From positions 124,001 to 188,000 of the IMG/VR virus record IMGVR_UViG_3300032046_000001: 64,000 nt of DNA; one strand, written 5' to 3'. The stretch is from a virus. The notes beneath the pieces are model-generated. The model ran no database searches. It had not been told where the DNA came from and worked only from the letters and a program-made list of their open reading frames with translations. Below are positions 1-64,000 of the stretch, one piece after another. Position numbers and translations under genes: made by a program. Numbering within the stretch: position 1 is the stretch's first letter; each line of letters opens with the position of its first letter.

Positions 1-1
1 T

Positions 2-1075
2 CGACAGAAAACATATAAAGTTTTAGCCAATGCTCTTTATGGTATTTTAGGAACTAATATTTATAGATTCTTTAATCTTGATATGGCATCTTCGATTACA
101 CTATCAGGACAAGAAGTTATTAAAAATTCAATTTTACATGTTGATAAGTATATGGATAATTTAAAGAGAGGAATTAAAGAAGATGTTGATATCACAATAT
201 CAAAAGAAAATGTCTACACTGATTGGATGGATGTGAAATTGAAATATATCATTACAAGCGATACCGATTCGATATTAGCGACATTATCAAAATTTATAAA
301 AAGTAAAGATTATGAAACATCAATTCAAGAAATGACAGATATCTGTTCGAGTATTCAAAATTTTATAAACAATCAAGTTGTTTCAAGAATAATAAATAGA
401 CATAATGTTCCAATTGATAAAAATCGATTAAAAATTAAAAATGAATTGATGTGTTCGAGAGGTTTATTTGTTAGCAAGAAACACTACGCACTCTATGTAA
501 TATTTCAAGAGAATAAACGTGTTGATGAAATGACAATTACTGGATTAGAAATAAAACGTCGTGATTTTTCATCATATACAAAAGATTGTATGAAAGAACT
601 TCTTGATATTATTTTAAAATCTGAAAAAATATCATTTAATCAAATTATGTCATATGTCAAGGAGAAAGAATATGAATTCATTAAAAGAATTCGATGTGGT
701 GATAAAACTGTTGCAAGACCAAGTGGTTGGAAGAAAAAATTAGATGAATATAAAGTTATTCCTCAAGGAATTTACGCAATGATGAACTGGAACGATTTAT
801 TATATAATTCATTCGAATGTGGTGTTCGTGGATATTTATTTAAAATTAATGGCATAGATATTTCAAAGACACCAAAGAATGTTATTGAGAATTATAATAA
901 AATATTTGTATCTGGTGGTAAAACTTTAGAAACCATATGTGTACCGGATGAAGAATCCAGACTTCCTGAATATTTTATCCCAGATATGAAAGAGATGTTA
1001 AAGTTTCACTGGATTGATCGTTACAGTCAGTTATTAGCACCAATTATTAAACCAGTTGAATTAGTAAAAATTTAA
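2..1075 (+). CDS. Family B DNA polymerase, C-terminal part (cut by window start)
   Basis: The open frame enters from the left edge, so the gene is truncated at its 5' end and the ATG at 83 is internal. The first codons read QKTYKVLANALYG, which is the motif B (K...N..YG) of family B polymerases and forms part of the dNTP-binding fingers. About 60 residues on, SDTDSIL is motif C, whose aspartates bind the catalytic metals in the palm. The rest is the thumb region. This is the replicative polymerase, T4 gp43-like by family. The N-terminal exonuclease lies outside the window. The homing-endonuclease unit at 1118-1816 directly follows the stop. Confidence 0.9.
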   Translation, partial: RQKTYKVLANALYGILGTNIYRFFNLDMASSITLSGQEVIKNSILHVDKYMDNLKRGIKEDVDITISKENVYTDWMDVKLKYIITSDTDSILATLSKFIKSKDYETSIQEMTDICSSIQNFINNQVVSRIINRHNVPIDKNRLKIKNELMCSRGLFVSKKHYALYVIFQENKRVDEMTITGLEIKRRDFSSYTKDCMKELLDIILKSEKISFNQIMSYVKEKEYEFIKRIRCGDKTVARPSGWKKKLDEYKVIPQGIYAMMNWNDLLYNSFECGVRGYLFKINGIDISKTPKNVIENYNKIFVSGGKTLETICVPDEESRLPEYFIPDMKEMLKFHWIDRYSQLLAPIIKPVELVKI

Positions 1076-1117
1076 TTTGATATGGAATTATTTTATCATG
1101 GATGATAACAAAATATA

Positions 1118-1191
1118 AAAGAGAGATAGAGACTTAAGCTCGAAAAGAAGTATTCCGAAACTTCCTTCTCTCTTTATTATTCATTCGGAAT
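1118..1191 (+). ncRNA. Pseudoknotted RNA element, copy 1, upstream of HNH gene
   Basis: Seen directly: an outer helix pairs 1118-1126 with 1167-1175. It encloses hairpin P2 (GAG 1129-1131 with CUC 1139-1141, UUAA tetraloop) and, after GAAAA, hairpin P3 (GAAGU 1147-1151 with ACUUC 1060+100-104, that is 1160-1164). The P3 loop AUUCCGAA (1152-1159) is fully complementary to UUCGGAAU at 1184-1191, giving an 8-bp pseudoknot. The same fold with different sequence occurs at five other places in the window. Role unknown; it ends a few bases before the Shine-Dalgarno site of the HNH gene. Confidence 0.8.
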
Positions 1192-1210
1192 GATTATCGG
1201 AGATTATAAA

Positions 1211-1816
1211 ATGAAAATTTATGAAAATTTAGATTTACAAGATTTAGATGTAGAAGTTTGGAGAACTATAAAAGAATACCCAGATTATTCTATTAGTAAT
1301 TTAGGAAGGGTTAAATCATTAAAATTTGGAAAAGAAAGAGTATTAAAACAAGGTAAAAATAGTAGAAAATATTTTTGTGTTGTTTTATCTAAAAATAAAA
1401 ATAAAAAAACAAAATTAGTTCATATACTTGTTTTTGAAATTTATAATAATTACAAATTAAAATCAAATGAGTGTATTCATCACAAAGATGGGAATAAAGA
1501 AAATAATTATTATAAAAATTTAGAAAGAATGACTAAATTAGATCACTTAAGTTTACACAACAAAGGAGAAAACAATCCTATGTTTGGAAAATATTTATCT
1601 ACAAAAACAAAAATGATGATAAGTAAAAATCATTTCGATAATAAAGGTGAAAATAATCCACATCATAAACTAACAGAAGAACAAGTTATCCAGATAAAAT
1701 TATTATTAAAAGAGGGAATATTAACTCAAGAAGAAATAGCTGATATATTTGGAGTTGGTAAAATGACAATTTCAAAAATAAAGAGAGGAAAATTATGGAA
1801 ACATGTGAAAATATGA
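1211..1816 (+). CDS. HNH homing endonuclease (NUMOD4, HNH, C-terminal HTH)
   Basis: 201 residues. The N-terminus has the NUMOD4-type pattern (VWRTIKEYPDYSISNLGRVKS), cut here as a motif W..I..YPDYSISN.GRVKS; the centre has the HNH-type core IHHKDGNKENN with the second Asn; the last 50 residues form a helix-turn-helix (LTQEEIADIFGVGKMTIS). It is a free-standing homing endonuclease that cuts DNA at an allelic empty site. ATG 1211 is chosen over 1190 because CGGAG sits at the right distance and the paralogue at 12068 begins identically. The 3' end overlaps queE by 22 nt and carries its ribosome binding site. Confidence 0.9.
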   Translation: MKIYENLDLQDLDVEVWRTIKEYPDYSISNLGRVKSLKFGKERVLKQGKNSRKYFCVVLSKNKNKKTKLVHILVFEIYNNYKLKSNECIHHKDGNKENNYYKNLERMTKLDHLSLHNKGENNPMFGKYLSTKTKMMISKNHFDNKGENNPHHKLTEEQVIQIKLLLKEGILTQEEIADIFGVGKMTISKIKRGKLWKHVKI

Positions 1817-2475
1817 AAAGTGATATGTCAATAAAAGCAATTGAGTGTTTTTCAACCTATCAAGGAGAAGGGTTATTTTCAGGAAAAAGAGTTGTATTAA
1901 TAAGATTCAAAGAATGTAATCGTGATTGTTGGTATTGTGATACAAAAAATAAAATGAAATATTATGAGGAAGGTGAATATAAATTAGAAGATATTCAAAA
2001 ATTGATAGATGTTGAATGTGCCAATCTTCTCATAACAGGTGGTGAAGTAACATTTGATAAAAATTTTCATCAAACAATATTATTATCAAATAAATTAAAA
2101 TATTCCGAGATGTATATTGAAACAAATGGTTATAAATTAGAGGAACTTTATCAATATGTAAAAAATAATAAAAATATTTATTTTGTCTATTCGCCAAAGA
2201 TCTTCAATGATAAAGATCTATTTAGTGACCCAACTGATGTCTTTATGAACTTGATTGGTAGAAATTTAATTATAAAAGTTTTATATGATGGAACTAATCC
2301 CTTTGTGGAAAAATATTTAAATAAGATTACTAAATACAGAGACAGTGTTTATTTACAACCTATGGGTTCAACCAAAGAAGATATTATTAAGAATATGAAA
2401 GTTGTTCTTGAGGCTGCGGATAAATATAAGTTTAATATTTCAAGTAGATTACATCTAATTCATGATTTCAGATAG
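1795..2475 (+). CDS. queE: 7-carboxy-7-deazaguanine synthase, radical SAM
   Basis: QueE converts 6-carboxytetrahydropterin to CDG, the precursor of preQ0 and other 7-deazaguanines. Near residue 20 is FSTYQGEG, typical of QueE, followed by CNRDCWYC, the shortened C-x3-C-x2-C cluster-binding motif of radical SAM enzymes. ITGGE and ETNG follow as expected. Length (226) fits the family. ATG 1795 has AGAGG six bases upstream, inside the HNH gene; ATG 1813 and 1828 are alternatives. With the DpdA-like gene at 5070 it suggests 7-deazaguanine insertion into phage DNA or into tRNA. QueC and QueD are not in the window. Confidence 0.9.
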   Translation: METCENMKSDMSIKAIECFSTYQGEGLFSGKRVVLIRFKECNRDCWYCDTKNKMKYYEEGEYKLEDIQKLIDVECANLLITGGEVTFDKNFHQTILLSNKLKYSEMYIETNGYKLEELYQYVKNNKNIYFVYSPKIFNDKDLFSDPTDVFMNLIGRNLIIKVLYDGTNPFVEKYLNKITKYRDSVYLQPMGSTKEDIIKNMKVVLEAADKYKFNISSRLHLIHDFR

Positions 2476-2484
2476 GAAAAGATT

Positions 2485-2676
2485 ATGTACAATGAACAAT
2501 CAGTATGCGACGGTTTGACTATTTATGAAAACTGTAAAGGTGAATGGCCGAATCCTCAGAAATTTAAAATTAAGATTGAATCAGGAATATGTGACATATG
2601 TAATGAAGAAAAAGAAATATTAGTATTTCTTGGAAATAATATATGTGTGGAGTGTATTAAAAAGGATAGTATATGA
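2485..2676 (+). CDS. Small zinc-finger-like protein
   Basis: 63 residues. The C-terminal half has CDIC and, 20 residues on, CVEC, which would bind one zinc ion as a small ribbon. The function is not recognised. It starts nine bases after queE behind an AGGA-type site, and its TGA overlaps the next ATG (ATGA), so it is part of the queE-purM operon. Confidence 0.7.
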   Translation: MYNEQSVCDGLTIYENCKGEWPNPQKFKIKIESGICDICNEEKEILVFLGNNICVECIKKDSI

Positions 2677-2829
2677 AATTTGAATTAACTTGTGATATAA
2701 ACTTTGAAGCTGATGATAAATACAACGCATTTTTTATTGAGTAATCATTTCAAATGTTTATATGAAGATGAAGACGATTTATATTTAGAATTTAATGGTG
2801 ATATAAATTTAAAACGGATTGATATATGA
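2673..2829 (+). pseudogene. Small gene broken by a +1 shift at a T run
   Basis: ATG 2673 overlaps the preceding stop and opens 23 codons before TAA. Just before that stop lies a run of six T at about 2730. Removing one T gives a continuous frame of about 51 codons ending at TGA 2827-2829, which overlaps the purM ATG in the same ATGA manner as the neighbouring junctions. The product would be acidic (YEDEDDLYLEFNGDI). Either a true frameshift mutation, a sequencing homopolymer error, or slippage. Function unknown. Confidence 0.55.
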
Positions 2830-3917
2830 ACTATAAAGATTCTGGTGTGGACACTAAATTAGAAACTATCGGATTAGACATTTTTATTGATAATATAAAA
2901 CAATCATTCAACAATATTCCATCAGGAGTTGGTAAAGTTTTTGATGATATTGGTTATTTCGCCAATGTCATCAATCTTACTAATGATATGAGTTTAGTTG
3001 TGTCAGCCGATGGAGTTGGAACTAAAGTTTTAATTGCCCAAATGATGAATAAATATGACACAATCGGAATTGATTGTATTGCCATGAATATAAATGATAT
3101 TATTTGTCTTGGTGCAAAACCTATCAGTTTTTTGGACTATATTGCCCTACAATCACCACAACTTGAGTTGATGGAACAACTATCTGAGGGACTATTAAAA
3201 GGTGCTCAGATGGTAGGTATAACGATTCCTGGTGGTGAAACAGCACAAGTACGAGATCTTATTAAAGGTGTTCGAAATAATTTTGGTTTTGATATAGCTG
3301 GTTTTGGTATTGGTATGGTTAATCCTGAGAAAATAATTAATGGAAGTGATATTAAAATTGGAGATTCTATAATCGGAATTGAAAGTAGCGGATTACATTC
3401 TAATGGTTATTCGTTAGCACGTAAAGTTTTACTCGACTCTAACAAATATACAGTAGATAGTTATATTCCAGAACTTCAAATGACTCTTGGTGAGGAACTT
3501 TTAAAACCAACAATTATATATTCATCAATGGTTAATGAAATATTACATGAAGATATTGATGTTAAGGCACTCATAAATATTACTGGTGATGGTATGATGA
3601 ATATGGTGAGAGTCAAGAGAGATAATATTCGATTTGCGATTGATTATCTACCAGATCCACCACCTATATTTAAATTAATTCAAAAGGAAGGAAATGTTTC
3701 AGATGCTGAGATGTATAATATTTTCAATATGGGAATTGGATTTGTAACAGTTGTTAGTCACGAAGATGAAGAAAAAATAAAAGACACTATAAGTCGATTT
3801 GACTTAAAGTGTTGGAAAATTGGAAGAATTGAAAAAGCGGATATAAAGAAAGTCAATATTTTCCCCAAAAGATTGATTGGATATCGAAGAGAATTAAATG
3901 AATGGGAAGATTTTTAA
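2826..3917 (+). CDS. purM: Phosphoribosylaminoimidazole synthetase (AIR synthetase)
   Basis: PurM closes FGAM to AIR with ATP in purine synthesis. The full-length 363-residue protein has YKDSGVD at the start, ADGVGTKV near residue 60, the MNINDI segment and GGETAQ near residue 138, all typical of the PurM/AIRS fold, and a C-terminal domain with ITGDGMMNM. Its start overlaps the preceding small gene. Some large phages, including marine T4-like phages, carry purM to raise purine supply for replication. No other de novo purine gene except the PurA/PurZ homologue at 54899 is seen here. Confidence 0.93.
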   Translation: MNYKDSGVDTKLETIGLDIFIDNIKQSFNNIPSGVGKVFDDIGYFANVINLTNDMSLVVSADGVGTKVLIAQMMNKYDTIGIDCIAMNINDIICLGAKPISFLDYIALQSPQLELMEQLSEGLLKGAQMVGITIPGGETAQVRDLIKGVRNNFGFDIAGFGIGMVNPEKIINGSDIKIGDSIIGIESSGLHSNGYSLARKVLLDSNKYTVDSYIPELQMTLGEELLKPTIIYSSMVNEILHEDIDVKALINITGDGMMNMVRVKRDNIRFAIDYLPDPPPIFKLIQKEGNVSDAEMYNIFNMGIGFVTVVSHEDEEKIKDTISRFDLKCWKIGRIEKADIKKVNIFPKRLIGYRRELNEWEDF

Positions 3918-3938
3918 AATTTAAAGGAGAAATAAAAA

Positions 3939-4226
3939 ATGAGAACATTAGAAGCAGTAAAAGACAAAATTATAGTAGAGTTGGACATCCCTCTTGAGAG
4001 TAAGACAGAATCTGGTCTTTTCATTCCAGAGACAGCAGTAAACGAACCACAGAAATATGGCAAGGTTGTCTCAATAGGTGAAGAGGTTTCTTATAGAGAC
4101 AAGTTGAATATTGGTGATATTATATCTTTTCATGGACGTGCTGGTCAGGATATAATCTTAAACCGTAAGATTTTCAAGGTGCTTCTTGAAGGTGAAGTTT
4201 ATGGAATCATAAAGGAAACTAATTAA
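3939..4226 (+). CDS. GroES-like co-chaperonin
   Basis: 95 residues, the usual Cpn10 size. KDKIIVELD near residue 9 matches the first strand of GroES, the mobile loop region carries ESKTESGLFIPETA, and the C-terminal half has the GDII/VL..G pattern. It would cap host GroEL, as T4 gp31 does for folding of the major capsid protein. A strong AAAGGAG site precedes ATG. The stop overlaps the next ATG (TAATG), so it is coupled to the thioredoxin-like gene. Confidence 0.88.
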   Translation: MRTLEAVKDKIIVELDIPLESKTESGLFIPETAVNEPQKYGKVVSIGEEVSYRDKLNIGDIISFHGRAGQDIILNRKIFKVLLEGEVYGIIKETN

Positions 4227-4534
4227 TGAAAGAACTAACAACTGACAATTTTAATACAATTAAGTCAGGAGTTTCTATTGTAGATTTTTGGTCGGAGTTC
4301 TGTATGCAGTGTGTAGCACTGCAACGGACTCTCGATCAATTAGAAAAACAGTATACCCAAGTTAATTTTTATTCAGCTAATGTTGGACATTTATCTGACT
4401 TGGCTGGAGATTTAAATATAACAGCACTACCTACGATAATTTTCTTAAAAGATGGTGAAGAAAAACTACGAATTTTTGGAAACAGACCCCAAAAATATAT
4501 TGAAGATGAAATTAAAAAATTATTAGGAGAATAA
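4226..4534 (+). CDS. Thioredoxin-like protein
   Basis: 102 residues with a complete thioredoxin fold pattern: VDFWSEFCMQC near residue 20 is the active-site region, with the redox pair as CMQC instead of CGPC, and ALPTIIFLKDGE near residue 68 contains the conserved cis-proline. It may reduce the phage ribonucleotide reductase or another phage enzyme; that partner is not in the window. Translationally coupled to the GroES-like gene. Confidence 0.88.
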   Translation: MKELTTDNFNTIKSGVSIVDFWSEFCMQCVALQRTLDQLEKQYTQVNFYSANVGHLSDLAGDLNITALPTIIFLKDGEEKLRIFGNRPQKYIEDEIKKLLGE

Positions 4535-4535
4535 A

Positions 4536-5051
4536 ATGAGACGAACAATACTTATTAACGGTTCTGGTGGAACTGGAAAAGATGAACTTGTAAAGATGGC
4601 AAAAGATATTTTGGACATTCCTGTTTATAATATCTCATCTATTACACCTGTTATGGAAATGGCCAAACTTATGGGATGGGATGGAACAAAAGACGACAAG
4701 TCACGAAAACTTTTAAGTGATTTGAAAGATCTTTGGATCGAATTTAATAACGGTCCAATTAATAAACTGATTCAAACAATCGATGAAATTGATGATCAGT
4801 ACAATCCTCCAGATCCATATCTCATTTTCATTCATATTCGTGAACCATATGAAATTGAAAAGTTTAAGAGTAACTATCCAGATACAGCTACCGTTATGGT
4901 AAAAAGAAGTAAAACTACAAAATACAATAATGATAGTGATCAATTTGCAGATGAATACGCATATGACTATATAATTGAAAATGATGGGACACTAAACGAA
5001 CTGAAAGATGCAGTTGAAGTACTACTTAAAGATCTGAATATTTTAAAGTAG
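4536..5051 (+). CDS. P-loop nucleotide kinase-like protein (dNMP kinase type)
   Basis: 171 residues. INGSGGTGKDE at residue 6 is a Walker A loop of the nucleoside-monophosphate-kinase kind, and IFIHIREPYEIEKF near residue 100 resembles the LID-side R-E-P segment seen in phage deoxynucleotide kinases. A role in making dNTPs, possibly modified ones, fits the operon, but the substrate cannot be read from the sequence. Stop TAG is directly followed by the next reading frame. Confidence 0.65.
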   Translation: MRRTILINGSGGTGKDELVKMAKDILDIPVYNISSITPVMEMAKLMGWDGTKDDKSRKLLSDLKDLWIEFNNGPINKLIQTIDEIDDQYNPPDPYLIFIHIREPYEIEKFKSNYPDTATVMVKRSKTTKYNNDSDQFADEYAYDYIIENDGTLNELKDAVEVLLKDLNILK

Positions 5052-5069
5052 TTGACGAAAGGACTACAA

Positions 5070-6443
5070 TTGTCATCAGGTTATGTCGTGGCTGGATTTG
5101 AAGTCCTAACTACTATTATTGATAATTTCATTTTTAGTCCCAATTTCAATAATAATTTTACTCAACAAGACTTAATAAATTTTTTTGAAAATAGATGTAA
5201 TAAATTTCTGCATAGTTTTGGTTGTGATTTTAAAGGCAAGAAGAGATATGATAAGTTCATCAAGAAAAAAATATCTCTTCTTGATTATTGTAGAAATTCT
5301 GGTTTTTATGGTAATTCTGAATTTATATTAGATTCGGGTGGATTCCAGTTAAGTATTGGTATCCTCAATAAAGAAGAATCAACAGACTTACAGGATTTAT
5401 ATTATAACTTTCTAAATCAATACATTAATAAATATAATCGGGCATTTATTTTTGATATGCCTCCTGGTCCGGGTTGTACTGTCTTTAAAACATTCAAAGA
5501 TGTTTATGAAGGAAATAAACAATCATATCTTAGAGCTTCTGAATTCCCACAACATGTCAGAGACAAAATCATATATATTCATCATTTTAGGACACCAAAA
5601 TTATGGGATATATATACAAAAATTTTAGATGAAAATAATTTATTTGATAAATTTAAATATCATGGTACTGGCGGTATTGTTGCCAATCTATCGACTGATT
5701 TAGCTATTCCATGTATAATATATGTTTTACCTCTAATCACCCTTCTTAATAGAACTATAAAAACAAAAAGAAATTATTTAAACTTTCATGTATTGGGTGG
5801 TGCTGGTTTTCGAGATATTTTGTTTTATGAAATGTTCCGAATTCATATTAAAGAAAAACACAATATCGAACTAAATATAACTTACGACTCATCTGGTATT
5901 TTCAAGGCATTAATGATTGCTAAGTTTATTCACATAATAAAAGATGACTCTGTGTTTAAAGTAAATATTGGAACAATGAATCTTGAAAAAAGACATAAAA
6001 ATTCAAATATTCAGATTATCGATTTATATCGTGAGGGAATAAATAAATTCTCAGATGATAATAATTTCAAACGAATTAATTTAGAAAATATTTATGATTC
6101 GACCACAGGAACTTTCTATGAAGATATTCGTTTGTATAGTATGTTGTGTGTGTTGAATAATTACTCAGAAATAACACAATATTTTCAGAATATAGTCGAG
6201 GAATTATATACACTCTATAAGAACAAACAGTATGAAGGATTTAATGAAAAAATTGAATTAATAACCAGACGACTAAATAATGAAAAAATTACAAGAAAAC
6301 AAAATGCCAAATCTGCAAGTTTAATTAAGTCTCTCGACATGTTAACAGACTTAGATGAGGAGTATTGTAAATATCTGGTTGATAAATTTTTAATGAAAGA
6401 TGAATTTACAGAATTAGAGAAAAAGAAGTTATATACGATTTAA
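5070..6443 (+). CDS. DpdA-like / tRNA-guanine transglycosylase-like protein
   Basis: TGT-fold enzymes swap a guanine base for a 7-deazaguanine; DpdA members act on DNA. Around residue 85 is FILDSGGFQ, the TGT signature that holds the general-base aspartate. Near residue 240 come HVLGGAGF and then ITYDSS, whose Asp is a plausible nucleophile. Conserved H and C pairs for zinc are not evident, as in DpdA rather than bacterial TGT. TTG 5070 is preferred over TTG 5052 because AAAGGA lies six bases ahead. It follows the kinase gene and shares the operon with queE. The DNA-versus-tRNA target is inferred. Confidence 0.75.
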   Translation: MSSGYVVAGFEVLTTIIDNFIFSPNFNNNFTQQDLINFFENRCNKFLHSFGCDFKGKKRYDKFIKKKISLLDYCRNSGFYGNSEFILDSGGFQLSIGILNKEESTDLQDLYYNFLNQYINKYNRAFIFDMPPGPGCTVFKTFKDVYEGNKQSYLRASEFPQHVRDKIIYIHHFRTPKLWDIYTKILDENNLFDKFKYHGTGGIVANLSTDLAIPCIIYVLPLITLLNRTIKTKRNYLNFHVLGGAGFRDILFYEMFRIHIKEKHNIELNITYDSSGIFKALMIAKFIHIIKDDSVFKVNIGTMNLEKRHKNSNIQIIDLYREGINKFSDDNNFKRINLENIYDSTTGTFYEDIRLYSMLCVLNNYSEITQYFQNIVEELYTLYKNKQYEGFNEKIELITRRLNNEKITRKQNAKSASLIKSLDMLTDLDEEYCKYLVDKFLMKDEFTELEKKKLYTI

Positions 6444-6486
6444 AAAGAATAGAATGATAACATATTAATAAAAAGGAGAAATATAT

Positions 6487-7947
6487 TTGATCACTGACTC
6501 TTTTTTAAATACTTGCTTCTCAGTCATTTTCTGTCAATCAAATATTAAAAAGAATAAATCGCTATATCGAGATATTGTAGAAATTTTAAATATTGATAGT
6601 ACGATGAAAAGTATTGATATCCCCATAAGTCTAAGAAATAAAATAGAGATTTTAAATAAGATTTGTGAGATGAAATTAAATGATAAAAATGATGATAATA
6701 TTATTGATAGTCTATCTTTTAGTAATAAATACTCCCAATTAATTCCAATTCTTGAATCAAAATTAAGTGAGTGTATAAATGATAGTGATATAGTAGATCA
6801 CGTTCATCAAATAAAATTAAGAAAGAAATTAAATTCGTTACTGACAAATCAAGATAAAATAAATAAAATTTTAAATAGCGTCAAGGAGTCATCTTTTGAT
6901 TCTATTGATGATTTAATTTGTGATTATGAAGATACCATAAAACTATTATACGTTGATATGATGAATAACAATAGAAGTGCTGGTATAGAGTCAATATCAT
7001 CAATTGATTTATGTAAAGATGATTATACTCCGGTGCTATCAAAAATAATTGAAAAGTATGATGAAGTTAACACAACACCAACTGGATATGACCTATTAGA
7101 CACTCAGATATTCTATGGTGGATTTGAAAAATCTAGATTATATATTTTTGCAGGTTGTGCTGGTTCTGGAAAATCAACACTATTGTGTAATTTGATATTG
7201 AGTTCAATCAGAAAAGAATCAACTGATATATCAAAACCAAAAGTTTATGTTTATATAACCTTAGAAAATATGATTGATGAATCATTTGTTAGAATCTATC
7301 AAGCTATGTTTGATAAAACAAAAGTTGAAGTTCTTAATGATATAAATCAGGGTGTTGATATTAGAGTCCGAATTTTAAATGAATTGGAAAAAACTAATTC
7401 AAATATAATAATGAAATATTTTACACCAGGAACTATCAGTACAACTGACGTAATGATGGTATTAGATGATGTTGCTGAAGAATATGGTAAAGAAAATATA
7501 TTAGGATTATATTTAGACTATTTAGATGTTTTGAGAAATGATATAAAATATGAACGACCAGATCTTGAAATTGGTCATATGGCTTTATCTCTTAAAGCAT
7601 TAGCGGTAAATTATAATCTTCCAGTTATAACAGTGACACATCTCAATAGTTCATCATATGGACAAGATGCGGTTAAGAATTTAAGTCTTGGTCAAATGTC
7701 AAAGTCAGTTCAAAAAATAGAACATGGTGATTTTATATGTCTAATGGTAAGAGATCCGATGAATGATACAATAATCCATATGAAGATTGGTAAAAATAGA
7801 TCAGGACAGGCTAATAATATATCAATTGATTTTAAAGTCGATTTGAGTAAATCAAAATTTATTGACTGTTTTTGGCCTAATAAAAGTAATAGCCAAAATT
7901 TTACAAATGATTCATTCATTGGATATGGGGAAAATAATCTTTTTTAA
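6487..7947 (+). CDS. Replicative DNA helicase, DnaB / T4 gp41 type
   Basis: 486 residues. The N-terminal 190 residues are helical, as in the primase-binding domain. GCAGSGKST at 223-231 is Walker A of the RecA-like hexameric helicase, YLDYLDV is the Walker B strand, and VITVTHLN the sensor segment. It unwinds DNA at the phage fork with the family B polymerase coded upstream. The start is TTG with GGAG seven bases ahead; no upstream ATG in frame fits. Confidence 0.88.
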   Translation: MITDSFLNTCFSVIFCQSNIKKNKSLYRDIVEILNIDSTMKSIDIPISLRNKIEILNKICEMKLNDKNDDNIIDSLSFSNKYSQLIPILESKLSECINDSDIVDHVHQIKLRKKLNSLLTNQDKINKILNSVKESSFDSIDDLICDYEDTIKLLYVDMMNNNRSAGIESISSIDLCKDDYTPVLSKIIEKYDEVNTTPTGYDLLDTQIFYGGFEKSRLYIFAGCAGSGKSTLLCNLILSSIRKESTDISKPKVYVYITLENMIDESFVRIYQAMFDKTKVEVLNDINQGVDIRVRILNELEKTNSNIIMKYFTPGTISTTDVMMVLDDVAEEYGKENILGLYLDYLDVLRNDIKYERPDLEIGHMALSLKALAVNYNLPVITVTHLNSSSYGQDAVKNLSLGQMSKSVQKIEHGDFICLMVRDPMNDTIIHMKIGKNRSGQANNISIDFKVDLSKSKFIDCFWPNKSNSQNFTNDSFIGYGENNLF

Positions 7948-7988
7948 AAAGTAGTGGGTTTAATTTTTTTAAATATATAAATTATATC

Positions 7989-8004
7989 GGGAACAAAATA
8001 TAAA
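7989..8004 (+). promoter_or_regulatory. GGGAACAAAA-TATAAA motif, copy 1
   Basis: GGGAACAAAATATAAA in the gap between the helicase and the acidic head-module gene. It is one of seven close copies of GGGAACAA(AA) found only between genes on the plus strand. The TATAAA box resembles a T4-type late promoter box, but the start of transcription is not known. Confidence 0.45.
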
Positions 8005-8014
8005 GGATTATGGG

Positions 8015-8043
8015 TAATTGTGAATCACAATTATTTTTTTTTT
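8015..8043 (+). terminator. Intrinsic terminator or attenuator ahead of 8072 gene
   Basis: TAATTGTG 8015-8022 pairs with CACAATTA 8026-8033 around an AAT loop and is followed by ten T. This is a textbook Rho-independent terminator. It lies between the GGGAAC motif and the coding start at 8072, so it ends helicase transcription or acts as an attenuator. Confidence 0.75.
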
Positions 8044-8071
8044 AATTTACTAAAATTCGGAGGTTTTTCTA

Positions 8072-8875
8072 ATGAAGAAAAATTATAAGGAACTATTAAA
8101 GGAATCTATTTTAAAAGAATTTGATGCAAGTAAGATTGTTGATGTAAAAGGTCCAATGTTGGATGCTATCTTGTCTTATAGTGGTGCTGGTGAATTACCT
8201 ACACATAAAGATGCTTCATCTATTTTAGAGAGATACTACTATGGTGAAAAGTTGGATAAGGGTGTAGAAATTCATGAATCTGAAAAAGTTGAAAATGAAA
8301 TTTCTGAAGTTCCAAAAGATAGTATTGAGGCTACAAAAAATGATATAGAAGATGAAGTTGGTGGTGACGAGACTGTTGATAAAAGGGAACTTGGTGGTGA
8401 TGCTATTGAGGAAGATATCGAAATTGAAAACACTGTCATTGAGAAATTGATTGCTGAAATGGATGATGATAGTGAAAAAAAAGATGAAGATGAAGATGAA
8501 GATGAAGATAAGGGTGATGAAGGAAAAGAATTAGATGTTGATAAAAAATTAAACGAGACTGGTTCTGGTGGCGGTGTTCCAGGATTTAAAACTTCAACTG
8601 GTCATAGATTAGGTACTGGTGGTAATGTGTCTACAGATCTTGAGGAAGCATTTCAACTCTTCCAAGAACAAGTTGAAGACGAGGACGATGAAGACGACGA
8701 TGATGATGAAAAGGAAGAGAATTTAAAAGAAGCTGAAGAAAAAGATGATGAAGATGAAGACGACGATGATGATGAAAAGGAAGAGAATTTAAAAGAAGCT
8801 GAAGAAAAAGATGATGAAGATGAAGACGATGATGATGATGATGATGATCTTGAAGAATGTAAATACATGAAGTAA
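8072..8875 (+). CDS. Highly acidic protein of head module (possible core/scaffold)
   Basis: 267 residues. The first 70 residues look like an ordinary folded or helical domain. The rest is dominated by Asp and Glu with two perfect 22-residue repeats and a run of Asp near the end. No known domain is recognised. Strong GGAGG site. Its place before the portal and its acidity suggest an internal head or scaffold role such as the acidic T4 core protein, but this is inference from position. Confidence 0.7.
   Translation: MKKNYKELLKESILKEFDASKIVDVKGPMLDAILSYSGAGELPTHKDASSILERYYYGEKLDKGVEIHESEKVENEISEVPKDSIEATKNDIEDEVGGDETVDKRELGGDAIEEDIEIENTVIEKLIAEMDDDSEKKDEDEDEDEDKGDEGKELDVDKKLNETGSGGGVPGFKTSTGHRLGTGGNVSTDLEEAFQLFQEQVEDEDDEDDDDDEKEENLKEAEEKDDEDEDDDDDEKEENLKEAEEKDDEDEDDDDDDDDLEECKYMK
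8690..8821 (+). repeat. Two perfect 66-bp tandem repeats inside acidic gene
   Basis: Positions 8690-8755 and 8756-8821 are identical and a third partial unit starts at 8822. Each unit encodes 22 residues, mostly Asp, Glu and Lys. In-frame length suggests copy number can vary without breaking the gene. Confidence 0.9.
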
Positions 8876-8942
8876 TTAAATACAACTGTTTGGAAAACAT
8901 CATTCTGAAGAAAAATGAAATGGTTCAATATGGGTTAACTAT

Positions 8943-8994
8943 ATTGTCATCTACCATGTGTAGAAAGAGTAACAATATCGTCTTAGATGATATT
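8943..8994 (+). other. Two mutually exclusive RNA hairpins in intergenic gap
   Basis: Hairpin A: AUUGU 8943-8947 with ACAAU 8972-8976, enclosing UCUAC/GUAGA with a CAUGU loop. Hairpin B: AAUAUCGUC 8974-8982 with GAUGAUAUU 8986-8994. They share bases 8974-8976, so both cannot form fully. UCAUCUA at 8947-8953 could also pair with UAGAUGA at 8984-8990. Function unknown. Confidence 0.4.
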
Positions 8995-8999
8995 AGCAA

Positions 9000-9029
9000 A
9001 TATGGCAAGGGATTTTTCCCTTGCCATAT
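9000..9029 (+). terminator. Strong 13-bp hairpin, likely terminator or RNA end
   Basis: ATATGGCAAGGGA 9000-9012 pairs perfectly with TCCCTTGCCATAT 9017-9029 around a TTTT loop. There is no U run after it, so it may be a processed or stabilising 3' end of the acidic-gene transcript instead of a classical terminator. Confidence 0.55.
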
Positions 9030-9066
9030 ACTCCATCATAACAAATAATAAAAGGAGAATTTGAAA

Positions 9067-9243
9067 ATGACTGAAAAAAAATATTTATTTAAAATTAAAA
9101 GAGCGTTATCAGAATTTATAATTATTGATGGTAGGAGAGTTAGAACACCAGTAGAGTTTATTATCCCAAAATCACAACTGGCAAAATATGAAATAAAAAT
9201 GAGACAAGAATCTATTACAGAATATGAGATTATAGAACTTTAA
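9067..9243 (+). CDS. Small hypothetical protein in head module
   Basis: 58 residues, basic, no recognised domain. ATG 9067 is chosen over TTG 9061 since AGGAG lies nine bases ahead of the ATG but only three ahead of the TTG. T4 has a tiny gene (gp67/gp68 region) at a similar place, but no similarity can be claimed. Confidence 0.6.
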   Translation: MTEKKYLFKIKRALSEFIIIDGRRVRTPVEFIIPKSQLAKYEIKMRQESITEYEIIEL

Positions 9244-9265
9244 TTTTATCAAAAATAAATTATCT

Positions 9266-9281
9266 GGGAACAAAAATTAAA
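9266..9281 (+). promoter_or_regulatory. GGGAACAAAA motif, copy 2
   Basis: GGGAACAAAAATTAAA, followed by AGGA, about 30 bases before the GTG start at 9313. Same motif as at 7989; possible promoter or leader element. Confidence 0.4.
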
Positions 9282-9312
9282 GGAAGATAATGAATAGTTT
9301 AGAGGACCAATA

Positions 9313-9555
9313 GTGAAAATTATAAAAATTTTTCATGGAAAACAACCAATTGAATTGTATGATGATGATAAGGAGTCATTAGAAGAATGTGCTAAAACTT
9401 TCTGTAATTTAATGACTTCAAACAATATAAATATACTACAAACAACATCTGGCATTTTAATTATGAGGCCGTCTAAAATAGATGGGATTTTAATATCAGA
9501 AAAGGAGAAAAATGTGAATGATTCAGATGAAGATTTTATTAGAGACGAGGAATAA
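9313..9555 (+). CDS. Small hypothetical protein
   Basis: 80 residues with an acidic tail (SDEDFIRDEE). GTG start with AGAGGA six bases upstream. No recognised domain. The ATGs further in lack a good ribosome site. It lies between the GGGAAC motif and the 149-residue membrane-anchored protein. Confidence 0.6.
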   Translation: MKIIKIFHGKQPIELYDDDKESLEECAKTFCNLMTSNNINILQTTSGILIMRPSKIDGILISEKEKNVNDSDEDFIRDEE

Positions 9556-9558
9556 TCT

Positions 9559-10008
9559 ATGTTACAAACAATAACTTCAACTATACTCATATTTGTACTT
9601 TTATTTTTATTTTTTCCACGTAGAAAGAAGGAATCATCCGTGAACTTGGATGTGATTAAAAGTTTTGACAATTATATCATTGTTCTTGAATATCATATGA
9701 AAAAGGCATATGATATAATTTTTAAAGATCAAATTATGATTTATTCATTAGAAGCAATGAAGTTAGATAATAGACAGTTAAAAGATGCCTCTAAAAAATT
9801 TGCCAAATTGGTTTTAAAACTAATAGGACCAAGACTACAAAAAGAATTTGAATATATTTACGGTGATCAAGAAACGTTATTATTCAATATAACTGAATAT
9901 TTTAACACTAAATTCGAAGATGATGAGGTTCGGCGTTGCGCCCAACAAAGAATGATGGATAATGATAAGGATAATTCAGATTTGAGTAGTATTTTTTCAA
10001 TGGAATAA
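9559..10008 (+). CDS. Hypothetical protein with N-terminal membrane segment
   Basis: 149 residues. Residues 5-20 (TSTILIFVLLFLFF) form one hydrophobic segment followed by RRKK, giving a cytoplasm-facing helical domain. Function unknown. It sits just ahead of the portal gene, where T4-like phages keep head-assembly genes, and a link of assembly to the membrane is possible but unproven. Confidence 0.65.
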   Translation: MLQTITSTILIFVLLFLFFPRRKKESSVNLDVIKSFDNYIIVLEYHMKKAYDIIFKDQIMIYSLEAMKLDNRQLKDASKKFAKLVLKLIGPRLQKEFEYIYGDQETLLFNITEYFNTKFEDDEVRRCAQQRMMDNDKDNSDLSSIFSME

Positions 10009-10037
10009 TTAGTTAATTTAAAAAAAGGAATTTATTG

Positions 10038-11960
10038 ATGTCACTAAAAGACACTTTTACAAAATTAAAGACATCTATTGTCGGAACTAAGACTGTTTCC
10101 ATTGATACTAATCTCGACAATGCTATAAAAGATATATCTTCATTTAAAAATCAGACTGGACAACTTGGGTATATAGAACTCCTCAAAAGTTTAATATCAA
10201 AACAAAGTGATTTTAATCTTGGTAGTCAAAAATTCATGCAACATGGTGGGGCACCAAGTCCTGCTATGTATGGTCAAGCTAACCGATTGATGAGATATAA
10301 ATCATATAATGCCATATTTTCAAATATCTCATATTGTTATAGAGCATTGACAGTACTGGTAGACAATATTATTTCACCTGATGATATAACAAAACAATCA
10401 CTTGATATTAAACCAAAGTCATATTTAGAATCTGAAATAGAAACTGAATCAAAAACAGAATTGGTCAAAGAGGTTGTTAAGCAAACAAAACTTGAACAAA
10501 ATATTGATTTAATTGTCAAAAATGTTTTAGCTTATGGTGATTTCTTTGTTGAGATTGGTTCATCAAAAACTGCCTTGGTTAGCCGTGCGTATTTAATCGA
10601 ATCATATGGTAATGAGTATGCTCAGAATGAAGCCATTGATATACTAAATGTTAAAGATGATAATGAAAATAATCTCAGAATTATGATGGATTATACATCA
10701 TTCAATGAGTCTTCAAATGAGACTAAAGATGATAAAATGGACATCTCTGATATAAAATTAATGATGCATGATCCAAGGAATGTTATTAAATTACAGAGTG
10801 AGATGTTTCCGATATGTTTTGGTTATCTTGTATTTCCAAAATATATAATGAGTCATACAAATCAATTATCAGATCAAGCTATAAATGATATTTGTATATC
10901 GATATTAAAAAATCTGGAACAACGAATTCCAGACATGAAAGAATTTAGGGATAATAAAGAACTGCGAGATATTATCGCAACGATTGCTAGAGGAACAGAA
11001 TATGGTCTTGGGAGACAGGTTCAGATTAGATTTGTTCCAGCAGATAAGATGCAACACTTTAGAATTCCATCTACTAAATATTATCCCTATGGCGAATCTA
11101 TTATTGATTCGGTCACATTTCTTGGTAAGGTTTTAATCGCTCTTGAAACAGCTTTAACTATTCAAAGATTATCAAGATCAACTGAGAAATTTAAAATTGG
11201 TGTTGAGTTAGGGTTGCCAAGAGATGCTAGAAAAATTATTGATGGAATGCGCGAACAGTTCAAGAAAAGAAAAATAAGTATGGATTCTTTTGGTACTGTT
11301 GATACAATACCATCAATGATTACAACATTCGAGGATATATACATCCCTCAAAAAGATGGAAAACCATTTGTTGATATTGGAACCTTCAATGAAGGTCGTG
11401 TTGATATTAGAAGTAAAGTTGATGAACTTAAGTTTGTTCGGGATAGTTTAGTTGCTGCACTCGGTGTTCCACCTCCGCTTATTGGTATTGAAGAGAACGC
11501 ATCAATGAAAGCAACATTAGCAGAAGAGAATATACTGTTTGCAAGGACAATTGTTAGTCATCAAAAATATTTAACAAATCAAATAAACGATTTAATTAAA
11601 AAAATATTTCAATTAATTGATCCTGAAAGTTCATTAACATTATTGGATAATGTCTCAATAGCGTTTCCAACACCCAAATCTTTACAATTTGAACTTTTAT
11701 CTAGGAGAATGAACGACACAATTAATTTGATTGAAAGTTTAGAAAGAATTGGTATTCCAAAAGAATATTCAAAGAAGAAATATTTACAAGATATTGATTG
11801 GAACGATGTTGAAAATTTCCAAATTGATGGTGATATTGAAAAGAAATTGGGTATTGCTCCACCAGAAGACACTGGATTCGGTGGTGGTGGGTTTGCTATA
11901 GGAGGTGCTCAAGGTATGTCTGGAGTTCCTGGTACAGTTCCACCACAAACACAATATTAA
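10038..11960 (+). CDS. Portal vertex protein (T4 gp20-like)
   Basis: 640 residues. The portal dodecamer nucleates the prohead and passes DNA. The central region shows the gp20-like pattern (AYGDFFVEIG, SYLIES-like strand, then RYVPADKMQHFR-type segment as RFVPADKMQHFRIP, and YPYGESI near 350), followed by LGVPPPLIG and the LAEENILFARTI helix near 500. The C-terminus is Gly/Gln/Pro rich. ATG 10038 has AAAGGA upstream. The HNH unit at 11969-12676 separates it from the next head gene. Confidence 0.85.
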   Translation: MSLKDTFTKLKTSIVGTKTVSIDTNLDNAIKDISSFKNQTGQLGYIELLKSLISKQSDFNLGSQKFMQHGGAPSPAMYGQANRLMRYKSYNAIFSNISYCYRALTVLVDNIISPDDITKQSLDIKPKSYLESEIETESKTELVKEVVKQTKLEQNIDLIVKNVLAYGDFFVEIGSSKTALVSRAYLIESYGNEYAQNEAIDILNVKDDNENNLRIMMDYTSFNESSNETKDDKMDISDIKLMMHDPRNVIKLQSEMFPICFGYLVFPKYIMSHTNQLSDQAINDICISILKNLEQRIPDMKEFRDNKELRDIIATIARGTEYGLGRQVQIRFVPADKMQHFRIPSTKYYPYGESIIDSVTFLGKVLIALETALTIQRLSRSTEKFKIGVELGLPRDARKIIDGMREQFKKRKISMDSFGTVDTIPSMITTFEDIYIPQKDGKPFVDIGTFNEGRVDIRSKVDELKFVRDSLVAALGVPPPLIGIEENASMKATLAEENILFARTIVSHQKYLTNQINDLIKKIFQLIDPESSLTLLDNVSIAFPTPKSLQFELLSRRMNDTINLIESLERIGIPKEYSKKKYLQDIDWNDVENFQIDGDIEKKLGIAPPEDTGFGGGGFAIGGAQGMSGVPGTVPPQTQY

Positions 11961-11968
11961 AGTATAAT

Positions 11969-12040
11969 AGAGAGATAGAGAACGATCGCTCGAAAAGAAG
12001 TAATCCGAACTTCCTTCTCTCTTTAAATTTATCATTCGGA
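11969..12040 (+). ncRNA. Pseudoknotted RNA element, copy 2, upstream of HNH gene
   Basis: Outer helix 11969-11975 with 12016-12022. P2: GAG 11978-11980 with CUC 11989-11991, C-G and a GAUC tetraloop. GAAAA. P3: GAAGU 11997-12001 with ACUUC 12009-12013. Pseudoknot: UCCGA 12004-12008 with UCGGA 12036-12040. Same architecture as copy 1, different loops. Confidence 0.8.
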
Positions 12041-12067
12041 AAATAACCAAAAATCGGAGGTTATAAA

Positions 12068-12676
12068 ATGAAAATATTTGAAAATTTGGATTTAAAAGAT
12101 TTAGAAAATGAAATATGGAAAAATATTTTAGATTATGAAAATAATTATCAAATTAGTAATTCAGGACGAATTAAATCATTAAAATTTGGAAAAGAAAAAA
12201 TATTAAAACAGATCAAAGATAATTATAATTATTTTTTTATCAATTTGTGTAAAAATGGAAAATCTAAAATAAAATATATTCATCATCTTGTTTATGAAAC
12301 TTTCAAAGGAAAATTAGAAGAAGGTTATGATGCTCATCATATAAATGAAAATAAAGAAGATAATTTTGTTGGTAATTTAGAATCTAAACCACATAACGAA
12401 CATTCTAGTTTTCATAATAAAAATAAAATAGTTTCAGAAGAAACAAAAAAGAAAATATCTAAAAGTGGAAAAGGAAGAGCGGTTACAGAAGAAACAAGAA
12501 TTAAAATTAAAGGAAAAAATAATCCAAATTACAAAATAACAAATCAAAAAATTATTGATATCAGGATTGACATAGAAAAAAAATTAAGTCAAAGAAAAAT
12601 TGCTAATAAATACGATGTTAGTCAAACAACAGTTTCTAGTATAAAAACTGGAAAAGTTAGGGAGTTATATGAATAA
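12068..12676 (+). CDS. HNH homing endonuclease
   Basis: 202 residues, paralogue of the gene at 1211. NUMOD4-like start (IWKNILDYENNYQISNSGR), HNH core as AHHINENKEDN, then a NUMOD-type linker (SEETKKKISKSGKG) and a C-terminal HTH (SQRKIANKYDVSQTTVSSIK). ATG 12068 behind CGGAGG. Inserted between portal and the next head gene; its end overlaps the next start by 8 nt, and AGGGAG for that gene lies within its coding sequence. Confidence 0.9.
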   Translation: MKIFENLDLKDLENEIWKNILDYENNYQISNSGRIKSLKFGKEKILKQIKDNYNYFFINLCKNGKSKIKYIHHLVYETFKGKLEEGYDAHHINENKEDNFVGNLESKPHNEHSSFHNKNKIVSEETKKKISKSGKGRAVTEETRIKIKGKNNPNYKITNQKIIDIRIDIEKKLSQRKIANKYDVSQTTVSSIKTGKVRELYE

Positions 12677-13322
12677 ATTAATAGAAAATTTATTAGAAAA
12701 ATTATTTAGTACAGCATCTGATAATTTAACACCGAGATCAAATGATGATTATTCTGATGTTGAAAATCTATCAGCAGATTCAGATACATACACTACTAAT
12801 ATACCGTACTTTTCTACGGCGCAAGATTTTAATTATTTTAATACTATAGGTATGGCACGAGAACAAGCTGTTCCTCAAGATCCTGAAGAACAAGCTGCCG
12901 CTAAAGCGCAAACTCAGGTTGATCCCAATCAAACAGGACAATATCAAGATCCTAATATGACGCAACCACAAGTTGATCAATATGGACAACCCATACCCGG
13001 TACAGAAATGATTCCAGGACAAGAAGTTCAAGATCCAGAGTATTTAGGAAAAATATATGAACTAAAAAAAATATATTCAAGACTTGTTTCGATTGAATCA
13101 TTTTTAGATTCCGAGTCTGATCCTACACTATTAAAATTAAGAAATTATGTCTCATCTTCAATTGAGCTATTTCAAATGTTGATTAATAATATTTCAGTAT
13201 TTCGTGAAATGATTGATGAACTTATAGTTATTTATTATAAATTTTTATTAGAAGTTTATTCACTACTGAAAGAATATTATAAAAAAGAAAATGCTAAAGT
13301 GAAGAATGAACAAGAGGGATAA
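12669..13322 (+). CDS. Head-module protein, Gln/Pro-rich middle and helical C-terminus
   Basis: 217 residues. The middle (about 65-120) is rich in Gln, Pro and Asp and likely disordered; the C-terminal 90 residues are helical and hydrophobic. No family recognised. Its place between portal and prohead protease fits a small prohead core or internal protein. ATG lies within the end of the HNH gene with AGGGAG ahead. Confidence 0.6.
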   Translation: MNKLIENLLEKLFSTASDNLTPRSNDDYSDVENLSADSDTYTTNIPYFSTAQDFNYFNTIGMAREQAVPQDPEEQAAAKAQTQVDPNQTGQYQDPNMTQPQVDQYGQPIPGTEMIPGQEVQDPEYLGKIYELKKIYSRLVSIESFLDSESDPTLLKLRNYVSSSIELFQMLINNISVFREMIDELIVIYYKFLLEVYSLLKEYYKKENAKVKNEQEG

Positions 13323-13324
13323 TT

Positions 13325-13999
13325 ATGTCACATTTTATTATTGAGAGTGCAATATTCCAAGAAGCCAAACTTGTTAAAAATATTGGAAATAAAGCACGAT
13401 TTCGTATGATTATGCAAACAATGGATGAAAGTAACCAAAATAGAAGAATATATCCCAAAAATGTTTTAATGGAAGGCATGAAAGGTTGTGATGACAGAAT
13501 AAAATCAAGAAGTTTTGTGGGTGAAATGGATCATCCATTTCCTTCAGGCAATCACGATATTGATGCTGTAAGACAATCAACGGTTTCACTAAAAGAAGTT
13601 TCCCATTTAATCAATGAATATGGAGTTGATGGTAATAAATTGATGGGAGAACTTGAAACGCTTGATACCGATAATGGTAGAAAATTATTAGGATTATTAA
13701 AAGATCGTGTAGGCGCGGGGTTGTCTATGCGTGGAATGGCCGAACTCGAAAGAAATCGTGAGAATTATAATGTTGTTAAGGCACCATTAATGATAATCAC
13801 ATTTGATACTGTTTCAATGCCATCTCACAAAGCCGCTGTCGTTAACTTCAATGAATGTAGATTTGAATCAATGAGTCTTATTCAGGAAAGTTCATGTGGA
13901 ACTACAATATGTACACCCGATGGTAGATGTTACTTAGCAAATTATTTCGACAAATTAGTTGAAACTAAGATAATTCAATTTTCAAGTAACTGGGTTTAA
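13325..13999 (+). CDS. Prohead core protease (T4 gp21-like)
   Basis: 224 residues, the normal size. NRRIYPKNVL near residue 40, GEMDHP near 61 (His of the serine protease pair) and GAGLSMRGM near 128 (nucleophile Ser) match the gp21/U35-type prohead protease pattern. It cleaves scaffold and capsid proteins during head maturation. Flanked by portal and capsid genes. Confidence 0.87.
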   Translation: MSHFIIESAIFQEAKLVKNIGNKARFRMIMQTMDESNQNRRIYPKNVLMEGMKGCDDRIKSRSFVGEMDHPFPSGNHDIDAVRQSTVSLKEVSHLINEYGVDGNKLMGELETLDTDNGRKLLGLLKDRVGAGLSMRGMAELERNRENYNVVKAPLMIITFDTVSMPSHKAAVVNFNECRFESMSLIQESSCGTTICTPDGRCYLANYFDKLVETKIIQFSSNWV

Positions 14000-14021
14000 A
14001 ATTTTTGTTTTTAAATTGTGC

Positions 14022-14040
14022 GGGAACAAAAAAATAATAT
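14022..14040 (+). promoter_or_regulatory. GGGAACAAAA motif, copy 3
   Basis: GGGAACAAAAAAATAATAT lies 13-31 bases ahead of the ATG at 14053. Same intergenic motif as at 7989 and 9266. Confidence 0.4.
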
Positions 14041-14052
14041 GTTTTAGGATAA

Positions 14053-14358
14053 ATGATGCAACTAATAAATGATGAATCGAAAAAGCAGTGGGAACATAAT
14101 TATGAAAAAGATTTTAAGTTTATGAAAAATATCATTGAGAAAATAATAACTATTGGTGAACTTGATAAAAAATTAAACTATAAAAATAATTTTGATGAAC
14201 AGATGAATATTTTACAAGAAAAAATAAATAAACAAAAAATGATACTGGAAAAATCAAAAGATCTTGAAGAGAAAATTAACAAAAAAATAGAAGAGTTAGA
14301 TGTTGAGAATTCAAATCAAAAAATTTCACTATTAGAATCTTTAGGTACTAAATTATGA
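14053..14358 (+). CDS. Small coiled-coil protein (possible prohead core)
   Basis: 101 residues, almost entirely charged helix, predicted coiled coil by eye from the heptad spacing of I/L and K/E runs. It lies between the protease and the capsid gene, where T4 places scaffold gp22. Function by position only. Its stop overlaps the next ATG. Confidence 0.6.
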   Translation: MMQLINDESKKQWEHNYEKDFKFMKNIIEKIITIGELDKKLNYKNNFDEQMNILQEKINKQKMILEKSKDLEEKINKKIEELDVENSNQKISLLESLGTKL

Positions 14359-14768
14359 AAATAATTGATACTGAAATTCCTGACATAAATATGGATAATG
14401 TTGACGAACAAAAAGTTAATTTAATGAATCAAATAATTGAAGGAATTTATCCCTTATTAGAGAACTCAAATATATTAAAACAAAATCAAATTAAAAACCT
14501 GGAAGAAGAAATCAAAAAAAATAAGAAGTTAATTAAAAACTCAAAATTGATGTTGACTGAATTATTTAGTAGATACACCAAAAATAAAAAAATTAATCAA
14601 TTATATGAGTGTTTGAGTAAACTTGTTTCACATAACAATATAACCGATAAACATGAAACAATCATTTTATTAAGGGTTGTTGAAACTTTATCAAACGAGA
14701 AACTGGACTATCATTTATACGAAACAATAAAGTTAGTTAATAAGTATTGTACAGTATTGAGTGATTAA
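14355..14768 (+). CDS. Small coiled-coil protein (possible prohead core)
   Basis: 137 residues, helical, Lys/Glu/Asn rich with heptad-like LEEEIKKNKKLIKNSK. ATG 14355 overlaps the preceding stop (ATGA), so the two are made together. May form the scaffold with the preceding protein. No similarity recognised. Confidence 0.6.
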   Translation: MKIIDTEIPDINMDNVDEQKVNLMNQIIEGIYPLLENSNILKQNQIKNLEEEIKKNKKLIKNSKLMLTELFSRYTKNKKINQLYECLSKLVSHNNITDKHETIILLRVVETLSNEKLDYHLYETIKLVNKYCTVLSD

Positions 14769-14810
14769 TTCATTTTTTTAATTTTAGATACTTAATTGGA
14801 GGTTTTTCAA

Positions 14811-16274
14811 ATGTCTAGTAATACAAAAGAGATGCTTACCGAAGCCTATAGAACCACGAAAAAAATGAGTGGTTTTGATCCTTCTAAACCGGGTAATATT
14901 AGAAATATTATTACCGATGATACTGCTTTTAACACATATGTAGAAAGTTTAGCTGAGTCTATCAAAGACAAGACTGATAAGGAAGCTTTTAAACTTTTGG
15001 CTGAGAATACTCGAATTAACCTGTTGGAAAATTCGATGTTTCAGATCAATCCTTATGAATCTTTGACTTTGCCTATTCTTAGAATATTCTATCCTAAGCT
15101 TGTAGCTAAAGAAGCCATTACGGTTGCTCCTATGGATAAACCTGAGACGATTAAAGCTTTTATTACTGCAACTTTTAGTCCTTCTAATAGTTCTACTAAG
15201 TATACCGCACCTGTTATCAATACAGATATTTCTGGTGGTCCTTCAGTTGGTACGCCTGTAACGGCTGCTATGACTGTTCCTCAGACTGCTTATGATGTAT
15301 TGAATGTTGCTGGTGTAACCAGTACACAAGCTCACTTAGAGAGAGATTTTCAGATTACCGCTGTAACTGATGGTACTTCTTGGGTTAATGTTAATATCGT
15401 TCCTGCTGTTGAAGGTCATTTCAGTTCTTCTGTTACGACTCCTGGTGGTACTGATGTTCTTTCTGGTCAAGTTGATTATTTGAATGGTACTGTTGCTATA
15501 TCTAGTGCCACTAGTATTGTAACTTCTATTCGTTATCAGGTTACAATGTCTCTGGAAGAGAACCGAATCAATCCTCAAGTTAACTTGAACATTGATAAGG
15601 TACGTCTCTATGCTAAAGACAGACAGATTTCAGCGGCTTGGACCATCAACATGGAACAGGATATGCGAGCATTGTTCGACATATCTATGCAAGCTGAAAT
15701 TGTAAATATTCTTGGTCAGCAGATTGCTCTTGATATCGATCGTGAGATTGTTAACGCCTTGATTACTGGTAATACCAGATTGAATCCTGGTGCAACTCAT
15801 ACTGGTACATTCAATAGGACTCCTCCCGGAACCTATACTTGGGGCGAAAAATACTGGCATGAAAACATTATACCTGTGTTGAACGAATTGTCAGCTCAGA
15901 TCTATAATGATACCCATTTAGAGTCAGGTAATACCATTTTGGCTAATCCACTTGATGTTGCTATTCTTGAAGATCTTCAGGGATTCAACTATACTGGTAC
16001 GTCTTATGCTGATGGTGAGTTAGGTTATCGTTCTGCTGTTGTTGCTGGTGGCAAATGGAGAGTATTGACTAGTGCTGTTGTTTCACAAGGTACTATGATT
16101 GTTATCTATAAGCCAGTTGAAGAGTTGAAATGTATATACTTATACTGTCCGTATGTTCCTGCAATTTTACACCCATATCCATTATCTTACACTCCTACGT
16201 TGACAGTTCTGTCAAGGTATGCTACGAGTCTTGTAAGACCTTTGGGTATTTGTACGCTGTCTATTGGTGCGTAA
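14811..16274 (+). CDS. Major capsid protein (T4 gp23-like)
   Basis: 487 residues. An N-terminal helical region, then LPILRIFYPKLVAKEAI near residue 88, which matches the gp23 family N-arm/P-domain start (..R.FP.LIA.E.V), a variable insertion of about 120 residues (strand-rich, Thr/Gly/Val), then DMRALFDISMQAEIVNILG and QIALDIDREIV of the gp23 core, and ILHPYPLSY with a C-terminal TLVRPLG-like end (SLVRPLGI). ATG 14811 has GGAGG nine bases ahead. Codon use is richer in G/C third positions (for example GCT, CCT, GGT) than neighbours, as expected for the most expressed gene. Confidence 0.88.
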   Translation: MSSNTKEMLTEAYRTTKKMSGFDPSKPGNIRNIITDDTAFNTYVESLAESIKDKTDKEAFKLLAENTRINLLENSMFQINPYESLTLPILRIFYPKLVAKEAITVAPMDKPETIKAFITATFSPSNSSTKYTAPVINTDISGGPSVGTPVTAAMTVPQTAYDVLNVAGVTSTQAHLERDFQITAVTDGTSWVNVNIVPAVEGHFSSSVTTPGGTDVLSGQVDYLNGTVAISSATSIVTSIRYQVTMSLEENRINPQVNLNIDKVRLYAKDRQISAAWTINMEQDMRALFDISMQAEIVNILGQQIALDIDREIVNALITGNTRLNPGATHTGTFNRTPPGTYTWGEKYWHENIIPVLNELSAQIYNDTHLESGNTILANPLDVAILEDLQGFNYTGTSYADGELGYRSAVVAGGKWRVLTSAVVSQGTMIVIYKPVEELKCIYLYCPYVPAILHPYPLSYTPTLTVLSRYATSLVRPLGICTLSIGA

Positions 16275-16330
16275 TTAAAATAAAAAAAATAATTTTTTAT
16301 TTTTATATTTAAAAAAAAGAGGTGATTCCA

Positions 16331-16396
16331 ATGGCTGGTAAAGGCGGTGGAAAACCCAAGGGAAAACCGAAGGGCAAACCCAAGGGTGGAAAATAA
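16331..16396 (+). CDS. Tiny basic Gly-Lys-Pro protein after capsid gene
   Basis: 21 residues made only of Met, Ala, Gly, Lys and Pro, with (K-P-K-G) repeated. AGAGGTG lies eight bases ahead of ATG and a strong terminator follows, so it is probably translated. It could bind DNA or the inner capsid surface. No homologue is recognised. Confidence 0.6.
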   Translation: MAGKGGGKPKGKPKGKPKGGK

Positions 16397-16404
16397 GTAA
16401 ATTA

Positions 16405-16436
16405 AACAGCTCCTATGAGAAATCATAGGAGCTGTT
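16405..16436. terminator. Bidirectional terminator, 14-bp stem with GAAA loop
   Basis: AACAGCTCCTATGA 16405-16418 pairs perfectly with TCATAGGAGCTGTT 16423-16436; loop GAAA. It separates the plus-strand head module from the converging minus-strand block. Confidence 0.85.
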
Positions 16437-16439
16437 CTC

Positions 16440-16538
16440 TCACTTTTTATCCCATTTCATCTTAATATAAATTGTTAATACTATTGAAAATATAGTTGTT
16501 ATACTCCCAATTAATATTCCAATCAACACATCATCCAT
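16440..16538 (-). CDS. Tiny single-span membrane protein
   Basis: 32 residues: short acidic start, about 20 hydrophobic residues (VLIGILIGSITTIFSIVLTI), then a basic tail (KMKWDKK). ATG overlaps the preceding stop as TAATG, giving coupling to the 127-residue gene. Function unknown; size and topology are similar to small phage membrane effectors. Confidence 0.6.
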   Translation of the reverse strand: MDDVLIGILIGSITTIFSIVLTIYIKMKWDKK

Positions 16539-16921
16539 TAGTCAATGTCATTTTCTACATAAGACATAATTTGTTGTATCGTTATATTGTGTATCACCAT
16601 CATCTCCAATATCTCATCTTTATCTGGATGATCATATTGTAATGCACGTTTTAGTTGAGATGTATACTGAATATCCCAACATAGATCAAAATCATATGGA
16701 AGAAGTGGATCTGTTGGATTGGGAAAATCGTATAAATCATTTCTTAATTGCCAAGTACTAAATTCTTCAAGATTTACACAGCGACTATTTTTCAATGTTT
16801 CATCAACATATGAAACAGTTTTTTCAGTTCCATCCCAGTGGTATGTTCTGACGATACTCCCATCTGGTCGTTCATATAAAGCACCGAGAACAACACCACC
16901 AACTCTGACAGTAATAGACAT
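16538..16921 (-). CDS. Hypothetical protein
   Basis: 127 residues, acidic, Trp/Tyr rich (YHWDGTEKTVSYVDE). No family recognised. Its ATG overlaps the stop of the CoaB-like gene, so it belongs to that operon. Confidence 0.65.
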   Translation of the reverse strand: MSITVRVGGVVLGALYERPDGSIVRTYHWDGTEKTVSYVDETLKNSRCVNLEEFSTWQLRNDLYDFPNPTDPLLPYDFDLCWDIQYTSQLKRALQYDHPDKDEILEMMVIHNITIQQIMSYVENDID

Positions 16922-17673
16922 TATTCTTCCTTTCTATGTAATAATTCTTGATTGATTAAGTCATACAGAGTAGAATTTAGAGTGTCTCTATTCACATCAG
17001 CAATAGAACCATTTTTTGAAATTATAACTGCTCTTTGACTATACCACTCAAGACAATTAGCAACAATAAAATCGGCATCCGATTGTCTCATACTTTTAAG
17101 AGCTATATCAATAAGTTGTTGATCTGATTTCTGACTTTCAAGTTTAAACTTAACAAGAATTCCTTTAAAACCCCATTCAGTTTTAATAAGATCAACAATC
17201 TTTGGAAGAGGAACTAATTTCAAATATAATTCTTTTCTTCCTGATTTAATCTTTGGTTCATTAATTGGCCACATCATTGGATTACCAGTATCATCATAAC
17301 CCATTTCATAAGCACCATCAACACCATAATCACTAACGGCTGCTGAATGAATTATAACATCATATTGAAATGGTGTTTCTCCGGTCATAACAGGTTGATC
17401 GGCCAATTCGCGTTGAATACTATCCTTTAATTCATCAAATGTTCTATATTGAATAACATTGATATCTATGTAATCCCATTCAAGTGATCGAATGCTTTCT
17501 TCTGCATATTCAATTAATGGTCTGGAATTTAAAAGAGTAACAACAGCACCCTGTTCAAGAAAGTATTTTGCAATCTTAGTACCAGACTTACCAGTGAATA
17601 TATTACTTATTCTTCTTACGTTGTCAATACGGGAACAAGTACTACCTCCCGTTATCAGCGTTCGTATTCTCAC
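16921..17673 (-). CDS. CoaB-like phosphopantothenoylcysteine synthetase domain protein
   Basis: CoaB joins 4'-phosphopantothenate to cysteine in coenzyme A synthesis. LITGGSTCSRIDNVRRIS with SGTKIAKYF corresponds to the nucleotide-binding start of CoaB (ITAGGT..PID.VR.ISN.SSGK.G), here with FTGKSG. IIHSAAVSDY near residue 110 matches the AAVSDY motif, and KSMRQSDADFIVANCLE the C-terminal (D.IVAN) part. The start is GTG 17673, inside the preceding gene. 250 residues, as for the isolated CoaB half. A CoaC-like gene is 800 bases upstream in the same operon. Confidence 0.85.
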   Translation of the reverse strand: MRIRTLITGGSTCSRIDNVRRISNIFTGKSGTKIAKYFLEQGAVVTLLNSRPLIEYAEESIRSLEWDYIDINVIQYRTFDELKDSIQRELADQPVMTGETPFQYDVIIHSAAVSDYGVDGAYEMGYDDTGNPMMWPINEPKIKSGRKELYLKLVPLPKIVDLIKTEWGFKGILVKFKLESQKSDQQLIDIALKSMRQSDADFIVANCLEWYSQRAVIISKNGSIADVNRDTLNSTLYDLINQELLHRKEE

Positions 17674-17827
17674 TCATCTCACCCTCAATCTTCATATTAT
17701 ATCCGAAATCTTTACACCATTCTTCTATTGCCTCTCTTGCTGAATCGGTTGTGACATTAAAAAAACAATCATTAAATTGTTCGAGAGTACCATCAAATAA
17801 ATTACCATCATTAATGATTATTCTCAT
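17642..17827 (-). CDS. Small hypothetical protein
   Basis: 61 residues, acidic, overlapping the CoaB-like start by 32 nt and the preceding stop by 4 nt. DGTLEQFNDCFFNVT resembles nothing I can name. Likely translated because start and stop junctions are the tight overlaps typical of this operon. Confidence 0.55.
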   Translation of the reverse strand: MRIIINDGNLFDGTLEQFNDCFFNVTTDSAREAIEEWCKDFGYNMKIEGEMSENTNADNGR

Positions 17828-18474
17828 TTTGGTTTATCCCTCCAGATTCCGATTTCAGTATATTCTTTAGTATACTTACATGTTGACTGAAATAAACGCC
17901 GTTCAAATTCCTCTCTGGTAATTTTTTCTTTACACCAACTATAATCAAAATCACCTTGTCGATCCCAACCATCTGGATCATAAACTTCCATAGTACATAA
18001 CTTTTGCCATTCTTCACTAGTTCTATATTCAGGATCTTTTTTAGATTGGACTTCAATATCATCTTCAACTTCATTAACTAATTTAATAATTCCCCTTAGA
18101 GCATCTTCAGGAGTTTTAGCTAACCAACTTAAACTCGGATATTTTTCACATAGTCCAACATACTCATTGTCATCATCAGACCATGATATTTTATAATTAT
18201 ATTTATTCACTTGTTCTCTCTTTCTTTCATATTTATCTTCAATTTCTTTAAGTTTAGCAAGTAGTCTCGGTATATCTTTTTGTGCCTCTTCCTGCATTAT
18301 GGCAAATTGTCTTAAATTTTCTCTATTAGATTCTTTTTCTCTAGCGGCATCTATGATCTTATCAAAAGCTTCTCTTTTAGTTTTACCAAAAGAAGTTAAA
18401 CTAGGACATGGTTTATAAAAACCTATATAACCATCTACTTTTGATTTTTTAATATAAAAATCAGATTTCTTCAC
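17824..18474 (-). CDS. Protein with two HicB-like domains
   Basis: 216 residues. Residues 1-50 (FYIKKSKVDGYIGFYKPCPSL then SFGKTKREAFDKI) and residues about 110-155 (YKISWSDDDNEYVGLCEKYP, LAKTPEDALRGIIKL) each follow the HicB pattern: strand, D-G-x-Y-x-G, C-x-x-x-P-S-L, G-x-T, then a helix. HicB proteins are antitoxins or partners with a partial RNase-H-like fold. A charged helix joins the two. GTG 18474 with GGAG is preferred to ATG 18537, which would overlap the CoaC gene by 77 nt. No HicA toxin is adjacent. Confidence 0.6.
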   Translation of the reverse strand: MKKSDFYIKKSKVDGYIGFYKPCPSLTSFGKTKREAFDKIIDAAREKESNRENLRQFAIMQEEAQKDIPRLLAKLKEIEDKYERKREQVNKYNYKISWSDDDNEYVGLCEKYPSLSWLAKTPEDALRGIIKLVNEVEDDIEVQSKKDPEYRTSEEWQKLCTMEVYDPDGWDRQGDFDYSWCKEKITREEFERRLFQSTCKYTKEYTEIGIWRDKPK

Positions 18475-19195
18475 ACATGTCTCCGGTGATGAAAATAAAT
18501 CTACTATGATCAAGTGGATCAACAACAGCATAATCATTAGTGGGGAAAGTTACAAATTCATTAGAAATATTTGCATGACATTTTACAACATCAAATATTT
18601 CACCAACATGATTACTAAACCAAAATTGTGAATTTTTGGCTTCATCTTTGATTTTAACTTTAATACGACCCAATTCAAGTATTCGATCGACAACGGTAGA
18701 CACACTAGGTAATTTACCAACTCCATTAATACCACATGCAAGATTACCAACAACAGGTTTAACAATGTACCATTGATTTCTTATCAATACATCGATATTC
18801 TTTTGTGTAGCAATATTCAAATACATATTACTGTTCATTGCTGGAAATATAATTCGTGGAACATTCATTGGTGTTGCTAATATAGCAGATAAGGCCAAAC
18901 TACCAGCCATACCATGTGAAATTTTGGCTATTGTGTTTGCCGTTGCTGGAACAACAGCTAAAACATCAAGATCTTGAACAGAATCAATATGCGTTATTTT
19001 CTTACCAATCATACTGGTACTTAAATATTCATCAGCTCTTGTTTGAAGTACAGTAGGTGTTATAAAATCTAATGCTTTCTTTGTTGTCATTACTTTAATA
19101 TAAATATCAGGACATTTTTTTCTCAACATAGTCATAATGATTGGAATCTTGTAAGTTGCGATGCATCCAGTAACTATTAACAAAACTTTTTTCAT
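18461..19195 (-). CDS. CoaC-like flavoprotein (phosphopantothenoylcysteine decarboxylase)
   Basis: CoaC decarboxylates phosphopantothenoylcysteine with FMN. LLIVTGCIATYK at the N-terminus matches the flavoprotein GSIAAYK start; ATANTIAKISHGMAGSL near residue 83 matches the G/ATANTIAK..G.AD.L segment; PAMNSNMY near 118 is the PxMNxxMW motif; CGINGVGKLP near 155 corresponds to the catalytic-cysteine loop (ACG..G.GR/KM). 244 residues with about 50 extra at the end. Together with the CoaB-like gene it forms a split CoaBC pair, unusual in a phage. Confidence 0.85.
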   Translation of the reverse strand: MKKVLLIVTGCIATYKIPIIMTMLRKKCPDIYIKVMTTKKALDFITPTVLQTRADEYLSTSMIGKKITHIDSVQDLDVLAVVPATANTIAKISHGMAGSLALSAILATPMNVPRIIFPAMNSNMYLNIATQKNIDVLIRNQWYIVKPVVGNLACGINGVGKLPSVSTVVDRILELGRIKVKIKDEAKNSQFWFSNHVGEIFDVVKCHANISNEFVTFPTNDYAVVDPLDHSRFIFITGDMCEEI

Positions 19196-19323
19196 TTTCT
19201 TATTCTTTCCTTAATTGATTTAAAAATTTCAACTAATATTAAACATGGAAAAAAACTAATGGAAATTATACCCATTATATTTCCAAGATAATATATAAAT
19301 GGAGAACAATTATAACGTATCAT
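19192..19323 (-). CDS. Tiny membrane protein
   Basis: 43 residues with one long hydrophobic stretch (IMGIISISFFPCLILVEIF) and a basic end (KSIKERIRK). GAGGTG lies five bases ahead of ATG 19323; TGA overlaps the CoaC-like ATG. Function unknown. Confidence 0.6.
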   Translation of the reverse strand: MIRYNCSPFIYYLGNIMGIISISFFPCLILVEIFKSIKERIRK

Positions 19324-19333
19324 ACAACACCTC

Positions 19334-19363
19334 AGATGGGAGGGAAATTGATCCCTCCCATCT
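19334..19363. terminator. 12-bp hairpin terminator
   Basis: AGATGGGAGGGA 19334-19345 pairs with TCCCTCCCATCT 19352-19363. It lies between the minus-strand gene starting at 19323 and the one ending at 19371, so it is in the leader of the CoaC operon and the gap of two minus-strand units. Confidence 0.6.
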
Positions 19364-19370
19364 TTAAGTT

Positions 19371-19559
19371 TTAATCTTTCATAAAATTGACATGTTCTTT
19401 GAGGAAGGAGAAGATCTTATTTTTTCCACCCTCTCTTATAGTGAATAAATAACTATGTCCGTTATCTTTGATTTCAACAATATCCTGTTGGAAAATTCGT
19501 TTTCCTCCATTTGAAATCTTAACATAATTCCAATCACTGCTTTTCGCCGGTATTTCCAT
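19371..19559 (-). CDS. Small hypothetical protein
   Basis: 62 residues, basic, strand-rich (GHSYLFTIREGGKNKIFSFL). ATG 19559 lies inside the end of the 131-residue membrane gene. Not recognised. Confidence 0.6.
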   Translation of the reverse strand: MEIPAKSSDWNYVKISNGGKRIFQQDIVEIKDNGHSYLFTIREGGKNKIFSFLKEHVNFMKD

Positions 19560-19929
19560 TGTTATTTACCTCCGGTTTGTCATCATCTTTGATAAGATTT
19601 TCGATATAGTCATCGAGTAATTTCATTAAGTGTGATGGTAGTTGTTGAACTTTTTGATTATTAACAATCTTCGGAACAATATAAATAACAGCCATCTGTT
19701 TACTAGTTGGTATCATGGCTGTGAAAATTGTTGAGAATGTTAATATTATAGCACAAACTATAGGAAAAAACTTATATCTGACGATGTAATGAACATTATC
19801 CCCAAGTATCGCAATTACCCATACTACAAATGAAATAGCCAGACAAAAAATTGAGAATGTGACTGCTCCCTTACAACAATATTTAACATTATCTAATATT
19901 GTGATTAAGTATACATCAAATGCTGTCAT
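19534..19929 (-). CDS. Membrane protein, about three spans
   Basis: 131 residues: hydrophobic segments at about 22-42 (AVTFSIFCLAISFVVWVIAI), 53-72 and a weaker third (MAVIYIVPKIV), followed by an acidic soluble tail. Overlaps both neighbours, so part of a coupled operon with the two paralogous proteins upstream. Function unknown. Confidence 0.65.
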   Translation of the reverse strand: MTAFDVYLITILDNVKYCCKGAVTFSIFCLAISFVVWVIAILGDNVHYIVRYKFFPIVCAIILTFSTIFTAMIPTSKQMAVIYIVPKIVNNQKVQQLPSHLMKLLDDYIENLIKDDDKPEVNNNGNTGEKQ

Positions 19930-20420
19930 TGATATTTTCTCGCTGTCTTTTTAATTTTTTTGTGAAGTTGAGTATGGTTGCGACTAATATTTTTTAGATC
20001 ATATCTCAAACGGATATTTTCCAGTTGTGTATGAAGATTGAGATGCATCAAGTGAAGAAGATGTTTAGTAGCCGACGCGATTTCGACATTAATTGAAATA
20101 CTTAATTGACACAATTGAAAAATCTTTTCAGCCAATTCTTTACTTCTGAACGTAACTCCACCTTTGGTGATAAGATCAGGAAGCGTGATTATAATATCAC
20201 CCTCGGATGCTTGATATGCAAGACCATATCCAGTTGCTTGACTGAAAGGAATATGATCGGCAATCTCCCGATTACGATTGTATTTAGATACACCAAGATG
20301 ATAACCATTGTTGGTTGGAACCATAATGACCATTCCAACTTCACTTTTGACACCATCGATAACTTTGTATACAACTTCCCGAACAATAGAATCAACACCC
20401 TGAAAACCATTCTTTAACAT
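19926..20420 (-). CDS. Hypothetical protein, paralogue of 20465 gene
   Basis: 164 residues. The segment LGVSKYNRNREIADH to IITLPDLITKGG matches VGVSKFNHKKETEHG to IVTLPDLITISG in the next gene, so the two are tandem duplicates that diverged. C-terminus is a basic helix. No family recognised. Confidence 0.65.
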   Translation of the reverse strand: MLKNGFQGVDSIVREVVYKVIDGVKSEVGMVIMVPTNNGYHLGVSKYNRNREIADHIPFSQATGYGLAYQASEGDIIITLPDLITKGGVTFRSKELAEKIFQLCQLSISINVEIASATKHLLHLMHLNLHTQLENIRLRYDLKNISRNHTQLHKKIKKTARKYQ

Positions 20421-20464
20421 AATTAAATTCCTCCATTAATTTAAAATTTAGCCAATCGTCTTTA

Positions 20465-21079
20465 CTACCAAAGCCGACCGAGTTTTGTCACTTTCCGATT
20501 TAAACGGTACGTGGCATGTGTAATAGTTCTCAATCTCGACTTCAAAAGTTCATTTTCATCCGAAATTATTTTAAATTCTTTATTGAGTTTCATAAGATCA
20601 TATCTTAAGGATCTCATAGTTTCATTAAATCTGACATTTACTGGTGGTTTACCATTTTCTCTTGAACAGATATCAATTAAATCACCGACGATATTATGAT
20701 CCCTAATTATTGTTTTAATAAACTCACCACTAATAGTTATTAAATCCGGTAAAGTGACAATGAATAAACATACAGATGTTTCAACAGCGATATTATAACC
20801 AGTTCGTAGGTTAAAAGTATTACCGTGTTCAGTTTCTTTTTTGTGATTGAACTTAGAAACACCAACACGAAGTTTACCGTTTTCTTGTTGGACAAGCACA
20901 ATACAACCAACTGGTAACACGTCAGGGATCATAACGACTTGATCTTTTTTAGTACCTGGGGATAGAGAATTACAGTGAGTGGTAACATTTGATTCTTTTT
21001 TAACTAAACAACTATCTTTAATCCGAGTAACCACATGAACAAAATGATCAAACTTTTCCGGTGGGTTGATATTCTTCAT
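20465..21079 (-). CDS. Hypothetical protein, paralogue of 19926 gene
   Basis: 204 residues with the shared core (GVSKFN...TLPDLIT) and a helical, basic C-terminus (KSRLRTITHATYRLNRK). It starts within the end of the lipoprotein gene (ATGA overlap). The pair sits in an operon of membrane and lipoprotein genes. Not recognised. Confidence 0.65.
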   Translation of the reverse strand: MKNINPPEKFDHFVHVVTRIKDSCLVKKESNVTTHCNSLSPGTKKDQVVMIPDVLPVGCIVLVQQENGKLRVGVSKFNHKKETEHGNTFNLRTGYNIAVETSVCLFIVTLPDLITISGEFIKTIIRDHNIVGDLIDICSRENGKPPVNVRFNETMRSLRYDLMKLNKEFKIISDENELLKSRLRTITHATYRLNRKVTKLGRLW

Positions 21080-21417
21080 AATTTTTTCCGTAACGAATCA
21101 ATGAAACATTCTGTACTGGCATCACAGACTATCTCTCCATTTTTACCTTCACCTTCTCTGATGACTTTACCATTCTCCAGTATTTGCACAGAAACTTTAT
21201 CATCTTTTGATTGCCATTTGATACTAAACTTGGAACCAACTCGTGGACTAAAGGTATTTGAATAATAACCATCAACTTCAATTTTTTCATCATATCCATC
21301 AGAAGTAATGGTTACTGTTGAAGATCCTGTAATATTGACTATGGTATCAACCGTTCGTTCAGGGGTACTACATGAACATAAAACAAACAACATAATAAAT
21401 ATCAAAATTTTTTTCAT
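21076..21417 (-). CDS. Predicted lipoprotein
   Basis: 113 residues. MKKILIFIMLFVLCSCS is a lipoprotein signal peptide with the lipobox L-C-S-C, cleavage before a cysteine at about 15 or 17. The mature part is beta-rich (TVDTIVNITGSSTVTITSDG). It would be anchored in a membrane facing outside. Phage lipoproteins often block superinfection or act in lysis; which applies is not shown. Confidence 0.75.
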   Translation of the reverse strand: MKKILIFIMLFVLCSCSTPERTVDTIVNITGSSTVTITSDGYDEKIEVDGYYSNTFSPRVGSKFSIKWQSKDDKVSVQILENGKVIREGEGKNGEIVCDASTECFIDSLRKKL

Positions 21418-21569
21418 AAATTTTCCTCCAGATTATGTGTAAAATCGACCATTTTTTCTGATATAATATAAATTACTCTTGGTATAATTATCAATATAGC
21501 ATAAAATAAATCAAGAAAAATAACAATCAACATTGTTATTATAATAACAAGTTTTAAAAACCACTTCAT
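21414..21569 (-). CDS. Small membrane protein coupled to lipoprotein
   Basis: 51 residues; residues 4-30 are hydrophobic (FLKLVIIITMLIVIFLDLFY and onward), then a soluble tail. AAAGGAAG lies upstream of ATG 21569, and TGA overlaps the lipoprotein ATG. The tight coupling suggests the two proteins work together. Confidence 0.6.
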   Translation of the reverse strand: MKWFLKLVIIITMLIVIFLDLFYAILIIIPRVIYIISEKMVDFTHNLEENL

Positions 21570-21590
21570 TTTAGATGTCTTCCTTTCTCT

Positions 21591-21606
21591 GGGAACAAAA
21601 ATTAAA
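21591..21606 (+). promoter_or_regulatory. GGGAACAAAA motif, copy 4
   Basis: GGGAACAAAAATTAAA, nearly identical to the copy at 9266, ahead of the plus-strand gene at 21638 and just past the divergent minus-strand operon. Confidence 0.45.
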
Positions 21607-21637
21607 GATAATTATTTTTAATTTGATAGGAGAATCT

Positions 21638-22267
21638 ATGAACAATTTTTATGATGAAGATGGAAAAGTTATTTGTCAAGTGTGTCAAAAATCATTTCAC
21701 TTTATTACACCTCGGCATTTAAATTTACATAATATAACATCTGATGAATATCAAGAGAAATATAATGCACCATTATTTAGAAAAGATTTTTATACTGAAG
21801 GTAAGAAAAGAGGAAGACCCTCTACTATAGAAAAACAGCCCGTGGAAATCATACTAAATAAACCTTTAATTGAAGAACTTGTTGAGTTTAAAGAAAACGA
21901 TGAGATAAAAGATCTATCAACAAATAAAGTTCAAAAAGTCAAGAATCATTTAGATCCTATGGAAGATAAGAATGATATTATTGATTTTTTAAAGACAATG
22001 TATAAGGGTATTGAAACTAATACTTTTATTACTAAATATGATAAGAACGGTTGTATTATTTATTCTTATATGACCGATATAATTGATAGAAAATCAAAAA
22101 CAATCTTTGATTTTCCAAATTCTTTTTGGCACAATGTTCAAACTGGTATTTCTAATCATGTTAAAAAAAGAATGCTTGAAAGTGATGGTTGGAAGTTTAT
22201 TGAAGTAACCGCGACTATGCCTCGTCTACATCATATCCGAGAAAAAATATCAAGTCTAAATTCATAG
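21638..22267 (+). CDS. Ros/MucR-type zinc finger with VSR-like nuclease domain (probable homing endonuclease)
   Basis: 209 residues. Near the N-terminus CQVCQKSFHFITPRHLNLH is a Ros/MucR-type finger followed by TSDEYQEKYNAPLF (the M-T-x-x-E-Y-x-x-K-Y-x-x-P element). The C-terminal part, TIFDFPNSFWH and MLESDGWKFIEV, resembles the VSR/EDxHD nuclease core (D-F-x-G-x-F-W-H, then K..L...GW..IEV). This combination is that of VSR-type homing endonucleases such as I-Bth0305I. ATG 21638 is chosen for TAGGAGAAT upstream. Confidence 0.6.
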   Translation: MNNFYDEDGKVICQVCQKSFHFITPRHLNLHNITSDEYQEKYNAPLFRKDFYTEGKKRGRPSTIEKQPVEIILNKPLIEELVEFKENDEIKDLSTNKVQKVKNHLDPMEDKNDIIDFLKTMYKGIETNTFITKYDKNGCIIYSYMTDIIDRKSKTIFDFPNSFWHNVQTGISNHVKKRMLESDGWKFIEVTATMPRLHHIREKISSLNS

Positions 22268-22293
22268 AGGGAACAATTACCCTCTATGAATTT
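22258..22293. terminator. Bidirectional terminator, 14-bp stem
   Basis: AAATTCATAGAGGG 22258-22271 pairs with CCCTCTATGAATTT 22280-22293; loop AACAATTA. It separates the converging genes ending at 22267 and 22311. Confidence 0.85.
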
Positions 22294-22310
22294 AGAAACC
22301 TGAACATAAA

Positions 22311-23018
22311 CTATTCTGGTTTGAAATACCGTGATGTAATCCAATCCAGATGGTCGATAAACTGATTGATAGTCAGCACACCTTCGGTACAATTCTTAAA
22401 CCATTCATCCGTTGTGGTTTTTAGTAATTCATTGAAATCAAATAAACTACAATCGATACCGGCCATCGAACACAAGCTGATCAGATAGTACTTATCCACA
22501 TTGAACAATGAGACATTCGATTTAACACGCAGGACGATGCTCTTTATTTCTTTCATGGCTTGTTCTTTGATAAACATATCCACATCACCGGCCAGTTGAA
22601 AATCAGGAATGAAATTGGTATATTGACAGTAATCATTCCAATTTTCAAATTTTTTGGTAAACGAAGTTTCACTGAGAATATCCAGAATATCCATACGAGT
22701 CTTCTTCGTTTTGTTTTCCGATTTTTCGAGTTCTGTAATGAGAGATAGGAACTTGGTTCGGATATCTGGCTGGAGGAGACCCCAGTTGGCAAATAGTTTT
22801 AACATGGAGAGTATTGAGATATGATTCATTGAATCAACAATGCCGGAGATTGTTTGGTTGTGTGCTGGTGAAAAGGTAATCGAAATGGCAGGAAGAGCTG
22901 TCAGTGCCTGACAAGAAAATAACTTTATGAAATAGATTTTTATCTGATTATAGGTTTCATCATACTTAACAATCTCACCAGTGAGTTCTTCAAGTAAAAT
23001 AAAAAGTTCTCGTAACAT
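22311..23018 (-). CDS. Hypothetical protein under early-type promoter motif
   Basis: 235 residues, mostly helical. ATG 23018 has AAAGGAG eight bases ahead and is preferred to ATG 23060, which would leave a leader of only about 12 bases after the promoter motif. No family recognised. Third-position base use is more mixed than in neighbours (CCGGTG, GACGATG), suggesting a different origin. Confidence 0.65.
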   Translation of the reverse strand: MLRELFILLEELTGEIVKYDETYNQIKIYFIKLFSCQALTALPAISITFSPAHNQTISGIVDSMNHISILSMLKLFANWGLLQPDIRTKFLSLITELEKSENKTKKTRMDILDILSETSFTKKFENWNDYCQYTNFIPDFQLAGDVDMFIKEQAMKEIKSIVLRVKSNVSLFNVDKYYLISLCSMAGIDCSLFDFNELLKTTTDEWFKNCTEGVLTINQFIDHLDWITSRYFKPE

Positions 23019-23074
23019 TGGTGCTCCTTTCTTATGAGGGTTAATAAAAAATTTAAACATTGTTTAATATCATA

Positions 23075-23088
23075 TATTAATATATATA
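23075..23088 (-). promoter_or_regulatory. TATATATATTAATA promoter-like motif, copy 1
   Basis: Read on the minus strand: TATATATATTAATA followed by TATGATATT. It lies 57 bases ahead of ATG 23018. Three other exact copies lie 59, 61 and 63 bases ahead of minus-strand genes. Confidence 0.7.
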
Positions 23089-23136
23089 GTTCATCGTTTC
23101 AAAAAAGGAATTAAAAAAAATTATAGGAAATCTAAA

Positions 23137-23934
23137 ATGATAGATAATTATTATATTTATATTTACTTAGATCCCAGAAAATCTGGACAATACTGTTATA
23201 AAGATTTTTGTTTTTTATCAGAACCGATGTATATTGGAAAAGGTAAGGGAAAAAGATATAAAGAAGTTGGTAGTAAGAAAAGAAGTCAACTATTTATTAA
23301 TAAAATAAATAAAATTAAACAATCTGGTTTAGAACCAATTGTTTTTAAATTATATGAAAATTTAAATGAGAATCAGTCATTTGAATTAGAAAAAAATTTA
23401 ATAAAAGAAATCGGAAGAATTGATTTAAACTTTGGTTCACTTCTTAATATGACAGATGGTGGAGAAGGTATAAGTGGATTTACATTCTCTAAATTTTCAA
23501 AAATAAAAATGTCAAATTCACAAAAAGGAAAATTTAAATCAGAAGAATCTGTAAATAAGAAAAAAATAAATTATCAAGAAATTAAAAATGAATTTAAAAA
23601 AAGAGGATATCAATTATTAATGGAAAAAAGTGAATATAAAAACTCTTTTACTAAATTAAATTATATTTGTCCAGAAGGTCACAAAGATTCTATGAATTGG
23701 AGTAATTTTAAACAAGGTCGAGATTGTCCAATTTGTTATAGTGAATTGTGTTCTGAAAATATAGGAGAAAAATCCCATAACCATAAACTAACAGAAGAAC
23801 AGGTTATTCAAATAAAATTATTATTAAAAGAAGGAAAATTAACTCAACAAGAAATAGCTGATATGTTTGGTGTTAATAGAACAACAATTTCAGCTATAAA
23901 AACAGAAAAAATATGGACAAATATTAAAATATAG
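23137..23934 (+). CDS. GIY-YIG homing endonuclease with C-terminal HTH
   Basis: 265 residues. YYIYIYLDP and MYIGKGKGKRY form the two GIY-YIG signature strands, with a Glu further on (NLIKEIG). The middle has a zinc-ribbon-like part (CPEGHKD...CPIC near 180-205). The last 50 residues (HKLTEEQVIQIKLLLKEG onward) are the same HTH found in the HNH proteins of this window, so different nuclease heads share one DNA-binding tail. Lies ahead of the fibre genes. Confidence 0.9.
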   Translation: MIDNYYIYIYLDPRKSGQYCYKDFCFLSEPMYIGKGKGKRYKEVGSKKRSQLFINKINKIKQSGLEPIVFKLYENLNENQSFELEKNLIKEIGRIDLNFGSLLNMTDGGEGISGFTFSKFSKIKMSNSQKGKFKSEESVNKKKINYQEIKNEFKKRGYQLLMEKSEYKNSFTKLNYICPEGHKDSMNWSNFKQGRDCPICYSELCSENIGEKSHNHKLTEEQVIQIKLLLKEGKLTQQEIADMFGVNRTTISAIKTEKIWTNIKI

Positions 23935-23944
23935 GAGAAAGTTG

Positions 23945-25660
23945 ATGGCAAATATTTTTCCTCAACAAAGTCGCGCCATAGATCCTTATGCTAATTATGA
24001 TTCTAATGTGGTTAGTAGACTTACAAGAATGATAACCAGAAATATTGATAGTCTTCATTCTCCACATGCATGTGATGTAGAAATTGATAGTACATCACCT
24101 TTAACTTATATTATTGTAACTACTGGAACTCTATTCAAAGATGATGTTATAATAAGTGTTGATTCAGATTTTAGAGTTGACATGACAGACCAAGATTTTT
24201 ATACAGGAATTGCATGGAATGAGGAAGGATACTACTGGATTGTAGCACACTATAATTATGTTAAATCAAAACCTGCTCCACAAATGTCTATTCGGATATT
24301 TAAACCCAGTCAACATAATCTTTTAACAGAAAGTTATTTATTTTTAAAAGCTGTGAAAGTTAAACATAATTCTGTCACTGGTAAACAGGAAATAGAATCA
24401 CTTCATGATTATGATCCACTTGAACCAATAATTGGCAAAAGAACTTATACTCAAATATATCCTGGATTAGAGAATTCTGTTCCTTCAACATTCAATCTAA
24501 ATACAGATGAAGGTAGATTTATTTATGTTCGAAATAGAGCTGGTTTATATTTTGGTGTAGATGATTCATTCGAACCTGTTGATTCAGTACGTGATATAAT
24601 TGATACTACCAACTGTGAATTAGGTGATGTTTGTTATGTTGGAGATGATGGTAAGGCGTATCCTGCTATTGCCGATTCAACAGCAACAATTGGAACTGGG
24701 GTAGTTCTTCATGTTGGTTTAGCTGCTGATGGTACGGGTAGAGTTAAATTAGCTGGTCGTGTTGACCACGTTCCTGTTGAAACAGGATATCATATTCATG
24801 TAGGTGATTTAGTATATTTGTCAGGAAATGATCCTGGTACCGTTATAGATGGGGCACCGAATATTCCAAATCAAGTACAATTAATTGGTAGATCGTTAAC
24901 CGATTCAGCTACTGAAATTTCACTCTGGTTAATGCCTTCATTATTTAATGATGCAATATTAGGTCTACAGGGTGCATCTGGTGTGTCAGGTTTTTCTGGA
25001 TTTTCGGGTATTTCAGGTTATTCTGGACAAATTGGTCCATTAGGTTTTTCTGGATTATCGGGTTATTCTGGAGTTTCTGGATATAGTGGTGTTAGTGGAT
25101 ATAGTGGCGTTAGTGGATACAGTGGTATTAGTGGGTATAGTGGTGTTAGTGGACGATCTGGATATTCTGGTGTATCTGGATATTCAGGACAACGTGGTTT
25201 ATCGGGCTATGATTCACCTGTTTATTTCAGGGCATTTCAAGCTAACTTAACTTATTATTTAAATTCGGAAGATTCTGGAACAATATTATTTGGAAATGAA
25301 CAATATGATGTAACTGCTGGTGGTATTGGATGGAATGGTGTATCATATGCGCCATCAACATCAGGAATATATAATTTTCACTGTCAACTTGGAGGTAGTT
25401 ATCCATCAGGAGCAAGTGGTAATTTATATTTCGCCATGATTCATAATGGACAAACAATATCATCTCAGAATGTATTTTTAAATCAAACCAGTGGATATTT
25501 TTATGTACATATGTCAGCAGATGATTATATATATGGACCGTATGATTATGTTAAAATTACTTGGTTAAGTACTGGATTTGGAAGTAGCATAAAGATACTT
25601 AGTGGATCGGGTGCTACATATTTCTATGGACACAAGATTCCGTTTACAGGAGTATTATAA
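23945..25660 (+). CDS. Tail fibre protein with collagen-like repeats and C1q-like tip
   Basis: 571 residues. Residues 1-330 are an attachment part shared with the next gene. About 335-415 is a run of Gly-x-y triplets, mostly G-Y-S and G-V-S, a collagen-like trimer shaft. The last 150 residues (GIYNFHC, then YFYGHKI near the end) resemble a C1q/TNF-like jelly roll and may bind the host surface. ATG 23945 is preferred to TTG 23942 by spacing from GGAG. Confidence 0.75.
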   Translation: MANIFPQQSRAIDPYANYDSNVVSRLTRMITRNIDSLHSPHACDVEIDSTSPLTYIIVTTGTLFKDDVIISVDSDFRVDMTDQDFYTGIAWNEEGYYWIVAHYNYVKSKPAPQMSIRIFKPSQHNLLTESYLFLKAVKVKHNSVTGKQEIESLHDYDPLEPIIGKRTYTQIYPGLENSVPSTFNLNTDEGRFIYVRNRAGLYFGVDDSFEPVDSVRDIIDTTNCELGDVCYVGDDGKAYPAIADSTATIGTGVVLHVGLAADGTGRVKLAGRVDHVPVETGYHIHVGDLVYLSGNDPGTVIDGAPNIPNQVQLIGRSLTDSATEISLWLMPSLFNDAILGLQGASGVSGFSGFSGISGYSGQIGPLGFSGLSGYSGVSGYSGVSGYSGVSGYSGISGYSGVSGRSGYSGVSGYSGQRGLSGYDSPVYFRAFQANLTYYLNSEDSGTILFGNEQYDVTAGGIGWNGVSYAPSTSGIYNFHCQLGGSYPSGASGNLYFAMIHNGQTISSQNVFLNQTSGYFYVHMSADDYIYGPYDYVKITWLSTGFGSSIKILSGSGATYFYGHKIPFTGVL

Positions 25661-27285
25661 TGGCTAATATATATCCGTCACAAAATAGGAGTATAGATCC
25701 TTTTAGTAATTATAACTCAAATATAGTTAGTAGACTAACTCAAATGATAACACGAGGGAATGATTGTCTTCATTCTCCTCATGCTCTTGATGTTATAATT
25801 GATTCAACATCACCCACAGACCATTTAGTTGTTACAGCAGGTGAATTATTTAAAGATGATATACTAATTAGAGTTGATACTGATTTTACTGTTGATATGA
25901 CAGAATCTGATTTCTATGTTTCTGGTACACCATTTAATGAAGCTGGTTATTACTGGATAGTTGCAAATTATGAATATGCAAAATCAATACCACCTCCCCA
26001 AATGAGTATTAAAATAATAAAACCAACAGATCATTCATTATTTGATTCTACAAAACATGTATTCTTGAAATCTGTGCGTGTTTTATTTAGCGGTTCATTT
26101 TATATTGATTCAGTTCATGATGTTGATCCATTAGAACCAACAATTGGTAAAAGAACTTATACTCAAATATATCCTGGATTAGAGAATTCTGTTCCTTCAA
26201 CATTTGATGTAAATAGTGATGAAGGTAGATTTGTCTATGTTAAAGATAAGGCCAGTTTATATTTTGGTACTCAAACAGAGTTTGAAGTAGTAGATTCAGT
26301 ACGTGATATAATCGACACGACCAATTGTACTATTGGTGATCTTTGTTATGTTGGTGCTGATGGTACTGTTTATCCAGCATTGGCTGATGATAGTACAACA
26401 TTAGCACAAGCTGTTGTTATTAGTGTTGGATTAGGATCAAATGGAACAGGAAAAATAAAAACATCTGGACGAGTTGATGGAGTTCGTCTTGAAACTGGTA
26501 TTGTGCCATCAATTGGTGATCTTCTTTATTTATCAGATACTGAAGCTGGAACAACAACCAATATTTCTCCTATAGCTCCAAATCAATCACAAGCAGTAGG
26601 TGTTTGTCTAAATATTGTTGGTACAACCGTATCGATATGGTTTAATGTACTGCATGTGGTAACTGGTACATCAGGATATAGTGGTTATTCTGGTATTTCA
26701 GGATATAGTGGTTATTCGGGAATTTCAGGATATAGTGGATATTCTGGTTATTCAGGAATATCGGGATATAGTGGTATTAGTGGATATTCTGGTTATTCAG
26801 GAATATCGGGATATAGTGGTATTAGTGGATATTCTGGTTATTCAGGAATATCGGGATATAGTGGTTCTGCTGGAACAATGTATGCATTTGGTGCAGATCC
26901 ATTAGATCCCACAATAATAAATGATGATAGTGATCATGTAATTATTTGGGATGAATCATATGATATCGGATCAATATTTAATTCATCTTCATTTATTGCT
27001 CCAACCGAAGGAGTATATCATTTTGATTGTATGATTAGATCTAGTGGTTATGCTAATCCAACTAGTGGTTTTTTTTCTCTTTATATAAATGACGTATCTG
27101 GATATAACGGTGTACTAGATGAAAGATATTTTACTGCTGGAATGTCAGCTATACATACCATGAATACATCAGCAGATTTTTATTTACTTTCTGGTGGTAC
27201 AGTACGCGCTACATTTCAAAATTATAGTGGAACTAGTTTTTTAATAGATACCTTGGGTTTATTTACTGGACATAAAGTAAATTAA
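25660..27285 (+). CDS. Tail fibre protein, paralogue with different tip
   Basis: 541 residues. The N-terminal 330 residues match the preceding protein closely (for example KRTYTQIYPGLENSVPSTF in both). A longer, more regular G-Y-S/G-I-S shaft spans about 335-405, then a C1q-like tip ending in FTGHKV. ATG overlaps the previous stop. Tandem duplication with a changed tip suggests broadened receptor range. Confidence 0.75.
   Translation: MANIYPSQNRSIDPFSNYNSNIVSRLTQMITRGNDCLHSPHALDVIIDSTSPTDHLVVTAGELFKDDILIRVDTDFTVDMTESDFYVSGTPFNEAGYYWIVANYEYAKSIPPPQMSIKIIKPTDHSLFDSTKHVFLKSVRVLFSGSFYIDSVHDVDPLEPTIGKRTYTQIYPGLENSVPSTFDVNSDEGRFVYVKDKASLYFGTQTEFEVVDSVRDIIDTTNCTIGDLCYVGADGTVYPALADDSTTLAQAVVISVGLGSNGTGKIKTSGRVDGVRLETGIVPSIGDLLYLSDTEAGTTTNISPIAPNQSQAVGVCLNIVGTTVSIWFNVLHVVTGTSGYSGYSGISGYSGYSGISGYSGYSGYSGISGYSGISGYSGYSGISGYSGISGYSGYSGISGYSGSAGTMYAFGADPLDPTIINDDSDHVIIWDESYDIGSIFNSSSFIAPTEGVYHFDCMIRSSGYANPTSGFFSLYINDVSGYNGVLDERYFTAGMSAIHTMNTSADFYLLSGGTVRATFQNYSGTSFLIDTLGLFTGHKVN
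26660..26870 (+). repeat. Collagen-coding direct repeats
   Basis: Tandem copies of a unit near GGATATAGTGGTTATTC encode G-Y-S-G-I-S triplets; two stretches near 26735-26795 and 26795-26855 are nearly identical. A similar array lies at 24970-25200. These can recombine and change shaft length. Confidence 0.85.
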
Positions 27286-27324
27286 TTTGTATTGAGTTTA
27301 TTTTTTTATATGAGTTAACATAAT

Positions 27325-27397
27325 ATAAATAAGGGATAGAACTCATGATTCGAAAAGGATGACTTTCACATCTTTCCCTTATTTATTTTTTTGAAAG
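27325..27397 (+). ncRNA. Pseudoknotted RNA element, copy 3, upstream of zinc-finger gene
   Basis: Outer helix of 12 bp, ATAAATAAGGGA 27325-27336 with TCCCTTATTTAT 27375-27386. P2: GAA 27339-27341 with UUC 27349-27351, U-A, CAUG tetraloop. GAAAA. P3: GAUG 27358-27361 with CAUC 27369-27372. Pseudoknot CUUUCA 27363-27368 with UGAAAG 27392-27397. Same architecture as the HNH-linked copies. Confidence 0.8.
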
Positions 27398-27425
27398 AAT
27401 AATCTTATGAAAGGAGGTTATAAAA

Positions 27426-27578
27426 ATGAAATGTGAAATTTGTGGAAGAGAGTTTGAGAATAAAAATAGGTTATCTATTCATTTATCAAGAACTCATAAA
27501 ATGACATCAAAAGAAGGTTATTGTCGTATCTGGGATTGTGGTAATTTAAAATTTAAAATTATAAATGAGGAAAAATAA
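27426..27578 (+). CDS. Single C2H2 zinc-finger peptide
   Basis: 50 residues. CEICGREFENKNRLSIHLSR followed by TH is a classical C-x2-C-x12-H-x4-H finger, then MTSKEGYCRIW, which recalls the element after the finger in the Ros-like protein at 21638. Strong AAAGGAGGT site. It follows RNA element copy 3, so it may be the remaining DNA-binding part of a homing unit. Confidence 0.7.
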   Translation: MKCEICGREFENKNRLSIHLSRTHKMTSKEGYCRIWDCGNLKFKIINEEK

Positions 27579-29237
27579 ATGAGTGAAGAATTAAAAGAAG
27601 AACAAAAAGTAATCGATATTGAAATTGAAAAAGTTGTAGAAGTTAAGGAAGAACCTACCGAAATAACAGTTTATGAACCAGCAAAATTAAATGAACTTAA
27701 AAAACTTAATTTAGTAAAACCAGAAGATATCGAATTCATGTGTGAACACGCAGATAAGTTTCAAGAATGGTTCGCAAAACGTTCATTTTTTAGATCTGAA
27801 TTTGAAATGAGATATGGTGTTCTTTCTGAAAGCGAGCATCCAACACCAGACTCTAAGTACTGGCAAGCAATTGGAGAAGCATCTGTTCACATAGAAGAAT
27901 TTACAAATCTCGGTTTTCACTCTAAAAAATTATTAGCGGATATAGAACTAATCAAAATTCAAATTGAAGAAATGGAATATAAATTAGAATGTAATGATTT
28001 TATTAATGATTTTGAAAGAAGAAAAATAATAGTTAAACTAGATAAGAAAAATACTGAGTTACAAGAAAAACAATTTGGTTTGATTCAACAAAGAAAAACA
28101 GCCAAAGAAAGAATGAAAGAAATTAGAAATTGGGAAAAGATTATTGCCGAACTTGAACCACAAGTAAAACATGGTCTTGATGATTGGGAAGCTCATCATC
28201 CAGAACGTTATATGAAACGATATGGACAACGTTTATTACAAATGGATCTTTTAGATGCTGAAAATAAAGAACATGTCGTCAAGAATTTTATTTCATTTGC
28301 TCAGGCACCTGAAAACAAAGAGGTTGCAACACAGTATCTTCAGAATTATCAACAAAGAGCACTACAAAATAAACAACAAAATGTTTTACCACAGCCGAGT
28401 CAACAGGCATTACCAGAACCTGCAAATAAAGTTACAGAAGTTCAAAAACCAATTGAAACCAATCAAATCGATTATAAATCAAAAGATGAGATGATGGAAA
28501 AAGATCCAATAACTCAAAAATTTTTCAATCGAAAAGTTCGGAAGATATTGGTTGCAACACCACATCGAGTTGCTGAAGATAAGAATGTTACAAATTTTCA
28601 TAACATGCAAACTCCAGCGGCGTTCGACTGTAGTCTTGAAATGCCATATGGATTTAGTGTTCCAGATGCAAGAAATTTTATTGTTAATAAAGCCTTGAAA
28701 GAAGGTTATGATTATATTTTCTTTGTTGATGATGACGTTCTTATTCCTAAGAATGCTCTTGTTCAATTAATTGAACATAAGGCAGATATTGCTGGTGGTT
28801 TTTATTATCGTAAATATTTACCATTAGAATCTTGTGGAATGCATATGGATGAGGAAAGTGTGCCGATTCCAATTGAAAATTTTCAATTAAAGACTGATTT
28901 TCCAATTAATAGAAATGGAATAATTTATATCTCTAGTAATATTATTCACAACACATTAGTTCTTCCATCTGGATGTACATTAATTAAAACAAGTATTTTT
29001 AAAGAAATGGAATTTCCTTGGTATAGAACATGTACAGTTAATGATAGACCTGCTATAACTGAGGATACATATTTATGCCAAAAGATTAGAGATCTAGGCC
29101 ATGATATTATAACCGATCTTGGTATTCAATGTCTTCATATAGATAAAACAAATGGAATTTTTTATGGACATCCACAGATTGTTGATCTTGAAAATAATCA
29201 AGTTAGGATGGAATTTAGGAACTATTACGCAATATAA
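27579..29237 (+). CDS. Coiled-coil protein fused to GT-A glycosyltransferase-like domain
   Basis: 552 residues. Residues 1-310 are charged, helical and Gln-rich at the end of the region. From about 315 (RKILVATPHRVAED) a GT-A fold begins: FFVDDDVLIP near 385 holds the D-D-D metal/nucleotide motif, AGGFYYRK follows, and CTVNDRPAITEDTYLCQKI is the acceptor side. It likely adds sugar to a virion protein; the N-terminal part may anchor it to the substrate. Follows the fibre genes. Confidence 0.7.
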   Translation: MSEELKEEQKVIDIEIEKVVEVKEEPTEITVYEPAKLNELKKLNLVKPEDIEFMCEHADKFQEWFAKRSFFRSEFEMRYGVLSESEHPTPDSKYWQAIGEASVHIEEFTNLGFHSKKLLADIELIKIQIEEMEYKLECNDFINDFERRKIIVKLDKKNTELQEKQFGLIQQRKTAKERMKEIRNWEKIIAELEPQVKHGLDDWEAHHPERYMKRYGQRLLQMDLLDAENKEHVVKNFISFAQAPENKEVATQYLQNYQQRALQNKQQNVLPQPSQQALPEPANKVTEVQKPIETNQIDYKSKDEMMEKDPITQKFFNRKVRKILVATPHRVAEDKNVTNFHNMQTPAAFDCSLEMPYGFSVPDARNFIVNKALKEGYDYIFFVDDDVLIPKNALVQLIEHKADIAGGFYYRKYLPLESCGMHMDEESVPIPIENFQLKTDFPINRNGIIYISSNIIHNTLVLPSGCTLIKTSIFKEMEFPWYRTCTVNDRPAITEDTYLCQKIRDLGHDIITDLGIQCLHIDKTNGIFYGHPQIVDLENNQVRMEFRNYYAI

Positions 29238-29251
29238 ATAGGAGATGTAAT

Positions 29252-29611
29252 ATGGCAACAGTATATGTAAAATTTCAATCTGATAATGATGTAGTGCAGT
29301 CAGATGACTGTACTACCCGATGGCCTAATGAAATAAGTTGTAATATTCCCATGTCAGGAATATATGAAGAAAAATATACTAATCTAATGATCATGACTGG
29401 TGATGAGGCTATTATAGACGAGTGGTTAGCTGATAATGTTGGAAAAGTTGTTGAGATGACTGAAGAGGAAGGTGATACTATTGGACAAACTATGGTTCCT
29501 GAAGGAACTACGAGTGTTCAAGAAACCATTGATGGTGAAATTATATTAGTTGCTGGTTTATTTACAATGGCCGGTGGACAAACTTGGACACCAGCAGAAG
29601 TGTCAGAATAA
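29252..29611 (+). CDS. Hypothetical protein
   Basis: 119 residues, acidic, strand-rich, no recognised family. Good GGAGATG site. It may be a small virion protein. Stop TAA overlaps the next ATG. Confidence 0.6.
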   Translation: MATVYVKFQSDNDVVQSDDCTTRWPNEISCNIPMSGIYEEKYTNLMIMTGDEAIIDEWLADNVGKVVEMTEEEGDTIGQTMVPEGTTSVQETIDGEIILVAGLFTMAGGQTWTPAEVSE

Positions 29612-29844
29612 TGATAGTTTCGACAGAATACTCAGGAAATATAAATAAAGTTGAAAAATATATTGAGAAATTAGGTATTGATCATACATCATATATTATT
29701 ATCGTAAAAGATGGTACATGGACACTCGATGTCTTTGGACAAACTAATGGTAGAAGAATTGAGGCATATGCCCCTAAGTGGTTATATTGGTGTCGAGATT
29801 TTGTAAATTCAAGAATTATATATCATTATTATAAAAAAAATTAA
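29611..29844 (+). CDS. Small hypothetical protein
   Basis: 77 residues, basic, coupled by TAATG to the preceding gene. DGTWTLDVFGQTNGRRIEAY is strand-rich. Not recognised. The upstream frame to 29584 is ignored because the overlap start is tighter. Confidence 0.55.
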   Translation: MIVSTEYSGNINKVEKYIEKLGIDHTSYIIIVKDGTWTLDVFGQTNGRRIEAYAPKWLYWCRDFVNSRIIYHYYKKN

Positions 29845-29867
29845 ATTATAATTAAAATATTAAATCG

Positions 29868-29934
29868 AGAGAGAATAGGGTGCGCACCCGAAAAGATACC
29901 AACTCCAGTATTTTTCTCTCTTTATTTTTTTGGA
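29868..29934 (+). ncRNA. Pseudoknotted RNA element, copy 4, upstream of HNH gene
   Basis: Outer helix AGAGAGA 29868-29874 with UCUCUCU 29915-29921. P2: GGGU 29878-29881 with ACCC 29886-29889, GCGC tetraloop. GAAAA. P3: GAUAC 29895-29899 with GUAUU 29908-29912. Pseudoknot UCCA 29904-29907 with UGGA 29931-29934, shorter than in the others. Confidence 0.75.
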
Positions 29935-29953
29935 AATTAACTAAGGAGAGTTA

Positions 29954-30487
29954 ATGATAAAAGATAATAATAATGAAATTTGGAAAACTATAGAAAATTT
30001 TTCAGATTATCAAGTCAGTAGTTTTGGTAGAGTAAAATCACTGAAGTTTAAAAAAGAAAAAATATTAAAATTAGGTAAAACTAAAAAAGGTTATTTTATA
30101 GTGGTTCTATGTAAAAATGGAATATATAAAACTAAAAATGTTCATGTATTGATTTATGAAACTTTCTACAATAATAAATTAAAATTAAATGAGTGTGTTC
30201 ATCATAAAGATGAGAATAAAGAAAATAATTATTATGAGAATTTAGAAAAAATAAGTGTATCAAAACATAGTAGCTTCCACAATAAAGAAAAAAGAAATCA
30301 TTTTTATAGAATAAAAAATTATGGAGAAAAAAACTCACATCATAAATTAACAGAAGAACAGGTAATTCAAATTAAATTATTATTGAAAGAAGGAAAATTG
30401 ACTCAACAAGAAATTGCCAATATATTCGGAATTTGTAGATCAACGATATCATTAATAAAAAATAGAAAAATTTGGAATTGTAATTAA
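29954..30487 (+). CDS. HNH homing endonuclease
   Basis: 177 residues, paralogue of 1211, 12068, 48648 and 57503. NUMOD4 (IWKTIENFSDYQVSSFGRVK), HNH core VHHKDENKENN, and the shared HTH tail (HKLTEEQVIQIKLLLKEG). AAGGAGAG precedes ATG. A 16-bp terminator follows. Confidence 0.9.
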   Translation: MIKDNNNEIWKTIENFSDYQVSSFGRVKSLKFKKEKILKLGKTKKGYFIVVLCKNGIYKTKNVHVLIYETFYNNKLKLNECVHHKDENKENNYYENLEKISVSKHSSFHNKEKRNHFYRIKNYGEKNSHHKLTEEQVIQIKLLLKEGKLTQQEIANIFGICRSTISLIKNRKIWNCN

Positions 30488-30494
30488 ATAATAT

Positions 30495-30530
30495 AATGGG
30501 ATAAAGATAATTAATTATCTTTATCCCATT
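30495..30530. terminator. 16-bp perfect palindrome terminator
   Basis: AATGGGATAAAGATAA 30495-30510 pairs with TTATCTTTATCCCATT 30515-30530; TTAA loop makes the whole 36 bp a perfect palindrome. Follows the HNH gene. Confidence 0.8.
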
Positions 30531-30548
30531 TACTTTCAGGAATCTAAA

Positions 30549-30950
30549 ATGGACGAAATAGATATTGAAAATAAAAAGAATAAACAAAAAATAAAAAATA
30601 ACAAAAGAAGAGATAAGAATAGAAATTATGTGTTAGAATATTTAAGTGGGCATCCATGTGTTGATTGTGGTGAAACAGATCCAGTTGTTTTAGAATTTGA
30701 TCATGTGAGAGACAAAGATAAAAAGATATCAGATTTAATAAATTACTCCCATAACAGATTAAAAGAAGAAATTTTAAAATGTGAAGTACGATGTAGTAAT
30801 TGTCACAAACGAAAAACATCAAAAGAACAAAATTGGTACAAAGAGAGGTATGAAAAGAATAATGAAAAAATTGACAGTGGGAATACTGAACAAGGATCGG
30901 GGAATAGAAATTTGTTTACTATTACAATCTCTATTGAATCAGACTTATGA
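30549..30950 (+). CDS. Short HNH endonuclease overlapping glycosyltransferase gene
   Basis: 133 residues. PCVDCGETDPVVLEFDHV, then CSNCHKRKT, form the zinc-binding C-x2-C ... D-H ... C-x2-C-H core of a compact HNH nuclease. It lacks the NUMOD4 and HTH parts of the other HNH genes. The last 30 codons overlap the start of the glycosyltransferase in another frame and look like read-through sequence. Confidence 0.8.
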   Translation: MDEIDIENKKNKQKIKNNKRRDKNRNYVLEYLSGHPCVDCGETDPVVLEFDHVRDKDKKISDLINYSHNRLKEEILKCEVRCSNCHKRKTSKEQNWYKERYEKNNEKIDSGNTEQGSGNRNLFTITISIESDL

Positions 30951-33072
30951 TGATTTTGATATTATCATATATGATGATAATTCAAATGATTTTTTACAGA
31001 GTAATTCTACATTTTTATCTCTTAAAAAATTACATGAAGGTTTGAACCATAATATTGAAATTATAAAAGGAGTCAATAGAGGTCCACAATTTGGTGGACA
31101 AAAAATATTTGAAAATTCAAAAACTGAATTTATTTTACGTTTAGATGATGACGTTACTCTCCAACCAGAGTGTATTGAAAATTTAATAAATTGTTTTAAT
31201 GATAACGTTGTTGCCGTTGGTCCTATTTATATCCTACCTTTTATTCCTATATCAGATCAAATCATAGATCTTGAAAAAATACCAGATTATGTTGGAACTT
31301 TGTTTGGAATTGATAGTGGTGTATATGTAAACGGTATCTTACAAATGAACGTACATTTAAACGCTGATTTAATTAAAAAATATCAAATTCAACATCTTCA
31401 TTCTGGTTTCATGTATAAGAAATCTGCACTTGAAAAAATAGGTGGTTATTTTCTTGGTTACTCAAAAGTAGGTCATAGAGAAGAAACAGATACGAGTTAT
31501 CGATTATTTTTAGATGGTGGAAAATTAAAAATCGCTCAAAATGCAGTTTGTTTTCACTTCCATCCTTCTACTGGTGGTATTCGAACAGATGGTGGAAAAC
31601 CAAATGATCCAATATTATGGGAACAGGATGAAAAAATTTTTATTGAACGATTTAAGAATAATTTTAAAAATGAAGTTATAATAGTTCCAATTCAGAAAGC
31701 CGATGAAGTAAATAAGAATATGCGTGTTTATCCAGCAAATGTTCTCGAAAAAGCTGTTAAAAATCCAATATCATTTGAAAAAAAATTAGTTAATGATCTT
31801 GCTGATATTGCAGCTAAACAAGTGGATGATGAAATAATGAATTCATATCAACCTAAAATTCATCTTGTGACCGTAACTCATGGTAATCATGAAAAATTAG
31901 AAAAATTAATTGAAAGTTTGTATAAATATACAACTACTGAATTTTCATGGACTATAGTTAATAATGATATTTCAGATGAATCATATTCAAGTTTGCTTGA
32001 ATTATTAGAACATCATCAAATGAATATTGCTCATATTCAAGTTGATAAAGAACTCTCTGTAAGTGAAGCCAGAAATCAAGGTGCTAAACTCAGACCAGAA
32101 GATACTGAATATATCTGTTTTATTGATGATGACGCTCTCGTACTTGGTAAATGGTCTGAAAAAGATTGGTTAAGAATGTTGTATGAACTCTTTATAAGTG
32201 AAACAGATATGGGAGTAGTTAGTCCAATATATACTTGGTTCGAACCGTTCCAGTCCTATGTAGCTTCAGTCGCTTGTTTATTTACATCGACTAAAGTTTG
32301 GGAACAGGTTGGCGGTTTTGATCCGATATTTGGAAATAAAGAGAAAGAATGTTGGGGATATGAGGACAACGACTGGTCTTATCGGGTTCAATCACTGGGT
32401 TATAAATTGAAGAGAATTAATGATGAGGGATTTCCATTTTATCATTGTGATACTACATTCAAACAGAAAGCTGAATGGCAAGAAAAAGGTTTGGTTAAAG
32501 CAAAAGAACTTTTATTATCAAAATATAATATAGAAGACATTAACAAATTTAGGAGAGTAGAATATCCATTTACTGATAATCAAATGAATTGTTTTGGTAA
32601 AAAATTAAATGTGGGTTGTTATCACATGAAACTTGATGGTTTTATTAATATTGATATTAATCCTGAATGTGAACCAGATATATTAAAAGATATTCGAGAA
32701 TTAGAATTTGATAATGAATCTATTGATTTAATATTAGCATCTCAAGTAATAGAGCATTTTGATTTGATAGATGTTAAATTTATATTATCAAAATTTTATA
32801 GATGGTTGAAAAAAGGTGGACAATTTATTGTAGAAGTTCCAGATGTTGGTTGTATACTTGATAAAGTTGAAAAGAATGAATGGAAAATAGAAGATTATTA
32901 TGGTGCGATCTATGGTAATAAAGAAATTATGGGGCAAAGTCATAAAAGTCAATTCGATATTATACTTCTAATAAACATGTTGAAAGAAGCTGGTTTTAAT
33001 AATACTATTAGAAATTTTAATACTTCAGATAATGACGAGATATCGCTTAGATATGATTGTATAAAGGAATAG
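30862..33072 (+). CDS. Two GT2-type glycosyltransferase domains fused to a methyltransferase domain
   Basis: About 736 residues. Domain 1 starts KKLTVGILNKDRG with YDDNSND and FILRLDDDV (GT-A acceptor and D-x-D motifs) and ends near 300 with an ERF.. helix. Domain 2, about 330-590, begins IHLVTVTHGNHEKLEKLI and has YICFIDDDA and CWGYEDNDWSYR. From about 600, LNVGCYHMKLDGFINIDI and LILASQVIEHF are a class I SAM-methyltransferase (G-x-G, D, then S.V.EH). Start at ATG 30862 is uncertain; 30850 is close. Probably builds and caps a glycan on the virion. Confidence 0.75.
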   Translation: MKKLTVGILNKDRGIEICLLLQSLLNQTYDDFDIIIYDDNSNDFLQSNSTFLSLKKLHEGLNHNIEIIKGVNRGPQFGGQKIFENSKTEFILRLDDDVTLQPECIENLINCFNDNVVAVGPIYILPFIPISDQIIDLEKIPDYVGTLFGIDSGVYVNGILQMNVHLNADLIKKYQIQHLHSGFMYKKSALEKIGGYFLGYSKVGHREETDTSYRLFLDGGKLKIAQNAVCFHFHPSTGGIRTDGGKPNDPILWEQDEKIFIERFKNNFKNEVIIVPIQKADEVNKNMRVYPANVLEKAVKNPISFEKKLVNDLADIAAKQVDDEIMNSYQPKIHLVTVTHGNHEKLEKLIESLYKYTTTEFSWTIVNNDISDESYSSLLELLEHHQMNIAHIQVDKELSVSEARNQGAKLRPEDTEYICFIDDDALVLGKWSEKDWLRMLYELFISETDMGVVSPIYTWFEPFQSYVASVACLFTSTKVWEQVGGFDPIFGNKEKECWGYEDNDWSYRVQSLGYKLKRINDEGFPFYHCDTTFKQKAEWQEKGLVKAKELLLSKYNIEDINKFRRVEYPFTDNQMNCFGKKLNVGCYHMKLDGFINIDINPECEPDILKDIRELEFDNESIDLILASQVIEHFDLIDVKFILSKFYRWLKKGGQFIVEVPDVGCILDKVEKNEWKIEDYYGAIYGNKEIMGQSHKSQFDIILLINMLKEAGFNNTIRNFNTSDNDEISLRYDCIKE

Positions 33073-33075
33073 AAA

Positions 33076-33687
33076 GTGAATGATTTTTATATTTATATTT
33101 ATTTAGATCCAAGAAAACTTGGAAGATATTGTTATGAAAATATCTGTTTTTTATATAGTCCGCTTTATGTTGGAAAAGGAAAAGATAGAAGATGGAAAAA
33201 CATTAATGGAAGAAATCCACATTTTGAAAATAAAATAAATAAAATTAAAAAATTGGGATTAGAACCAATTGTTATAAAATTATTTGAAAATTTAAGTGAG
33301 AAAGAGTCTTTAGATAAAGAAATTGAATTAATAAAAGAAATAGGAAGATTTGATTTAAAAACTGGACCTATTGTTAATGAAACTATTGGCGGTGAAGGAA
33401 AAAGTGGAAATATTGTTTTAGAAGAAACAAGAAAAAAAATGAGTGAAAAAAAGAAAGGAATATCTAGATCGATAGAAACAAGAAATAAAATTAAAGAAAA
33501 TCATGCTAATTTTAAAGGAGAAAATAATTCAACTTCAAAATTAATAGAACAAGACGTTATCGAAATAAAAATGTTACTTATAGAAAAAAATTTCACACAA
33601 ACACAAATCGCTATTATTTTTGGAGTTAATCGAGCAGCAATTTCAAAAATAAAAACAGGTAGAACGTGGAATCATATAAAAATTTGA
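33076..33687 (+). CDS. GIY-YIG homing endonuclease
   Basis: 203 residues. FYIYIYLDPRKLGRYCYE and LYVGKGKDRRW carry the GIY-YIG core, followed by LIKEIG. NUMOD-type linker (EETRKKMSEKKKG) and the C-terminal HTH (FTQTQIAIIFGVNRAAISKI). GTG start with AAAGGA upstream. Lacks the zinc ribbon of the 23137 protein. Confidence 0.88.
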   Translation: MNDFYIYIYLDPRKLGRYCYENICFLYSPLYVGKGKDRRWKNINGRNPHFENKINKIKKLGLEPIVIKLFENLSEKESLDKEIELIKEIGRFDLKTGPIVNETIGGEGKSGNIVLEETRKKMSEKKKGISRSIETRNKIKENHANFKGENNSTSKLIEQDVIEIKMLLIEKNFTQTQIAIIFGVNRAAISKIKTGRTWNHIKI

Positions 33688-33700
33688 AAAAGGAATAAAA

Positions 33701-33997
33701 ATGAATACAGAATTAATTAGAGAAATAAAAGAAAATGTTTATAAGATACTGGAATTATTTATTGGTACAGAATTAGTAGTAGGTGATTCATTAGATAATT
33801 ATTATATGACTTATAGAAAAGCCATCATGGATGAACTCTATAAATACAAAAATGAATTTAGTGAAACAACAAATGACGACTATATTGATTTTAAATATAA
33901 AATTGATTTTACTGTTGGTAAAAATAGAATTATAGAAGATATAACAGTAGTGTTTCAAGCACCGGAATGTATTGCTGATTATGAGGAGATTGAATAG
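33701..33997 (+). CDS. Hypothetical protein
   Basis: 98 residues, acidic, no recognised family. AAAGGA precedes ATG. TAG overlaps the GTG start of the next gene. Confidence 0.6.
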   Translation: MNTELIREIKENVYKILELFIGTELVVGDSLDNYYMTYRKAIMDELYKYKNEFSETTNDDYIDFKYKIDFTVGKNRIIEDITVVFQAPECIADYEEIE

Positions 33998-34497
33998 TGA
34001 GTTTTGATGAAATCGTTGATAGAGTTGTAAAAACATTTGATATAAGACCACGAACCAGGGTTTTTCTTGGAGGAACTTGTGGTAATTCAACTTGGAGAAA
34101 TGAAATTATTCCAAAGTTACAAGTTGATTATTTTAATCCAGTTGTAGAAGACTGGACGCTTGAATGTCAAAAACAAGAAGAAGAAGAAAAAAAAATATGC
34201 AGTATTCATCTTTATATTATCACTAAAGAAATTACAGGCTATTATTCAATAGCCGAAATAGTTGATGCATCGAATAAATTTACTAACTGTGATTATGAAT
34301 CAAAATATCCATATAAAACAATTATATATTGTTTTCTTCCAGAAGGTATGACAAAACATCAAATTAAATCATTAGAATTAATTGGTGAAATGGTTGGAGG
34401 TAATGGAGCGATTTGGTTAAAAAATTTAGACGAGGTTGTTGATTATATCAATATATTTACCAATGGAGAATTTTATGAAAGGGATGATATATATTGA
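33997..34497 (+). CDS. Nucleoside 2-deoxyribosyltransferase-like protein
   Basis: 166 residues. RVFLGGTCGNSTWRNEII near 25, FNPVVEDW, then IHLYIITKEITGYYSIAEIVDAS match the pattern of the nucleoside 2-deoxyribosyltransferase-like family (F-L-G-G, W-R, N-P...W, Y..T....G.yS.AE). Members cleave or exchange bases of deoxynucleosides or act on nucleotide sugars. GTG start. In this context it could serve modified nucleotide supply or effector roles. Catalytic Glu may be the E of SIAEIVD. Confidence 0.7.
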   Translation: MSFDEIVDRVVKTFDIRPRTRVFLGGTCGNSTWRNEIIPKLQVDYFNPVVEDWTLECQKQEEEEKKICSIHLYIITKEITGYYSIAEIVDASNKFTNCDYESKYPYKTIIYCFLPEGMTKHQIKSLELIGEMVGGNGAIWLKNLDEVVDYINIFTNGEFYERDDIY

Positions 34498-35558
34498 AAA
34501 TAATTTTTTTTAGTTCAAGAATGTCATTTGAAGCTGATAGTTTAGAAACAAGAGGACTCGGTGGTTCTGAGAGTGCAATGTTAAATATGGCATTTGCGCT
34601 TAAAATGACTTGTCCTACAGATGAAATTATAGTTTATAATAATAATTCTGGAAAATATAAAGAATATAAAGAAGTCATATTCAAAACAATAACTGATTTT
34701 TATAATGATGTTAAAAATTTCGATGCCGATGTTCTTATTTCAATTCGCCAACCAGAAATATTTTATACGATTCCATATATCGATTCAAAATTAAAAATTT
34801 TGTGGAGTCAAGATATTTGTAATGAAACTGAATTAGAAAATTTACAAAAAAATAAATATGGTATTAAAAATATTGATATCATACTTGCTAATAGTAGATT
34901 CTCACATGATAATATAAAAGAAAATTTTCCAGATTCTCATATTAGAATTTTGAGAAATGGATATAATTCTGAATGGTCGTCAGATACTAAGAAAGAAAAT
35001 ATTGCAGTATATACAAGTACTCCATTTAGGGGTTTGAATTTACTTGCTGATTACTGGGTAGAAATATATCAAAAATGTAGAAAATATTATGATATTAATC
35101 CAAAATTAAAAATATTTGGTGGAATGGATCTTTATAATCAATCCAATCATTATTTTAAAGATCTTTATGATAAATTATCTAATCTACCAAATGTAGAAGT
35201 TTTTGGAAGTGTATGTCAGAGAAGTTTATATTATCATTTAAACTCAGCTAAAGTAATGTTGTATCCATGTACTTATATAGAAACAAGTTGTATGAGCGTG
35301 TTAGAGGCTTTAGCCAATAAATTATGGATTATAACAACAAAGAGTGGTGCATTATCAGAACAAGTGATCGATGATAATAATGGCAACCTAATAGAATATA
35401 GTGAACTTAATAATTCAAATAAATATCGAGAATTATTTATTCAATCTGCAATAGATTCATTTAGAAATAGTGAAAAAATACAAGAAATACCATATACCGT
35501 ATCCTCATGGGATAAACAGTCTAAATTATTGAAATGTTTAATAAGAGAGAAATTATGA
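34494..35558 (+). CDS. Glycosyltransferase family 4-like
   Basis: 354 residues. N-terminal IIFFSSRMSFEADS, GLGGSESAMLNMA; then AVYTSTPFRGLNLLADYW and LKIFGGMDLY; YPCTYIETSCMSVLEALA near 265 is the E-x7-E motif region of GT-B family 4 enzymes. TTG start overlaps the stop of the preceding gene. Part of the glycosylation cluster. Confidence 0.82.
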   Translation: MKIIFFSSRMSFEADSLETRGLGGSESAMLNMAFALKMTCPTDEIIVYNNNSGKYKEYKEVIFKTITDFYNDVKNFDADVLISIRQPEIFYTIPYIDSKLKILWSQDICNETELENLQKNKYGIKNIDIILANSRFSHDNIKENFPDSHIRILRNGYNSEWSSDTKKENIAVYTSTPFRGLNLLADYWVEIYQKCRKYYDINPKLKIFGGMDLYNQSNHYFKDLYDKLSNLPNVEVFGSVCQRSLYYHLNSAKVMLYPCTYIETSCMSVLEALANKLWIITTKSGALSEQVIDDNNGNLIEYSELNNSNKYRELFIQSAIDSFRNSEKIQEIPYTVSSWDKQSKLLKCLIREKL

Positions 35559-35851
35559 AAGTATATAAAACAGTTCCAGTACCTGCGAGAACAAGAGAAG
35601 TAATAATGTCAAAAGTCTGTGATATTTGTAAAAAAATATATAGTGTTAATGATAAAGATTCATGGACTGATGAGAATTATGATATTTTAAATACTGAAAT
35701 TTATATGGAAGAAGGCAGAGATTATTATCATGAAGGTGGTAATAAAGAAATTACAGAAGTTGATATCTGTCCTGATTGTTTTAAAAATCATTTAATTCCG
35801 TGGTTAGAATCTATAGGAGCTATCATTAAAAAGACGGAAGTGGATTGGTAA
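35555..35851 (+). CDS. Small zinc-ribbon protein
   Basis: 98 residues. CDICKKIY near 22 and CPDCF near 80 form a likely zinc-binding pair. ATG overlaps the preceding stop (ATGA), and its TAA overlaps the next ATG, so it is made with the two glycosyltransferases. Function unknown. Confidence 0.6.
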   Translation: MKVYKTVPVPARTREVIMSKVCDICKKIYSVNDKDSWTDENYDILNTEIYMEEGRDYYHEGGNKEITEVDICPDCFKNHLIPWLESIGAIIKKTEVDW

Positions 35852-36633
35852 TGAAGACACCATATATACTTGTTTCAATTCCATTTTATAATAAATCAGA
35901 TCTCACAATATCTTGTTTAGATAGTTTATTCAAATCATATATAAGCGGTTTTAATTGGCAAGTTATTCTTTGGGATGATGGTTCTTCTAAAGAAGAATTA
36001 AATAGATTAAAAAATTCTATAGATAGTCATGTTGGAATTATTTGTAATGAAAAAAATATCGGTTATACTCAAACTTGTATTAATGCAGTTAATTATGCCA
36101 AACATGAAAATTTTGATTATTTATTTTTATTAAATAATGATACTATATTATTTCCAGATGCCTTCACCAATCTTGTAAAACGAATATTAACAAACAATAA
36201 TATTGCAGCGGTTAGTGGTAAAGTTATCCACTGGAATGAAAATATAATTATTCATACAGGAACTCGAATTAAAAATAATAAAATATCAGATCCTTATTGT
36301 GGAATGGAAATAAATAACCCAATCACAAATCATGTTGAAAGAAGATTATGGATAAATGGTTGTTATTGTTTATATAATCTTGATATTTTAAGAAAAGAAA
36401 ATTTAAATTTTAATCCTGATTTTGGTCCGGCTTATTTTGAAGAGTCTGATTTAATGACTGAATTGAATATGAGGGGATATTCTGTTATATATGAACCAAA
36501 AGCAAGAGTGAGACATCTTGTTAATGGAACAACCAGAGATTATAATTTTGGAAAAATATTTGATGATAACTGGAATAAATATTTAAATAAATGGGAAAAG
36601 TACTTTAGTTCTAAAAATTTATATTTCCAATAA
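35851..36633 (+). CDS. Glycosyltransferase family 2
   Basis: 260 residues. ILVSIPFYNKSDLTISCL, ILWDDGSSKEE, NEKNIGYTQ and FLLNNDTILFPDAF are the GT2 GT-A motifs (the N-D-D/N-N-D equivalents bind UDP-sugar and metal); YFEESDLMTELNMRGY is the E-E-x-D acceptor motif. Rhamnosyltransferase-like by pattern. TAATG coupling to the gene before. Confidence 0.87.
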   Translation: MKTPYILVSIPFYNKSDLTISCLDSLFKSYISGFNWQVILWDDGSSKEELNRLKNSIDSHVGIICNEKNIGYTQTCINAVNYAKHENFDYLFLLNNDTILFPDAFTNLVKRILTNNNIAAVSGKVIHWNENIIIHTGTRIKNNKISDPYCGMEINNPITNHVERRLWINGCYCLYNLDILRKENLNFNPDFGPAYFEESDLMTELNMRGYSVIYEPKARVRHLVNGTTRDYNFGKIFDDNWNKYLNKWEKYFSSKNLYFQ

Positions 36634-36642
36634 ATTGACAAA

Positions 36643-36684
36643 AAAAATATAACGGAGAGATAAAAGCTTCTCCGTTATATTTTT
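36643..36684. terminator. Bidirectional terminator, 16-bp stem
   Basis: AAAAATATAACGGAGA 36643-36658 pairs with TCTCCGTTATATTTTT 36669-36684. Flanking A and T runs make it work both ways, for the glycosyltransferase operon and the minus-strand pair. Confidence 0.88.
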
Positions 36685-36689
36685 CATAT

Positions 36690-37040
36690 TTATTGAATTA
36701 ATGACTGAAGATTATTAATCTCTGCGGAACACAAATTGATCAACACATCCATAAATTCAGCCAATGTTTGTTGTGATATATTTTTACCACCTTGCTGAAC
36801 CAAAACAATTCCGGTAATCATTGGTGATCTTGATTTCATCACGATATCAATGATATCTATATGAAAAGTTTCACCACCCATGTCTCGATATCTATAGAAT
36901 TCGATTTCAGTTTGTGGAAGAATTACTACATTATTTTTAACAATATTAGAAATCAAGGCAAGAAAAACCAGTGGTGATAATGTTTCAATATTAAAATAGA
37001 ATGTGGATGTGCGATAATTGATAGTACAAAAATTTTTCAT
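36690..37040 (-). CDS. Hypothetical protein, early-type unit
   Basis: 116 residues, no recognised family. ATG 37040 has GGAGG seven bases ahead and is preferred to TTG 37061. Second gene after the promoter motif at 37481. Possibly a host-takeover protein by its context only. Confidence 0.6.
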   Translation of the reverse strand: MKNFCTINYRTSTFYFNIETLSPLVFLALISNIVKNNVVILPQTEIEFYRYRDMGGETFHIDIIDIVMKSRSPMITGIVLVQQGGKNISQQTLAEFMDVLINLCSAEINNLQSLIQ

Positions 37041-37053
37041 GTGGTTCCTCCAA

Positions 37054-37422
37054 TCAGGCAATAGTGTTCAACATATCGTAAAGATCACGGGTCGCATCCT
37101 GAATCAGATCATCCATATAAGCATGAAGAGGTGATGTTGAGGTTTTTTCACCATTTTCAATCTTACAAACTATACCAGAGTACTTCAGACTTCCAGGTTT
37201 TGGTTCTCCAATGTAACCAACACCCATTATATCAATACATTCGATGATCCCACCACTTGCTTGGTGTGCTTGATGTTGACGAAAACAATTACACCTATTA
37301 TCAGTGATTTTAATCTCATCGTCAATGATACCAATGATGAGATTAAGAAGATCCAGTTGTGAATAAGCAATCACAGCACAAACAACAGTTTTGAAACTGA
37401 TCAACGCATAGATTTTTTTCAT
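37054..37422 (-). CDS. Hypothetical protein with hydrophobic N-terminus
   Basis: 122 residues. The start MKKIYALISFKTVVCAVIA could be a weak signal or membrane segment. It has several Cys and His (CNCFRQHQAHQ). AAGGAG precedes ATG. First gene after the promoter motif. Not recognised. Confidence 0.6.
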   Translation of the reverse strand: MKKIYALISFKTVVCAVIAYSQLDLLNLIIGIIDDEIKITDNRCNCFRQHQAHQASGGIIECIDIMGVGYIGEPKPGSLKYSGIVCKIENGEKTSTSPLHAYMDDLIQDATRDLYDMLNTIA

Positions 37423-37480
37423 GATGCGGATCTCCTTATAAAAATGTGAAAGATTGAAAAAATATATTTAAATAATCACC

Positions 37481-37494
37481 TATTAATATATATA
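37481..37494 (-). promoter_or_regulatory. TATATATATTAATA promoter-like motif, copy 2
   Basis: On the minus strand the 14-base box is followed by GGTGATTATT. It lies 59 bases ahead of ATG 37422. Confidence 0.7.
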
Positions 37495-37510
37495 ACTCGA
37501 AAGGAAAATA

Positions 37511-38593
37511 ATGAATAATTTAATCGAAAAAATGATCGAGAATGATAAAAAGAGAATTCAATATACAGAAGATTTATCAAAAAAATTAGATGACGTAAAA
37601 GACAATTTAACAACCATAGATGAAGTAATGGGAAAACCTAAACCATCAGATGATCATGTTGTTATTATTCAAGATGGTGGTATTGGTGATTGTATTTGTG
37701 CAACACCAATGTTAGAATCAGCAAGAAAAATATTTAAAGACAAAAAAATAATTTTTTCAAGTTTTTATCCAGAAATTTTTTTCAATAATCCAAATATTGA
37801 TAAATTATATAGTGCTCGTTCACCAGAAGATATATATGAAACTTGGGTAAAACCTCTGAGGGATTTCAGAAGTATTATTAAATGTGACATGTATAATTTA
37901 CCAATCTACAGATTATTTCCCGGTAAATTAAGTCAGGCATTTTGTTATGCATATAAACTTCCATATCCGGGTGATAATATCAAGGTTTATATAACTAAAG
38001 AAGAAGATCAAGAAGCTCAAAAATTTCTTTCATCATTTCCAAGACCAGTTATATTAATACAACCTTATGGCGGTAGAATGAATTTTAATGAGAGAGATAT
38101 TTTGACTGATAATAAGAATTGGTTTAAAGAGGAATGGGAAGAATTAGTAAAAGGACTCAATGAAACATTTGATACAGTTCAAGTTGGAGGAATTAAGGAA
38201 GAACCAATTAAAGGTATAACAACGTATTTAATAGGTATTACTAATATTAGACAAACTATGGCATTAGTTAAAAACTCATTAACTTTTGTTACAGTTGATA
38301 GTTTCTTAAATCATGTTGGACCTGCGGTTGATAAGTCTGGTGTTGTTTTATTTGGTAGGAGTAATCCATACATTTATGGTCACGATTTAAATAAAAATAT
38401 CTGGATTGAAGATTCATGTGATAATATTGGATGTGGACGACCTGAATCATATTATGGTGATATAAGAATGTTTAAAGGGATAATTGGAAATTGGGAATGT
38501 CCGAATAAGAAATGTATGAAAGCCATAACTCCTGAGATGGTAGTTAGGAAAGTATATGAAGCTGTTGAAATAAATACAAGAGAAAAAAAATAA
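37511..38593 (+). CDS. Glycosyltransferase family 9-like (heptosyltransferase-like)
   Basis: 360 residues. After a 45-residue helical start, VVIIQDGGIGDCICATPML matches the G-x-G-D N-terminus of GT9 enzymes; VTVDSFLNHVGPAVDKSGVVLFG near 265 matches their D-(S/T)...H.A.A......LFG motif. The end is Cys-rich (CDNIGCGRPESYYGD, CPNKKCMKAI), typical of related phage proteins. Separate from the 34494-36633 operon but functionally grouped with it. Confidence 0.8.
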   Translation: MNNLIEKMIENDKKRIQYTEDLSKKLDDVKDNLTTIDEVMGKPKPSDDHVVIIQDGGIGDCICATPMLESARKIFKDKKIIFSSFYPEIFFNNPNIDKLYSARSPEDIYETWVKPLRDFRSIIKCDMYNLPIYRLFPGKLSQAFCYAYKLPYPGDNIKVYITKEEDQEAQKFLSSFPRPVILIQPYGGRMNFNERDILTDNKNWFKEEWEELVKGLNETFDTVQVGGIKEEPIKGITTYLIGITNIRQTMALVKNSLTFVTVDSFLNHVGPAVDKSGVVLFGRSNPYIYGHDLNKNIWIEDSCDNIGCGRPESYYGDIRMFKGIIGNWECPNKKCMKAITPEMVVRKVYEAVEINTREKK

Positions 38594-38605
38594 AAAATAA
38601 ATTTG

Positions 38606-38640
38606 TGGAAGACTGATTGAGAAATCAAATCAGTCTTCCA
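38606..38640. terminator. Bidirectional terminator, 13-bp stem
   Basis: TGGAAGACTGATT 38606-38618 pairs with AATCAGTCTTCCA 38628-38640. It lies between the converging genes ending at 38593 and 38682. Confidence 0.85.
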
Positions 38641-38681
38641 TTGTTAATTATAAACTGGTTCATATAAAAAACATTGATATA

Positions 38682-38846
38682 CTACTGGACGTTGGTTTCG
38701 ATGATCCGCAAATCTCTACTTTTCAGGTGCCGCAGGGAAGCCACAGCATCATCATACTCTTCAGCGGATTTACGAATTACTTGTATGTTCCCATATCCGT
38801 CCTCATACTTGATATACCAATTTACACAATTTTCAGATGTTGACAT
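38682..38846 (-). CDS. Small hypothetical protein, early-type unit
   Basis: 54 residues (starts MSTSENCVNWYIKYEDG). AAGGAGAATAA lies upstream of ATG 38846, and an exact promoter-like motif lies 61 bases ahead. Acidic, no recognised domain. A one-gene transcription unit between promoter and terminator is typical of early phage effectors. Confidence 0.65.
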   Translation of the reverse strand: MSTSENCVNWYIKYEDGYGNIQVIRKSAEEYDDAVASLRHLKSRDLRIIETNVQ

Positions 38847-38906
38847 GATTTATTCTCCTTGTGAAAATAATTAAAATTTGACCAAAAACCCATTACAAAT
38901 ATCACA

Positions 38907-38920
38907 TATTAATATATATA
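38907..38920 (-). promoter_or_regulatory. TATATATATTAATA promoter-like motif, copy 3
   Basis: On the minus strand followed by TGTGATATTTG. It lies 61 bases ahead of ATG 38846. Confidence 0.7.
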
Positions 38921-38927
38921 ATATGAT

Positions 38928-39659
38928 CTATTTATGTCCAACAACCTTATCATAATCTACCCGTTTTTGATAGATACAATCAAGTTCCTTGATCAGTATC
39001 TCTTTGATTATTTTCAAATCACCTAATCTTAAATAAACATCATCAAATTGGCCATCATTTAATAAATGGTCAATAGTTGAGTTTATAATAATAACTGGAT
39101 CTAAATTCTCAGGTTGAGACTGTGATATCGATCTCGATTTTGCTTCAGTGATATCACACATCATTAAAATCGCAGCCTCAAGACTTTGAGGTTTCATCAT
39201 CTTATATCTAAAAGTAGAACTATCAGTTGTTTGTGATTTATCAAAAAAATATTTAACAATTGTCGATCCATGATGTTGTGAGACAATATCGATAATATCA
39301 CGAGAAAAATTTCTATTGTTTAAGAGTATTAAAGCACCATCTGATACATGCCTTGTTATTATTTGATAACTAATAGTTGGTTCTAATGTATCATGAATAT
39401 TTTCACCTTCCGCTTGATTCTCACTGAAGTATTTTGGATTAAATAATTTTCCAATATCGTGATATAAAGCGCAAACTTTCATGAATATTGCGTGTAGTCC
39501 TAAACTAGATCCAACACTTTCAACCATTGTCATTACAGCTTGGGAATGTTTAAATGATCCAGGACAAGCCTCTTTAAACATAGTTAATAAACGATTTTGT
39601 GGATCTAATAATGAACTCAAATCAGATTCAGATTGTTGAATTTTCAAATATTTAAACAT
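38928..39659 (-). CDS. HD-domain phosphodiesterase resembling soluble PgpH
   Basis: 243 residues. All metal ligands of the PgpH/7TM-HD type are present: H38 (SFKHSQ), H67-D68 (ALYHDIGK), H89-D90 (GENIHDT), H104 (RHVSDG), H129-H130 (QHHGST) and D169 (MMCDITEA). ENQAEGENIHD and DGQFDDVYLRLGDL are also PgpH-like. PgpH hydrolyses cyclic di-AMP, but here the membrane part is missing, leaving a cytosolic enzyme. It could lower a cyclic-nucleotide signal of the host or of its defence. Substrate is inferred. Confidence 0.75.
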   Translation of the reverse strand: MFKYLKIQQSESDLSSLLDPQNRLLTMFKEACPGSFKHSQAVMTMVESVGSSLGLHAIFMKVCALYHDIGKLFNPKYFSENQAEGENIHDTLEPTISYQIITRHVSDGALILLNNRNFSRDIIDIVSQHHGSTIVKYFFDKSQTTDSSTFRYKMMKPQSLEAAILMMCDITEAKSRSISQSQPENLDPVIIINSTIDHLLNDGQFDDVYLRLGDLKIIKEILIKELDCIYQKRVDYDKVVGHK

Positions 39660-39668
39660 ATAACCTTT

Positions 39669-41918
39669 CTAATGACTAAAGGTATCAAGTTCAGGAACTT
39701 TACCTTCAGCTAAAAGTTTATCTTCCATCTTGCCCTTGAATACTAAATATTCATCACTAATATATTTGAGTATTTTTCTACCCAATTTAGGATGAAATTG
39801 TTCGGTTGTGGATTTGATAATAACTCCCTCTCTTATGTGATCACCAATGGTTGATTTACCAGATGATAGTTCGATAACTTTTTCTATACTAAATGGACCT
39901 TCATATAATATAGGAACTATAGGAAGTTTTTTTCTTTCACAAAAGTTTTTAAACCAATACCAGTTTAAATATTGGTTATCAATGATCACATCAAAGAATC
40001 TTACAGTTTGAGTAAATGGTGAATCATAAGGAAAAAATTTCTGAATTCCATATCCATAAATCTCACCAAATACTTCTTCACCCAAATTCAATTTGTTTTT
40101 CAATTCATACTTCTCTGCCATTCTCCAATATACATTCAAAAACTTATCTTTCTGTGTTCTCTTCAAGTTAGTACGATGTGTACCAACAACAAAGAATCCT
40201 GGGTTTTTAACACCTAAATATTTAGTTAGTAATAATCTCATTTTTAACATCAATGGAATATATTTCCAATTGATATTAAAAGGATCTACATTACCAGTCC
40301 TAAGATTAGAATTATGTACTAATACTCCATTTGCAAAATAATTATGTGTTTCTGTTTCAATATCATAACGAGTTTTTAAATATTTATATCTGTCAGTTGG
40401 TATGTAATCATCAATTGAAATTATAGTTTGTTCAGTTAAAAGTGGAATATTTTTAAATTTTATTTTGGTAATAATAGGATTAATATTTAATCTATAATTT
40501 TCTGGTAATTTGTATTGCATACACTTTGGAATATATGGTGAAATCAAAACAAATAATTTATTTGCATCTTCATGATTAAGTCTTATTCTCCAATATTCAT
40601 CACTTTTATATTTAGTAGAATTTATATCTAAATATTTTAACGCACTAATTAAATTATCAATAGATTCTTCATTAAATCCGCATGTTGCAAATAATGCTCT
40701 ATCTTTCTGGTCTTCGTTATGAGATAATGAACCATCATCCATATACCAAAATGCTAATGATATTGGTGATAATTTTCCTATTATAGATTTTGGAACTTCT
40801 TTTTTGGAATCAATAAACCAATATGAAAATAATTTTTTTATTGATTTATCTGATACAGTTCTTGCTCGACACATTTCAGTTCCGTAACCACTAATTATAT
40901 TTTTTTGTTTATTTCCAGAAATGTCATTTAGTAATTCTAATGTATAATCAATATATTCTTCATGTTCTTTTTTATGTCCAAATTGAATAGAATTATCAGA
41001 TAAACAACCATCTCCTAACATTTTTCCTATAAGTACTTGTTCTTGAATATATGAAAGTTCTTTTTGATAATTATTAATTAAAATTTTATCATCTTTTTTT
41101 AAATCAGAACATTTAATATATTTATTTAAATCTGGATTAAATATTTCATGATTTTCAGTTATTATTAATATACCATAATGATTACCAGATATCCCATTTC
41201 TAGTAAATTTTATTTTTTTCCATTTTTCTGAAATTCCATTATTAAACCAATTTAATATTTTGGATGAAACTATATTATTATTTTCATCTACACCTTTAAC
41301 TTCTAAATTTAATTTATCATTTACTATTTTTCCAATTTTTTCTTTTTTGTCATTAAATAGATCTATTTCACATTCATAATTCAAACAACCATGAATTTTT
41401 TCAAGAATAACTACTTCTTCATCTTCTTCAAATATATCAGGAAAATTCTTGAAATTTTCAATGTTGGTATATTGTGGAAAACCAGTAAATTCAGGATATT
41501 GAGTAAATCCTTTTGATTTTAAAGCACAACCACCATCACCTGTTTCTGGTGGTTCATACTTTTCGATCTTCAGTATTTCTCTAACATCATCTCCAAGTTT
41601 CCATTCTGGTTCTTTATCAATAATCAAACCTTGAGATAATATACCTCTAAGTTTAACTGTTTTAACACGACCAGCTATGATATTACCCTGTGTATCTTTT
41701 ATTTTATTGGTAAGATATCCAGTTATTCCCAACTTTTCAGATAACTCGAATGGAATGAGGCTGTCTATAGGAATATAGACAGCCTCATCTCCAACCTTAT
41801 ATTTACCTTTAGAAGAAATACAACTCCATCCTTTAACCTGAATAATTTCTAATCTATCCGCATTATCATGAGGTGTAATATTTTTAATTTTTACAACCTC
41901 ACATATTAATGAACTCAT
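39669..41918 (-). CDS. RNA ligase (DRB0094-like) interrupted by an intein
   Basis: The N-terminal OB-like domain (SSLICEVVKIKNITPHDNAD, GDEAVYIPIDSLIP) and catalytic domain match the DRB0094-type RNA ligase family, which seals nicks in RNA with ATP. The motif I lysine is in VVILEKIHG. Directly after that Gly an intein of 359 residues begins, and the extein resumes as SNLRTGNVDP, giving KIHG-SN after splicing. Without splicing the active site is broken. ATG 41918 has AGGAGG 11 bases ahead; GTG 41930 is unlikely. Spliced length about 390. Confidence 0.85.
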   Translation of the reverse strand: MSSLICEVVKIKNITPHDNADRLEIIQVKGWSCISSKGKYKVGDEAVYIPIDSLIPFELSEKLGITGYLTNKIKDTQGNIIAGRVKTVKLRGILSQGLIIDKEPEWKLGDDVREILKIEKYEPPETGDGGCALKSKGFTQYPEFTGFPQYTNIENFKNFPDIFEEDEEVVILEKIHGCLNYECEIDLFNDKKEKIGKIVNDKLNLEVKGVDENNNIVSSKILNWFNNGISEKWKKIKFTRNGISGNHYGILIITENHEIFNPDLNKYIKCSDLKKDDKILINNYQKELSYIQEQVLIGKMLGDGCLSDNSIQFGHKKEHEEYIDYTLELLNDISGNKQKNIISGYGTEMCRARTVSDKSIKKLFSYWFIDSKKEVPKSIIGKLSPISLAFWYMDDGSLSHNEDQKDRALFATCGFNEESIDNLISALKYLDINSTKYKSDEYWRIRLNHEDANKLFVLISPYIPKCMQYKLPENYRLNINPIITKIKFKNIPLLTEQTIISIDDYIPTDRYKYLKTRYDIETETHNYFANGVLVHNSNLRTGNVDPFNINWKYIPLMLKMRLLLTKYLGVKNPGFFVVGTHRTNLKRTQKDKFLNVYWRMAEKYELKNKLNLGEEVFGEIYGYGIQKFFPYDSPFTQTVRFFDVIIDNQYLNWYWFKNFCERKKLPIVPILYEGPFSIEKVIELSSGKSTIGDHIREGVIIKSTTEQFHPKLGRKILKYISDEYLVFKGKMEDKLLAEGKVPELDTFSH
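40311..41387 (-). mobile_element. Intein with LAGLIDADG homing endonuclease in RNA ligase
   Basis: 359 residues from Cys (TGT at 41387-41385) to Asn (AAT at 40313-40311), followed by Ser as +1 residue. Start CLNYECEIDLF is block A-like; ITENHEIF is block B-like (N-H for T-x-x-H); VLIGKMLGDGCL and AFWYMDDGSL are the two LAGLIDADG helices; ANGVLVHN is blocks F/G with the penultimate His. It is inserted between G and S of the catalytic K-x-H-G-S motif. Confidence 0.88.
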
Positions 41919-41933
41919 TTTTAAGTCCACCTC

Positions 41934-43559
41934 CTAATCAGAATTTTCATGCCATTGTAGATCATCCAAAATTGCGTCAGCCACATTTTTTAGATGATCT
42001 CCTATTTTTTCAAAATTGTTAACTATATCAATAAATATAATACCAGCAAGTACATCACACTGACCTTGCTTTAATCTATTAATATGGTCACTTTTAAGTT
42101 TAGTTCTAAGTTCATTAATCATTTGTTCCTTAATTACGATACACTGAGCATCCTCAACTTTATTAGATTGAAGTGAAAAAATACTACTTTCAATCATGTC
42201 TAAAAGTTCCTTATACATTGTCATTAACCCTTGTGTTGCATCGTCTGATAATGACAATTTATTTTCTATTTTCTGTTTAATGAGATTTCTAAGATTCATT
42301 GCATGATCACCAATTCTTTCGACATCATTAACAATATGAATCAGTGCAGGAATTTTTGTGGACTCTTCATGTGATAAATTTTCTTCCATCAACCGAACTA
42401 AATAACTTGTTATAGAATACCGTCTAGTATCTACAATTTCCTCTTTTTGTTCAATGTTTTCAAGAAATTTAAGATCATTTTTTGAAAATGCGTTTATGAC
42501 AGACTGTATCATAATTTTTGACAACTCTAATGTTTTAACAATCTCTTTTGTCGCTGCTTCTATTGCTATAGATGGAGTATGCAATAAATGATTTTCAAGA
42601 TATTTAGTATCCGCATAATCATCACTATCAGTGTGTTTTTCTTTTACTAATTTGATTATGAATTTACTATATAGTTTTGTAAATGGTAAAATAAGTAATG
42701 TACATGTGACATTGAATATCGTATGTGCGTTCGCACACTGTCGAGCAAGATCAATAGATGTTAATTGAATCAAGTGAGTAAATGGATGTATAAATGGTAG
42801 AAAAATAAGTGTGCCAAAAACGTTAAAGAAAAGGTGTGCAACTGCCGTTCTCTTGGCATTTGTTGACGTTCCAATACATGCCAATAATGCCGTTGCACAT
42901 GTGCCAATATTACATCCTAAAATTAGAGGTACTGCACCACTTAGGGTTATGAGATTAAGAGATGCTAAAGTTAATACTATGCCTGTTGTGACACTACTAC
43001 TTTGAATAATGGCTGTTACAATAGCACCTGCAATGACAGCTAAAATAGGGTTTGTATTAAATCTTATAAAAATATTTTTAAATATTATACTATCAGCTAA
43101 TGGTTTTACACCAATAGTCATAATATTTAATCCCAGAAATAGAACACCAAAACCAAGCAATGACAGTCCGAAATATTTCCAGGATTTATTTTTACAAATA
43201 AGATATAAACATAAACCAATTGCCAGCACGGGTAGCGCATATTCCGTCAGTTTGAATGCTATAATCTGTGCTGTCATCGTTGTGCCTATATTGGCACCAA
43301 ATATTATACCCAACGTTTGATAGAAACTGAGAAGTCCGGCATTTACAAAACCTACAGCAAGAACCGTAGTTGCCGAGCTTGATTGAATGATAGATGTAAT
43401 TATTGCGCCAACAATAGTTCCTTTTAATGGACTGCTTGTTAATTTTCCTAAGATAGTTCTTATCTTGTTAGAAGCCACTTTTTCGAGTCCATCACCCATT
43501 AAATGGATACCATAAATAAATAATGCCAGACCGCCAATTAAATTAAATATAACATTCAT
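41934..43559 (-). CDS. Na/phosphate cotransporter family protein with PhoU-like domain
   Basis: 541 residues. The membrane half (about 1-310, eight or more spans) has the two inverted repeats of NptA-type Na/Pi carriers: IITSIIQSSSATT with GANIGTT, and IVTAIIQSSSVTT with GCNIGTC. The last 220 residues are helical and PhoU-like (VNDVERIGDHAMNL and NFEKIGDHLKNV, each with the E..GDH motif). It would bring phosphate into the infected cell. Coupled closely to the RNA ligase gene. Confidence 0.9.
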   Translation of the reverse strand: MNVIFNLIGGLALFIYGIHLMGDGLEKVASNKIRTILGKLTSSPLKGTIVGAIITSIIQSSSATTVLAVGFVNAGLLSFYQTLGIIFGANIGTTMTAQIIAFKLTEYALPVLAIGLCLYLICKNKSWKYFGLSLLGFGVLFLGLNIMTIGVKPLADSIIFKNIFIRFNTNPILAVIAGAIVTAIIQSSSVTTGIVLTLASLNLITLSGAVPLILGCNIGTCATALLACIGTSTNAKRTAVAHLFFNVFGTLIFLPFIHPFTHLIQLTSIDLARQCANAHTIFNVTCTLLILPFTKLYSKFIIKLVKEKHTDSDDYADTKYLENHLLHTPSIAIEAATKEIVKTLELSKIMIQSVINAFSKNDLKFLENIEQKEEIVDTRRYSITSYLVRLMEENLSHEESTKIPALIHIVNDVERIGDHAMNLRNLIKQKIENKLSLSDDATQGLMTMYKELLDMIESSIFSLQSNKVEDAQCIVIKEQMINELRTKLKSDHINRLKQGQCDVLAGIIFIDIVNNFEKIGDHLKNVADAILDDLQWHENSD

Positions 43560-43583
43560 TTGGTGCTCCTTAACATAAGTTTG

Positions 43584-43847
43584 TTAAAATTCTTCAGATA
43601 AACATGTAAATCTAAAGTTAAATTCAAAGGTACTACACAAACTTAATAACCTATCTTCAGCCATCAATTTCTGTTTTGAATCTGAGCATGTATATTCTCC
43701 TGTCGATTCTCGTGTCGGTATCTCGTTTTCTTTCAGTTTTTGAATTAGAACTTTAGCCATCTCTTCGGAAAGATTATTTATTCGTTTTCTATATTCATTA
43801 TATATCTCATCACATATATCATAAATCTTTTCAACTTGATCAGGCAT
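43584..43847 (-). CDS. Small hypothetical protein
   Basis: 87 residues, helical first half (VEKIYDICDEIYNEYRKRIN), three Cys in the second half. ATG overlaps the preceding stop. Not recognised. Confidence 0.6.
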   Translation of the reverse strand: MPDQVEKIYDICDEIYNEYRKRINNLSEEMAKVLIQKLKENEIPTRESTGEYTCSDSKQKLMAEDRLLSLCSTFEFNFRFTCLSEEF

Positions 43848-44487
43848 ACTTTAATTCCAACCTTTCAATCTCTTGGATTATTTCTTCTCTAATATCCACT
43901 TCTTTGGTAACACTGTTTAATTTTTGAAAATCGAATAACTTTAATTTAGATATGATTTTAATTTTAGGAAGATCATCAACTATTTTAATATCAAATATAA
44001 TATCATCATAAATATTAAATCTGACATCATCCAAATATATCTCTCTTTTAAAAGTTCTTTTTTCTGGATTGAATGAATTTTCTCTGATTTGTTTTATTAG
44101 TGAATATACTTTAACTTCATCAATATAAATGTGAAAAATTTCTTCAAATATTTTAATAAATTTGAATTCAATTTCTTGTTTATATAATTCTCCATAAAAT
44201 TTATCACATTGATTTCTATAGTCATTTTCAAATTTGTCAAGAATTGCGACTAAGTAATCAATATTTTTATCGAGTGTTTTATACCAGCAATTAGCCCACT
44301 CTTCAGAGAATGATTTTGCGAATTTTATAAACGAGATCTTATCTTTTTCATCGGGATTATATAAATCAGGTTTGAAAGAATCAAGAAAGTACTGAAGATA
44401 TAAAATCATTCTTCCAATGCTTTCTTGACTGTAAGTCCACAATCTATCAAAGTTTTTTGTAATATTATTATTCTCTATAATGTTCAT
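43840..44487 (-). CDS. Hypothetical protein
   Basis: 215 residues, charged, helical with a strand region (KREIYLDDVRFNIYDDIIFD). No family recognised. Start two bases after the preceding stop; operon member. Confidence 0.6.
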   Translation of the reverse strand: MNIIENNNITKNFDRLWTYSQESIGRMILYLQYFLDSFKPDLYNPDEKDKISFIKFAKSFSEEWANCWYKTLDKNIDYLVAILDKFENDYRNQCDKFYGELYKQEIEFKFIKIFEEIFHIYIDEVKVYSLIKQIRENSFNPEKRTFKREIYLDDVRFNIYDDIIFDIKIVDDLPKIKIISKLKLFDFQKLNSVTKEVDIREEIIQEIERLELKYA

Positions 44488-44488
44488 A

Positions 44489-44683
44489 CTACATCAGTCC
44501 CATTTTCTTTAAACATCGTATTCTCCATTCTTTCAATTCATCTGGTTTTTCTTTCATATTTTTTACAATCTCAAGAGCTTCCCACAACATATCAAAATTA
44601 ATTTCATTTGTTTCTTTCCAATGATCAATTTCTTTTTGAAGCTCATTAAACGCTCTACTTACTAAATCAGTAATTTCACCCAT
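44489..44683 (-). CDS. Small hypothetical protein
   Basis: 64 residues, helical, Trp and Lys/Glu rich. Starts four bases after the acetyltransferase stop. Not recognised. Confidence 0.6.
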   Translation of the reverse strand: MGEITDLVSRAFNELQKEIDHWKETNEINFDMLWEALEIVKNMKEKPDELKEWRIRCLKKMGLM

Positions 44684-44686
44684 TAT

Positions 44687-45256
44687 TTATACTTCTTTTA
44701 TTATATTATGAATTAGTAATTGATATTCTTTTTGACATACCGGACATTTACCGATTTTAAATCGGAAATCTATTTTATTACCACACTCACATACCCATCC
44801 AATAATCTTGGCTGGATTCCCCACAACTAATGCGAAGTCTGGTATGTCTTTTGTTACAACCGAACCAGCACCAACAAACGCATATGACCCGATGGTATGT
44901 CCACAAACTATAGTAGCGTTTGCTCCAATACTCGCTCCTTTTTTAATAAGTGTTGGTCGCGTCTCATTCATTCGATTTATAAATGCCCTTGGATTGTTTA
45001 CGTTCGTAAAAACAACCGATGGACCGATAAATACATCATCTTCTAACGTCACATTATAATAAACTGATACGTTATTTTGAATTTTACAACCATTACCAAT
45101 TTTGACATCTGGACCTATCATACAATTCTGTCCAATGACACAGCTCTTTCCTACAATAGTACCACTTAATATATGTGAAAAATGCCAAATATTTGTATTC
45201 TCTCCAATAACACAGTTATTATCAACTATAGAAGTTTTATCAATAAAATTATTCAT
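44687..45256 (-). CDS. Left-handed beta-helix N-acetyltransferase (WbpD/WlbB-like)
   Basis: 189 residues. Hexapeptide repeats ([37 protein letters not shown]) and [25 protein letters not shown] are the pattern of WlbB/WbpD-type acetyltransferases that N-acetylate an amino group of a UDP-sugar for surface polysaccharides. The C-terminus adds a zinc ribbon (CECG...CPVC). It may alter the host surface sugar or feed the phage glycosyltransferases. Confidence 0.85.
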
Positions 45257-45278
45257 ATCATTTCCTTTTAAAAAATTA

Positions 45279-45307
45279 GAAAAGGGAAGATTATATCTTC
45301 CCTTTTC
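45279..45307 (-). terminator. Intrinsic terminator of the small-gene operon
   Basis: GAAAAGGGAAGA pairs with TCTTCCCTTTTC (45279-45290 and 45296-45307); on the minus strand TAATTTTTT follows. The stop codon of the 45291 gene is inside the hairpin loop/arm. Confidence 0.8.
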
Positions 45308-45530
45308 TCTTTAGTATTCTTTGTATCATTAAGAATATGCCGACAATAAGATTAGCCGATGCATAACCAGCAATATGATCAAATTTTAATAAACGTGCAA
45401 ATCCAAAAACAGCTCCAGCAGATATAAATAAGAATGATACATCTTTTCGTCGAACTGATTCTGGATCACAGATTAAAATTCCTGAGTAAATACTAACAAT
45501 TATAATTATTAATAATAAAATATAAAACAA
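45291..45530 (-). CDS. Small membrane protein, about two or three spans
   Basis: 79 residues: hydrophobic 2-22 ([19 protein letters not shown]), 32-47, and 56-70, then a basic end (KRKGKI). TTG start with AGGTG ahead. Last gene of the operon running from 48519; the terminator overlaps its end. Function unknown. Confidence 0.6.
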
Positions 45531-45534
45531 TAAA

Positions 45535-45927
45535 TCACCTCAAATGTTGATATAATGGTTGAATATCCAACACGTCAATCTCTTTACAACAGATTGTTCC
45601 ATCGGGAATAGGAGAGTACCCATAATCACCACTCCTATAAAAATCATCAATATACTGTTCACGGGCAACACAACTACAAAGTTCATTAGGAACTACTTCA
45701 TCACCAATGGTATCAATCTCAGCAACAAAAAACTTTGATGGGTAGTTAGTTTCTTGATGTTTACAAAGCATTTGAACAAAACTGATAAGATTCTTTATGG
45801 TGTCAAATAGAATAAAACCGAGGGTTTCGTCATCACAAACCATTGATCCAATACTATAAATTTTTTCATATCGACCAACAACAGCAAGACTTCTATTTCC
45901 TGGTTGTAATAATTTAAATCGTTTCAT
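45535..45927 (-). CDS. Hypothetical protein
   Basis: 130 residues with seven Cys spread through the chain (for example ELCSCVARE, ICCKEI). No family recognised. AGGAGAA precedes ATG. Confidence 0.6.
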   Translation of the reverse strand: MKRFKLLQPGNRSLAVVGRYEKIYSIGSMVCDDETLGFILFDTIKNLISFVQMLCKHQETNYPSKFFVAEIDTIGDEVVPNELCSCVAREQYIDDFYRSGDYGYSPIPDGTICCKEIDVLDIQPLYQHLR

Positions 45928-45948
45928 ATTCTTCTCCTTTTGAATTTT

Positions 45949-46206
45949 TTAATCTGGACATGGACCAATATCCATTTCTGGAATAAGAAATACATCACTT
46001 TTAAAATTGTCCATATTTCGCCAACTTTCACCATCAGGAACTAAATATGCCTCTCCTCTACAAAAATCAGATATATTATGAACAGGATTAAATTCACCGA
46101 AATGGCCAATAACACCTATAGGTAAATTATCATCTATTTTAGATAATAGTTCTTTTAATTGACCGACTGTAACAGCGGTATATGTCTTATCCTTCTTTTT
46201 TCCCAT
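45949..46206 (-). CDS. Small hypothetical protein
   Basis: 85 residues. TVGQLKELLSKIDDNLPIGV resembles the 'target of actions' pattern of short phage proteins that begin with a helix VxxLixxLsxlpdd and then a strand. Function unknown. Starts inside the end of the preceding gene. Confidence 0.55.
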   Translation of the reverse strand: MGKKKDKTYTAVTVGQLKELLSKIDDNLPIGVIGHFGEFNPVHNISDFCRGEAYLVPDGESWRNMDNFKSDVFLIPEMDIGPCPD

Positions 46207-46384
46207 TTCTTTTATTGTTCAAATCGTGAAACGATTTTCCCCTCCTTTTATCAATTTTTCTATTAGATTGTCTAAACGGATTTGATTCCTTTGACTTTTT
46301 AAATTTTTTATTTTTAGGTTCAAATGAATCACATAACTCTGCAAAATATTCATTCTTTTTTTGAATTTTAGTTGGTTTACTCAC
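46187..46384 (-). CDS. Small basic hypothetical protein
   Basis: 65 residues, very rich in Lys, Arg and Asn, likely disordered and nucleic-acid binding. GTG 46384 overlaps the preceding stop; TTG 46393 is another possible start. Not recognised. Confidence 0.5.
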   Translation of the reverse strand: MSKPTKIQKKNEYFAELCDSFEPKNKKFKKSKESNPFRQSNRKIDKRRGKSFHDLNNKRNGKKEG

Positions 46385-46598
46385 TGTAATCAATCCCGAA
46401 TTTAATAAATAAAAATCTCAAGAATAAAATAAATCCTCCAAGGATTCCTAAAACTTTTTCACAATCACAAATGATTGTTATTCGACTATTAATATCTATA
46501 CAATCAAAGCATCTTAATGAAATTATAATTGGAAAATAAATCATGAATAATATTACAAAATCCCAGAAATGATCATGCAATTTGAATTTTTCTGACAT
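46377..46598 (-). CDS. Small membrane protein
   Basis: 73 residues with hydrophobic segments at about 12-28 (FWDFVILFMIYFPIIISL) and 48-66 (VLGILGGFILFLRFLFI). Two-span topology likely. Function unknown. Confidence 0.6.
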   Translation of the reverse strand: MSEKFKLHDHFWDFVILFMIYFPIIISLRCFDCIDINSRITIICDCEKVLGILGGFILFLRFLFIKFGIDYSE

Positions 46599-46612
46599 TC
46601 AGAATCTCCAAC

Positions 46613-46861
46613 CTATTTAGTTTTTATTATTCCATATTTATCTCGGCGGTAATTATAATCATCATATAATTCTTTTTTTGTCACATCTAAATCGATTTCG
46701 ATATAATCTGGTGGTTGATCTAAATTATGATAACCTACTTTCATATAATCAAAACCACCATCAATATAACACTCTCCGCAATTACAAGATCTAAAATCAT
46801 GTCTGGCGCGTGAAAATATAATATCACCACATGTTGGACATTTGATTGCATTAATCTTCAA
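46613..46861 (-). CDS. Small zinc-ribbon protein
   Basis: 82 residues. CPTCGDIIFSRARHD followed by CNCGECYIDGG forms a likely zinc site near the N-terminus. Similar short proteins occur in many phages but have no assigned role. Overlaps the preceding gene. Confidence 0.6.
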   Translation of the reverse strand: MKINAIKCPTCGDIIFSRARHDFRSCNCGECYIDGGFDYMKVGYHNLDQPPDYIEIDLDVTKKELYDDYNYRRDKYGIIKTK

Positions 46862-47177
46862 ATTCTCTCCACTCCTCTACATAACAATTGAATATATCAT
46901 ATACTGTACTATCAAGTACCAAGTCTTCTTGAATTAGATCAGTTAATACGTCAAGAGTTTCAGCATTATAATGATATAATTCTTCACCGTTTTCTTCTCT
47001 TCTTGTTAACCAAATTTCATCTAATTCATTCCAAATACATTCATATTCACTCTCTGGCCAAAAGATACCATCTGTTTCTCTATAATCAATACCGAGTGCA
47101 AATCTGATAATGGCTTTCCCATCTAATCGAAATTCGTCTTCATTTTTTTCCCATCGAGGGATTGCTGGTACAATCAT
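46851..47177 (-). CDS. Hypothetical acidic protein
   Basis: 108 residues, Glu/Asp/Trp rich, ending EEWREFED. Not recognised. Overlaps neighbours at both ends by a few bases. Confidence 0.55.
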   Translation of the reverse strand: MIVPAIPRWEKNEDEFRLDGKAIIRFALGIDYRETDGIFWPESEYECIWNELDEIWLTRREENGEELYHYNAETLDVLTDLIQEDLVLDSTVYDIFNCYVEEWREFED

Positions 47178-47500
47178 GTTTTAGATCTCTTTTTAGGAAC
47201 AACATCCATTCCATTCCATTCATATCTATCTCGATATTTATTTAAAAATTTTTCAATTTTTCTTTTCACTCGATCTATTTGATAGAAACTATTAGCTGTA
47301 AAAAATATATGAGGTCCAAACATACCATCAAAATCAATATCATAAGCTCCAGATTTTTCTAATTCAGTAAAAATAATTGAATCATCTTGTCGTTCATTTC
47401 GTTTCTTCCAGAAAGTATTAGAAAGTTTGTCGAATAATAAGAAATCTTCTTTGGATAAGGTCACACAAACATTATAACCAGTAATATCATGTTTTAACAT
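47174..47500 (-). CDS. Hypothetical protein
   Basis: 108 residues; DIDFDGMFGPHIFFTANS in the middle. Not recognised. ATGA-type overlap with the next gene. Confidence 0.55.
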   Translation of the reverse strand: MLKHDITGYNVCVTLSKEDFLLFDKLSNTFWKKRNERQDDSIIFTELEKSGAYDIDFDGMFGPHIFFTANSFYQIDRVKRKIEKFLNKYRDRYEWNGMDVVPKKRSKT

Positions 47501-47750
47501 ACTCAGATTCTACCCTTTCAATGTATTTATAAAATTCATCATCAGCTTTGAGATGATTCAATTCTCCTCTTTCATATTTTTCATAACATTCATGACAGAC
47601 TGCTTGACCAGCCCAATTATCTGTTTTTTCTGGATCAACGATCTTGTCTTCATAGAACGGAAGATATTCATCCATATAATGAAGTTTCCAACAAATTTGA
47701 CAATTCACCTCTTTTGGCCATAGTTCAATTATTCGAATACTATTTTTCAT
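47487..47750 (-). CDS. Small protein with CxxC pairs
   Basis: 87 residues. CQIC near 17 and CHEC near 53 could bind zinc. Otherwise charged. Overlaps the genes on both sides. Function unknown. Confidence 0.58.
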   Translation of the reverse strand: MKNSIRIIELWPKEVNCQICWKLHYMDEYLPFYEDKIVDPEKTDNWAGQAVCHECYEKYERGELNHLKADDEFYKYIERVESEYVKT

Positions 47751-47944
47751 TTTAATCGATTTGTGAAATCAGAAATTATTCTTCCAGCAAAATATATTTT
47801 AATGTCATGATTCTTTTCACACCACTCTATAAGTGATTCATCAGTCGTAAAAAATCTTTTTATTACATCGGTGGAAGAATCACTATAAATTAATAAATAT
47901 TCTGCACTATTATCGAATTTATATCTGTTTCTAAGTCTTCCCAT
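47747..47944 (-). CDS. Small hypothetical protein
   Basis: 65 residues, mixed helix and strand. AAGGAGGA precedes the ATG. Not recognised. Confidence 0.58.
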   Translation of the reverse strand: MGRLRNRYKFDNSAEYLLIYSDSSTDVIKRFFTTDESLIEWCEKNHDIKIYFAGRIISDFTNRLK

Positions 47945-47959
47945 TTTTCCTCCTTGATA

Positions 47960-48184
47960 TTATTTTCTCCAGTTATTTTTTTCAGCAAACCATATTTTAA
48001 AATCTTCAGGAGAACTAAATCCATCACTATACCACTTAAAAAAATCCTGTTGAGTTTTAAATTCTTGATTTAATTCAGGATCATGACTTCCTCCTTCTGG
48101 AGTCATATCAACAAAAAATCTCTTATCTTTATCATCAACCCAACCTTCAGACATCCAATCATAATATATCATTCTTCGATCCAC
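47960..48184 (-). CDS. Small hypothetical protein
   Basis: 74 residues, Asp/Trp/Phe rich, acidic. Starts inside the end of the release-factor-like gene. Not recognised. Confidence 0.55.
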   Translation of the reverse strand: MDRRMIYYDWMSEGWVDDKDKRFFVDMTPEGGSHDPELNQEFKTQQDFFKWYSDGFSSPEDFKIWFAEKNNWRK

Positions 48185-48519
48185 CTTCCATCTATTACTA
48201 CTTCAATTTTTAGATTTTCTTCTTTCATTTCACGATCAACTTTTCTTTCAATTTCTTTTTCGTCGTGGTCAATTTCAAATATTTTCTTTTGTAACCATAA
48301 TTTAAATATTTTTGATTCTGTCAATCTTTTAAACGCATTTTTTTTATTTTGACCTTGTGATCTTTCTTCACGGGATTCACCAACGGCACCGGAGTCCCTA
48401 TGTACTATACGAACGCCAGAATTTACTTTATTTACATTTTGTCCTCCAGCACCTGAACACCTAAATGTTTGTACTTCAAAATCTTTTTTTGTTACTGAAA
48501 ATAATAATTCTTTAGACAA
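48169..48519 (-). CDS. Peptide chain release factor-like protein with GGQ motif
   Basis: 116 residues. CSGAGGQNVNKVNSGVRIVH near residue 20 contains the GGQ that triggers peptidyl-tRNA hydrolysis in class I release factors, and SQGQNKKNAFKRL is the following conserved helix. There is no stop-codon-reading domain, so it resembles ArfB/YaeJ or PrfH-type rescue factors; the C-terminal tail is charged. PrfH proteins act together with RtcB in rRNA repair, and RtcB is coded nearby at 53131. TTG start with AGGTAGG. Confidence 0.85.
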   Translation of the reverse strand: MSKELLFSVTKKDFEVQTFRCSGAGGQNVNKVNSGVRIVHRDSGAVGESREERSQGQNKKNAFKRLTESKIFKLWLQKKIFEIDHDEKEIERKVDREMKEENLKIEVVIDGRWIEE

Positions 48520-48542
48520 ATTAAAAACCTACCTTTCTTAAT

Positions 48543-48555
48543 GGGAACAAATAAT
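48543..48555 (+). promoter_or_regulatory. GGGAACAAATAAT motif, copy 5
   Basis: GGGAACAAATAAT lies directly before RNA element copy 5. Matches the motif elsewhere in the window with a shorter A run. Confidence 0.4.
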
Positions 48556-48622
48556 TGAGAGATAGAACCCATGATTCGAAAAGAGAAAACCTTGATTCTC
48601 CTGCTCTCAGTTACTATCAAGG
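48556..48622 (+). ncRNA. Pseudoknotted RNA element, copy 5, upstream of HNH gene
   Basis: Outer helix UGAGAG 48556-48561 with CUCUCA 48604-48609. P2: GAA 48565-48567 with UUC 48575-48577 around a CAUG loop. GAAAA. P3: GAGA 48583-48586 with UCUC 48597-48600. Pseudoknot CCUUGAU 48590-48596 with AUCAAGG 48616-48622, 7 bp. Every helix differs in sequence from the other copies but keeps pairing. Confidence 0.82.
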
Positions 48623-48647
48623 AATAACAACAAGGAGTTATTAAAAA

Positions 48648-49241
48648 ATGAAAATTTATAAAAATTTAAATTTACAGGATTTAAATGGTGAAATCTGGAA
48701 AGTTATAGAAAATTTTCCAGATTATCAAGTTAGTAGTTATGGAAGAGTTAAATCACTAAAATGTAGAAAAGAATTAATAATTAAACAACATATAGATTCT
48801 AAAGGATATTTGCGTACATCTATATATAAAAAAGGTAAAAAAGTTCATAGACTAGTTTATGAAACATTTAAAGAAAAATTAAATATAGATTATGATATCC
48901 ATCATATAAATGAAAATAAAGAAGATAATAATATTAATAATTTGGAGAAAAAATCTCATATTTTACATTCAATTAATCACAATCCTAAAGGCAATAATCA
49001 TAAAAATTATGGCAAACATCATTCTGAAGAATCAAAGATTAAAATAGGTAAAAATCATGTTGATATTCGTGGAATTAATAATCCAAGTAGTATATTATTA
49101 ATTCAAGAAATTATTCAAATTAAATTATTATTAAAAGAAAAAATATTATCTCAAAAAGAAATAGCAGAAATATTTGAAGTTCATCCAATGACTATATCAT
49201 CTATTAAAAATAAAAGAACTTGGTCATATATAATAATATAA
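48648..49241 (+). CDS. HNH homing endonuclease
   Basis: 197 residues. NUMOD4 (IWKVIENFPDYQVSSYGRVK), HNH core IHHINENKEDNN, NUMOD-type GKHHSEESKIKIGKNH, HTH tail (SQKEIAEIFEVHPMTISSI). AAGGAG precedes ATG. It is the only plus-strand gene inside a long minus-strand block, a sign of insertion. Confidence 0.9.
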   Translation: MKIYKNLNLQDLNGEIWKVIENFPDYQVSSYGRVKSLKCRKELIIKQHIDSKGYLRTSIYKKGKKVHRLVYETFKEKLNIDYDIHHINENKEDNNINNLEKKSHILHSINHNPKGNNHKNYGKHHSEESKIKIGKNHVDIRGINNPSSILLIQEIIQIKLLLKEKILSQKEIAEIFEVHPMTISSIKNKRTWSYIII

Positions 49242-49248
49242 TATCATA

Positions 49249-49284
49249 AAAGAAACACCATCATTAATCTGATGGTGTTTCTTT
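49249..49284. terminator. Bidirectional terminator, 15-bp stem
   Basis: AAAGAAACACCATCA 49249-49263 pairs with TGATGGTGTTTCTTT 49270-49284. It ends the HNH gene on one side; on the other the stop codon of the 49264 gene is in its loop. Confidence 0.88.
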
Positions 49285-50334
49285 CTCTTTAACTTCTTTC
49301 ATTTCAACAATATCACCAATTATTTCAATACGTTTTTCATCTCGCTCTTCAGGAGTACCAAACCAAGTCAGCTCCCAGAAAATTGCCTTCATCGTTTCCA
49401 AAACTTTAAATTGTTTGTTTCCAAAATACTGTTTATCATGAAAATCATCAGAAGAGTAAATTTTGAAAACATTTTTCAATCTTAATTTCAATGTTTTCAA
49501 ATAATTATTTGGAGTGAAACTTATACCATAGTAAATAAGACCATTCAGTCCCTCTGGGAGATAATCATCTTCACATGGTTCACCAATAGCATGAAAAGAT
49601 GGCCATGATGTCAAAGTTTCATATTCAGCATCATGTTCAACATCCCAATATATTTCGAGATATTTCAATTCTCCAGAACCACTGAATTCTTTTTTAGATT
49701 CTTCTATTATCGGTTTGATTCTTTCACCAGTAATAATCTCCCAAAGATCAATATTGTTTTCAACAATATCAAATATTCTTCCAAGAGTAACATCATCATT
49801 TAATCTTACATTCTCCCATATGAAATGAATCAACTTATCAGGAGCAATAATTTGTTCTTGTCTGCCTGCTTTCCAATAAGAACGAATTATTGAATTATTG
49901 GTTATTATGATACCTTCAAAATCATCTTCCTCTTCTTTCTCTGAAAAGATATGATATTTTTCATTTAAGCGTTTATCGAGTTCGGTTTTCCACTCTTTCT
50001 CAGTCCATCCATGATCAAGAAGAGTCTCATTCCACTTTCTCCACTGTTTTTTAGGTTGTTTAAAATCAGGACATAGAAGAATCATTTCCGATAACTCATC
50101 AAATATATTAGAAATCTCTTCATATGGTGTACGGACTTCTATACTATCTTTTGGTGGTATTTTAATAGAAACTGGAAATTCAAATGCCTCACCAAAAACA
50201 AGATCATTAACAGCTTTAAATTGAACTGACTTATTATATTGATTTCCCAAAAATTTTAAAATTCCATCATAATCATCGTGTGCAAAATGTATAACATACT
50301 CGCCATTTGGGTCATATATTTTGGTAAAAATCAT
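49264..50334 (-). CDS. Hypothetical protein
   Basis: 356 residues, acidic, no signal or membrane segment. HDDYDGILKFLGNQYN and WFGTPEERDEKRIEIIGDIV look like ordinary soluble protein. No family recognised. It is the last gene of the unit after the zinc-ribbon and phosphoesterase genes. Confidence 0.65.
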   Translation of the reverse strand: MIFTKIYDPNGEYVIHFAHDDYDGILKFLGNQYNKSVQFKAVNDLVFGEAFEFPVSIKIPPKDSIEVRTPYEEISNIFDELSEMILLCPDFKQPKKQWRKWNETLLDHGWTEKEWKTELDKRLNEKYHIFSEKEEEDDFEGIIITNNSIIRSYWKAGRQEQIIAPDKLIHFIWENVRLNDDVTLGRIFDIVENNIDLWEIITGERIKPIIEESKKEFSGSGELKYLEIYWDVEHDAEYETLTSWPSFHAIGEPCEDDYLPEGLNGLIYYGISFTPNNYLKTLKLRLKNVFKIYSSDDFHDKQYFGNKQFKVLETMKAIFWELTWFGTPEERDEKRIEIIGDIVEMKEVKEKETPSD

Positions 50335-50338
50335 TTTA

Positions 50339-50539
50339 TTATTTCTCCTTTATTATATCAGGAGATACTTCTATACCATACCATTCAATACAACTCGGAC
50401 AAACAAGAATATGATTTTTATCCGAATAAGTTAAATCACTTTCATCTCCAACCCAACCACATTCAGGACATTTATATTTTCCAGAACATATCTCATCATC
50501 ATCAAAATCATTATAATGGTGATTTCCAAATAATGCCAT
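50339..50539 (-). CDS. Small zinc-ribbon protein
   Basis: 66 residues. YKCPECGWVGDESDL followed by LVCPSCIEWYG is a rubredoxin-like C-x2-C ... C-x2-C ribbon. Acidic ends. Role unknown. Confidence 0.65.
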   Translation of the reverse strand: MALFGNHHYNDFDDDEICSGKYKCPECGWVGDESDLTYSDKNHILVCPSCIEWYGIEVSPDIIKEK

Positions 50540-50556
50540 ATTTTAATTCCTCTTTC

Positions 50557-52002
50557 TTAAACTAAATGGTGACATTCTTTTTTAGACATAATAATTTTCA
50601 GTTCTTCATACGATACTGGTTTGAAATTATTATTATCAACTCCAACATCGTAGGACTTTCCTAATGACGGAAGTTCTCCATGTGAATTGCCCACTATTAT
50701 ATGTTTTCCATTTCTTCTAATAACTATAGTTTTATTTTTAACCTTAACACACCAAAAATGTTCATTATTTACAGTCTCAATAAAAACTTTATTTTTTAAA
50801 TTATCGTGTGTTCTACACGATCGTTTAGTTACTACCAATTCATAATTAATTTTTTTTGCAAAACCACCGCGTCGTTCAGAAATATTACACATGTATTCAT
50901 TTCTTATACATGCTGTTTGTATTAAATCTGCTTCTATTTTTTTAGATGTGTATATTAAAATTGAAGTTTTATTTTTATAACCATCTGTATGAGTATATTC
51001 TTCTAATATTATATCTAATTGATTTTGATTTGAATCAATAATTATATCACTAATAGGTTTTAATCTAATATTATAAAAATAATCTGGTTTATGAAAATTA
51101 AAACAAATTGAATCATCTTTCTGTTTATTTCTGCTATAATTAATATTCAATTTTTTTAATAAATTTTCTATTCTGTTAATTTTTCTTGTTTTAAAAACTC
51201 TAATTCTTATTAAATCAGTATTACATAAATTACCATCTGCCGCTATCCAAACTAATAACTTAATTTGGTCATTGTTTAAATTAATTCCAGTTTGATTGCC
51301 AATTGCAGATTTTTTAAATTTTCTTTTATTGATTTTAAAAATTTCATCCGTATAAAATTTTCTAAATTCCTCTTTTTTTCTTCCTATTAAAATATCAATC
51401 AATATATGATTTGGTGTTAATCTTAAATCTAACCCCTTTGATTTTATATTATACACATCACCTGTATGATTATAATCTATAATTTCGTCTATTTCATTAT
51501 ATTCTAATTTTTTATTTTCAATATTTAAAGTTAATATTTTATGACCATATAATAATTCACTTCTTTTTTTCCAACCGTTATCTGTTAAAATTTCTGTTTC
51601 ATCATCTAAACAATGGGCATATAGTTCCCATGCTCCATGATGAGAACAATTCCAAACTCTCATCGCATAATGACACAGAGTTATTTTTTGTTGTCCAATC
51701 CTAATATCATGAAGATTGTGAACTTCTTTACAATATTCTTTAATTGTATTTATAAATCGAAAATCATGATTCCCAAGGATGAATATTTTTTGACCATTCA
51801 TTTTACTAAGTGCAGTTATTGCACCTTCCTTGGTCATCGCAATATCACCTAAATAATAAACAGTGTCTTTTGTCCTAACGATTGAATTATGGTTATCCAA
51901 AAGACACTGTTGTTGTTCGTACTCATTTTTAAAAGGCCGATTGCAGTACCTCAATATATTATAATGAAGATTGTGCCAATCAGCAGTAAAGAAAATATTC
52001 AT
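50557..52002 (-). CDS. Metallophosphoesterase interrupted by an intein
   Basis: Calcineurin-like phosphoesterase: TADWHNLH (D-x-H), YYLGDIAM (G-D), ILGNHDF (G-N-H-D), LCHYAM and the last motif, A-H-S-H-G, which is split by an intein after the first His. Spliced product about 172 residues, like small phage phosphoesterases with activity on 2',3'-cyclic or other phosphate ends. In this context it may process RNA ends for the RNA ligases. Extein resumes SHGELPSLGKSYDVGVD. Confidence 0.87.
   Translation of the reverse strand: MNIFFTADWHNLHYNILRYCNRPFKNEYEQQQCLLDNHNSIVRTKDTVYYLGDIAMTKEGAITALSKMNGQKIFILGNHDFRFINTIKEYCKEVHNLHDIRIGQQKITLCHYAMRVWNCSHHGAWELYAHCLDDETEILTDNGWKKRSELLYGHKILTLNIENKKLEYNEIDEIIDYNHTGDVYNIKSKGLDLRLTPNHILIDILIGRKKEEFRKFYTDEIFKINKRKFKKSAIGNQTGINLNNDQIKLLVWIAADGNLCNTDLIRIRVFKTRKINRIENLLKKLNINYSRNKQKDDSICFNFHKPDYFYNIRLKPISDIIIDSNQNQLDIILEEYTHTDGYKNKTSILIYTSKKIEADLIQTACIRNEYMCNISERRGGFAKKINYELVVTKRSCRTHDNLKNKVFIETVNNEHFWCVKVKNKTIVIRRNGKHIIVGNSHGELPSLGKSYDVGVDNNNFKPVSYEELKIIMSKKECHHLV
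50686..51612 (-). mobile_element. Intein in metallophosphoesterase
   Basis: 309 residues from Cys (51612-51610) to Asn (50688-50686), followed by Ser. Block A CLDDETEILTDNGWK, block B as LRLTPNHILI, homing-endonuclease helices around LLVWIAADGNL and LEEYTHTDGYK, block F WCVKVKNKTIV and block G HIIVGN. The residue before the final Asn is Gly instead of the usual His. Inserted within the metal-binding G/A-H-x-H motif. Confidence 0.88.
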
Positions 52003-52012
52003 TTTATCTTAT

Positions 52013-52318
52013 CTACACCTTCTTATTTTTAATATCACGTAATGTAAATCCAAGTATATTAACAATCTTAACAACTCTTGGTTCAAGTTTTGATTGTTCA
52101 TCAAAAAACCCGAAATCTTTTCCACATTTTAAACATGTATACGAAACAGGATAATTAACATCTGTTCGTTCGAATGGTTCTGCAACAAATTTTGATAATT
52201 CTGGATGATTACAAGATTCTTGAACTTTCTCTTTTGCCTTCAGTAATTTTCTTTTACACTCTTTTTTAAGATCCTTAAATTCTTTTACAGCCATATCAAA
52301 TTTATTTGTGTCTAACAT
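52013..52318 (-). CDS. Small zinc-binding hypothetical protein
   Basis: 101 residues. A charged helix (EFKDLKKECKRKLLKAKEK) followed by CNHPELS and CLKCGKDFGF, likely one zinc site. Found between the phosphoesterase and a metalloprotease. Not recognised. Confidence 0.6.
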   Translation of the reverse strand: MLDTNKFDMAVKEFKDLKKECKRKLLKAKEKVQESCNHPELSKFVAEPFERTDVNYPVSYTCLKCGKDFGFFDEQSKLEPRVVKIVNILGFTLRDIKNKKV

Positions 52319-52948
52319 TCATTCCTCCACTGGACGAAAATGTCCGTCATGTTTTTTAATATATCTAAAAGTATCGAGTGGTACACCAACAATATTCTCA
52401 CCATTATTGTATTGTTTTCGATATTTCAAACGATAATAAAACGTACTCATAATTTTCGCCATTTTATCAGATAAATATCTTTTACTAACTATTATATCAT
52501 CAATATAACCAAAAGTTACACCAATCAAATCAACGATACATTCATTGGCGACAAATATATCTGATCTATTATTAATCGAATCAAACGGAATAAAGAATGG
52601 TGCCTTTTTTAACAACAAATGGCAAAGTTCGTGAACAACATTACCTCTCAATTCCTGATCGGTTGCTTTTTCCCATATATCGGCATTGTAGAAGATATGA
52701 ATTTTATCATCTACTATGGAATTACAAATGGCCGAGATATCCACCTTAATGGGTCTTCCATGAATAGTAAATTTTTTACTGATATTAGGTGTATTGTGAA
52801 ATCTGAAAATGATAAGTTTAAACTCTTCTTCTATATAAAGTGAAGACATAACCGCTGGAATTATTTTTAATAATCGTTGTTTGAGATTCAATTTAACATC
52901 CCTTTCTGAAAGAAAATTTTTATAATATAAAAATGACATCTCTGTCAT
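52319..52948 (-). CDS. Zinc metalloprotease-like protein (HExxH)
   Basis: 209 residues. VVHELCHLLLKK near 118 is an H-E-x-x-H zinc-protease helix; a downstream NECIVDLIG may provide the third ligand (Glu), as in gluzincins. SprT-like or phage-type protease by pattern; target unknown. Two ATGs at the start; the first is used. Confidence 0.65.
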   Translation of the reverse strand: MTEMSFLYYKNFLSERDVKLNLKQRLLKIIPAVMSSLYIEEEFKLIIFRFHNTPNISKKFTIHGRPIKVDISAICNSIVDDKIHIFYNADIWEKATDQELRGNVVHELCHLLLKKAPFFIPFDSINNRSDIFVANECIVDLIGVTFGYIDDIIVSKRYLSDKMAKIMSTFYYRLKYRKQYNNGENIVGVPLDTFRYIKKHDGHFRPVEE

Positions 52949-52963
52949 AACGAAAATAGAAAA

Positions 52964-53134
52964 GGAGAAAATTCAAGTCATCACAAATTGACAGAACGAG
53001 ATGTTATTCAAATAAAATTATTATTAAAAGAAGGAAAGTTAACTCAAAAAGAAATAGCCGATATGTTTGGGGTTTCAGTATATACGATTTCAGATATAAA
53101 AAGAGAAATAACTTGGTATCATATAAAAATTTAA
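52964..53134 (+). pseudogene. Orphan C-terminal HTH fragment of a homing endonuclease
   Basis: An open frame of 56 codons without a start reads GENSSHHKLTERDVIQIKLL and goes on through EIADMFGVSVYTISDIK to WYHIKI, the C-terminal HTH of the HNH and GIY-YIG proteins of this window. The nuclease part is gone. Its TAA at 53132-53134 overlaps the stop of rtcB on the other strand. It marks a decayed homing insertion. Confidence 0.85.
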
Positions 53135-54330
53135 TTACCTACTATAACACCTATTGGAAATAATTTAACCACTGGTTCTATTAAATCAGATTGATCTTCA
53201 ATTACTTTATCAATATTTTTATATACTGCCGGAGCTTCGTCGAGTGGAATCTGATTTGTCCAAATTCTCTCCATTGATTTTTCCACTAATTCTCTATTTA
53301 AAGTTTTATTAGCCTCTCTTCTTCCTAATACTCTACCAGCACCATGCGATGATGTTTCAAAACTCTCTTTATTTCCCAGTCCACGCACGATATAACTTGC
53401 TGTTCCCATAGACCCTGGTATAACACTTAGTTGATCTTTTCGAGCTGCTGTCGCTCCCTTACGATGCACAACAACATCCTTTCCAAAATGCCTTTCAAAT
53501 GCTACATAGTTATGATGAATATTAATCTCTTGTTGAACTGAACAAGCTAACATTCCACAAGTAATAGACGTAAATATATTCATCATTCTTCTTCTATTTT
53601 CAAAGGCAAATTTTAAAGCGAAATTCATCAATTCATAATACGCCTTACCTTCTTTAGTTTCAATTGGTAAATATGCCAAATTTGGATCTGGTAACTGAAT
53701 ATGATATATATTCATTAAGTGTGTTGCTTGATGATGAAATTCATTACATATTTGATAACCAAGATTACGACTACCGGAATGAATCATCAACCATATATAA
53801 CCATCTTCACCTTTTAACATTTCAATAAAATGGTTTCCAGACCCTAAAGTTCCTAATTGATATCTTGATTCATTCAATGCTGACTGAATATAAGTTGGAA
53901 ATTCTGGGTGATCTTCAAAACCGTCCCATGTTTGTGGAAGAGTATGACCAATTCCTTTGCCATGTGGAACAACCCGACATGTTTCACTCATGATTCTATC
54001 AATCTGTTCTGATATGATATTTTCTGATTTGAAATCGGTTTGAACTGCAATTATACCACATGCTATATCACTACCAACTCCATAAGGAAATATAATATTC
54101 TCAGTGGCTGCAACACCACCGATGGGAAAACCATAACCACAGTGTGCATCCGCTGATAAAACTCCCCATTTATAAATAAATGGAAAACTACAGATATTAC
54201 CCATCTGCTGTAGTGCTGAATTCTCAACATCTTCACACCAAGACTTGATTGGAACATGAAGATTTTGTGCAATCTCTCTTTCCGCAATTCCTCTAAATAA
54301 ACTTGACTCTTTAGATAATACCCATTTCAT
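53131..54330 (-). CDS. rtcB: RNA-splicing ligase RtcB
   Basis: 399 residues, full length. DAHCGYGFPIGGVAA, GVGSDIACG, GTLGSGNHFIE, HSGSRNLGYQ, HRKGATAAR (guanylylation His region), GSMGTASYIVRG and SSHGAGR are the RtcB metal and GMP-binding motifs. It joins 3'-phosphate or cyclic phosphate RNA to 5'-OH RNA, as needed to repair tRNA or rRNA cut by host defence nucleases. ATG overlaps the preceding stop. Confidence 0.96.
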   Translation of the reverse strand: MKWVLSKESSLFRGIAEREIAQNLHVPIKSWCEDVENSALQQMGNICSFPFIYKWGVLSADAHCGYGFPIGGVAATENIIFPYGVGSDIACGIIAVQTDFKSENIISEQIDRIMSETCRVVPHGKGIGHTLPQTWDGFEDHPEFPTYIQSALNESRYQLGTLGSGNHFIEMLKGEDGYIWLMIHSGSRNLGYQICNEFHHQATHLMNIYHIQLPDPNLAYLPIETKEGKAYYELMNFALKFAFENRRRMMNIFTSITCGMLACSVQQEINIHHNYVAFERHFGKDVVVHRKGATAARKDQLSVIPGSMGTASYIVRGLGNKESFETSSHGAGRVLGRREANKTLNRELVEKSMERIWTNQIPLDEAPAVYKNIDKVIEDQSDLIEPVVKLFPIGVIVGN

Positions 54331-54902
54331 ATATGTCCCTCAATTTTCATTGTAGTCAATTTAACATTTTTGGCATGATAGTAATATTCTGGTGAAATAA
54401 AACCTCTTGATTTTTGTATATCGATGTATATATGTTTGTTAATAAATTCTGAACCATAATCATCAATTTTATCTCCATCAATATTTTTTATTTTTAATTT
54501 CTTCTTTCCCTGAGATAAAATATGATCTTCTGTAGCTTGAAAAATCTCATCTTTTCTATAATCTTGTTCCATCAAATCTATTAAATAACACGCCCTTAAA
54601 ATATAAATTTTATTTTTCTGTATAATAGGAAATGCGTCTCTAACATCACACAGCCATATTTCATATCTAATTCTCCCTGGAAATTTATATCTCCATGATG
54701 TTAAAACGTGTCTAAGTTCGACTTCAATATTATACAAGTCTTCTTCACGATCAATTTTATAAATGAAAGCTGGTCTTTTTGACCACTTATTTGGTTCATA
54801 TATTTGACACAATTGGTGTCCGAGAGGTAATACAGATGATGTTCTTCTATCACCTTTTATAGAATCATCATATTCGAGAACAACTGCTTTAATAAACATC
54901 AT
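54327..54902 (-). CDS. Hypothetical protein
   Basis: 191 residues between rtcB and the PurA/PurZ homologue, overlapping both by 4 nt. Strand-rich start (FIKAVVLEYDDSIKGDRRTS). No family recognised. The coupling suggests shared regulation only. Confidence 0.6.
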   Translation of the reverse strand: MMFIKAVVLEYDDSIKGDRRTSSVLPLGHQLCQIYEPNKWSKRPAFIYKIDREEDLYNIEVELRHVLTSWRYKFPGRIRYEIWLCDVRDAFPIIQKNKIYILRACYLIDLMEQDYRKDEIFQATEDHILSQGKKKLKIKNIDGDKIDDYGSEFINKHIYIDIQKSRGFISPEYYYHAKNVKLTTMKIEGHI

Positions 54903-55936
54903 GACCTCCTAAATATTCCGATATCACCATAAAGTGATTCAAACTCTTCTCTTGTATATAGAGATTTTTTATCCAATCCAAAAAAATCAAATCGGATATT
55001 TAGTCTATTCTCAATACAATTAATATACTCAAATGTTTCTTCAGAAACTTCTCTGTCGATATAATCAACATGATTCATTACAAATCTTGTTGGTCTATTT
55101 ACTATAATCGATTTTCTAGCAACTCCATAATCAAAACATCCAGCAATTCTTCTAATCCTATTAGTAACAGACGTATATTCAATAACTTGTCTTGATAACT
55201 GTTTTGATAACTCATCCCATGTTGTTTCTAAAAATAGTGGACCTGAATTACCACCAACTCTTATAGGATATGATCTGAAAACCATTACTATATCATCAAC
55301 ATCGAGTGGGCTTAAACCAGCTTCAGACACAAAACCAGCCGCTGAAGTATCACGAGAAGTAACAAACGGATAATGTTGTGAATGAAGAAGTGATAATCCG
55401 AATCCTTGGGTTCCCTCAATAATAATTCTATTTCCCATATCGAGTTGTATTCTCATGAAACGTTGAGATTCTCGAATATAATCATATAATAAAGGTTCAT
55501 CTCCAGCTAAACGTACTTTATCACGACCAATACGTCTAATCACAGCTTCACCAGTTCCACTACAAGTAGAACCTATTTTGCAACCTAATAATTTTTCTTT
55601 TTCATTATTGACATCTTCATCAGATATTAACATGGCATTTGGATCTATTATTAATCGATTTATTGAAATACCTGTTAATTCAATTTCTTTGAATAATAAT
55701 TTTAAATTGATATAACTTCCAGCAGGTAATACACAATTAATACGAGAAGTAATAGCAGATACGGGAAGTTGTCTCAATATAATAGATTCACCAGAATTAT
55801 TAATTATTGTATGTCCAGAATTTGGACCACCAACTCTAACAACAGTAGAGACGTTCTTGTCAAATGATAAATAGTAAGTTACTTTGCCTTTGCCTTCAGA
55901 ACCATATTGACCACCAACTATAACTGTAACTGGCAT
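54899..55936 (-). CDS. Adenylosuccinate synthetase homologue with PurZ-type active site
   Basis: 345 residues, the short size of archaeal PurA and of phage PurZ, not bacterial PurA (about 430). GGQYGSEGKGK at 8-18 is the P-loop; residue 13 is Ser where PurA has the catalytic Asp (G-D-E-G-K-G-K). GGPNSGHT keeps the catalytic His (H42). TCSGTGEA, EGTQGFGLSLLHSQHYPFVT and PIRVGGNSGP follow in PurA order. PurZ condenses dGMP with Asp toward 2-aminoadenine (dZ). ATG 55936 overlaps the preceding gene. Confidence 0.85.
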   Translation of the reverse strand: MPVTVIVGGQYGSEGKGKVTYYLSFDKNVSTVVRVGGPNSGHTIINNSGESIILRQLPVSAITSRINCVLPAGSYINLKLLFKEIELTGISINRLIIDPNAMLISDEDVNNEKEKLLGCKIGSTCSGTGEAVIRRIGRDKVRLAGDEPLLYDYIRESQRFMRIQLDMGNRIIIEGTQGFGLSLLHSQHYPFVTSRDTSAAGFVSEAGLSPLDVDDIVMVFRSYPIRVGGNSGPLFLETTWDELSKQLSRQVIEYTSVTNRIRRIAGCFDYGVARKSIIVNRPTRFVMNHVDYIDREVSEETFEYINCIENRLNIRFDFFGLDKKSLYTREEFESLYGDIGIFRRS

Positions 55937-56226
55937 TTATTTTTTCCTCTATTTCTAAGTTTATTATTATAATTTTCAACATCATTTTTGATTTTTTCAA
56001 CTAGAAATTCTATAAAAGTATCTTTATCAAATTGTGTCATTTCTTCATCAGATATTTTAAATGTACGCGTGAGTGTACCTGAATATGTTTTCATACCTTC
56101 AATAAAAAATACTGAAATTTCTATCTGATTATCAAAAATATCAAAAGATAAGGTATTACTGTAAGGTAATTTTTGTGAGACTGTGTATAATAAATTTTTT
56201 GTCTCTAAAAGAAAAGTCAGTGGCAT
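55918..56226 (-). CDS. Hypothetical protein
   Basis: 102 residues, strand-rich, ending in a basic helix. Overlaps the PurZ-like start by 19 nt and carries that gene's GAGGA ribosome site. Not recognised. Confidence 0.6.
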   Translation of the reverse strand: MPLTFLLETKNLLYTVSQKLPYSNTLSFDIFDNQIEISVFFIEGMKTYSGTLTRTFKISDEEMTQFDKDTFIEFLVEKIKNDVENYNNKLRNRGKNKCQLQL

Positions 56227-56247
56227 ACAATGTTCTCCATTTGTTTT

Positions 56248-56697
56248 TCAATCTTCATGATTTTCTTCTAAAATTTTTTTCATTATTTCTATGGCATCTT
56301 GTTTAGCATGTTCTTCATCAGTGGCAAATAAATAAACTCCTCGATGATGAATATAACCTATATACTGCATAAACGTTTCTGGTGATTCATACACATAATC
56401 TTTTTCAACAACTTTAATTTCTTTTATTTTTAGATTCTTAGAATCATATTTTGAAGGTTTCGGATAGTTTGCAAAGTTTGATCTAATATCAGGTTCAAAA
56501 ATAATACAAAAATAACTTAAGTTGTGTGTGTTTGTTTTTTCAACATTTTCTACTTCGTGTTCTTCAATATAAAAATCATTTTCATCTGGAAAATTTTTCT
56601 TAAACTCTTCAAGATTTGGATTATTCATTACGGTTATTATTGGGCGATAATTATCATCTCTATCTTCATCATTTTTAAAAAAAATATAAATTTTCAT
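56248..56697 (-). CDS. Hypothetical protein, paralogue of 56694 gene
   Basis: 149 residues. The C-terminal LFATDEEHAKQDAIEIMKKI matches VYAEDEDHARFEAVKIMIDF in the next gene, and both begin MK(I/V)Y. Tandem duplicates of unknown role. A related short D-E-x-H-A motif occurs in many small phage proteins. Confidence 0.62.
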   Translation of the reverse strand: MKIYIFFKNDEDRDDNYRPIITVMNNPNLEEFKKNFPDENDFYIEEHEVENVEKTNTHNLSYFCIIFEPDIRSNFANYPKPSKYDSKNLKIKEIKVVEKDYVYESPETFMQYIGYIHHRGVYLFATDEEHAKQDAIEIMKKILEENHED

Positions 56698-57104
56698 ATC
56701 TTCTCTTTCTCCTTATCTAAAAAATCAATCATTATTTTTACAGCCTCAAATCTGGCATGATCTTCATCTTCAGCATACACACATGTACTGTATTGATTTT
56801 CAGCAGGTACTGAATAATTACGATTGATTCGATTTAACCCTTTTAAATGATATATATTTTTTTTCCATTTTCTAACAGATAAAATAACTGTAGATTTCCC
56901 TTTAAAATTTATAATATATAAATCCCTATCATCAAATGGTTCTGTATCATCAATATGAATTCCATTTAAATTTCCCAATTCAAATGGTTTTATATATACC
57001 TCTTCCATTCTTGAAAATTTTCTCAAAAATTCATCTCTTTGTTCTTCTGTTAATATCCCGACAGTTGTATCATCTTCTTCGTCGATTATAGCGTATACTT
57101 TCAC
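56694..57104 (-). CDS. Hypothetical protein, paralogue of 56248 gene
   Basis: 136 residues, shares the C-terminal (A-E-D-E-D-H-A) helix with the neighbour. ATG/stop overlap of 4 nt with it. Function unknown. Confidence 0.62.
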   Translation of the reverse strand: MKVYAIIDEEDDTTVGILTEEQRDEFLRKFSRMEEVYIKPFELGNLNGIHIDDTEPFDDRDLYIINFKGKSTVILSVRKWKKNIYHLKGLNRINRNYSVPAENQYSTCVYAEDEDHARFEAVKIMIDFLDKEKEKI

Positions 57105-57106
57105 AA

Positions 57107-57295
57107 TTATCCTCCTAAAATTTCTATTAGATCATTTAAAAATGACAAGATTTCATTTTTATTTTTTGATTCTGTTATTTCATCTTTATAATTTGAAAAA
57201 TAATGTATGATGATATTTCTAATATCTTTTAATATTAGAATATCAACCTTAATAAACTCAATTCTATCGCTAGAAAAAAATGGATGAATATACAT
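57107..57295 (-). CDS. Small hypothetical protein, first gene after promoter motif
   Basis: 62 residues, helical, basic and hydrophobic. AAAGGAG precedes ATG 57295; the TATATATATTAATA motif lies 63 bases ahead, so this is the likely first gene of the rtcB/purZ-like operon. Confidence 0.62.
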   Translation of the reverse strand: MYIHPFFSSDRIEFIKVDILILKDIRNIIIHYFSNYKDEITESKNKNEILSFLNDLIEILGG

Positions 57296-57357
57296 GTTTT
57301 ATTTATTCTCCTTTAATTTTTTTATAAAAAAAATATAATGTTTATTTTATATTCACT

Positions 57358-57371
57358 TATTAATATATATA
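57358..57371 (-). promoter_or_regulatory. TATATATATTAATA promoter-like motif, copy 4
   Basis: On the minus strand followed by AGTGAATATA. It lies 63 bases ahead of ATG 57295 and would drive the unit containing the PurZ-like gene and rtcB. Confidence 0.7.
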
Positions 57372-57395
57372 GTTTTCTGACTATTAAATTAAACA

Positions 57396-57409
57396 GGGAA
57401 CAAAATATT
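57396..57409 (+). promoter_or_regulatory. GGGAACAAAATATT motif, copy 6
   Basis: GGGAACAAAATATT directly abuts RNA element copy 6 and matches the copy at 7989 (GGGAACAAAATATA). Confidence 0.45.
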
Positions 57410-57482
57410 AAGAGGGATAGAACTCATGATTCGAAAAGAAGTAGTCCCTAACTTCCTTCTCTCTCTTTATTATATTTAGGGA
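57410..57482 (+). ncRNA. Pseudoknotted RNA element, copy 6, upstream of HNH gene
   Basis: Outer helix AAGAGGGA 57410-57417 with UCUCUCUU 57460-57467 (one G-U). P2: GAA 57420-57422 with UUC 57430-57432, U-A, CAUG loop. GAAAA. P3: GAAGU 57438-57442 with ACUUC 57451-57455. Pseudoknot UCCCUA 57445-57450 with UAGGGA 57477-57482. Confidence 0.82.
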
Positions 57483-57502
57483 AAATTTAAGGGAGAATTA
57501 AA

Positions 57503-58123
57503 ATGAAAATATTTGAAAATTTAGAAAATGAATTGTGGAAAGTTATAATAGAATTTCCAGATTATTCTGTTAGTAATATTGGTAGAATTAAGTCATTAAA
57601 ATTTGGAAAAGAAAAAATATTAAAACAATGTAAAGATGGTAAAGGTTATTTTTGTATTAATTTATATAAAAATGGAAAATGTAAGTTAAGAAAAATTCAT
57701 ATATTATTATACGAAACTTTTAATAATTATAAATTAAAAAATAATGAATGTATTCATCATAAAGATGAAAATAAAGAAAATAATAATTTTGATAATTTTA
57801 AGTTGATGACAAAATCTAAACATAGATATTATCACATGAAATATGATAATAATCTAAGAAGTATGTTAGGAAAACATCATACTAATAATACCAAAAATAT
57901 CATAAGTAAAACGATGAAAGAAAAATTTAAAAATAAAGAATTAAATTTAAAAGGTGAAAATCATCCAAGACACAAACTAACAGAAGAACAAGTAATTCAA
58001 ATTAAATTATTATTAAAAGAAGGTATATTAACTCAACAAGAAATAGCTGATATGTTTTGTGTTAGTCAAATGACAATTTCATATATAAAAAGAGGAAAAC
58101 ATTGGAACCATATAAAAATTTAA
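57503..58123 (+). CDS. HNH homing endonuclease
   Basis: 206 residues. NUMOD4 (LWKVIIEFPDYSVSNIGRIK), HNH core IHHKDENKENNN, and the shared HTH tail (HKLTEEQVIQIKLLLKEG). GGGAGAA precedes ATG. Lies between the divergent promoter motif and the endolysin gene. Confidence 0.9.
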   Translation: MKIFENLENELWKVIIEFPDYSVSNIGRIKSLKFGKEKILKQCKDGKGYFCINLYKNGKCKLRKIHILLYETFNNYKLKNNECIHHKDENKENNNFDNFKLMTKSKHRYYHMKYDNNLRSMLGKHHTNNTKNIISKTMKEKFKNKELNLKGENHPRHKLTEEQVIQIKLLLKEGILTQQEIADMFCVSQMTISYIKRGKHWNHIKI

Positions 58124-58138
58124 AAGGGAATATAAAAA

Positions 58139-58621
58139 ATGAGAAATTTGAATGAAAAAATAACAGAAAACTTCACATTTAGAGAATTTATTTATTCAGA
58201 TGTAGCCACCAGACATAATATAGATAATACTCCAAAAGATGATATAATTTGGAAAAATTTAGAAAAATTGATTATTGATTGCCTCCAACCAATTAGAAAT
58301 GAGTTTGGTCCTATTAGAATCTTATCGGGATTTCGATGCCAAGAATTAAATAGAGTAGTTGGTGGTTCTAAAACATCATCTCATTGTTTTGGATTTGCAT
58401 CCGACTTTGAACCAATCGATATAAGTATTAAATTAATTGATATTGTTAATTGGATATATAATAATCTTAAATGGAAGGAGCTTATTGCTGAATATTTTCC
58501 TGGAGGATGGATACATCTATCATATGTAAAAAATCTTTATACAACAGATATAAAGTTAAAGGACGAGAATCATAATTATAAAGTTGTAAGTTTGAACTAT
58601 TTAAATAAATTATATAAATAA
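58139..58621 (+). CDS. Endolysin, peptidase M15 family
   Basis: 160 residues. LSGFRCQELNRVVGGSKTSS and HCFGFASDFEP are the zinc-binding H-x6-D segment of M15 (VanY/D-Ala-D-Ala type) peptidases, with GGWIHLSY supplying the last His. It cleaves peptidoglycan peptides for lysis, or acts as a tail lysin given the virion genes after it. No signal peptide, so it would need a holin. Confidence 0.87.
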   Translation: MRNLNEKITENFTFREFIYSDVATRHNIDNTPKDDIIWKNLEKLIIDCLQPIRNEFGPIRILSGFRCQELNRVVGGSKTSSHCFGFASDFEPIDISIKLIDIVNWIYNNLKWKELIAEYFPGGWIHLSYVKNLYTTDIKLKDENHNYKVVSLNYLNKLYK

Positions 58622-58640
58622 GGAATGAAAAGAAAAATGA

Positions 58641-59078
58641 ATGTCGGCTATTCCAGCACCTTTAAGGTTAATTCAAAAAAACGGGATTATATATTTTTAT
58701 GATAGGAGTAGATCAAAGTGGTTGAGTATTACCAGGGAATTTATTTTTTTTAATATTAATCATAATAATTTACAAACAAGTCAATGGATGATCCATAATG
58801 GGATCAGATCTAATATACAAGGGTATTTCATTTCTAAAAATTCAACTATAATATCAGCATCATTCCTTAGTAATAATGATTCCAACTCTAAAATTAAACT
58901 TTATAATAATGATTTGAATATTTTAAATATTTCTATATCAAATCAAAATAAAAAAATAATAGAAGATTTAAATCTTGATATAGATAAAAATCAAACTATC
59001 AAAACATTATTGGAAATTAAAAATGATATTATAAATTTTCCAACATTGAAATTAGAATTGTGTTGGAGAAAGGATTAA
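58641..59078 (+). CDS. Virion-type protein, same domain as the C-terminus of next gene
   Basis: 145 residues. IQKNGIIYFYDRSRSKWLSI matches VKNGIVFIYDGTRSKWLSVT in the next protein, and both end LE(L/I).WR. The domain looks like a small jelly-roll decoration or fibre tip. Start ATG 58641; weak ribosome site. Confidence 0.62.
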   Translation: MSAIPAPLRLIQKNGIIYFYDRSRSKWLSITREFIFFNINHNNLQTSQWMIHNGIRSNIQGYFISKNSTIISASFLSNNDSNSKIKLYNNDLNILNISISNQNKKIIEDLNLDIDKNQTIKTLLEIKNDIINFPTLKLELCWRKD

Positions 59079-59080
59079 CA

Positions 59081-59953
59081 ATGTCGCAGTGGAATATAAT
59101 AGTTAAAAATATAAGTGGTATACCTCAAACTGTTGAAGATCTTGGTATAATCGTTGATTCAACTGCTGAACTCAACCTTGATGAAATTTTTACATATGAG
59201 GAAATCGCTGAATCTAATGATCTTAAAAATTTTATTATCAATAATGATTTTTCAATTAGTGATGGTACTAGTGACCTCACTATAACTCAGGCAATTGATT
59301 ATTTAACAACTGATAATCTTTATTATTTAAAAGAAAATTATTATAATAAAGATTATATTGACAATCAATTACTTGATAAGAATACATTAGATGAGGCATA
59401 CGACGAAGGTGGTTCAGGTGCAGGAAGAATAATAAATGCCACAGACGGCGCAGTTAAAATTGATACTGGTGTTGCAACCAACGCACCACTCGAATTAACA
59501 GAAAAAAGTTCTCTTCCAACAACCGAATTATCATCTGGTCAATTGGCTGTCAAAAATGGAATAGTTTTTATTTATGATGGAACGAGATCAAAATGGTTAA
59601 GCGTCACAAGAATGTTTTTGGTTTTTGGAAAATCTGGTAATACAAAAAATCAATATTTGTATTTCTATGCCGGATCATTACCATCGAATAATAGCGGATT
59701 ACGACTATCAAGAAACGCAACTATTGTTTCCTTATCTGGACAATTTGATGATGTTGATACTGGAACATTTGAAATTAGAAAAAATGATGGTGTGCTTGGT
59801 ATAACCAGTTTAACTGTCACATCGGCAATTGGAAATCATGATAATACTATAAATATTGATTTAAACGAAGGTGATTATTTACAATCATATTTTTCGTCAA
59901 ATGAAAAAATTCCAGATCCAATGATAATCGTTGAAATAGCGTGGAGAGGATAA
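59081..59953 (+). CDS. Virion-type two-domain protein
   Basis: 290 residues. Residues 1-85 resemble the whole 76-residue protein that follows (KN.S/T..P...ddLGI; L.DIF/LFF); residues 150-290 resemble the whole preceding protein. A DSGA-rich linker (EGGSGAGR) lies between. Probably a fibre or baseplate decoration. ATG 59081 with AAAGGA ahead is preferred to the earlier ATG. Confidence 0.62.
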   Translation: MSQWNIIVKNISGIPQTVEDLGIIVDSTAELNLDEIFTYEEIAESNDLKNFIINNDFSISDGTSDLTITQAIDYLTTDNLYYLKENYYNKDYIDNQLLDKNTLDEAYDEGGSGAGRIINATDGAVKIDTGVATNAPLELTEKSSLPTTELSSGQLAVKNGIVFIYDGTRSKWLSVTRMFLVFGKSGNTKNQYLYFYAGSLPSNNSGLRLSRNATIVSLSGQFDDVDTGTFEIRKNDGVLGITSLTVTSAIGNHDNTINIDLNEGDYLQSYFSSNEKIPDPMIIVEIAWRG

Positions 59954-59954
59954 C

Positions 59955-60185
59955 TTGATTATAAATGTCAAAAATAATACAAATACTCCCATAATGATTA
60001 ACAATCTGGGAATCGAAGTTCCTACTAATGAAATAATTAATTTATCTGATTTATTTTTTATTTTTGAGATTCTCAATTCTCAAGATTTAAAGGATAAAAT
60101 CATTAGTGGTGAATTAATTATAAATAATGGAGAATATGATCTAAATATCTCAGATAGTCTGGAATATTTAAATTTTTATATATGA
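59955..60185 (+). CDS. Small protein, same domain as the N-terminus of preceding gene
   Basis: 76 residues (IINVKNNTNTPIMINNLGIE). TTG start with GAGAGGA ahead. A free-standing copy of the N-terminal domain of the 59081 protein. Function unknown, virion-related by context. Confidence 0.6.
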   Translation: MIINVKNNTNTPIMINNLGIEVPTNEIINLSDLFFIFEILNSQDLKDKIISGELIINNGEYDLNISDSLEYLNFYI

Positions 60186-60212
60186 CAATTTTTTTCAGTT
60201 AAAATATTTAAC

Positions 60213-60226
60213 GGGAACAAAATAGA
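60213..60226 (+). promoter_or_regulatory. GGGAACAAAATAGA motif, copy 7
   Basis: GGGAACAAAATAGA followed by AAAGGAAAAATA and ATG 60241. Closest spacing of all copies to a start codon, so it overlaps the leader of this gene. Confidence 0.45.
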
Positions 60227-60240
60227 AAAGGAAAAATAAT

Positions 60241-60717
60241 ATGTCAGTTGCAACTTTAATTAACGCTCTTTCAGTAGAATATACCGATCAATTTATGATT
60301 TGCGAATATGCTGCTGAAGAAATCGGAGCGGATTCTACAGGTTTAATAGAATTAGTATTACCAGGAAAAGATTTAGATCAAAAAAGCTATCGACATATTC
60401 CAGATGTTACGACAACTGGAAAAAGTTATGCTATTGAATTTATCAACATGTCTATATCCTGTAATTCGAGAAATTTTGATGCACATGTATTTAATAGAAA
60501 CGGTGCTAACTCTCTAAATACAATATACGAAGTTATTAATTATTTAAATCAAAACATGCTGATCCTTGATAAACAAAATGAACCTTTTGTTGTTAGAAAT
60601 CGTGATACAACTTTAACCAATAAATTATATCTTTTTATAAATAATAATGATTCTATTTCAACAGGAATAATCAGAGTTGAATTAGTCTACATACCAATTC
60701 AAAATAGAGAGTTTTAA
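60241..60717 (+). CDS. Hypothetical virion-region protein
   Basis: 158 residues, strand-rich, no recognised family. Its first position after a GGGAAC motif and before the lysis-type genes suggests late expression. The stop is directly followed by the next ATG. Confidence 0.6.
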   Translation: MSVATLINALSVEYTDQFMICEYAAEEIGADSTGLIELVLPGKDLDQKSYRHIPDVTTTGKSYAIEFINMSISCNSRNFDAHVFNRNGANSLNTIYEVINYLNQNMLILDKQNEPFVVRNRDTTLTNKLYLFINNNDSISTGIIRVELVYIPIQNREF

Positions 60718-60719
60718 TC

Positions 60720-61019
60720 ATGAATACAAAAGAAAAAATTATTAATCTTTTAGAATGTTATTATAAAGAAGATAAAAATTCAATTAAAACCGTTTCCGAA
60801 ATAGGTGGTCTTGGTGCTGGCATTGGTGGAACCCCAGTTGTACAACAGACTAAAATGCCAATGCCTGAACCTCAACTCAAAAAAACTCCAGGTCTTGAAA
60901 AAATTCTTGATTTGGTCCAAACCGAAGATTCAGAATTACCAGTTAAGACTCAAATGAAGAAATTAAAAAAAATAATAACGTCTGGTAAGAAAAAAATTAA
61001 TAAAAAATCTCAATTTTAA
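60720..61019 (+). CDS. Small hypothetical protein
   Basis: 99 residues. A Gly-rich segment (GGLGAGIGGTPV) is followed by Lys/Pro-rich sequence and a basic end. Not recognised; probably a minor virion or core protein. Confidence 0.58.
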   Translation: MNTKEKIINLLECYYKEDKNSIKTVSEIGGLGAGIGGTPVVQQTKMPMPEPQLKKTPGLEKILDLVQTEDSELPVKTQMKKLKKIITSGKKKINKKSQF

Positions 61020-61030
61020 TAAATATCGCA

Positions 61031-61273
61031 ATGAATATATATGATATAAATAAAGAGACGATTAAATCAATTTCAAATAAAGAATTGATATCACTTCATT
61101 ATCGTATTCATCAATTATACGGAAATTATAAAAGTAAAAAAAGTCCAAAAATTAATGAATTGAAAAAAATTTTAAAAAATGCACATAAATTAATAATAAA
61201 AGAAATGGAGTATAGAAATTTACATCATAAATCAATAATTAAAAGTTATCTAAAAAAAATCAATGATGATTAA
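61031..61273 (+). CDS. Small basic helical protein
   Basis: 80 residues, Lys/Asn/Ile rich, helical. Overlaps the next start by 11 nt. Not recognised. Confidence 0.57.
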   Translation: MNIYDINKETIKSISNKELISLHYRIHQLYGNYKSKKSPKINELKKILKNAHKLIIKEMEYRNLHHKSIIKSYLKKINDD

Positions 61274-61598
61274 TCAAATTGAATGTGAGACAATTATGTC
61301 TAATTTTTTTAAAAAAATACCAGCTCCTATAATAGTTTTAATAGTAACATTAATTATTTCCTGGACAACATGGGTAACAGCTCAATCATATACATCACAA
61401 CAAACAAAAATAACAGTAGAAAATCATATAGTAGAAGTACAAAAACAACAGAATTATATTGTTGATCAATTAGATAAAATTAAAAATCAAATGACTAAAG
61501 AAAATGAAAAATTATCGGATAAAATTAGTCAAAATAATAAAGAAATGTACCAACTTTTATTAGACATTCAAAAACAAATGGGAGGTAAAAATGGCTAA
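61263..61598 (+). CDS. Membrane-anchored coiled-coil protein
   Basis: 111 residues; ATG 61296 would give 100. One span (PIIVLIVTLIISWTTWVTA) near the start and a long charged coiled coil behind it (DQLDKIKNQMTKENEKLSDK). The shape is that of an inner-membrane spanin subunit, next to the holin-like gene, but no outer-membrane partner lipoprotein is adjacent. Confidence 0.6.
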   Translation: MMINQIECETIMSNFFKKIPAPIIVLIVTLIISWTTWVTAQSYTSQQTKITVENHIVEVQKQQNYIVDQLDKIKNQMTKENEKLSDKISQNNKEMYQLLLDIQKQMGGKNG

Positions 61599-62178
61599 GA
61601 AAAATGACGAAGTTGATTTACTTATAAACAAAAAGCCCAAAGTAGATGACGAAAAAGAAACTGAAAATGAAGCTATGTACACAGCTCTTCCTGGACAGAG
61701 AAAACCAACACAGTTACCCAGACAAACTGCTAATGCTGCTTTAGCCTCCGCAAAGAGTCCAGCAGCTCAGAGATTGTATAGTCCACAACAAACCAAAATT
61801 CCTCTAAGAACTCCCACTAAATTAGCTACTGAAGATATTGAAGTTGAGGCACAGAAAATAGTCGAGGCGTTTAAAGCTTTCTATGGCATTAATTATGATG
61901 TAGTTACTGAAGCTGATGAACCAAAAGTTAAGATTCCTGTTGAACCAGGAGGTATGGAGTTAAAAAAAGGACAAGATGTTGAAGATACCAGTGTAGAACA
62001 TTTTAAGAAACTTATTCAAAAAGATGGTTGGGACACTGTATCAAAACGAATCATCACTTTAAAAGTTTTCAATAAAAATAAAAATCCAAACTTAAGTTCT
62101 CGGATGGATTCATTGCAGGCAAAACTGGCAAAATGGGTTGAAGATAAAAGGAAAAGTGATCCTGGTTTTGGTAAATAA
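61591..62178 (+). CDS. Hypothetical protein
   Basis: 195 residues. Acidic start, Pro/Gln/Thr-rich middle (likely disordered), then a helical domain (VEAFKAFYGINYDV; LQAKLAKWVEDKRK). No family recognised. GGAGG ahead of ATG. Confidence 0.6.
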   Translation: MAKKNDEVDLLINKKPKVDDEKETENEAMYTALPGQRKPTQLPRQTANAALASAKSPAAQRLYSPQQTKIPLRTPTKLATEDIEVEAQKIVEAFKAFYGINYDVVTEADEPKVKIPVEPGGMELKKGQDVEDTSVEHFKKLIQKDGWDTVSKRIITLKVFNKNKNPNLSSRMDSLQAKLAKWVEDKRKSDPGFGK

Positions 62179-62240
62179 TTTAACGTTGATATTTACGTCA
62201 TTATATTAACTGATCCGAATTTTTATATGAGGAAAACAAT

Positions 62241-62789
62241 ATGGCTGATTTATGGAATAAAATTAAGAATGTAGTGGGAATATCTGCACCAGTATTAGGA
62301 AATGCGATTGTTCCAGGAATAGGTGGTGCGGCTGGATCTTTAATAGCAAAAGCATTGGGATGTGAACCAAAACCAGAAGCAATAGAGACAGCTATTTCAA
62401 AAGATCCTCAAGCAGCATTAAAATTAAAAGAACTTGAAACAAAGCATTCTGAATTTCTTATCAGTGCTGCACATGAGAATGATAAGATGTATTTGACCGA
62501 TGTTCAAAGTGCCAGACAACGAGAGATTGAAGTTACCAGATCAACTGGCAAAATAAATTGGCCAATGTACCTGATTGCTCTTGTAATATTTTTGGGATTT
62601 TTTATAGTTTTAGGTTTGTTATTTAAAATTCCATTAATTATGGCAAATAAAGATATTATTGTATATACCGTTGGTGGATTACAAACAGCATTCATTACTG
62701 TAGTTGCTTACTTCTTTGGATCTTCTAAAGGTTCTTCAGAAAAAAATGATATTTTATCAAAAACCGCAACCAAAGGGGATACAAAATAA
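62241..62789 (+). CDS. Holin-like protein (GTA holin, three-span family type)
   Basis: 182 residues. APVLGNAIVPGIGGAAGSLIA at the start, then a charged helix ending DVQSARQREI, then two hydrophobic spans (MYLIALVIFLGFFIVLGLLF and VGGLQTAFITVVAYFFG) and a short GSSKGS tail. This order matches the gene-transfer-agent holin-like family. It would permeabilise the inner membrane for the M15 endolysin. Confidence 0.7.
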   Translation: MADLWNKIKNVVGISAPVLGNAIVPGIGGAAGSLIAKALGCEPKPEAIETAISKDPQAALKLKELETKHSEFLISAAHENDKMYLTDVQSARQREIEVTRSTGKINWPMYLIALVIFLGFFIVLGLLFKIPLIMANKDIIVYTVGGLQTAFITVVAYFFGSSKGSSEKNDILSKTATKGDTK

Positions 62790-63464
62790 ATGGATGATAC
62801 GCAAAAACAAAATTTTCAAATCGAGATATTTGAACAATACGGAGAACATTGTTTAAAAGACTGTCTTGGTTTAGTTGAAACTTCAGATCGAAAACCCAAG
62901 GGTTATGTAGAAATATATGAAATGACTCCTGAAGGTGAAAAGAAATTAGTTGGTAAATCTAATCTTGTACTTTATACAGGACGAGAATTTGTAGCACAAT
63001 CTATTTTTGGTGTTGACAATCCCGCCGTAACATCATCATATAATGATCATATTTTTTGGTTTGGTGTTGGTGATGGTGGTGCTCCGATATTAGATCCATT
63101 GACACCAACTGCACCTACAAATACAGATACAGGTTTGGGAAATGATGTTGTAATAAGTTCTGATAGTACAAATGCTGATTATCGGATAACTCCAGTTGCT
63201 GGTTATTATAAGAAACCAATTTATTCAGTTGAATATCAACAAGATGTTTATAATAACAATTCATATTTAATAGCAAAAGTTACTATGATATTAGATGCTG
63301 GTGATTCAGATGGTTATAATATAAGTGAAGCTGGATTATTTGCCTCACCTTCATCCGCAGGTGGATCTTCTGGACCGTTTACATGTTACGCTAGGGTAAC
63401 TTTTCCATCTATTGTCAAAACTACAGCAAGAATTTTAACTATTATTTGGTATGTATTTTGTTGA
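62790..63464 (+). CDS. Virion-type structural protein
   Basis: 224 residues. NLVLYTGREFVAQSIFG near 58, WFGVGDGGAPILDPL near 93, and NISEAGLFAS near 180 with ARVTFPSIVKT at the end form a pattern seen in phage tail or fibre-linked proteins (GVG.G.......L; ISE.GLF; AR.TF.....K). Exact role unknown. It follows the holin directly and is followed by a GIY-YIG gene. Confidence 0.6.
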   Translation: MDDTQKQNFQIEIFEQYGEHCLKDCLGLVETSDRKPKGYVEIYEMTPEGEKKLVGKSNLVLYTGREFVAQSIFGVDNPAVTSSYNDHIFWFGVGDGGAPILDPLTPTAPTNTDTGLGNDVVISSDSTNADYRITPVAGYYKKPIYSVEYQQDVYNNNSYLIAKVTMILDAGDSDGYNISEAGLFASPSSAGGSSGPFTCYARVTFPSIVKTTARILTIIWYVFC

Positions 63465-63472
63465 AAAAAATT

Positions 63473-64000
63473 ATGAATAGTTTTTATATCTATATTTATT
63501 TAGATCCAAGAAAATCTGGACAATATTGTTATGGTGATTTTTGTTTTTTATTTGAACCAATCTATGTTGGAAAAGGAAAGAATGAAAGATGGAAAGATAT
63601 ATATCACAGAACAAAATATTTTAAAAATATACTAAATAAAATTAAAAATTCTGGGTTAGAACATATTGTTTTTAAATTATATGAAAATTTGAATGAAGGA
63701 CAATCTTTTGAAAAAGAAATTGAATTAATAGAAGAAATTGGAAGAAAAAATATAAAAACTGGATTTCTTGTTAATGAAACTATTGGTGGAGACGGATGTA
63801 GTGGATGTAAACGTAATAAAGAATCTATAAAACTAAGTTCTGAAAAACGAAGAAAAAATTTTCAAGAGATTAAAAATGAATTTGAAAATAGAGAATATAT
63901 TTTATTAACAACAGAAATAGAATATAAAAACGCACACCAAAAATTGAAATATATTTGTTCAAAAGGACATAATGGTTCTATTAGATGGAATGATTTTCAA
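63473..64000 (+). CDS. GIY-YIG homing endonuclease (cut by window end)
   Basis: The first 176 residues are present and the frame runs off the right edge. FYIYIYLDPRKSGQYCYG and IYVGKGKNERW carry the GIY-YIG core with LIEEIG further on, followed by the zinc-ribbon-like start CSKGHNGSIRWNDF also seen in the 23137 protein, of which it is a close paralogue. Confidence 0.88.
   Translation, partial: MNSFYIYIYLDPRKSGQYCYGDFCFLFEPIYVGKGKNERWKDIYHRTKYFKNILNKIKNSGLEHIVFKLYENLNEGQSFEKEIELIEEIGRKNIKTGFLVNETIGGDGCSGCKRNKESIKLSSEKRRKNFQEIKNEFENREYILLTTEIEYKNAHQKLKYICSKGHNGSIRWNDFQ

Follow-up and report, generated by a model that had tools for sequence, protein, structure and literature searches.

Copies of the int-alpA RNA family before homing-endonuclease genes of a jumbo phage as candidate switches of translation

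The six copies and the genes that follow them

The window analysed here, 64 kb long, covers positions 124,001-188,000 of a 312-kb jumbo phage record (IMGVR_UViG_3300032046_000001). Comparison with known phages revealed no DNA similarity to 15 kb of the window. With its genes for two RNA polymerase beta-type subunits (genome 272312-273643 and 3447-4628 (-)), the phage belongs to the jumbo phages of the phiKZ/PBS1/AR9 kind, and its portal protein is distantly like that of PBS1/AR9 (27%). Six copies of a structured RNA element had been predicted in the window, and all six were confirmed in the sequence (Table 1); the complementarity listed between a loop and a downstream strand is present in each of them. 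Five copies precede NUMOD4-HNH homing genes, as was predicted, while copy 3, at 27325, is followed by a 50-codon C2H2 zinc-finger ORF, perhaps the remnant stump of a nuclease gene. The leader of copy 1 contains an ATG at 1190, in frame with the ORF downstream. Several other genes were annotated in the window. The match of the ORF at 83-1075 (+) to family B DNA polymerase is limited to an inner part, and the gene looks split or inserted into; the first RNA-HNH unit adjoins its end. A QueE-like radical SAM protein of a queuosine-type pathway is coded at 1795-2475 (+), an RNA ligase gene with an in-frame intein-like segment (LAGLIDADG endonuclease, PF03161, and a weak Intein_splicing match) lies at 39669-41930 (-), and a phage-encoded Na+/phosphate cotransporter with PhoU domains at 41934-43559 (-).

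Table 1. Parts of the six window copies, the genes after them, promoter-like sites and further copies in the phage genome. Positions are those of the window unless marked as genome.
Feature	Position	Strand	Remarks
Copy 1 core, P1-UAG-P2-CGAAAAG-P3-P1'	1118..1175	+	L3 loop ATTCCGAA at 1152-1159
Copy 1 proximal ("decoy") strand TTCGGAAT	1184..1191	+	complementary to L3
Copy 1 SD region	1193..1207	+	SD ATCGGAG at 1196-1202, second L3 complement; weak P4 hairpin with G-U pair
NUMOD4-HNH_3-NUMOD3-HTH homing-endonuclease ORF after copy 1	1211..1816	+	201 aa from 1211
Copy 2 core	11969..12025	+	L3 AATCCGA at 12002-12008
Copy 2 proximal strand TTCGGA	12035..12040	+	
Copy 2 P4 hairpin ATAACC/GGTTAT	12043..12064	+	SD TCGGAG at 12054-12059
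NUMOD4-HNH ORF after copy 2	12068..12676	+	202 aa
Copy 3 core	27325..27386	+	L3 ACTTTCA at 27362-27368
Copy 3 proximal strand TGAAAG	27392..27397	+	
Copy 3 P4 hairpin ATAATC/GGTTAT	27399..27421	+	SD TGAAAGGAGG at 27408-27417
Short C2H2 zinc-finger ORF after copy 3	27426..27578	+	50 aa
Copy 4 core	29868..29921	+	L3 CAACTCCA at 29900-29907
Copy 4 proximal strand TGGA	29931..29934	+	weakest among the six
Copy 4 P4 hairpin ATTAACT/AGTTAAT	29936..29955	+	SD AAGGAG at 29943-29948
NUMOD4-HNH ORF after copy 4	29954..30487	+	177 aa
Copy 5 promoter-like GGGAACAAATAATTG	48543..48557	+	AR9 late consensus AACA-N6-T(A/G); predicted RNA start 48557
Copy 5 core	48556..48610	+	L3 AACCTTGA at 48588-48595; int-alpA match 36.6 bits
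Copy 5 proximal strand ATCAAGG	48616..48622	+	
Copy 5 P4 hairpin AATAAC/GTTATT	48623..48642	+	SD CAAGGAG at 48631-48637
NUMOD4-HNH ORF after copy 5	48648..49241	+	197 aa
Copy 6 promoter-like GGGAACAAAATATTA	57396..57410	+	predicted RNA start 57410, the first P1 base
Copy 6 core	57410..57467	+	L3 AGTCCCTA at 57443-57450; int-alpA 33.4 bits, under cut-off
Copy 6 proximal strand TTAGGGA	57476..57482	+	
Copy 6 P4 hairpin, A/T stem	57485..57501	+	SD AAGGGAG at 57489-57495
NUMOD4-HNH-HTH ORF after copy 6	57503..58123	+	206 aa
GGGAACAAA sites	7989, 9266, 14022, 21591, 48543, 57396, 60213	+	mostly before genes
Eight further copies	genome 1,219 (-), 37,670 (-), 40,188 (-), 46,995 (-), 69,397 (+), 74,630 (+), 205,447 (-), 244,697 (-)	as given	model R1, all E < 1e-6

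The statement that all five NUMOD4-HNH genes carry the element is correct for the window, but not for the whole phage, in which only 10 of 24 NUMOD4 genes have it and 14 are without a leader. GIY-YIG genes had been thought to have none; in the whole genome, the copies at 74,630 and 244,697 precede such genes and the copy at 40,188 precedes a broken one. At this last place (L013, near 1-588 (-)), the element is followed by the interrupted GIY-YIG frame (MNYYIYTYLDPRWSGQL*), and the leader has outlived its gene. Elsewhere, int-alpA, the RNA family to which the copies are assigned below, heads an integrase gene (L080), an HNH-AP2 gene (L270), and many uncharacterised genes, so the tie to NUMOD4-HNH genes is not exclusive. 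Those NUMOD4 genes with a leader that were measured have a clear SD and start about 90-290 nt past the upstream frame (one spacing of -21 is due to a chance frame), whereas 9 of 10 leaderless ones start at most 20 nt from the upstream stop, often overlapping it, and have a poor SD. By this contrast, the leader goes with stand-alone translation starts. A tRNA-like sequence was seen directly before a leaderless NUMOD4-HNH gene at about 246,500 (-) of the genome.

Late promoters of phage AR9 have the form AACA-(6N)-TA/G, with the final base as the RNA start (PMC5312081). In the window, the motif GGGAACAAA occurs 7 times, against 0.62 expected, and it is likely the late promoter of this phage; its form is close to the AR9 rule AACA-N6-T(A/G). 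At the copies at 48556, 57410, and genome 244,697, the AR9 consensus makes the first P1 base the RNA start, and three more copies have the consensus with one mismatch at near-consensus spacing. If the AR9 rules are assumed for this phage, RNA may start at P1, and late mRNAs may begin exactly with the leader.

Fold and family of the element

Covariance model R1 was built from the six copies, as had been proposed, and it recognized eight further copies in the same 312-kb genome with E values from 7e-16 to 4e-7, the best match after these 14 having E = 0.056. In the alignment of the 14 copies, 92.5% of helix cells pair (80.8% in shuffles) and 11 of 17 helix pairs are changed on both sides (4.1 in shuffles). 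The covariation score is 0.363, compared with 0.151 in shuffles, none of 500 of which reach it, and with 0.076-0.114 when the partners are slid from the true register. Covarying helices are thus present in the wider alignment, and the predicted common fold with a pseudoknot was confirmed as a three-way junction. Folding energies of single sequences are ordinary (z from +0.5 to -1.95, not significant), so the case for the fold rests on comparison. According to cmscan and the 14-copy alignments, the conserved order is P1, UAG, P2, CGAAAAG, P3, CCU/CUU, P1', a U-rich linker, and a strand complementary to L3, the loop of P3. The core parts correspond to the layout first described, but its end point was placed too early, as the anatomy runs about 25 nt further, into an SD-bearing hairpin.

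The original prediction, which knew of no named RNA class with this layout, was wrong on this point, since the consensus of the Rfam family int-alpA (RF02996) arranges its parts in the same way: P1, UAG, P2, CGAAAAG, P3 with a CCuU loop, CCU, P1', a U run, and AgGG. The family was identified by a permissive Rfam search; a run of the whole window at the gathering threshold with fast filters gave nothing. Two phage copies, at 48555-48622 of the window and at 37,592 of the genome, reach 36.6 bits each and are above the gathering cut-off of 35.8 bits; copy 57410 falls just below it. The other four window copies have no Rfam report of their own, and are assigned to int-alpA because they align with copies 5 and 6. 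Among the 274 gammaproteobacterial genomes searched, 36 contain RF02996, in 34 of them above the cut-off. In E. coli, where the name-giving context is found, int-alpA is flanked by a tyrosine integrase gene and by a hypothetical ORF, which starts 22-40 nt past the match and has an HTH regulator behind it. This context is absent for the phage copies, which precede HNH or GIY-YIG genes, but many members above the cut-off also differ from it, and the family is defined by its RNA. Rfam types int-alpA as an sRNA gene, not as cis-regulatory. In the literature searched, no functional study of int-alpA turned up; one paper mentions it, only among listed predicted RNAs, and none gives the accession; the original description of the motif lay outside the search.

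Among the Rfam matches of the window there was no riboswitch family, and no model of a group I/II intron or self-cleaving ribozyme matched in the window. A ribozyme reading was dropped for this reason, and nothing was found to support the suggested role as a processed RNA end or in self-cleavage. When viral and genome contigs were scanned with degenerate patterns, most of the matches were due to chance. Model R2 gave two weak matches in 592 Clostridia and Bacilli genomes, both with the core absent on inspection, and AR9, PBS1, and a Flavobacterium phage gave matches at chance level only.

Two complementarities of the loop L3

Bases complementary to L3 occur twice before the start codon, first in the proximal strand and then in the SD. 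Examples of this code in the phage, given as loop, strand, and SD, are ACCAGTAA, TTACTGGT, and AACTGGAG; CTTTCA, TGAAAG, and TGAAAGGAGG; and CCTTGA, TCAAGG, and CAAGGAG. Complementarity of the loop to the strand and to the SD region was scored against re-pairing among copies, a test that ignores kinship, although the codes differ widely between members. In the phage copies, L3 and the proximal strand scored 15.7 with their own partners and 9.4 when re-paired, and L3 and the SD region 12.9 and 9.8, respectively, neither own score being reached in 20,000 re-pairings. With only the nine non-redundant phage loops, the score of L3 with the SD was reached by 1 of 20,000. The differing pseudoknot pairs, taken as strong covariation in the original prediction, are supported as covariation, since the strand fits its own loop far better than the loops of other copies (0/20,000).

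The same was found outside this phage. Of the members, 47 could be analysed, almost all of them from proteobacteria; in this set, both complementarities beat 20,000 of 20,000 re-pairings, and likewise with 35 non-redundant loops. Eight alphaproteobacterial members, which were examined only after the idea of a switch was formed, gave an exact p of 84/40,320 (0.002) for L3 with the decoy and 17/40,320 (0.0004) for L3 with the SD. When 69 members from the phage, Gammaproteobacteria, and Alphaproteobacteria were taken together, all 20,000 re-pairings were beaten, with z = 17 for the decoy and 13 for the SD, and at least five contiguous pairs between L3 and the SD were present in 62 of the 69. Metagenome viral contigs yielded six further phage-type copies, each preceding a NUMOD4-HNH or a GIY-YIG gene; both matches are present in 6/6, partly with new codes, such as TCCTAA/TTAGGA/TTAGGAGG.

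A fourth hairpin, P4, mostly holds the SD in its loop, and its stem arms also fit their own partners beyond re-pairing (0/20,000). The likeness of decoy and SD could be taken for a simple duplication, but this is made less likely by the flanks of the two strands, where the bases are only 32% alike. On average, the decoy duplex is the stronger one in the phage copies (-8.0 vs -6.7 kcal/mol for the SD), whereas the SD duplex is stronger than the decoy duplex in bacterial members, so a common default state cannot be derived from these values. Of the 51 members analysed, 47 have the element directly ahead of a start codon. A Pseudomonas-like group (L348, L356, L357, L360, L363, L369, L384, and L386) has the pseudoknot (loop ATCACTCAA, strand TTGAGTG) and an SD hairpin, ATGCC-ggag-GGCAT, without complementarity of the SD to L3; the match was either lost there or never present. 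Members L283 and L316 are without a separate proximal strand, and some others match theirs poorly.

Proposed translation control, other explanations, and known systems

The int-alpA copies are probably structured 5' leaders of mobility-gene mRNAs that control translation in cis. Translation control of the nuclease had been among the roles guessed at; it is supported at that level, and the guess is strengthened because L3 also matches the SD. The family identity, the helices, the two complementarities, the SD hairpin, and the site directly before the start codon are established as sequence features, and from them we infer that both pairings form and exchange, which of them is the ON state, that the RNA starts at P1, and any trigger. 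In the proposed mechanism, the conserved three-way junction (P1, UAG, P2, CGAAAAG, P3, CCU) would display L3 as a gene-specific anti-SD. Pairing of L3 with the proximal strand after P1 would make an H-type pseudoknot, the decoy state, leaving the SD free and the gene translated; pairing with the SD, usually in the P4 loop, would be a kissing interaction that keeps the gene silent. As both pairings use the same bases of L3, they are mutually exclusive, and for this reason the element is read as a cis-acting translation switch. Each copy has its own code, so differently coded copies in one phage should not cross-regulate.

Other explanations were weighed against this one. A static leader, in which nothing switches and the pseudoknotted core only shields the 5' end of the message or stops a 5'-to-3' exonuclease and holds the SD hairpin apart, would fit several observations: the promoter-like AACA-N6-T(A/G) would place the RNA start on P1 at three copies and is near-consensus in three more, L3 paired downstream of P1 in a three-way junction is the strand order of flavivirus xrRNA, and members of the Pseudomonas-like lineage have the pseudoknot although the SD match is absent there. 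A static leader gives no reason, however, for L3 and the SD of the same gene to match, with codes that vary from copy to copy, and we consider it unlikely. Action in trans is somewhat less probable still. Transcripts ending in the U-rich stretch would free L3 to kiss the SD loop of full-length messages, with the decoy neutralising L3 in cis; complementarity of L3 to the SD would work equally well in trans, the U-rich linker is present both in the phage copies and in the family consensus, and the sRNA type given by Rfam would agree. The scan of 48000-58000, however, found no intrinsic terminator (GC-rich stem and T run) at copies 5 and 6, and with the element directly before the start codon in most members, action in trans would mostly fall on its own gene.

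That the RNA is only a part of mobile DNA, as a target or by hitch-hiking, and has no regulatory role would be in accord with the 14 copies, which lie scattered over both strands and almost always precede homing-type genes, some of them broken. This is very improbable, as 14 NUMOD4 genes lack the element, it heads non-nuclease genes in bacteria, and its RNA pairs covary. Control by a ligand or protein is of a different nature, because it would refine the cis-acting switch and is compatible with it. A metabolite or protein bound at the near-invariant junction (UAG, CGAAAAG, CCU) would choose between decoy and SD. The AT-rich phage copies and the GC-rich members from proteobacteria have the junction bases in common but differ in helices and codes, and a conserved junction with a variable code resembles an aptamer core plus expression platform. 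The same conservation could, however, merely hold the shape of the junction, and the varied downstream genes suggest no ligand, so gating of this kind is doubtful, although better placed than a static leader.

For the cis-acting switch, a broader proposal is made more tentatively. Throughout the family, int-alpA may be a modular cis translation switch with a three-part code and a fixed, effector-sensing junction, which jumbo phages multiplied into orthogonal locks of nuclease genes; this is possible, but somewhat short of an even chance. A testable function is suggested here for an RNA family that Rfam types as an sRNA gene, and the L3/decoy/SD code is short and predictable. If true, free-standing nuclease genes control their own translation inside foreign transcripts, and the copies are a natural library of orthogonal translation switches. 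The RNA family itself was already known; as far as checked, the matched code of L3, proximal strand, and SD with its SD hairpin is new, and so is the multiplication before phage homing genes.

Within int-alpA, the database members are like the window copies in having the same proximal strand and the same match between L3 and the SD. The phage copies differ from them in being AT-rich and mostly under the cut-off, in being present as 14 variously coded copies per genome, and in heading HNH or GIY-YIG genes. In flavivirus xrRNA, too, the P3 loop of a three-way junction pairs with bases downstream of P1; sequence and setting are unrelated to those of the leader. In repZ/repBA of IncI plasmids, a hairpin loop pairs near the SD and sets translation, with a pseudoknot that activates and an antisense RNA that competes. 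The leader is similar to it in loop pairing near the SD, but the fold is unrelated; PK-repZ is listed in PMC12370729. Pseudoknot riboswitches of the translational preQ1 type control translation by a pseudoknot near or at the SD, as proposed for the leader, but int-alpA is without a known ligand, and its pairing strands vary freely while the junction is conserved (PMC11625349). Homing-endonuclease genes are a further case. In T4 I-TevI, I-TevII, I-TevIII, and segB and in Aeh1 mobE, RNA structure over the SD limits translation and a late promoter lies near the gene, the RBS of I-TevI, segB, and mobE being hidden in RNA structure (PMC2988022). The T4 and Aeh1 hairpins are local, whereas the int-alpA leader has a loop held by a junction and matched to both decoy and SD. 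Simpler hairpins are known to cover the RBS of phage homing genes (PMC2988022), so the purpose would be a familiar one and the device a different one.

Follow-up and report, generated by a model that had tools for sequence, protein, structure and literature searches.

Known phage anti-signal enzymes (Acb1, Apyc1 and the ring nucleases) are directed at molecules dedicated to defence. Acb1 is a 2H phosphoesterase and Apyc1 a metallo-beta-lactamase, folds that are unrelated to HD. Both are phage enzymes that destroy cyclic-nucleotide signals, the first in anti-CBASS and the second in anti-Pycsar activity (PMC9117128), and it is in this respect that they resemble the viral PgpH-type protein described here, whose substrate is predicted. 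In a survey of jumbo phages, HD-GYP, HD-alarmone, DHH, calcineurin-like and 2H phosphodiesterases were predicted to serve in counter-nucleotide defence (Iyer et al., 2021, PMC7824862). The HD-GYP and HD-alarmone enzymes of that survey are likewise viral members of the HD superfamily proposed to remove signalling nucleotides, but they belong to other HD subfamilies (HD-GYP structures reach a TM-score of only 0.45 against the viral model), and a PgpH-type phage family was not encountered in the part of the survey that was available.

The closest characterised system is PgpH of Listeria (Lmo1466), whose HD domain converts c-di-AMP to pApA and is specific against c-di-GMP (PMC8177086). In the mechanism described for this enzyme, water is activated by two metals and held in place by D648, and K547 stabilises the oxyanion (PMC12072042). 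No report of a phage PgpH-type enzyme, or of a phage enzyme aimed at c-di-AMP, which is an essential messenger in many bacteria, was found in the open-access literature, a coverage that leaves subscription papers and most preprints outside. What appears to be new at the locus considered here is a known catalytic domain in a free-standing, virus-only form, with a substrate and a purpose that are predicted.

The window (the whole stretch of 64,000 nucleotides that was analysed) covers 124001-188000 in a virus record of 312,420 bases. This record carries a major head protein, a portal, a replicative helicase and a large terminase, and the attribution of the gene to a phage, made in the original prediction, is borne out by them. 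It also encodes what we take, from its sequence, to be an RNA polymerase beta'-like subunit. The size of the record, together with the head protein, portal, helicase, terminase and beta'-like subunit, indicates a jumbo phage, whose head protein is distantly related (24% identity) to those of the Bacillus jumbo phages AR9 and PBS1. The features on which the argument depends are the following.

38928..39659, minus strand: free-standing PgpH-type HD phosphodiesterase of 243 aa (open reading frame, phmmer against the PDB, HDIG model, AlphaFold2, Foldseek)
39267..39278, minus strand: QHHG motif, residues 128-131, with ligands H129 and H130 (H129, H130 and G131 invariant in 60/60 viral members)
39447..39464, minus strand: YHDIGK core motif, residues 66-71, with ligands H67 and D68 and catalytic K71 (H67, D68, G70 and K71 invariant in 60/60 viral members)
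39664..39670, minus strand: Shine-Dalgarno-like AGAAAGG, a few bases 5' of the HD gene ATG and overlapping the RNA ligase stop codon (sequence)
39669..41930, minus strand: RNA ligase split by a LAGLIDADG intein, directly 5' of the HD gene (phrog_968, PF09414, PF14890, PF03161)
41934..43559, minus strand: Na+/Pi cotransporter with PhoU domains, opening an apparent three-gene run (PF02690, PF01895)

The open reading frame at 38928-39659 was confirmed on the minus strand, with an ATG start and a product of 243 aa of the HD phosphodiesterase type, and it is present in a single copy in the 312,420-base record. The best PDB match of the product is the HD domain of Listeria Lmo1466 PgpH (4s1b/4s1c; phmmer E 1.7e-41, approximately 37% identity over the HD domain), besides which the same search returned zero credible matches, and its scores exceed the cut-offs of both the Pfam HD and the NCBIfam HDIG models. 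Other HD classes fit less well: the Cas3'' nuclease models stay below threshold (Pfam Cas3_HD 23.0 bits against a cut-off of 23.1; NCBIfam cas3_HD 19.9 against 43.45), none of the dNTPase/DatZ-type models in Pfam and NCBIfam is matched, and the stretch after the last ligands, QHHGSTIVKYFF, lacks the GYP of HD-GYP proteins. PHROGs hold no real match. The parts that would make a full PgpH (7TMR-HD), namely the N-terminal extracellular 7TMR-HDED domain and the seven-helix membrane part, are also absent, as had been proposed for the membrane part; the frame spans 246 codons from stop to stop, with a stop codon just upstream of the gene, so that fusion to a membrane domain is impossible.

In a residue-by-residue alignment H38, H67, D68, K71, H104, H129, H130 and D169 correspond to H514, H543, D544, K547, H580, H604, H605 and D648 of the Listeria enzyme, in which K547 is the catalytic lysine and the other seven residues are the metal ligands (PMC8177086, PMC12072042). 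All seven ligands and the catalytic lysine are therefore kept, as are the flanking PgpH-type motifs and residues (ENQ, NxHD, FRY, P157, R233 and Y236), in agreement with what had been read from the sequence. An AlphaFold2 model built with 42 relatives in the input (mean pLDDT 94.8) gives the same picture. In Foldseek searches it matches 4s1c/4s1b with TM-scores of 0.90-0.95 by target length and E-values of 3e-16 to 6e-15 (0.95 and 3.1e-16 for 4s1c); there follows a gap, and then HD-GYP structures at a TM-score of approximately 0.45 and dNTPases (2dqb, E 2.8e-3, TM approximately 0.44), with the nucleotidase YfbR (2pau) at E 0.39. Sequence and predicted fold thus both place the protein nearer to the PgpH HD domain than to other HD classes, far from DatZ and YfbR-type nucleotidases, with which it shares the superfamily. 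In BFVD, a library of viral structures, the model has no match at E <= 0.001.

The proposal of a soluble PgpH-like HD protein with an intact active site is strongly supported by these results, and it can be widened to a virus-only family of some 60 free-standing members. IMG/VR was searched with an alignment as query, which yielded 20 and then 59 further loci, and the resulting family of 60 (59 loci beyond the query) comprises approximately 52 distinct members, since several pairs and trios are near-identical. One locus first returned as a relative, L043, encodes an HD-GYP-like protein and was dropped. The domain is free-standing in all 57 viral loci that are uncut by a contig end, in frames of 238-288 codons, and these uncut members lack any hydrophobic segment (none above 1.63 in a 19-residue Kyte-Doolittle window). 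Sixteen positions are invariant in 60/60 members (H38, H67, D68, G70, K71, E80, N81, H89, H104, H129, H130, G131, R151, Y152, D169 and R233); median pairwise identity is 44%, at which the invariance of the ligands excludes chance. The family is under purifying selection, dN/dS being 0.04-0.20 for viral pairs, restricted to those with unsaturated synonymous change. Many members are carried on contigs of 150-315 kb; a large terminase is encoded in 12 of the 24 family records tested, for the most part those of greater length, and 6/17 family records contain the head protein family.

The best 80 cellular relatives are at most 41% identical to the query and are either membrane PgpH proteins or cut by a contig end. 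Two phyla were also sampled. In Bacteroidota, the phylum to which L044 (Flavobacteriales) belongs, 198 genomes contained 117 PgpH-type domains, and in Bacillota, that of L058 (Oceanobacillus), 101 genomes contained 92, all of them in frames of 443-919 codons. None of these 209 domains from the 299 Bacteroidota and Bacillota genomes is free-standing, although a rare free-standing cellular copy may exist, because the cellular sampling consists of best hits and two phyla. A maximum-likelihood tree of 18 viral and 37 cellular rows (more than ten phyla) separates viral from cellular sequences by a 100/100 branch, and a larger tree of 52 viral and 80 cellular rows gives the same split, also at 100/100. 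As the root was not inferred, the claim is of one viral family and not of a direction of transfer. Recent capture from a host is rejected, and the viral copies constitute an old, selected, virus-only family.

The annotated phages of INPHARED gave eight matches. Those whose full frame was inspected encode membrane PgpH and lie on bacterial contigs that contaminate the collection, and one (L022) is truncated at the end of its contig; no annotated phage member of the free-standing family was found there. The entries L018, L019, L020 and L021, labelled as Listeria, Enterococcus or faecal phages, carry bacterial membrane PgpH genes and seem to be contigs of the host, by which searches for phage genes can be misled.

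Compared with the Lmo1466 HD domain (4s1b, 4s1c), the viral protein has in common the fold, the seven metal ligands, the catalytic lysine and the ENQ/NxHD/FRY motifs; it differs in having no transmembrane or extracellular domain, in its separate side of the tree and in a set of conserved changes shared by the viral family. Beside the active-site motifs these are H37 to K/R (adjoining ligand H38), A/T98 to Y/F and S/A103 to R; the cellular P-G-P after RY becomes K/R-x-x at 153-155, further changes lie at 174 and 225, and G108 is S/T in most viral members, the query keeping G. The family-wide changes near the active site might alter base specificity or otherwise tune the substrate.

Since everything needed for it is conserved, the protein most likely hydrolyses c-di-AMP, and given the specificity of its nearest characterised relative for c-di-AMP, removal of this nucleotide is the best available reading of the function. 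The protein is probably a soluble, unregulated PgpH catalytic domain that would bind c-di-AMP in the infected cell and open it by one hydrolysis to 5'-pApA. According to this proposal a two-metal HD phosphodiesterase would carry out the single cut, and an enzyme devoid of the 7TMR-HDED part would escape the membrane and extracellular inputs that reach PgpH. In a host that makes c-di-AMP, its removal would in turn free its targets (ion and osmolyte transport, wall homeostasis and the link to (p)ppGpp), and any c-di-AMP-dependent output of a defence system would be weakened as well. The existence of a virus-only family of membrane-free PgpH domains suggests that large phages erase c-di-AMP or a related defence signal. 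It is a tentative further step, and one on which we would not wager, that large phages have long carried a regulator-free c-di-AMP hydrolase because their infection generally needs host c-di-AMP, or a defence that responds to it, to be cleared.

That the viral enzyme removes a defence signal, an idea already contained in the original prediction, is possible. In one version of this notion, the PgpH scaffold would have been retuned to degrade alarm signals that are cyclic di- or oligonucleotides (products of CBASS, cyclic oligoadenylates) in place of housekeeping c-di-AMP. The virus-specific substitutions close to the active site would fit such a change, and the jumbo-phage survey offers a precedent in its predicted phosphodiesterases (Iyer et al., 2021, PMC7824862), but the ligands and the PgpH motif set are all unchanged. 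The gene neighbourhoods can be read on both sides. In L038, in L041 and in L034 with its kin, an HD_4 (ppGpp-hydrolase-like) gene lies no more than approximately 3.5 kb from the HD gene, and calcineurin-like phosphoesterases and NADAR genes are found near it in other relatives, L041 having in addition NAMPT and a NadM-like Nudix gene. The pairing with HD_4 nevertheless reflects at most about three independent events, HD_4 being far away in two other records; counter-signal genes are not a constant neighbour of the HD gene, and the query itself has an RNA ligase and a Na/Pi transporter as its neighbours. An HD_4 gene near the HD gene also makes sense for a c-di-AMP hydrolase, because (p)ppGpp inhibits PgpH (PMC10243994). 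The neighbours in some relatives lean towards the management of nucleotide signals and do not decide the purpose, and a retuned counter-defence hydrolase is considered rather unlikely.

The order of the genes around the query raises the question of RNA repair, in which the HD protein would prepare RNA for the ligase encoded upstream by clearing ends that bear a 2',3'-cyclic phosphate or a phosphate. The apparent run consists of the Na/Pi cotransporter-PhoU gene, the inteinned RNA ligase and, last, the HD gene; approximately 10 bases separate the ligase stop from the HD start, and the two genes are probably co-transcribed. Shuffled sequences contain sigma-70-like promoters at least as often as the region of the HD gene does. 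The query genome also encodes RtcB, and in L024 a weak RNA-ligase-like match and RlaP stand just upstream of the HD gene, while in L023 RlaP stands about 2 kb upstream. Across the viral family, however, the RNA ligase fails as a general partner, being far from the HD gene or absent from the record in most relatives. Other members of the closest clade have a Rad52-like gene (recognised from its sequence) and other genes upstream instead, in one large subgroup genes for an NAD-dependent DNA ligase and an HNH protein come after the HD gene, and no constant partner was found across the family. The motif set, moreover, is that of a cyclic-dinucleotide enzyme and not of a CCA-type HD protein, which the genome encodes separately, and a role in end-healing is improbable.

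A nucleotide-pool function (dNTP triphosphohydrolase or 5'-nucleotidase, in the manner of DatZ) has also to be weighed, given that the window encodes a PurZ-like adenylosuccinate synthetase approximately 15 kb from the HD gene (54899-55936, minus strand; phrog_1211, E 7e-70) and could belong to a 2-aminoadenine genome. The DatZ enzyme of Z-genome phages belongs to the HD superfamily and is found in phages that bear PurZ. In the PurZ-like protein the position of the catalytic Asp of PurA is presumably occupied by Ser (GGQYGSEGKGK), and the phage may make 2-aminoadenine. A DatZ-type function linked to this gene was rejected on the predicted fold: E-values are 3e-3 for dNTPases (TM approximately 0.44) and 0.39 for YfbR, against 3e-16 for PgpH, and the corresponding Pfam and NCBIfam models are unmatched, which leaves this explanation with a very low probability. 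Finally, an artefact (assembled bacterial DNA) or an inert piece of pgpH captured from a host, a suspicion to which the contaminated INPHARED matches lend some colour, is contradicted by the 57/57 uncut copies that are free-standing amid phage genes (with a large terminase in 12/24 tested records), by their virus-only side of the tree, by purifying selection and by the invariant ligands, and has almost no chance of being correct.

If it is true that the infection of large phages generally needs the clearing of c-di-AMP, this nucleotide would be a target of phage attack, beyond its role as a housekeeping messenger. A virus-only family with an intact PgpH active site would make the rewiring or disarming of c-di-AMP signalling by phages directly testable. 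A soluble, membrane-free enzyme of this type could also serve as a tool to deplete c-di-AMP in cells. The viral HD enzyme is, in addition, a candidate for what triggers Panoptes and other systems in which decoys resembling c-di-AMP are guarded; Panoptes itself uses 2',3'-c-di-AMP, which is a different isomer (PMC12657218, PMC12657230).

Several other features of these genomes may be recorded. In L041, a 228-kb viral contig, HD_4, the PgpH-type HD gene, a NadM-like Nudix gene and NAMPT stand in a row at 5174-9678, a candidate island of nucleotide-signal and NAD+ counter-defence. A calcineurin-like phosphoesterase gene of the window (50557-52002, minus strand), apparently interrupted by an intein as judged from its sequence, belongs to a family with members close to the HD gene in 11 other viral contigs. 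The query genome's second HD protein (G000:11185-11709) matches a CCA-type HD PHROG and not DatZ, and the annotated-phage matches listed for the Na+/Pi cotransporter (41934-43559) look like bacterial contamination. Separate CoaB-like (DFP) and CoaC-like (Flavoprotein) genes at 16921-17673 and 18461-19195 (minus strand) amount to a split CoaBC of coenzyme A synthesis, and two consecutive structural-looking proteins at 23942-27285 (plus strand) contain long SGYSGISGYSG repeats. Approximately 37 members of one homing-endonuclease-like family are distributed across the 312-kb record (for example 29954-30487, 48648-49241 and 57503-58123 of the window), and they share a C-terminal helix-turn-helix-like motif (KLTEEQVIQIKLLLKEG..TQQEIADIFGV).
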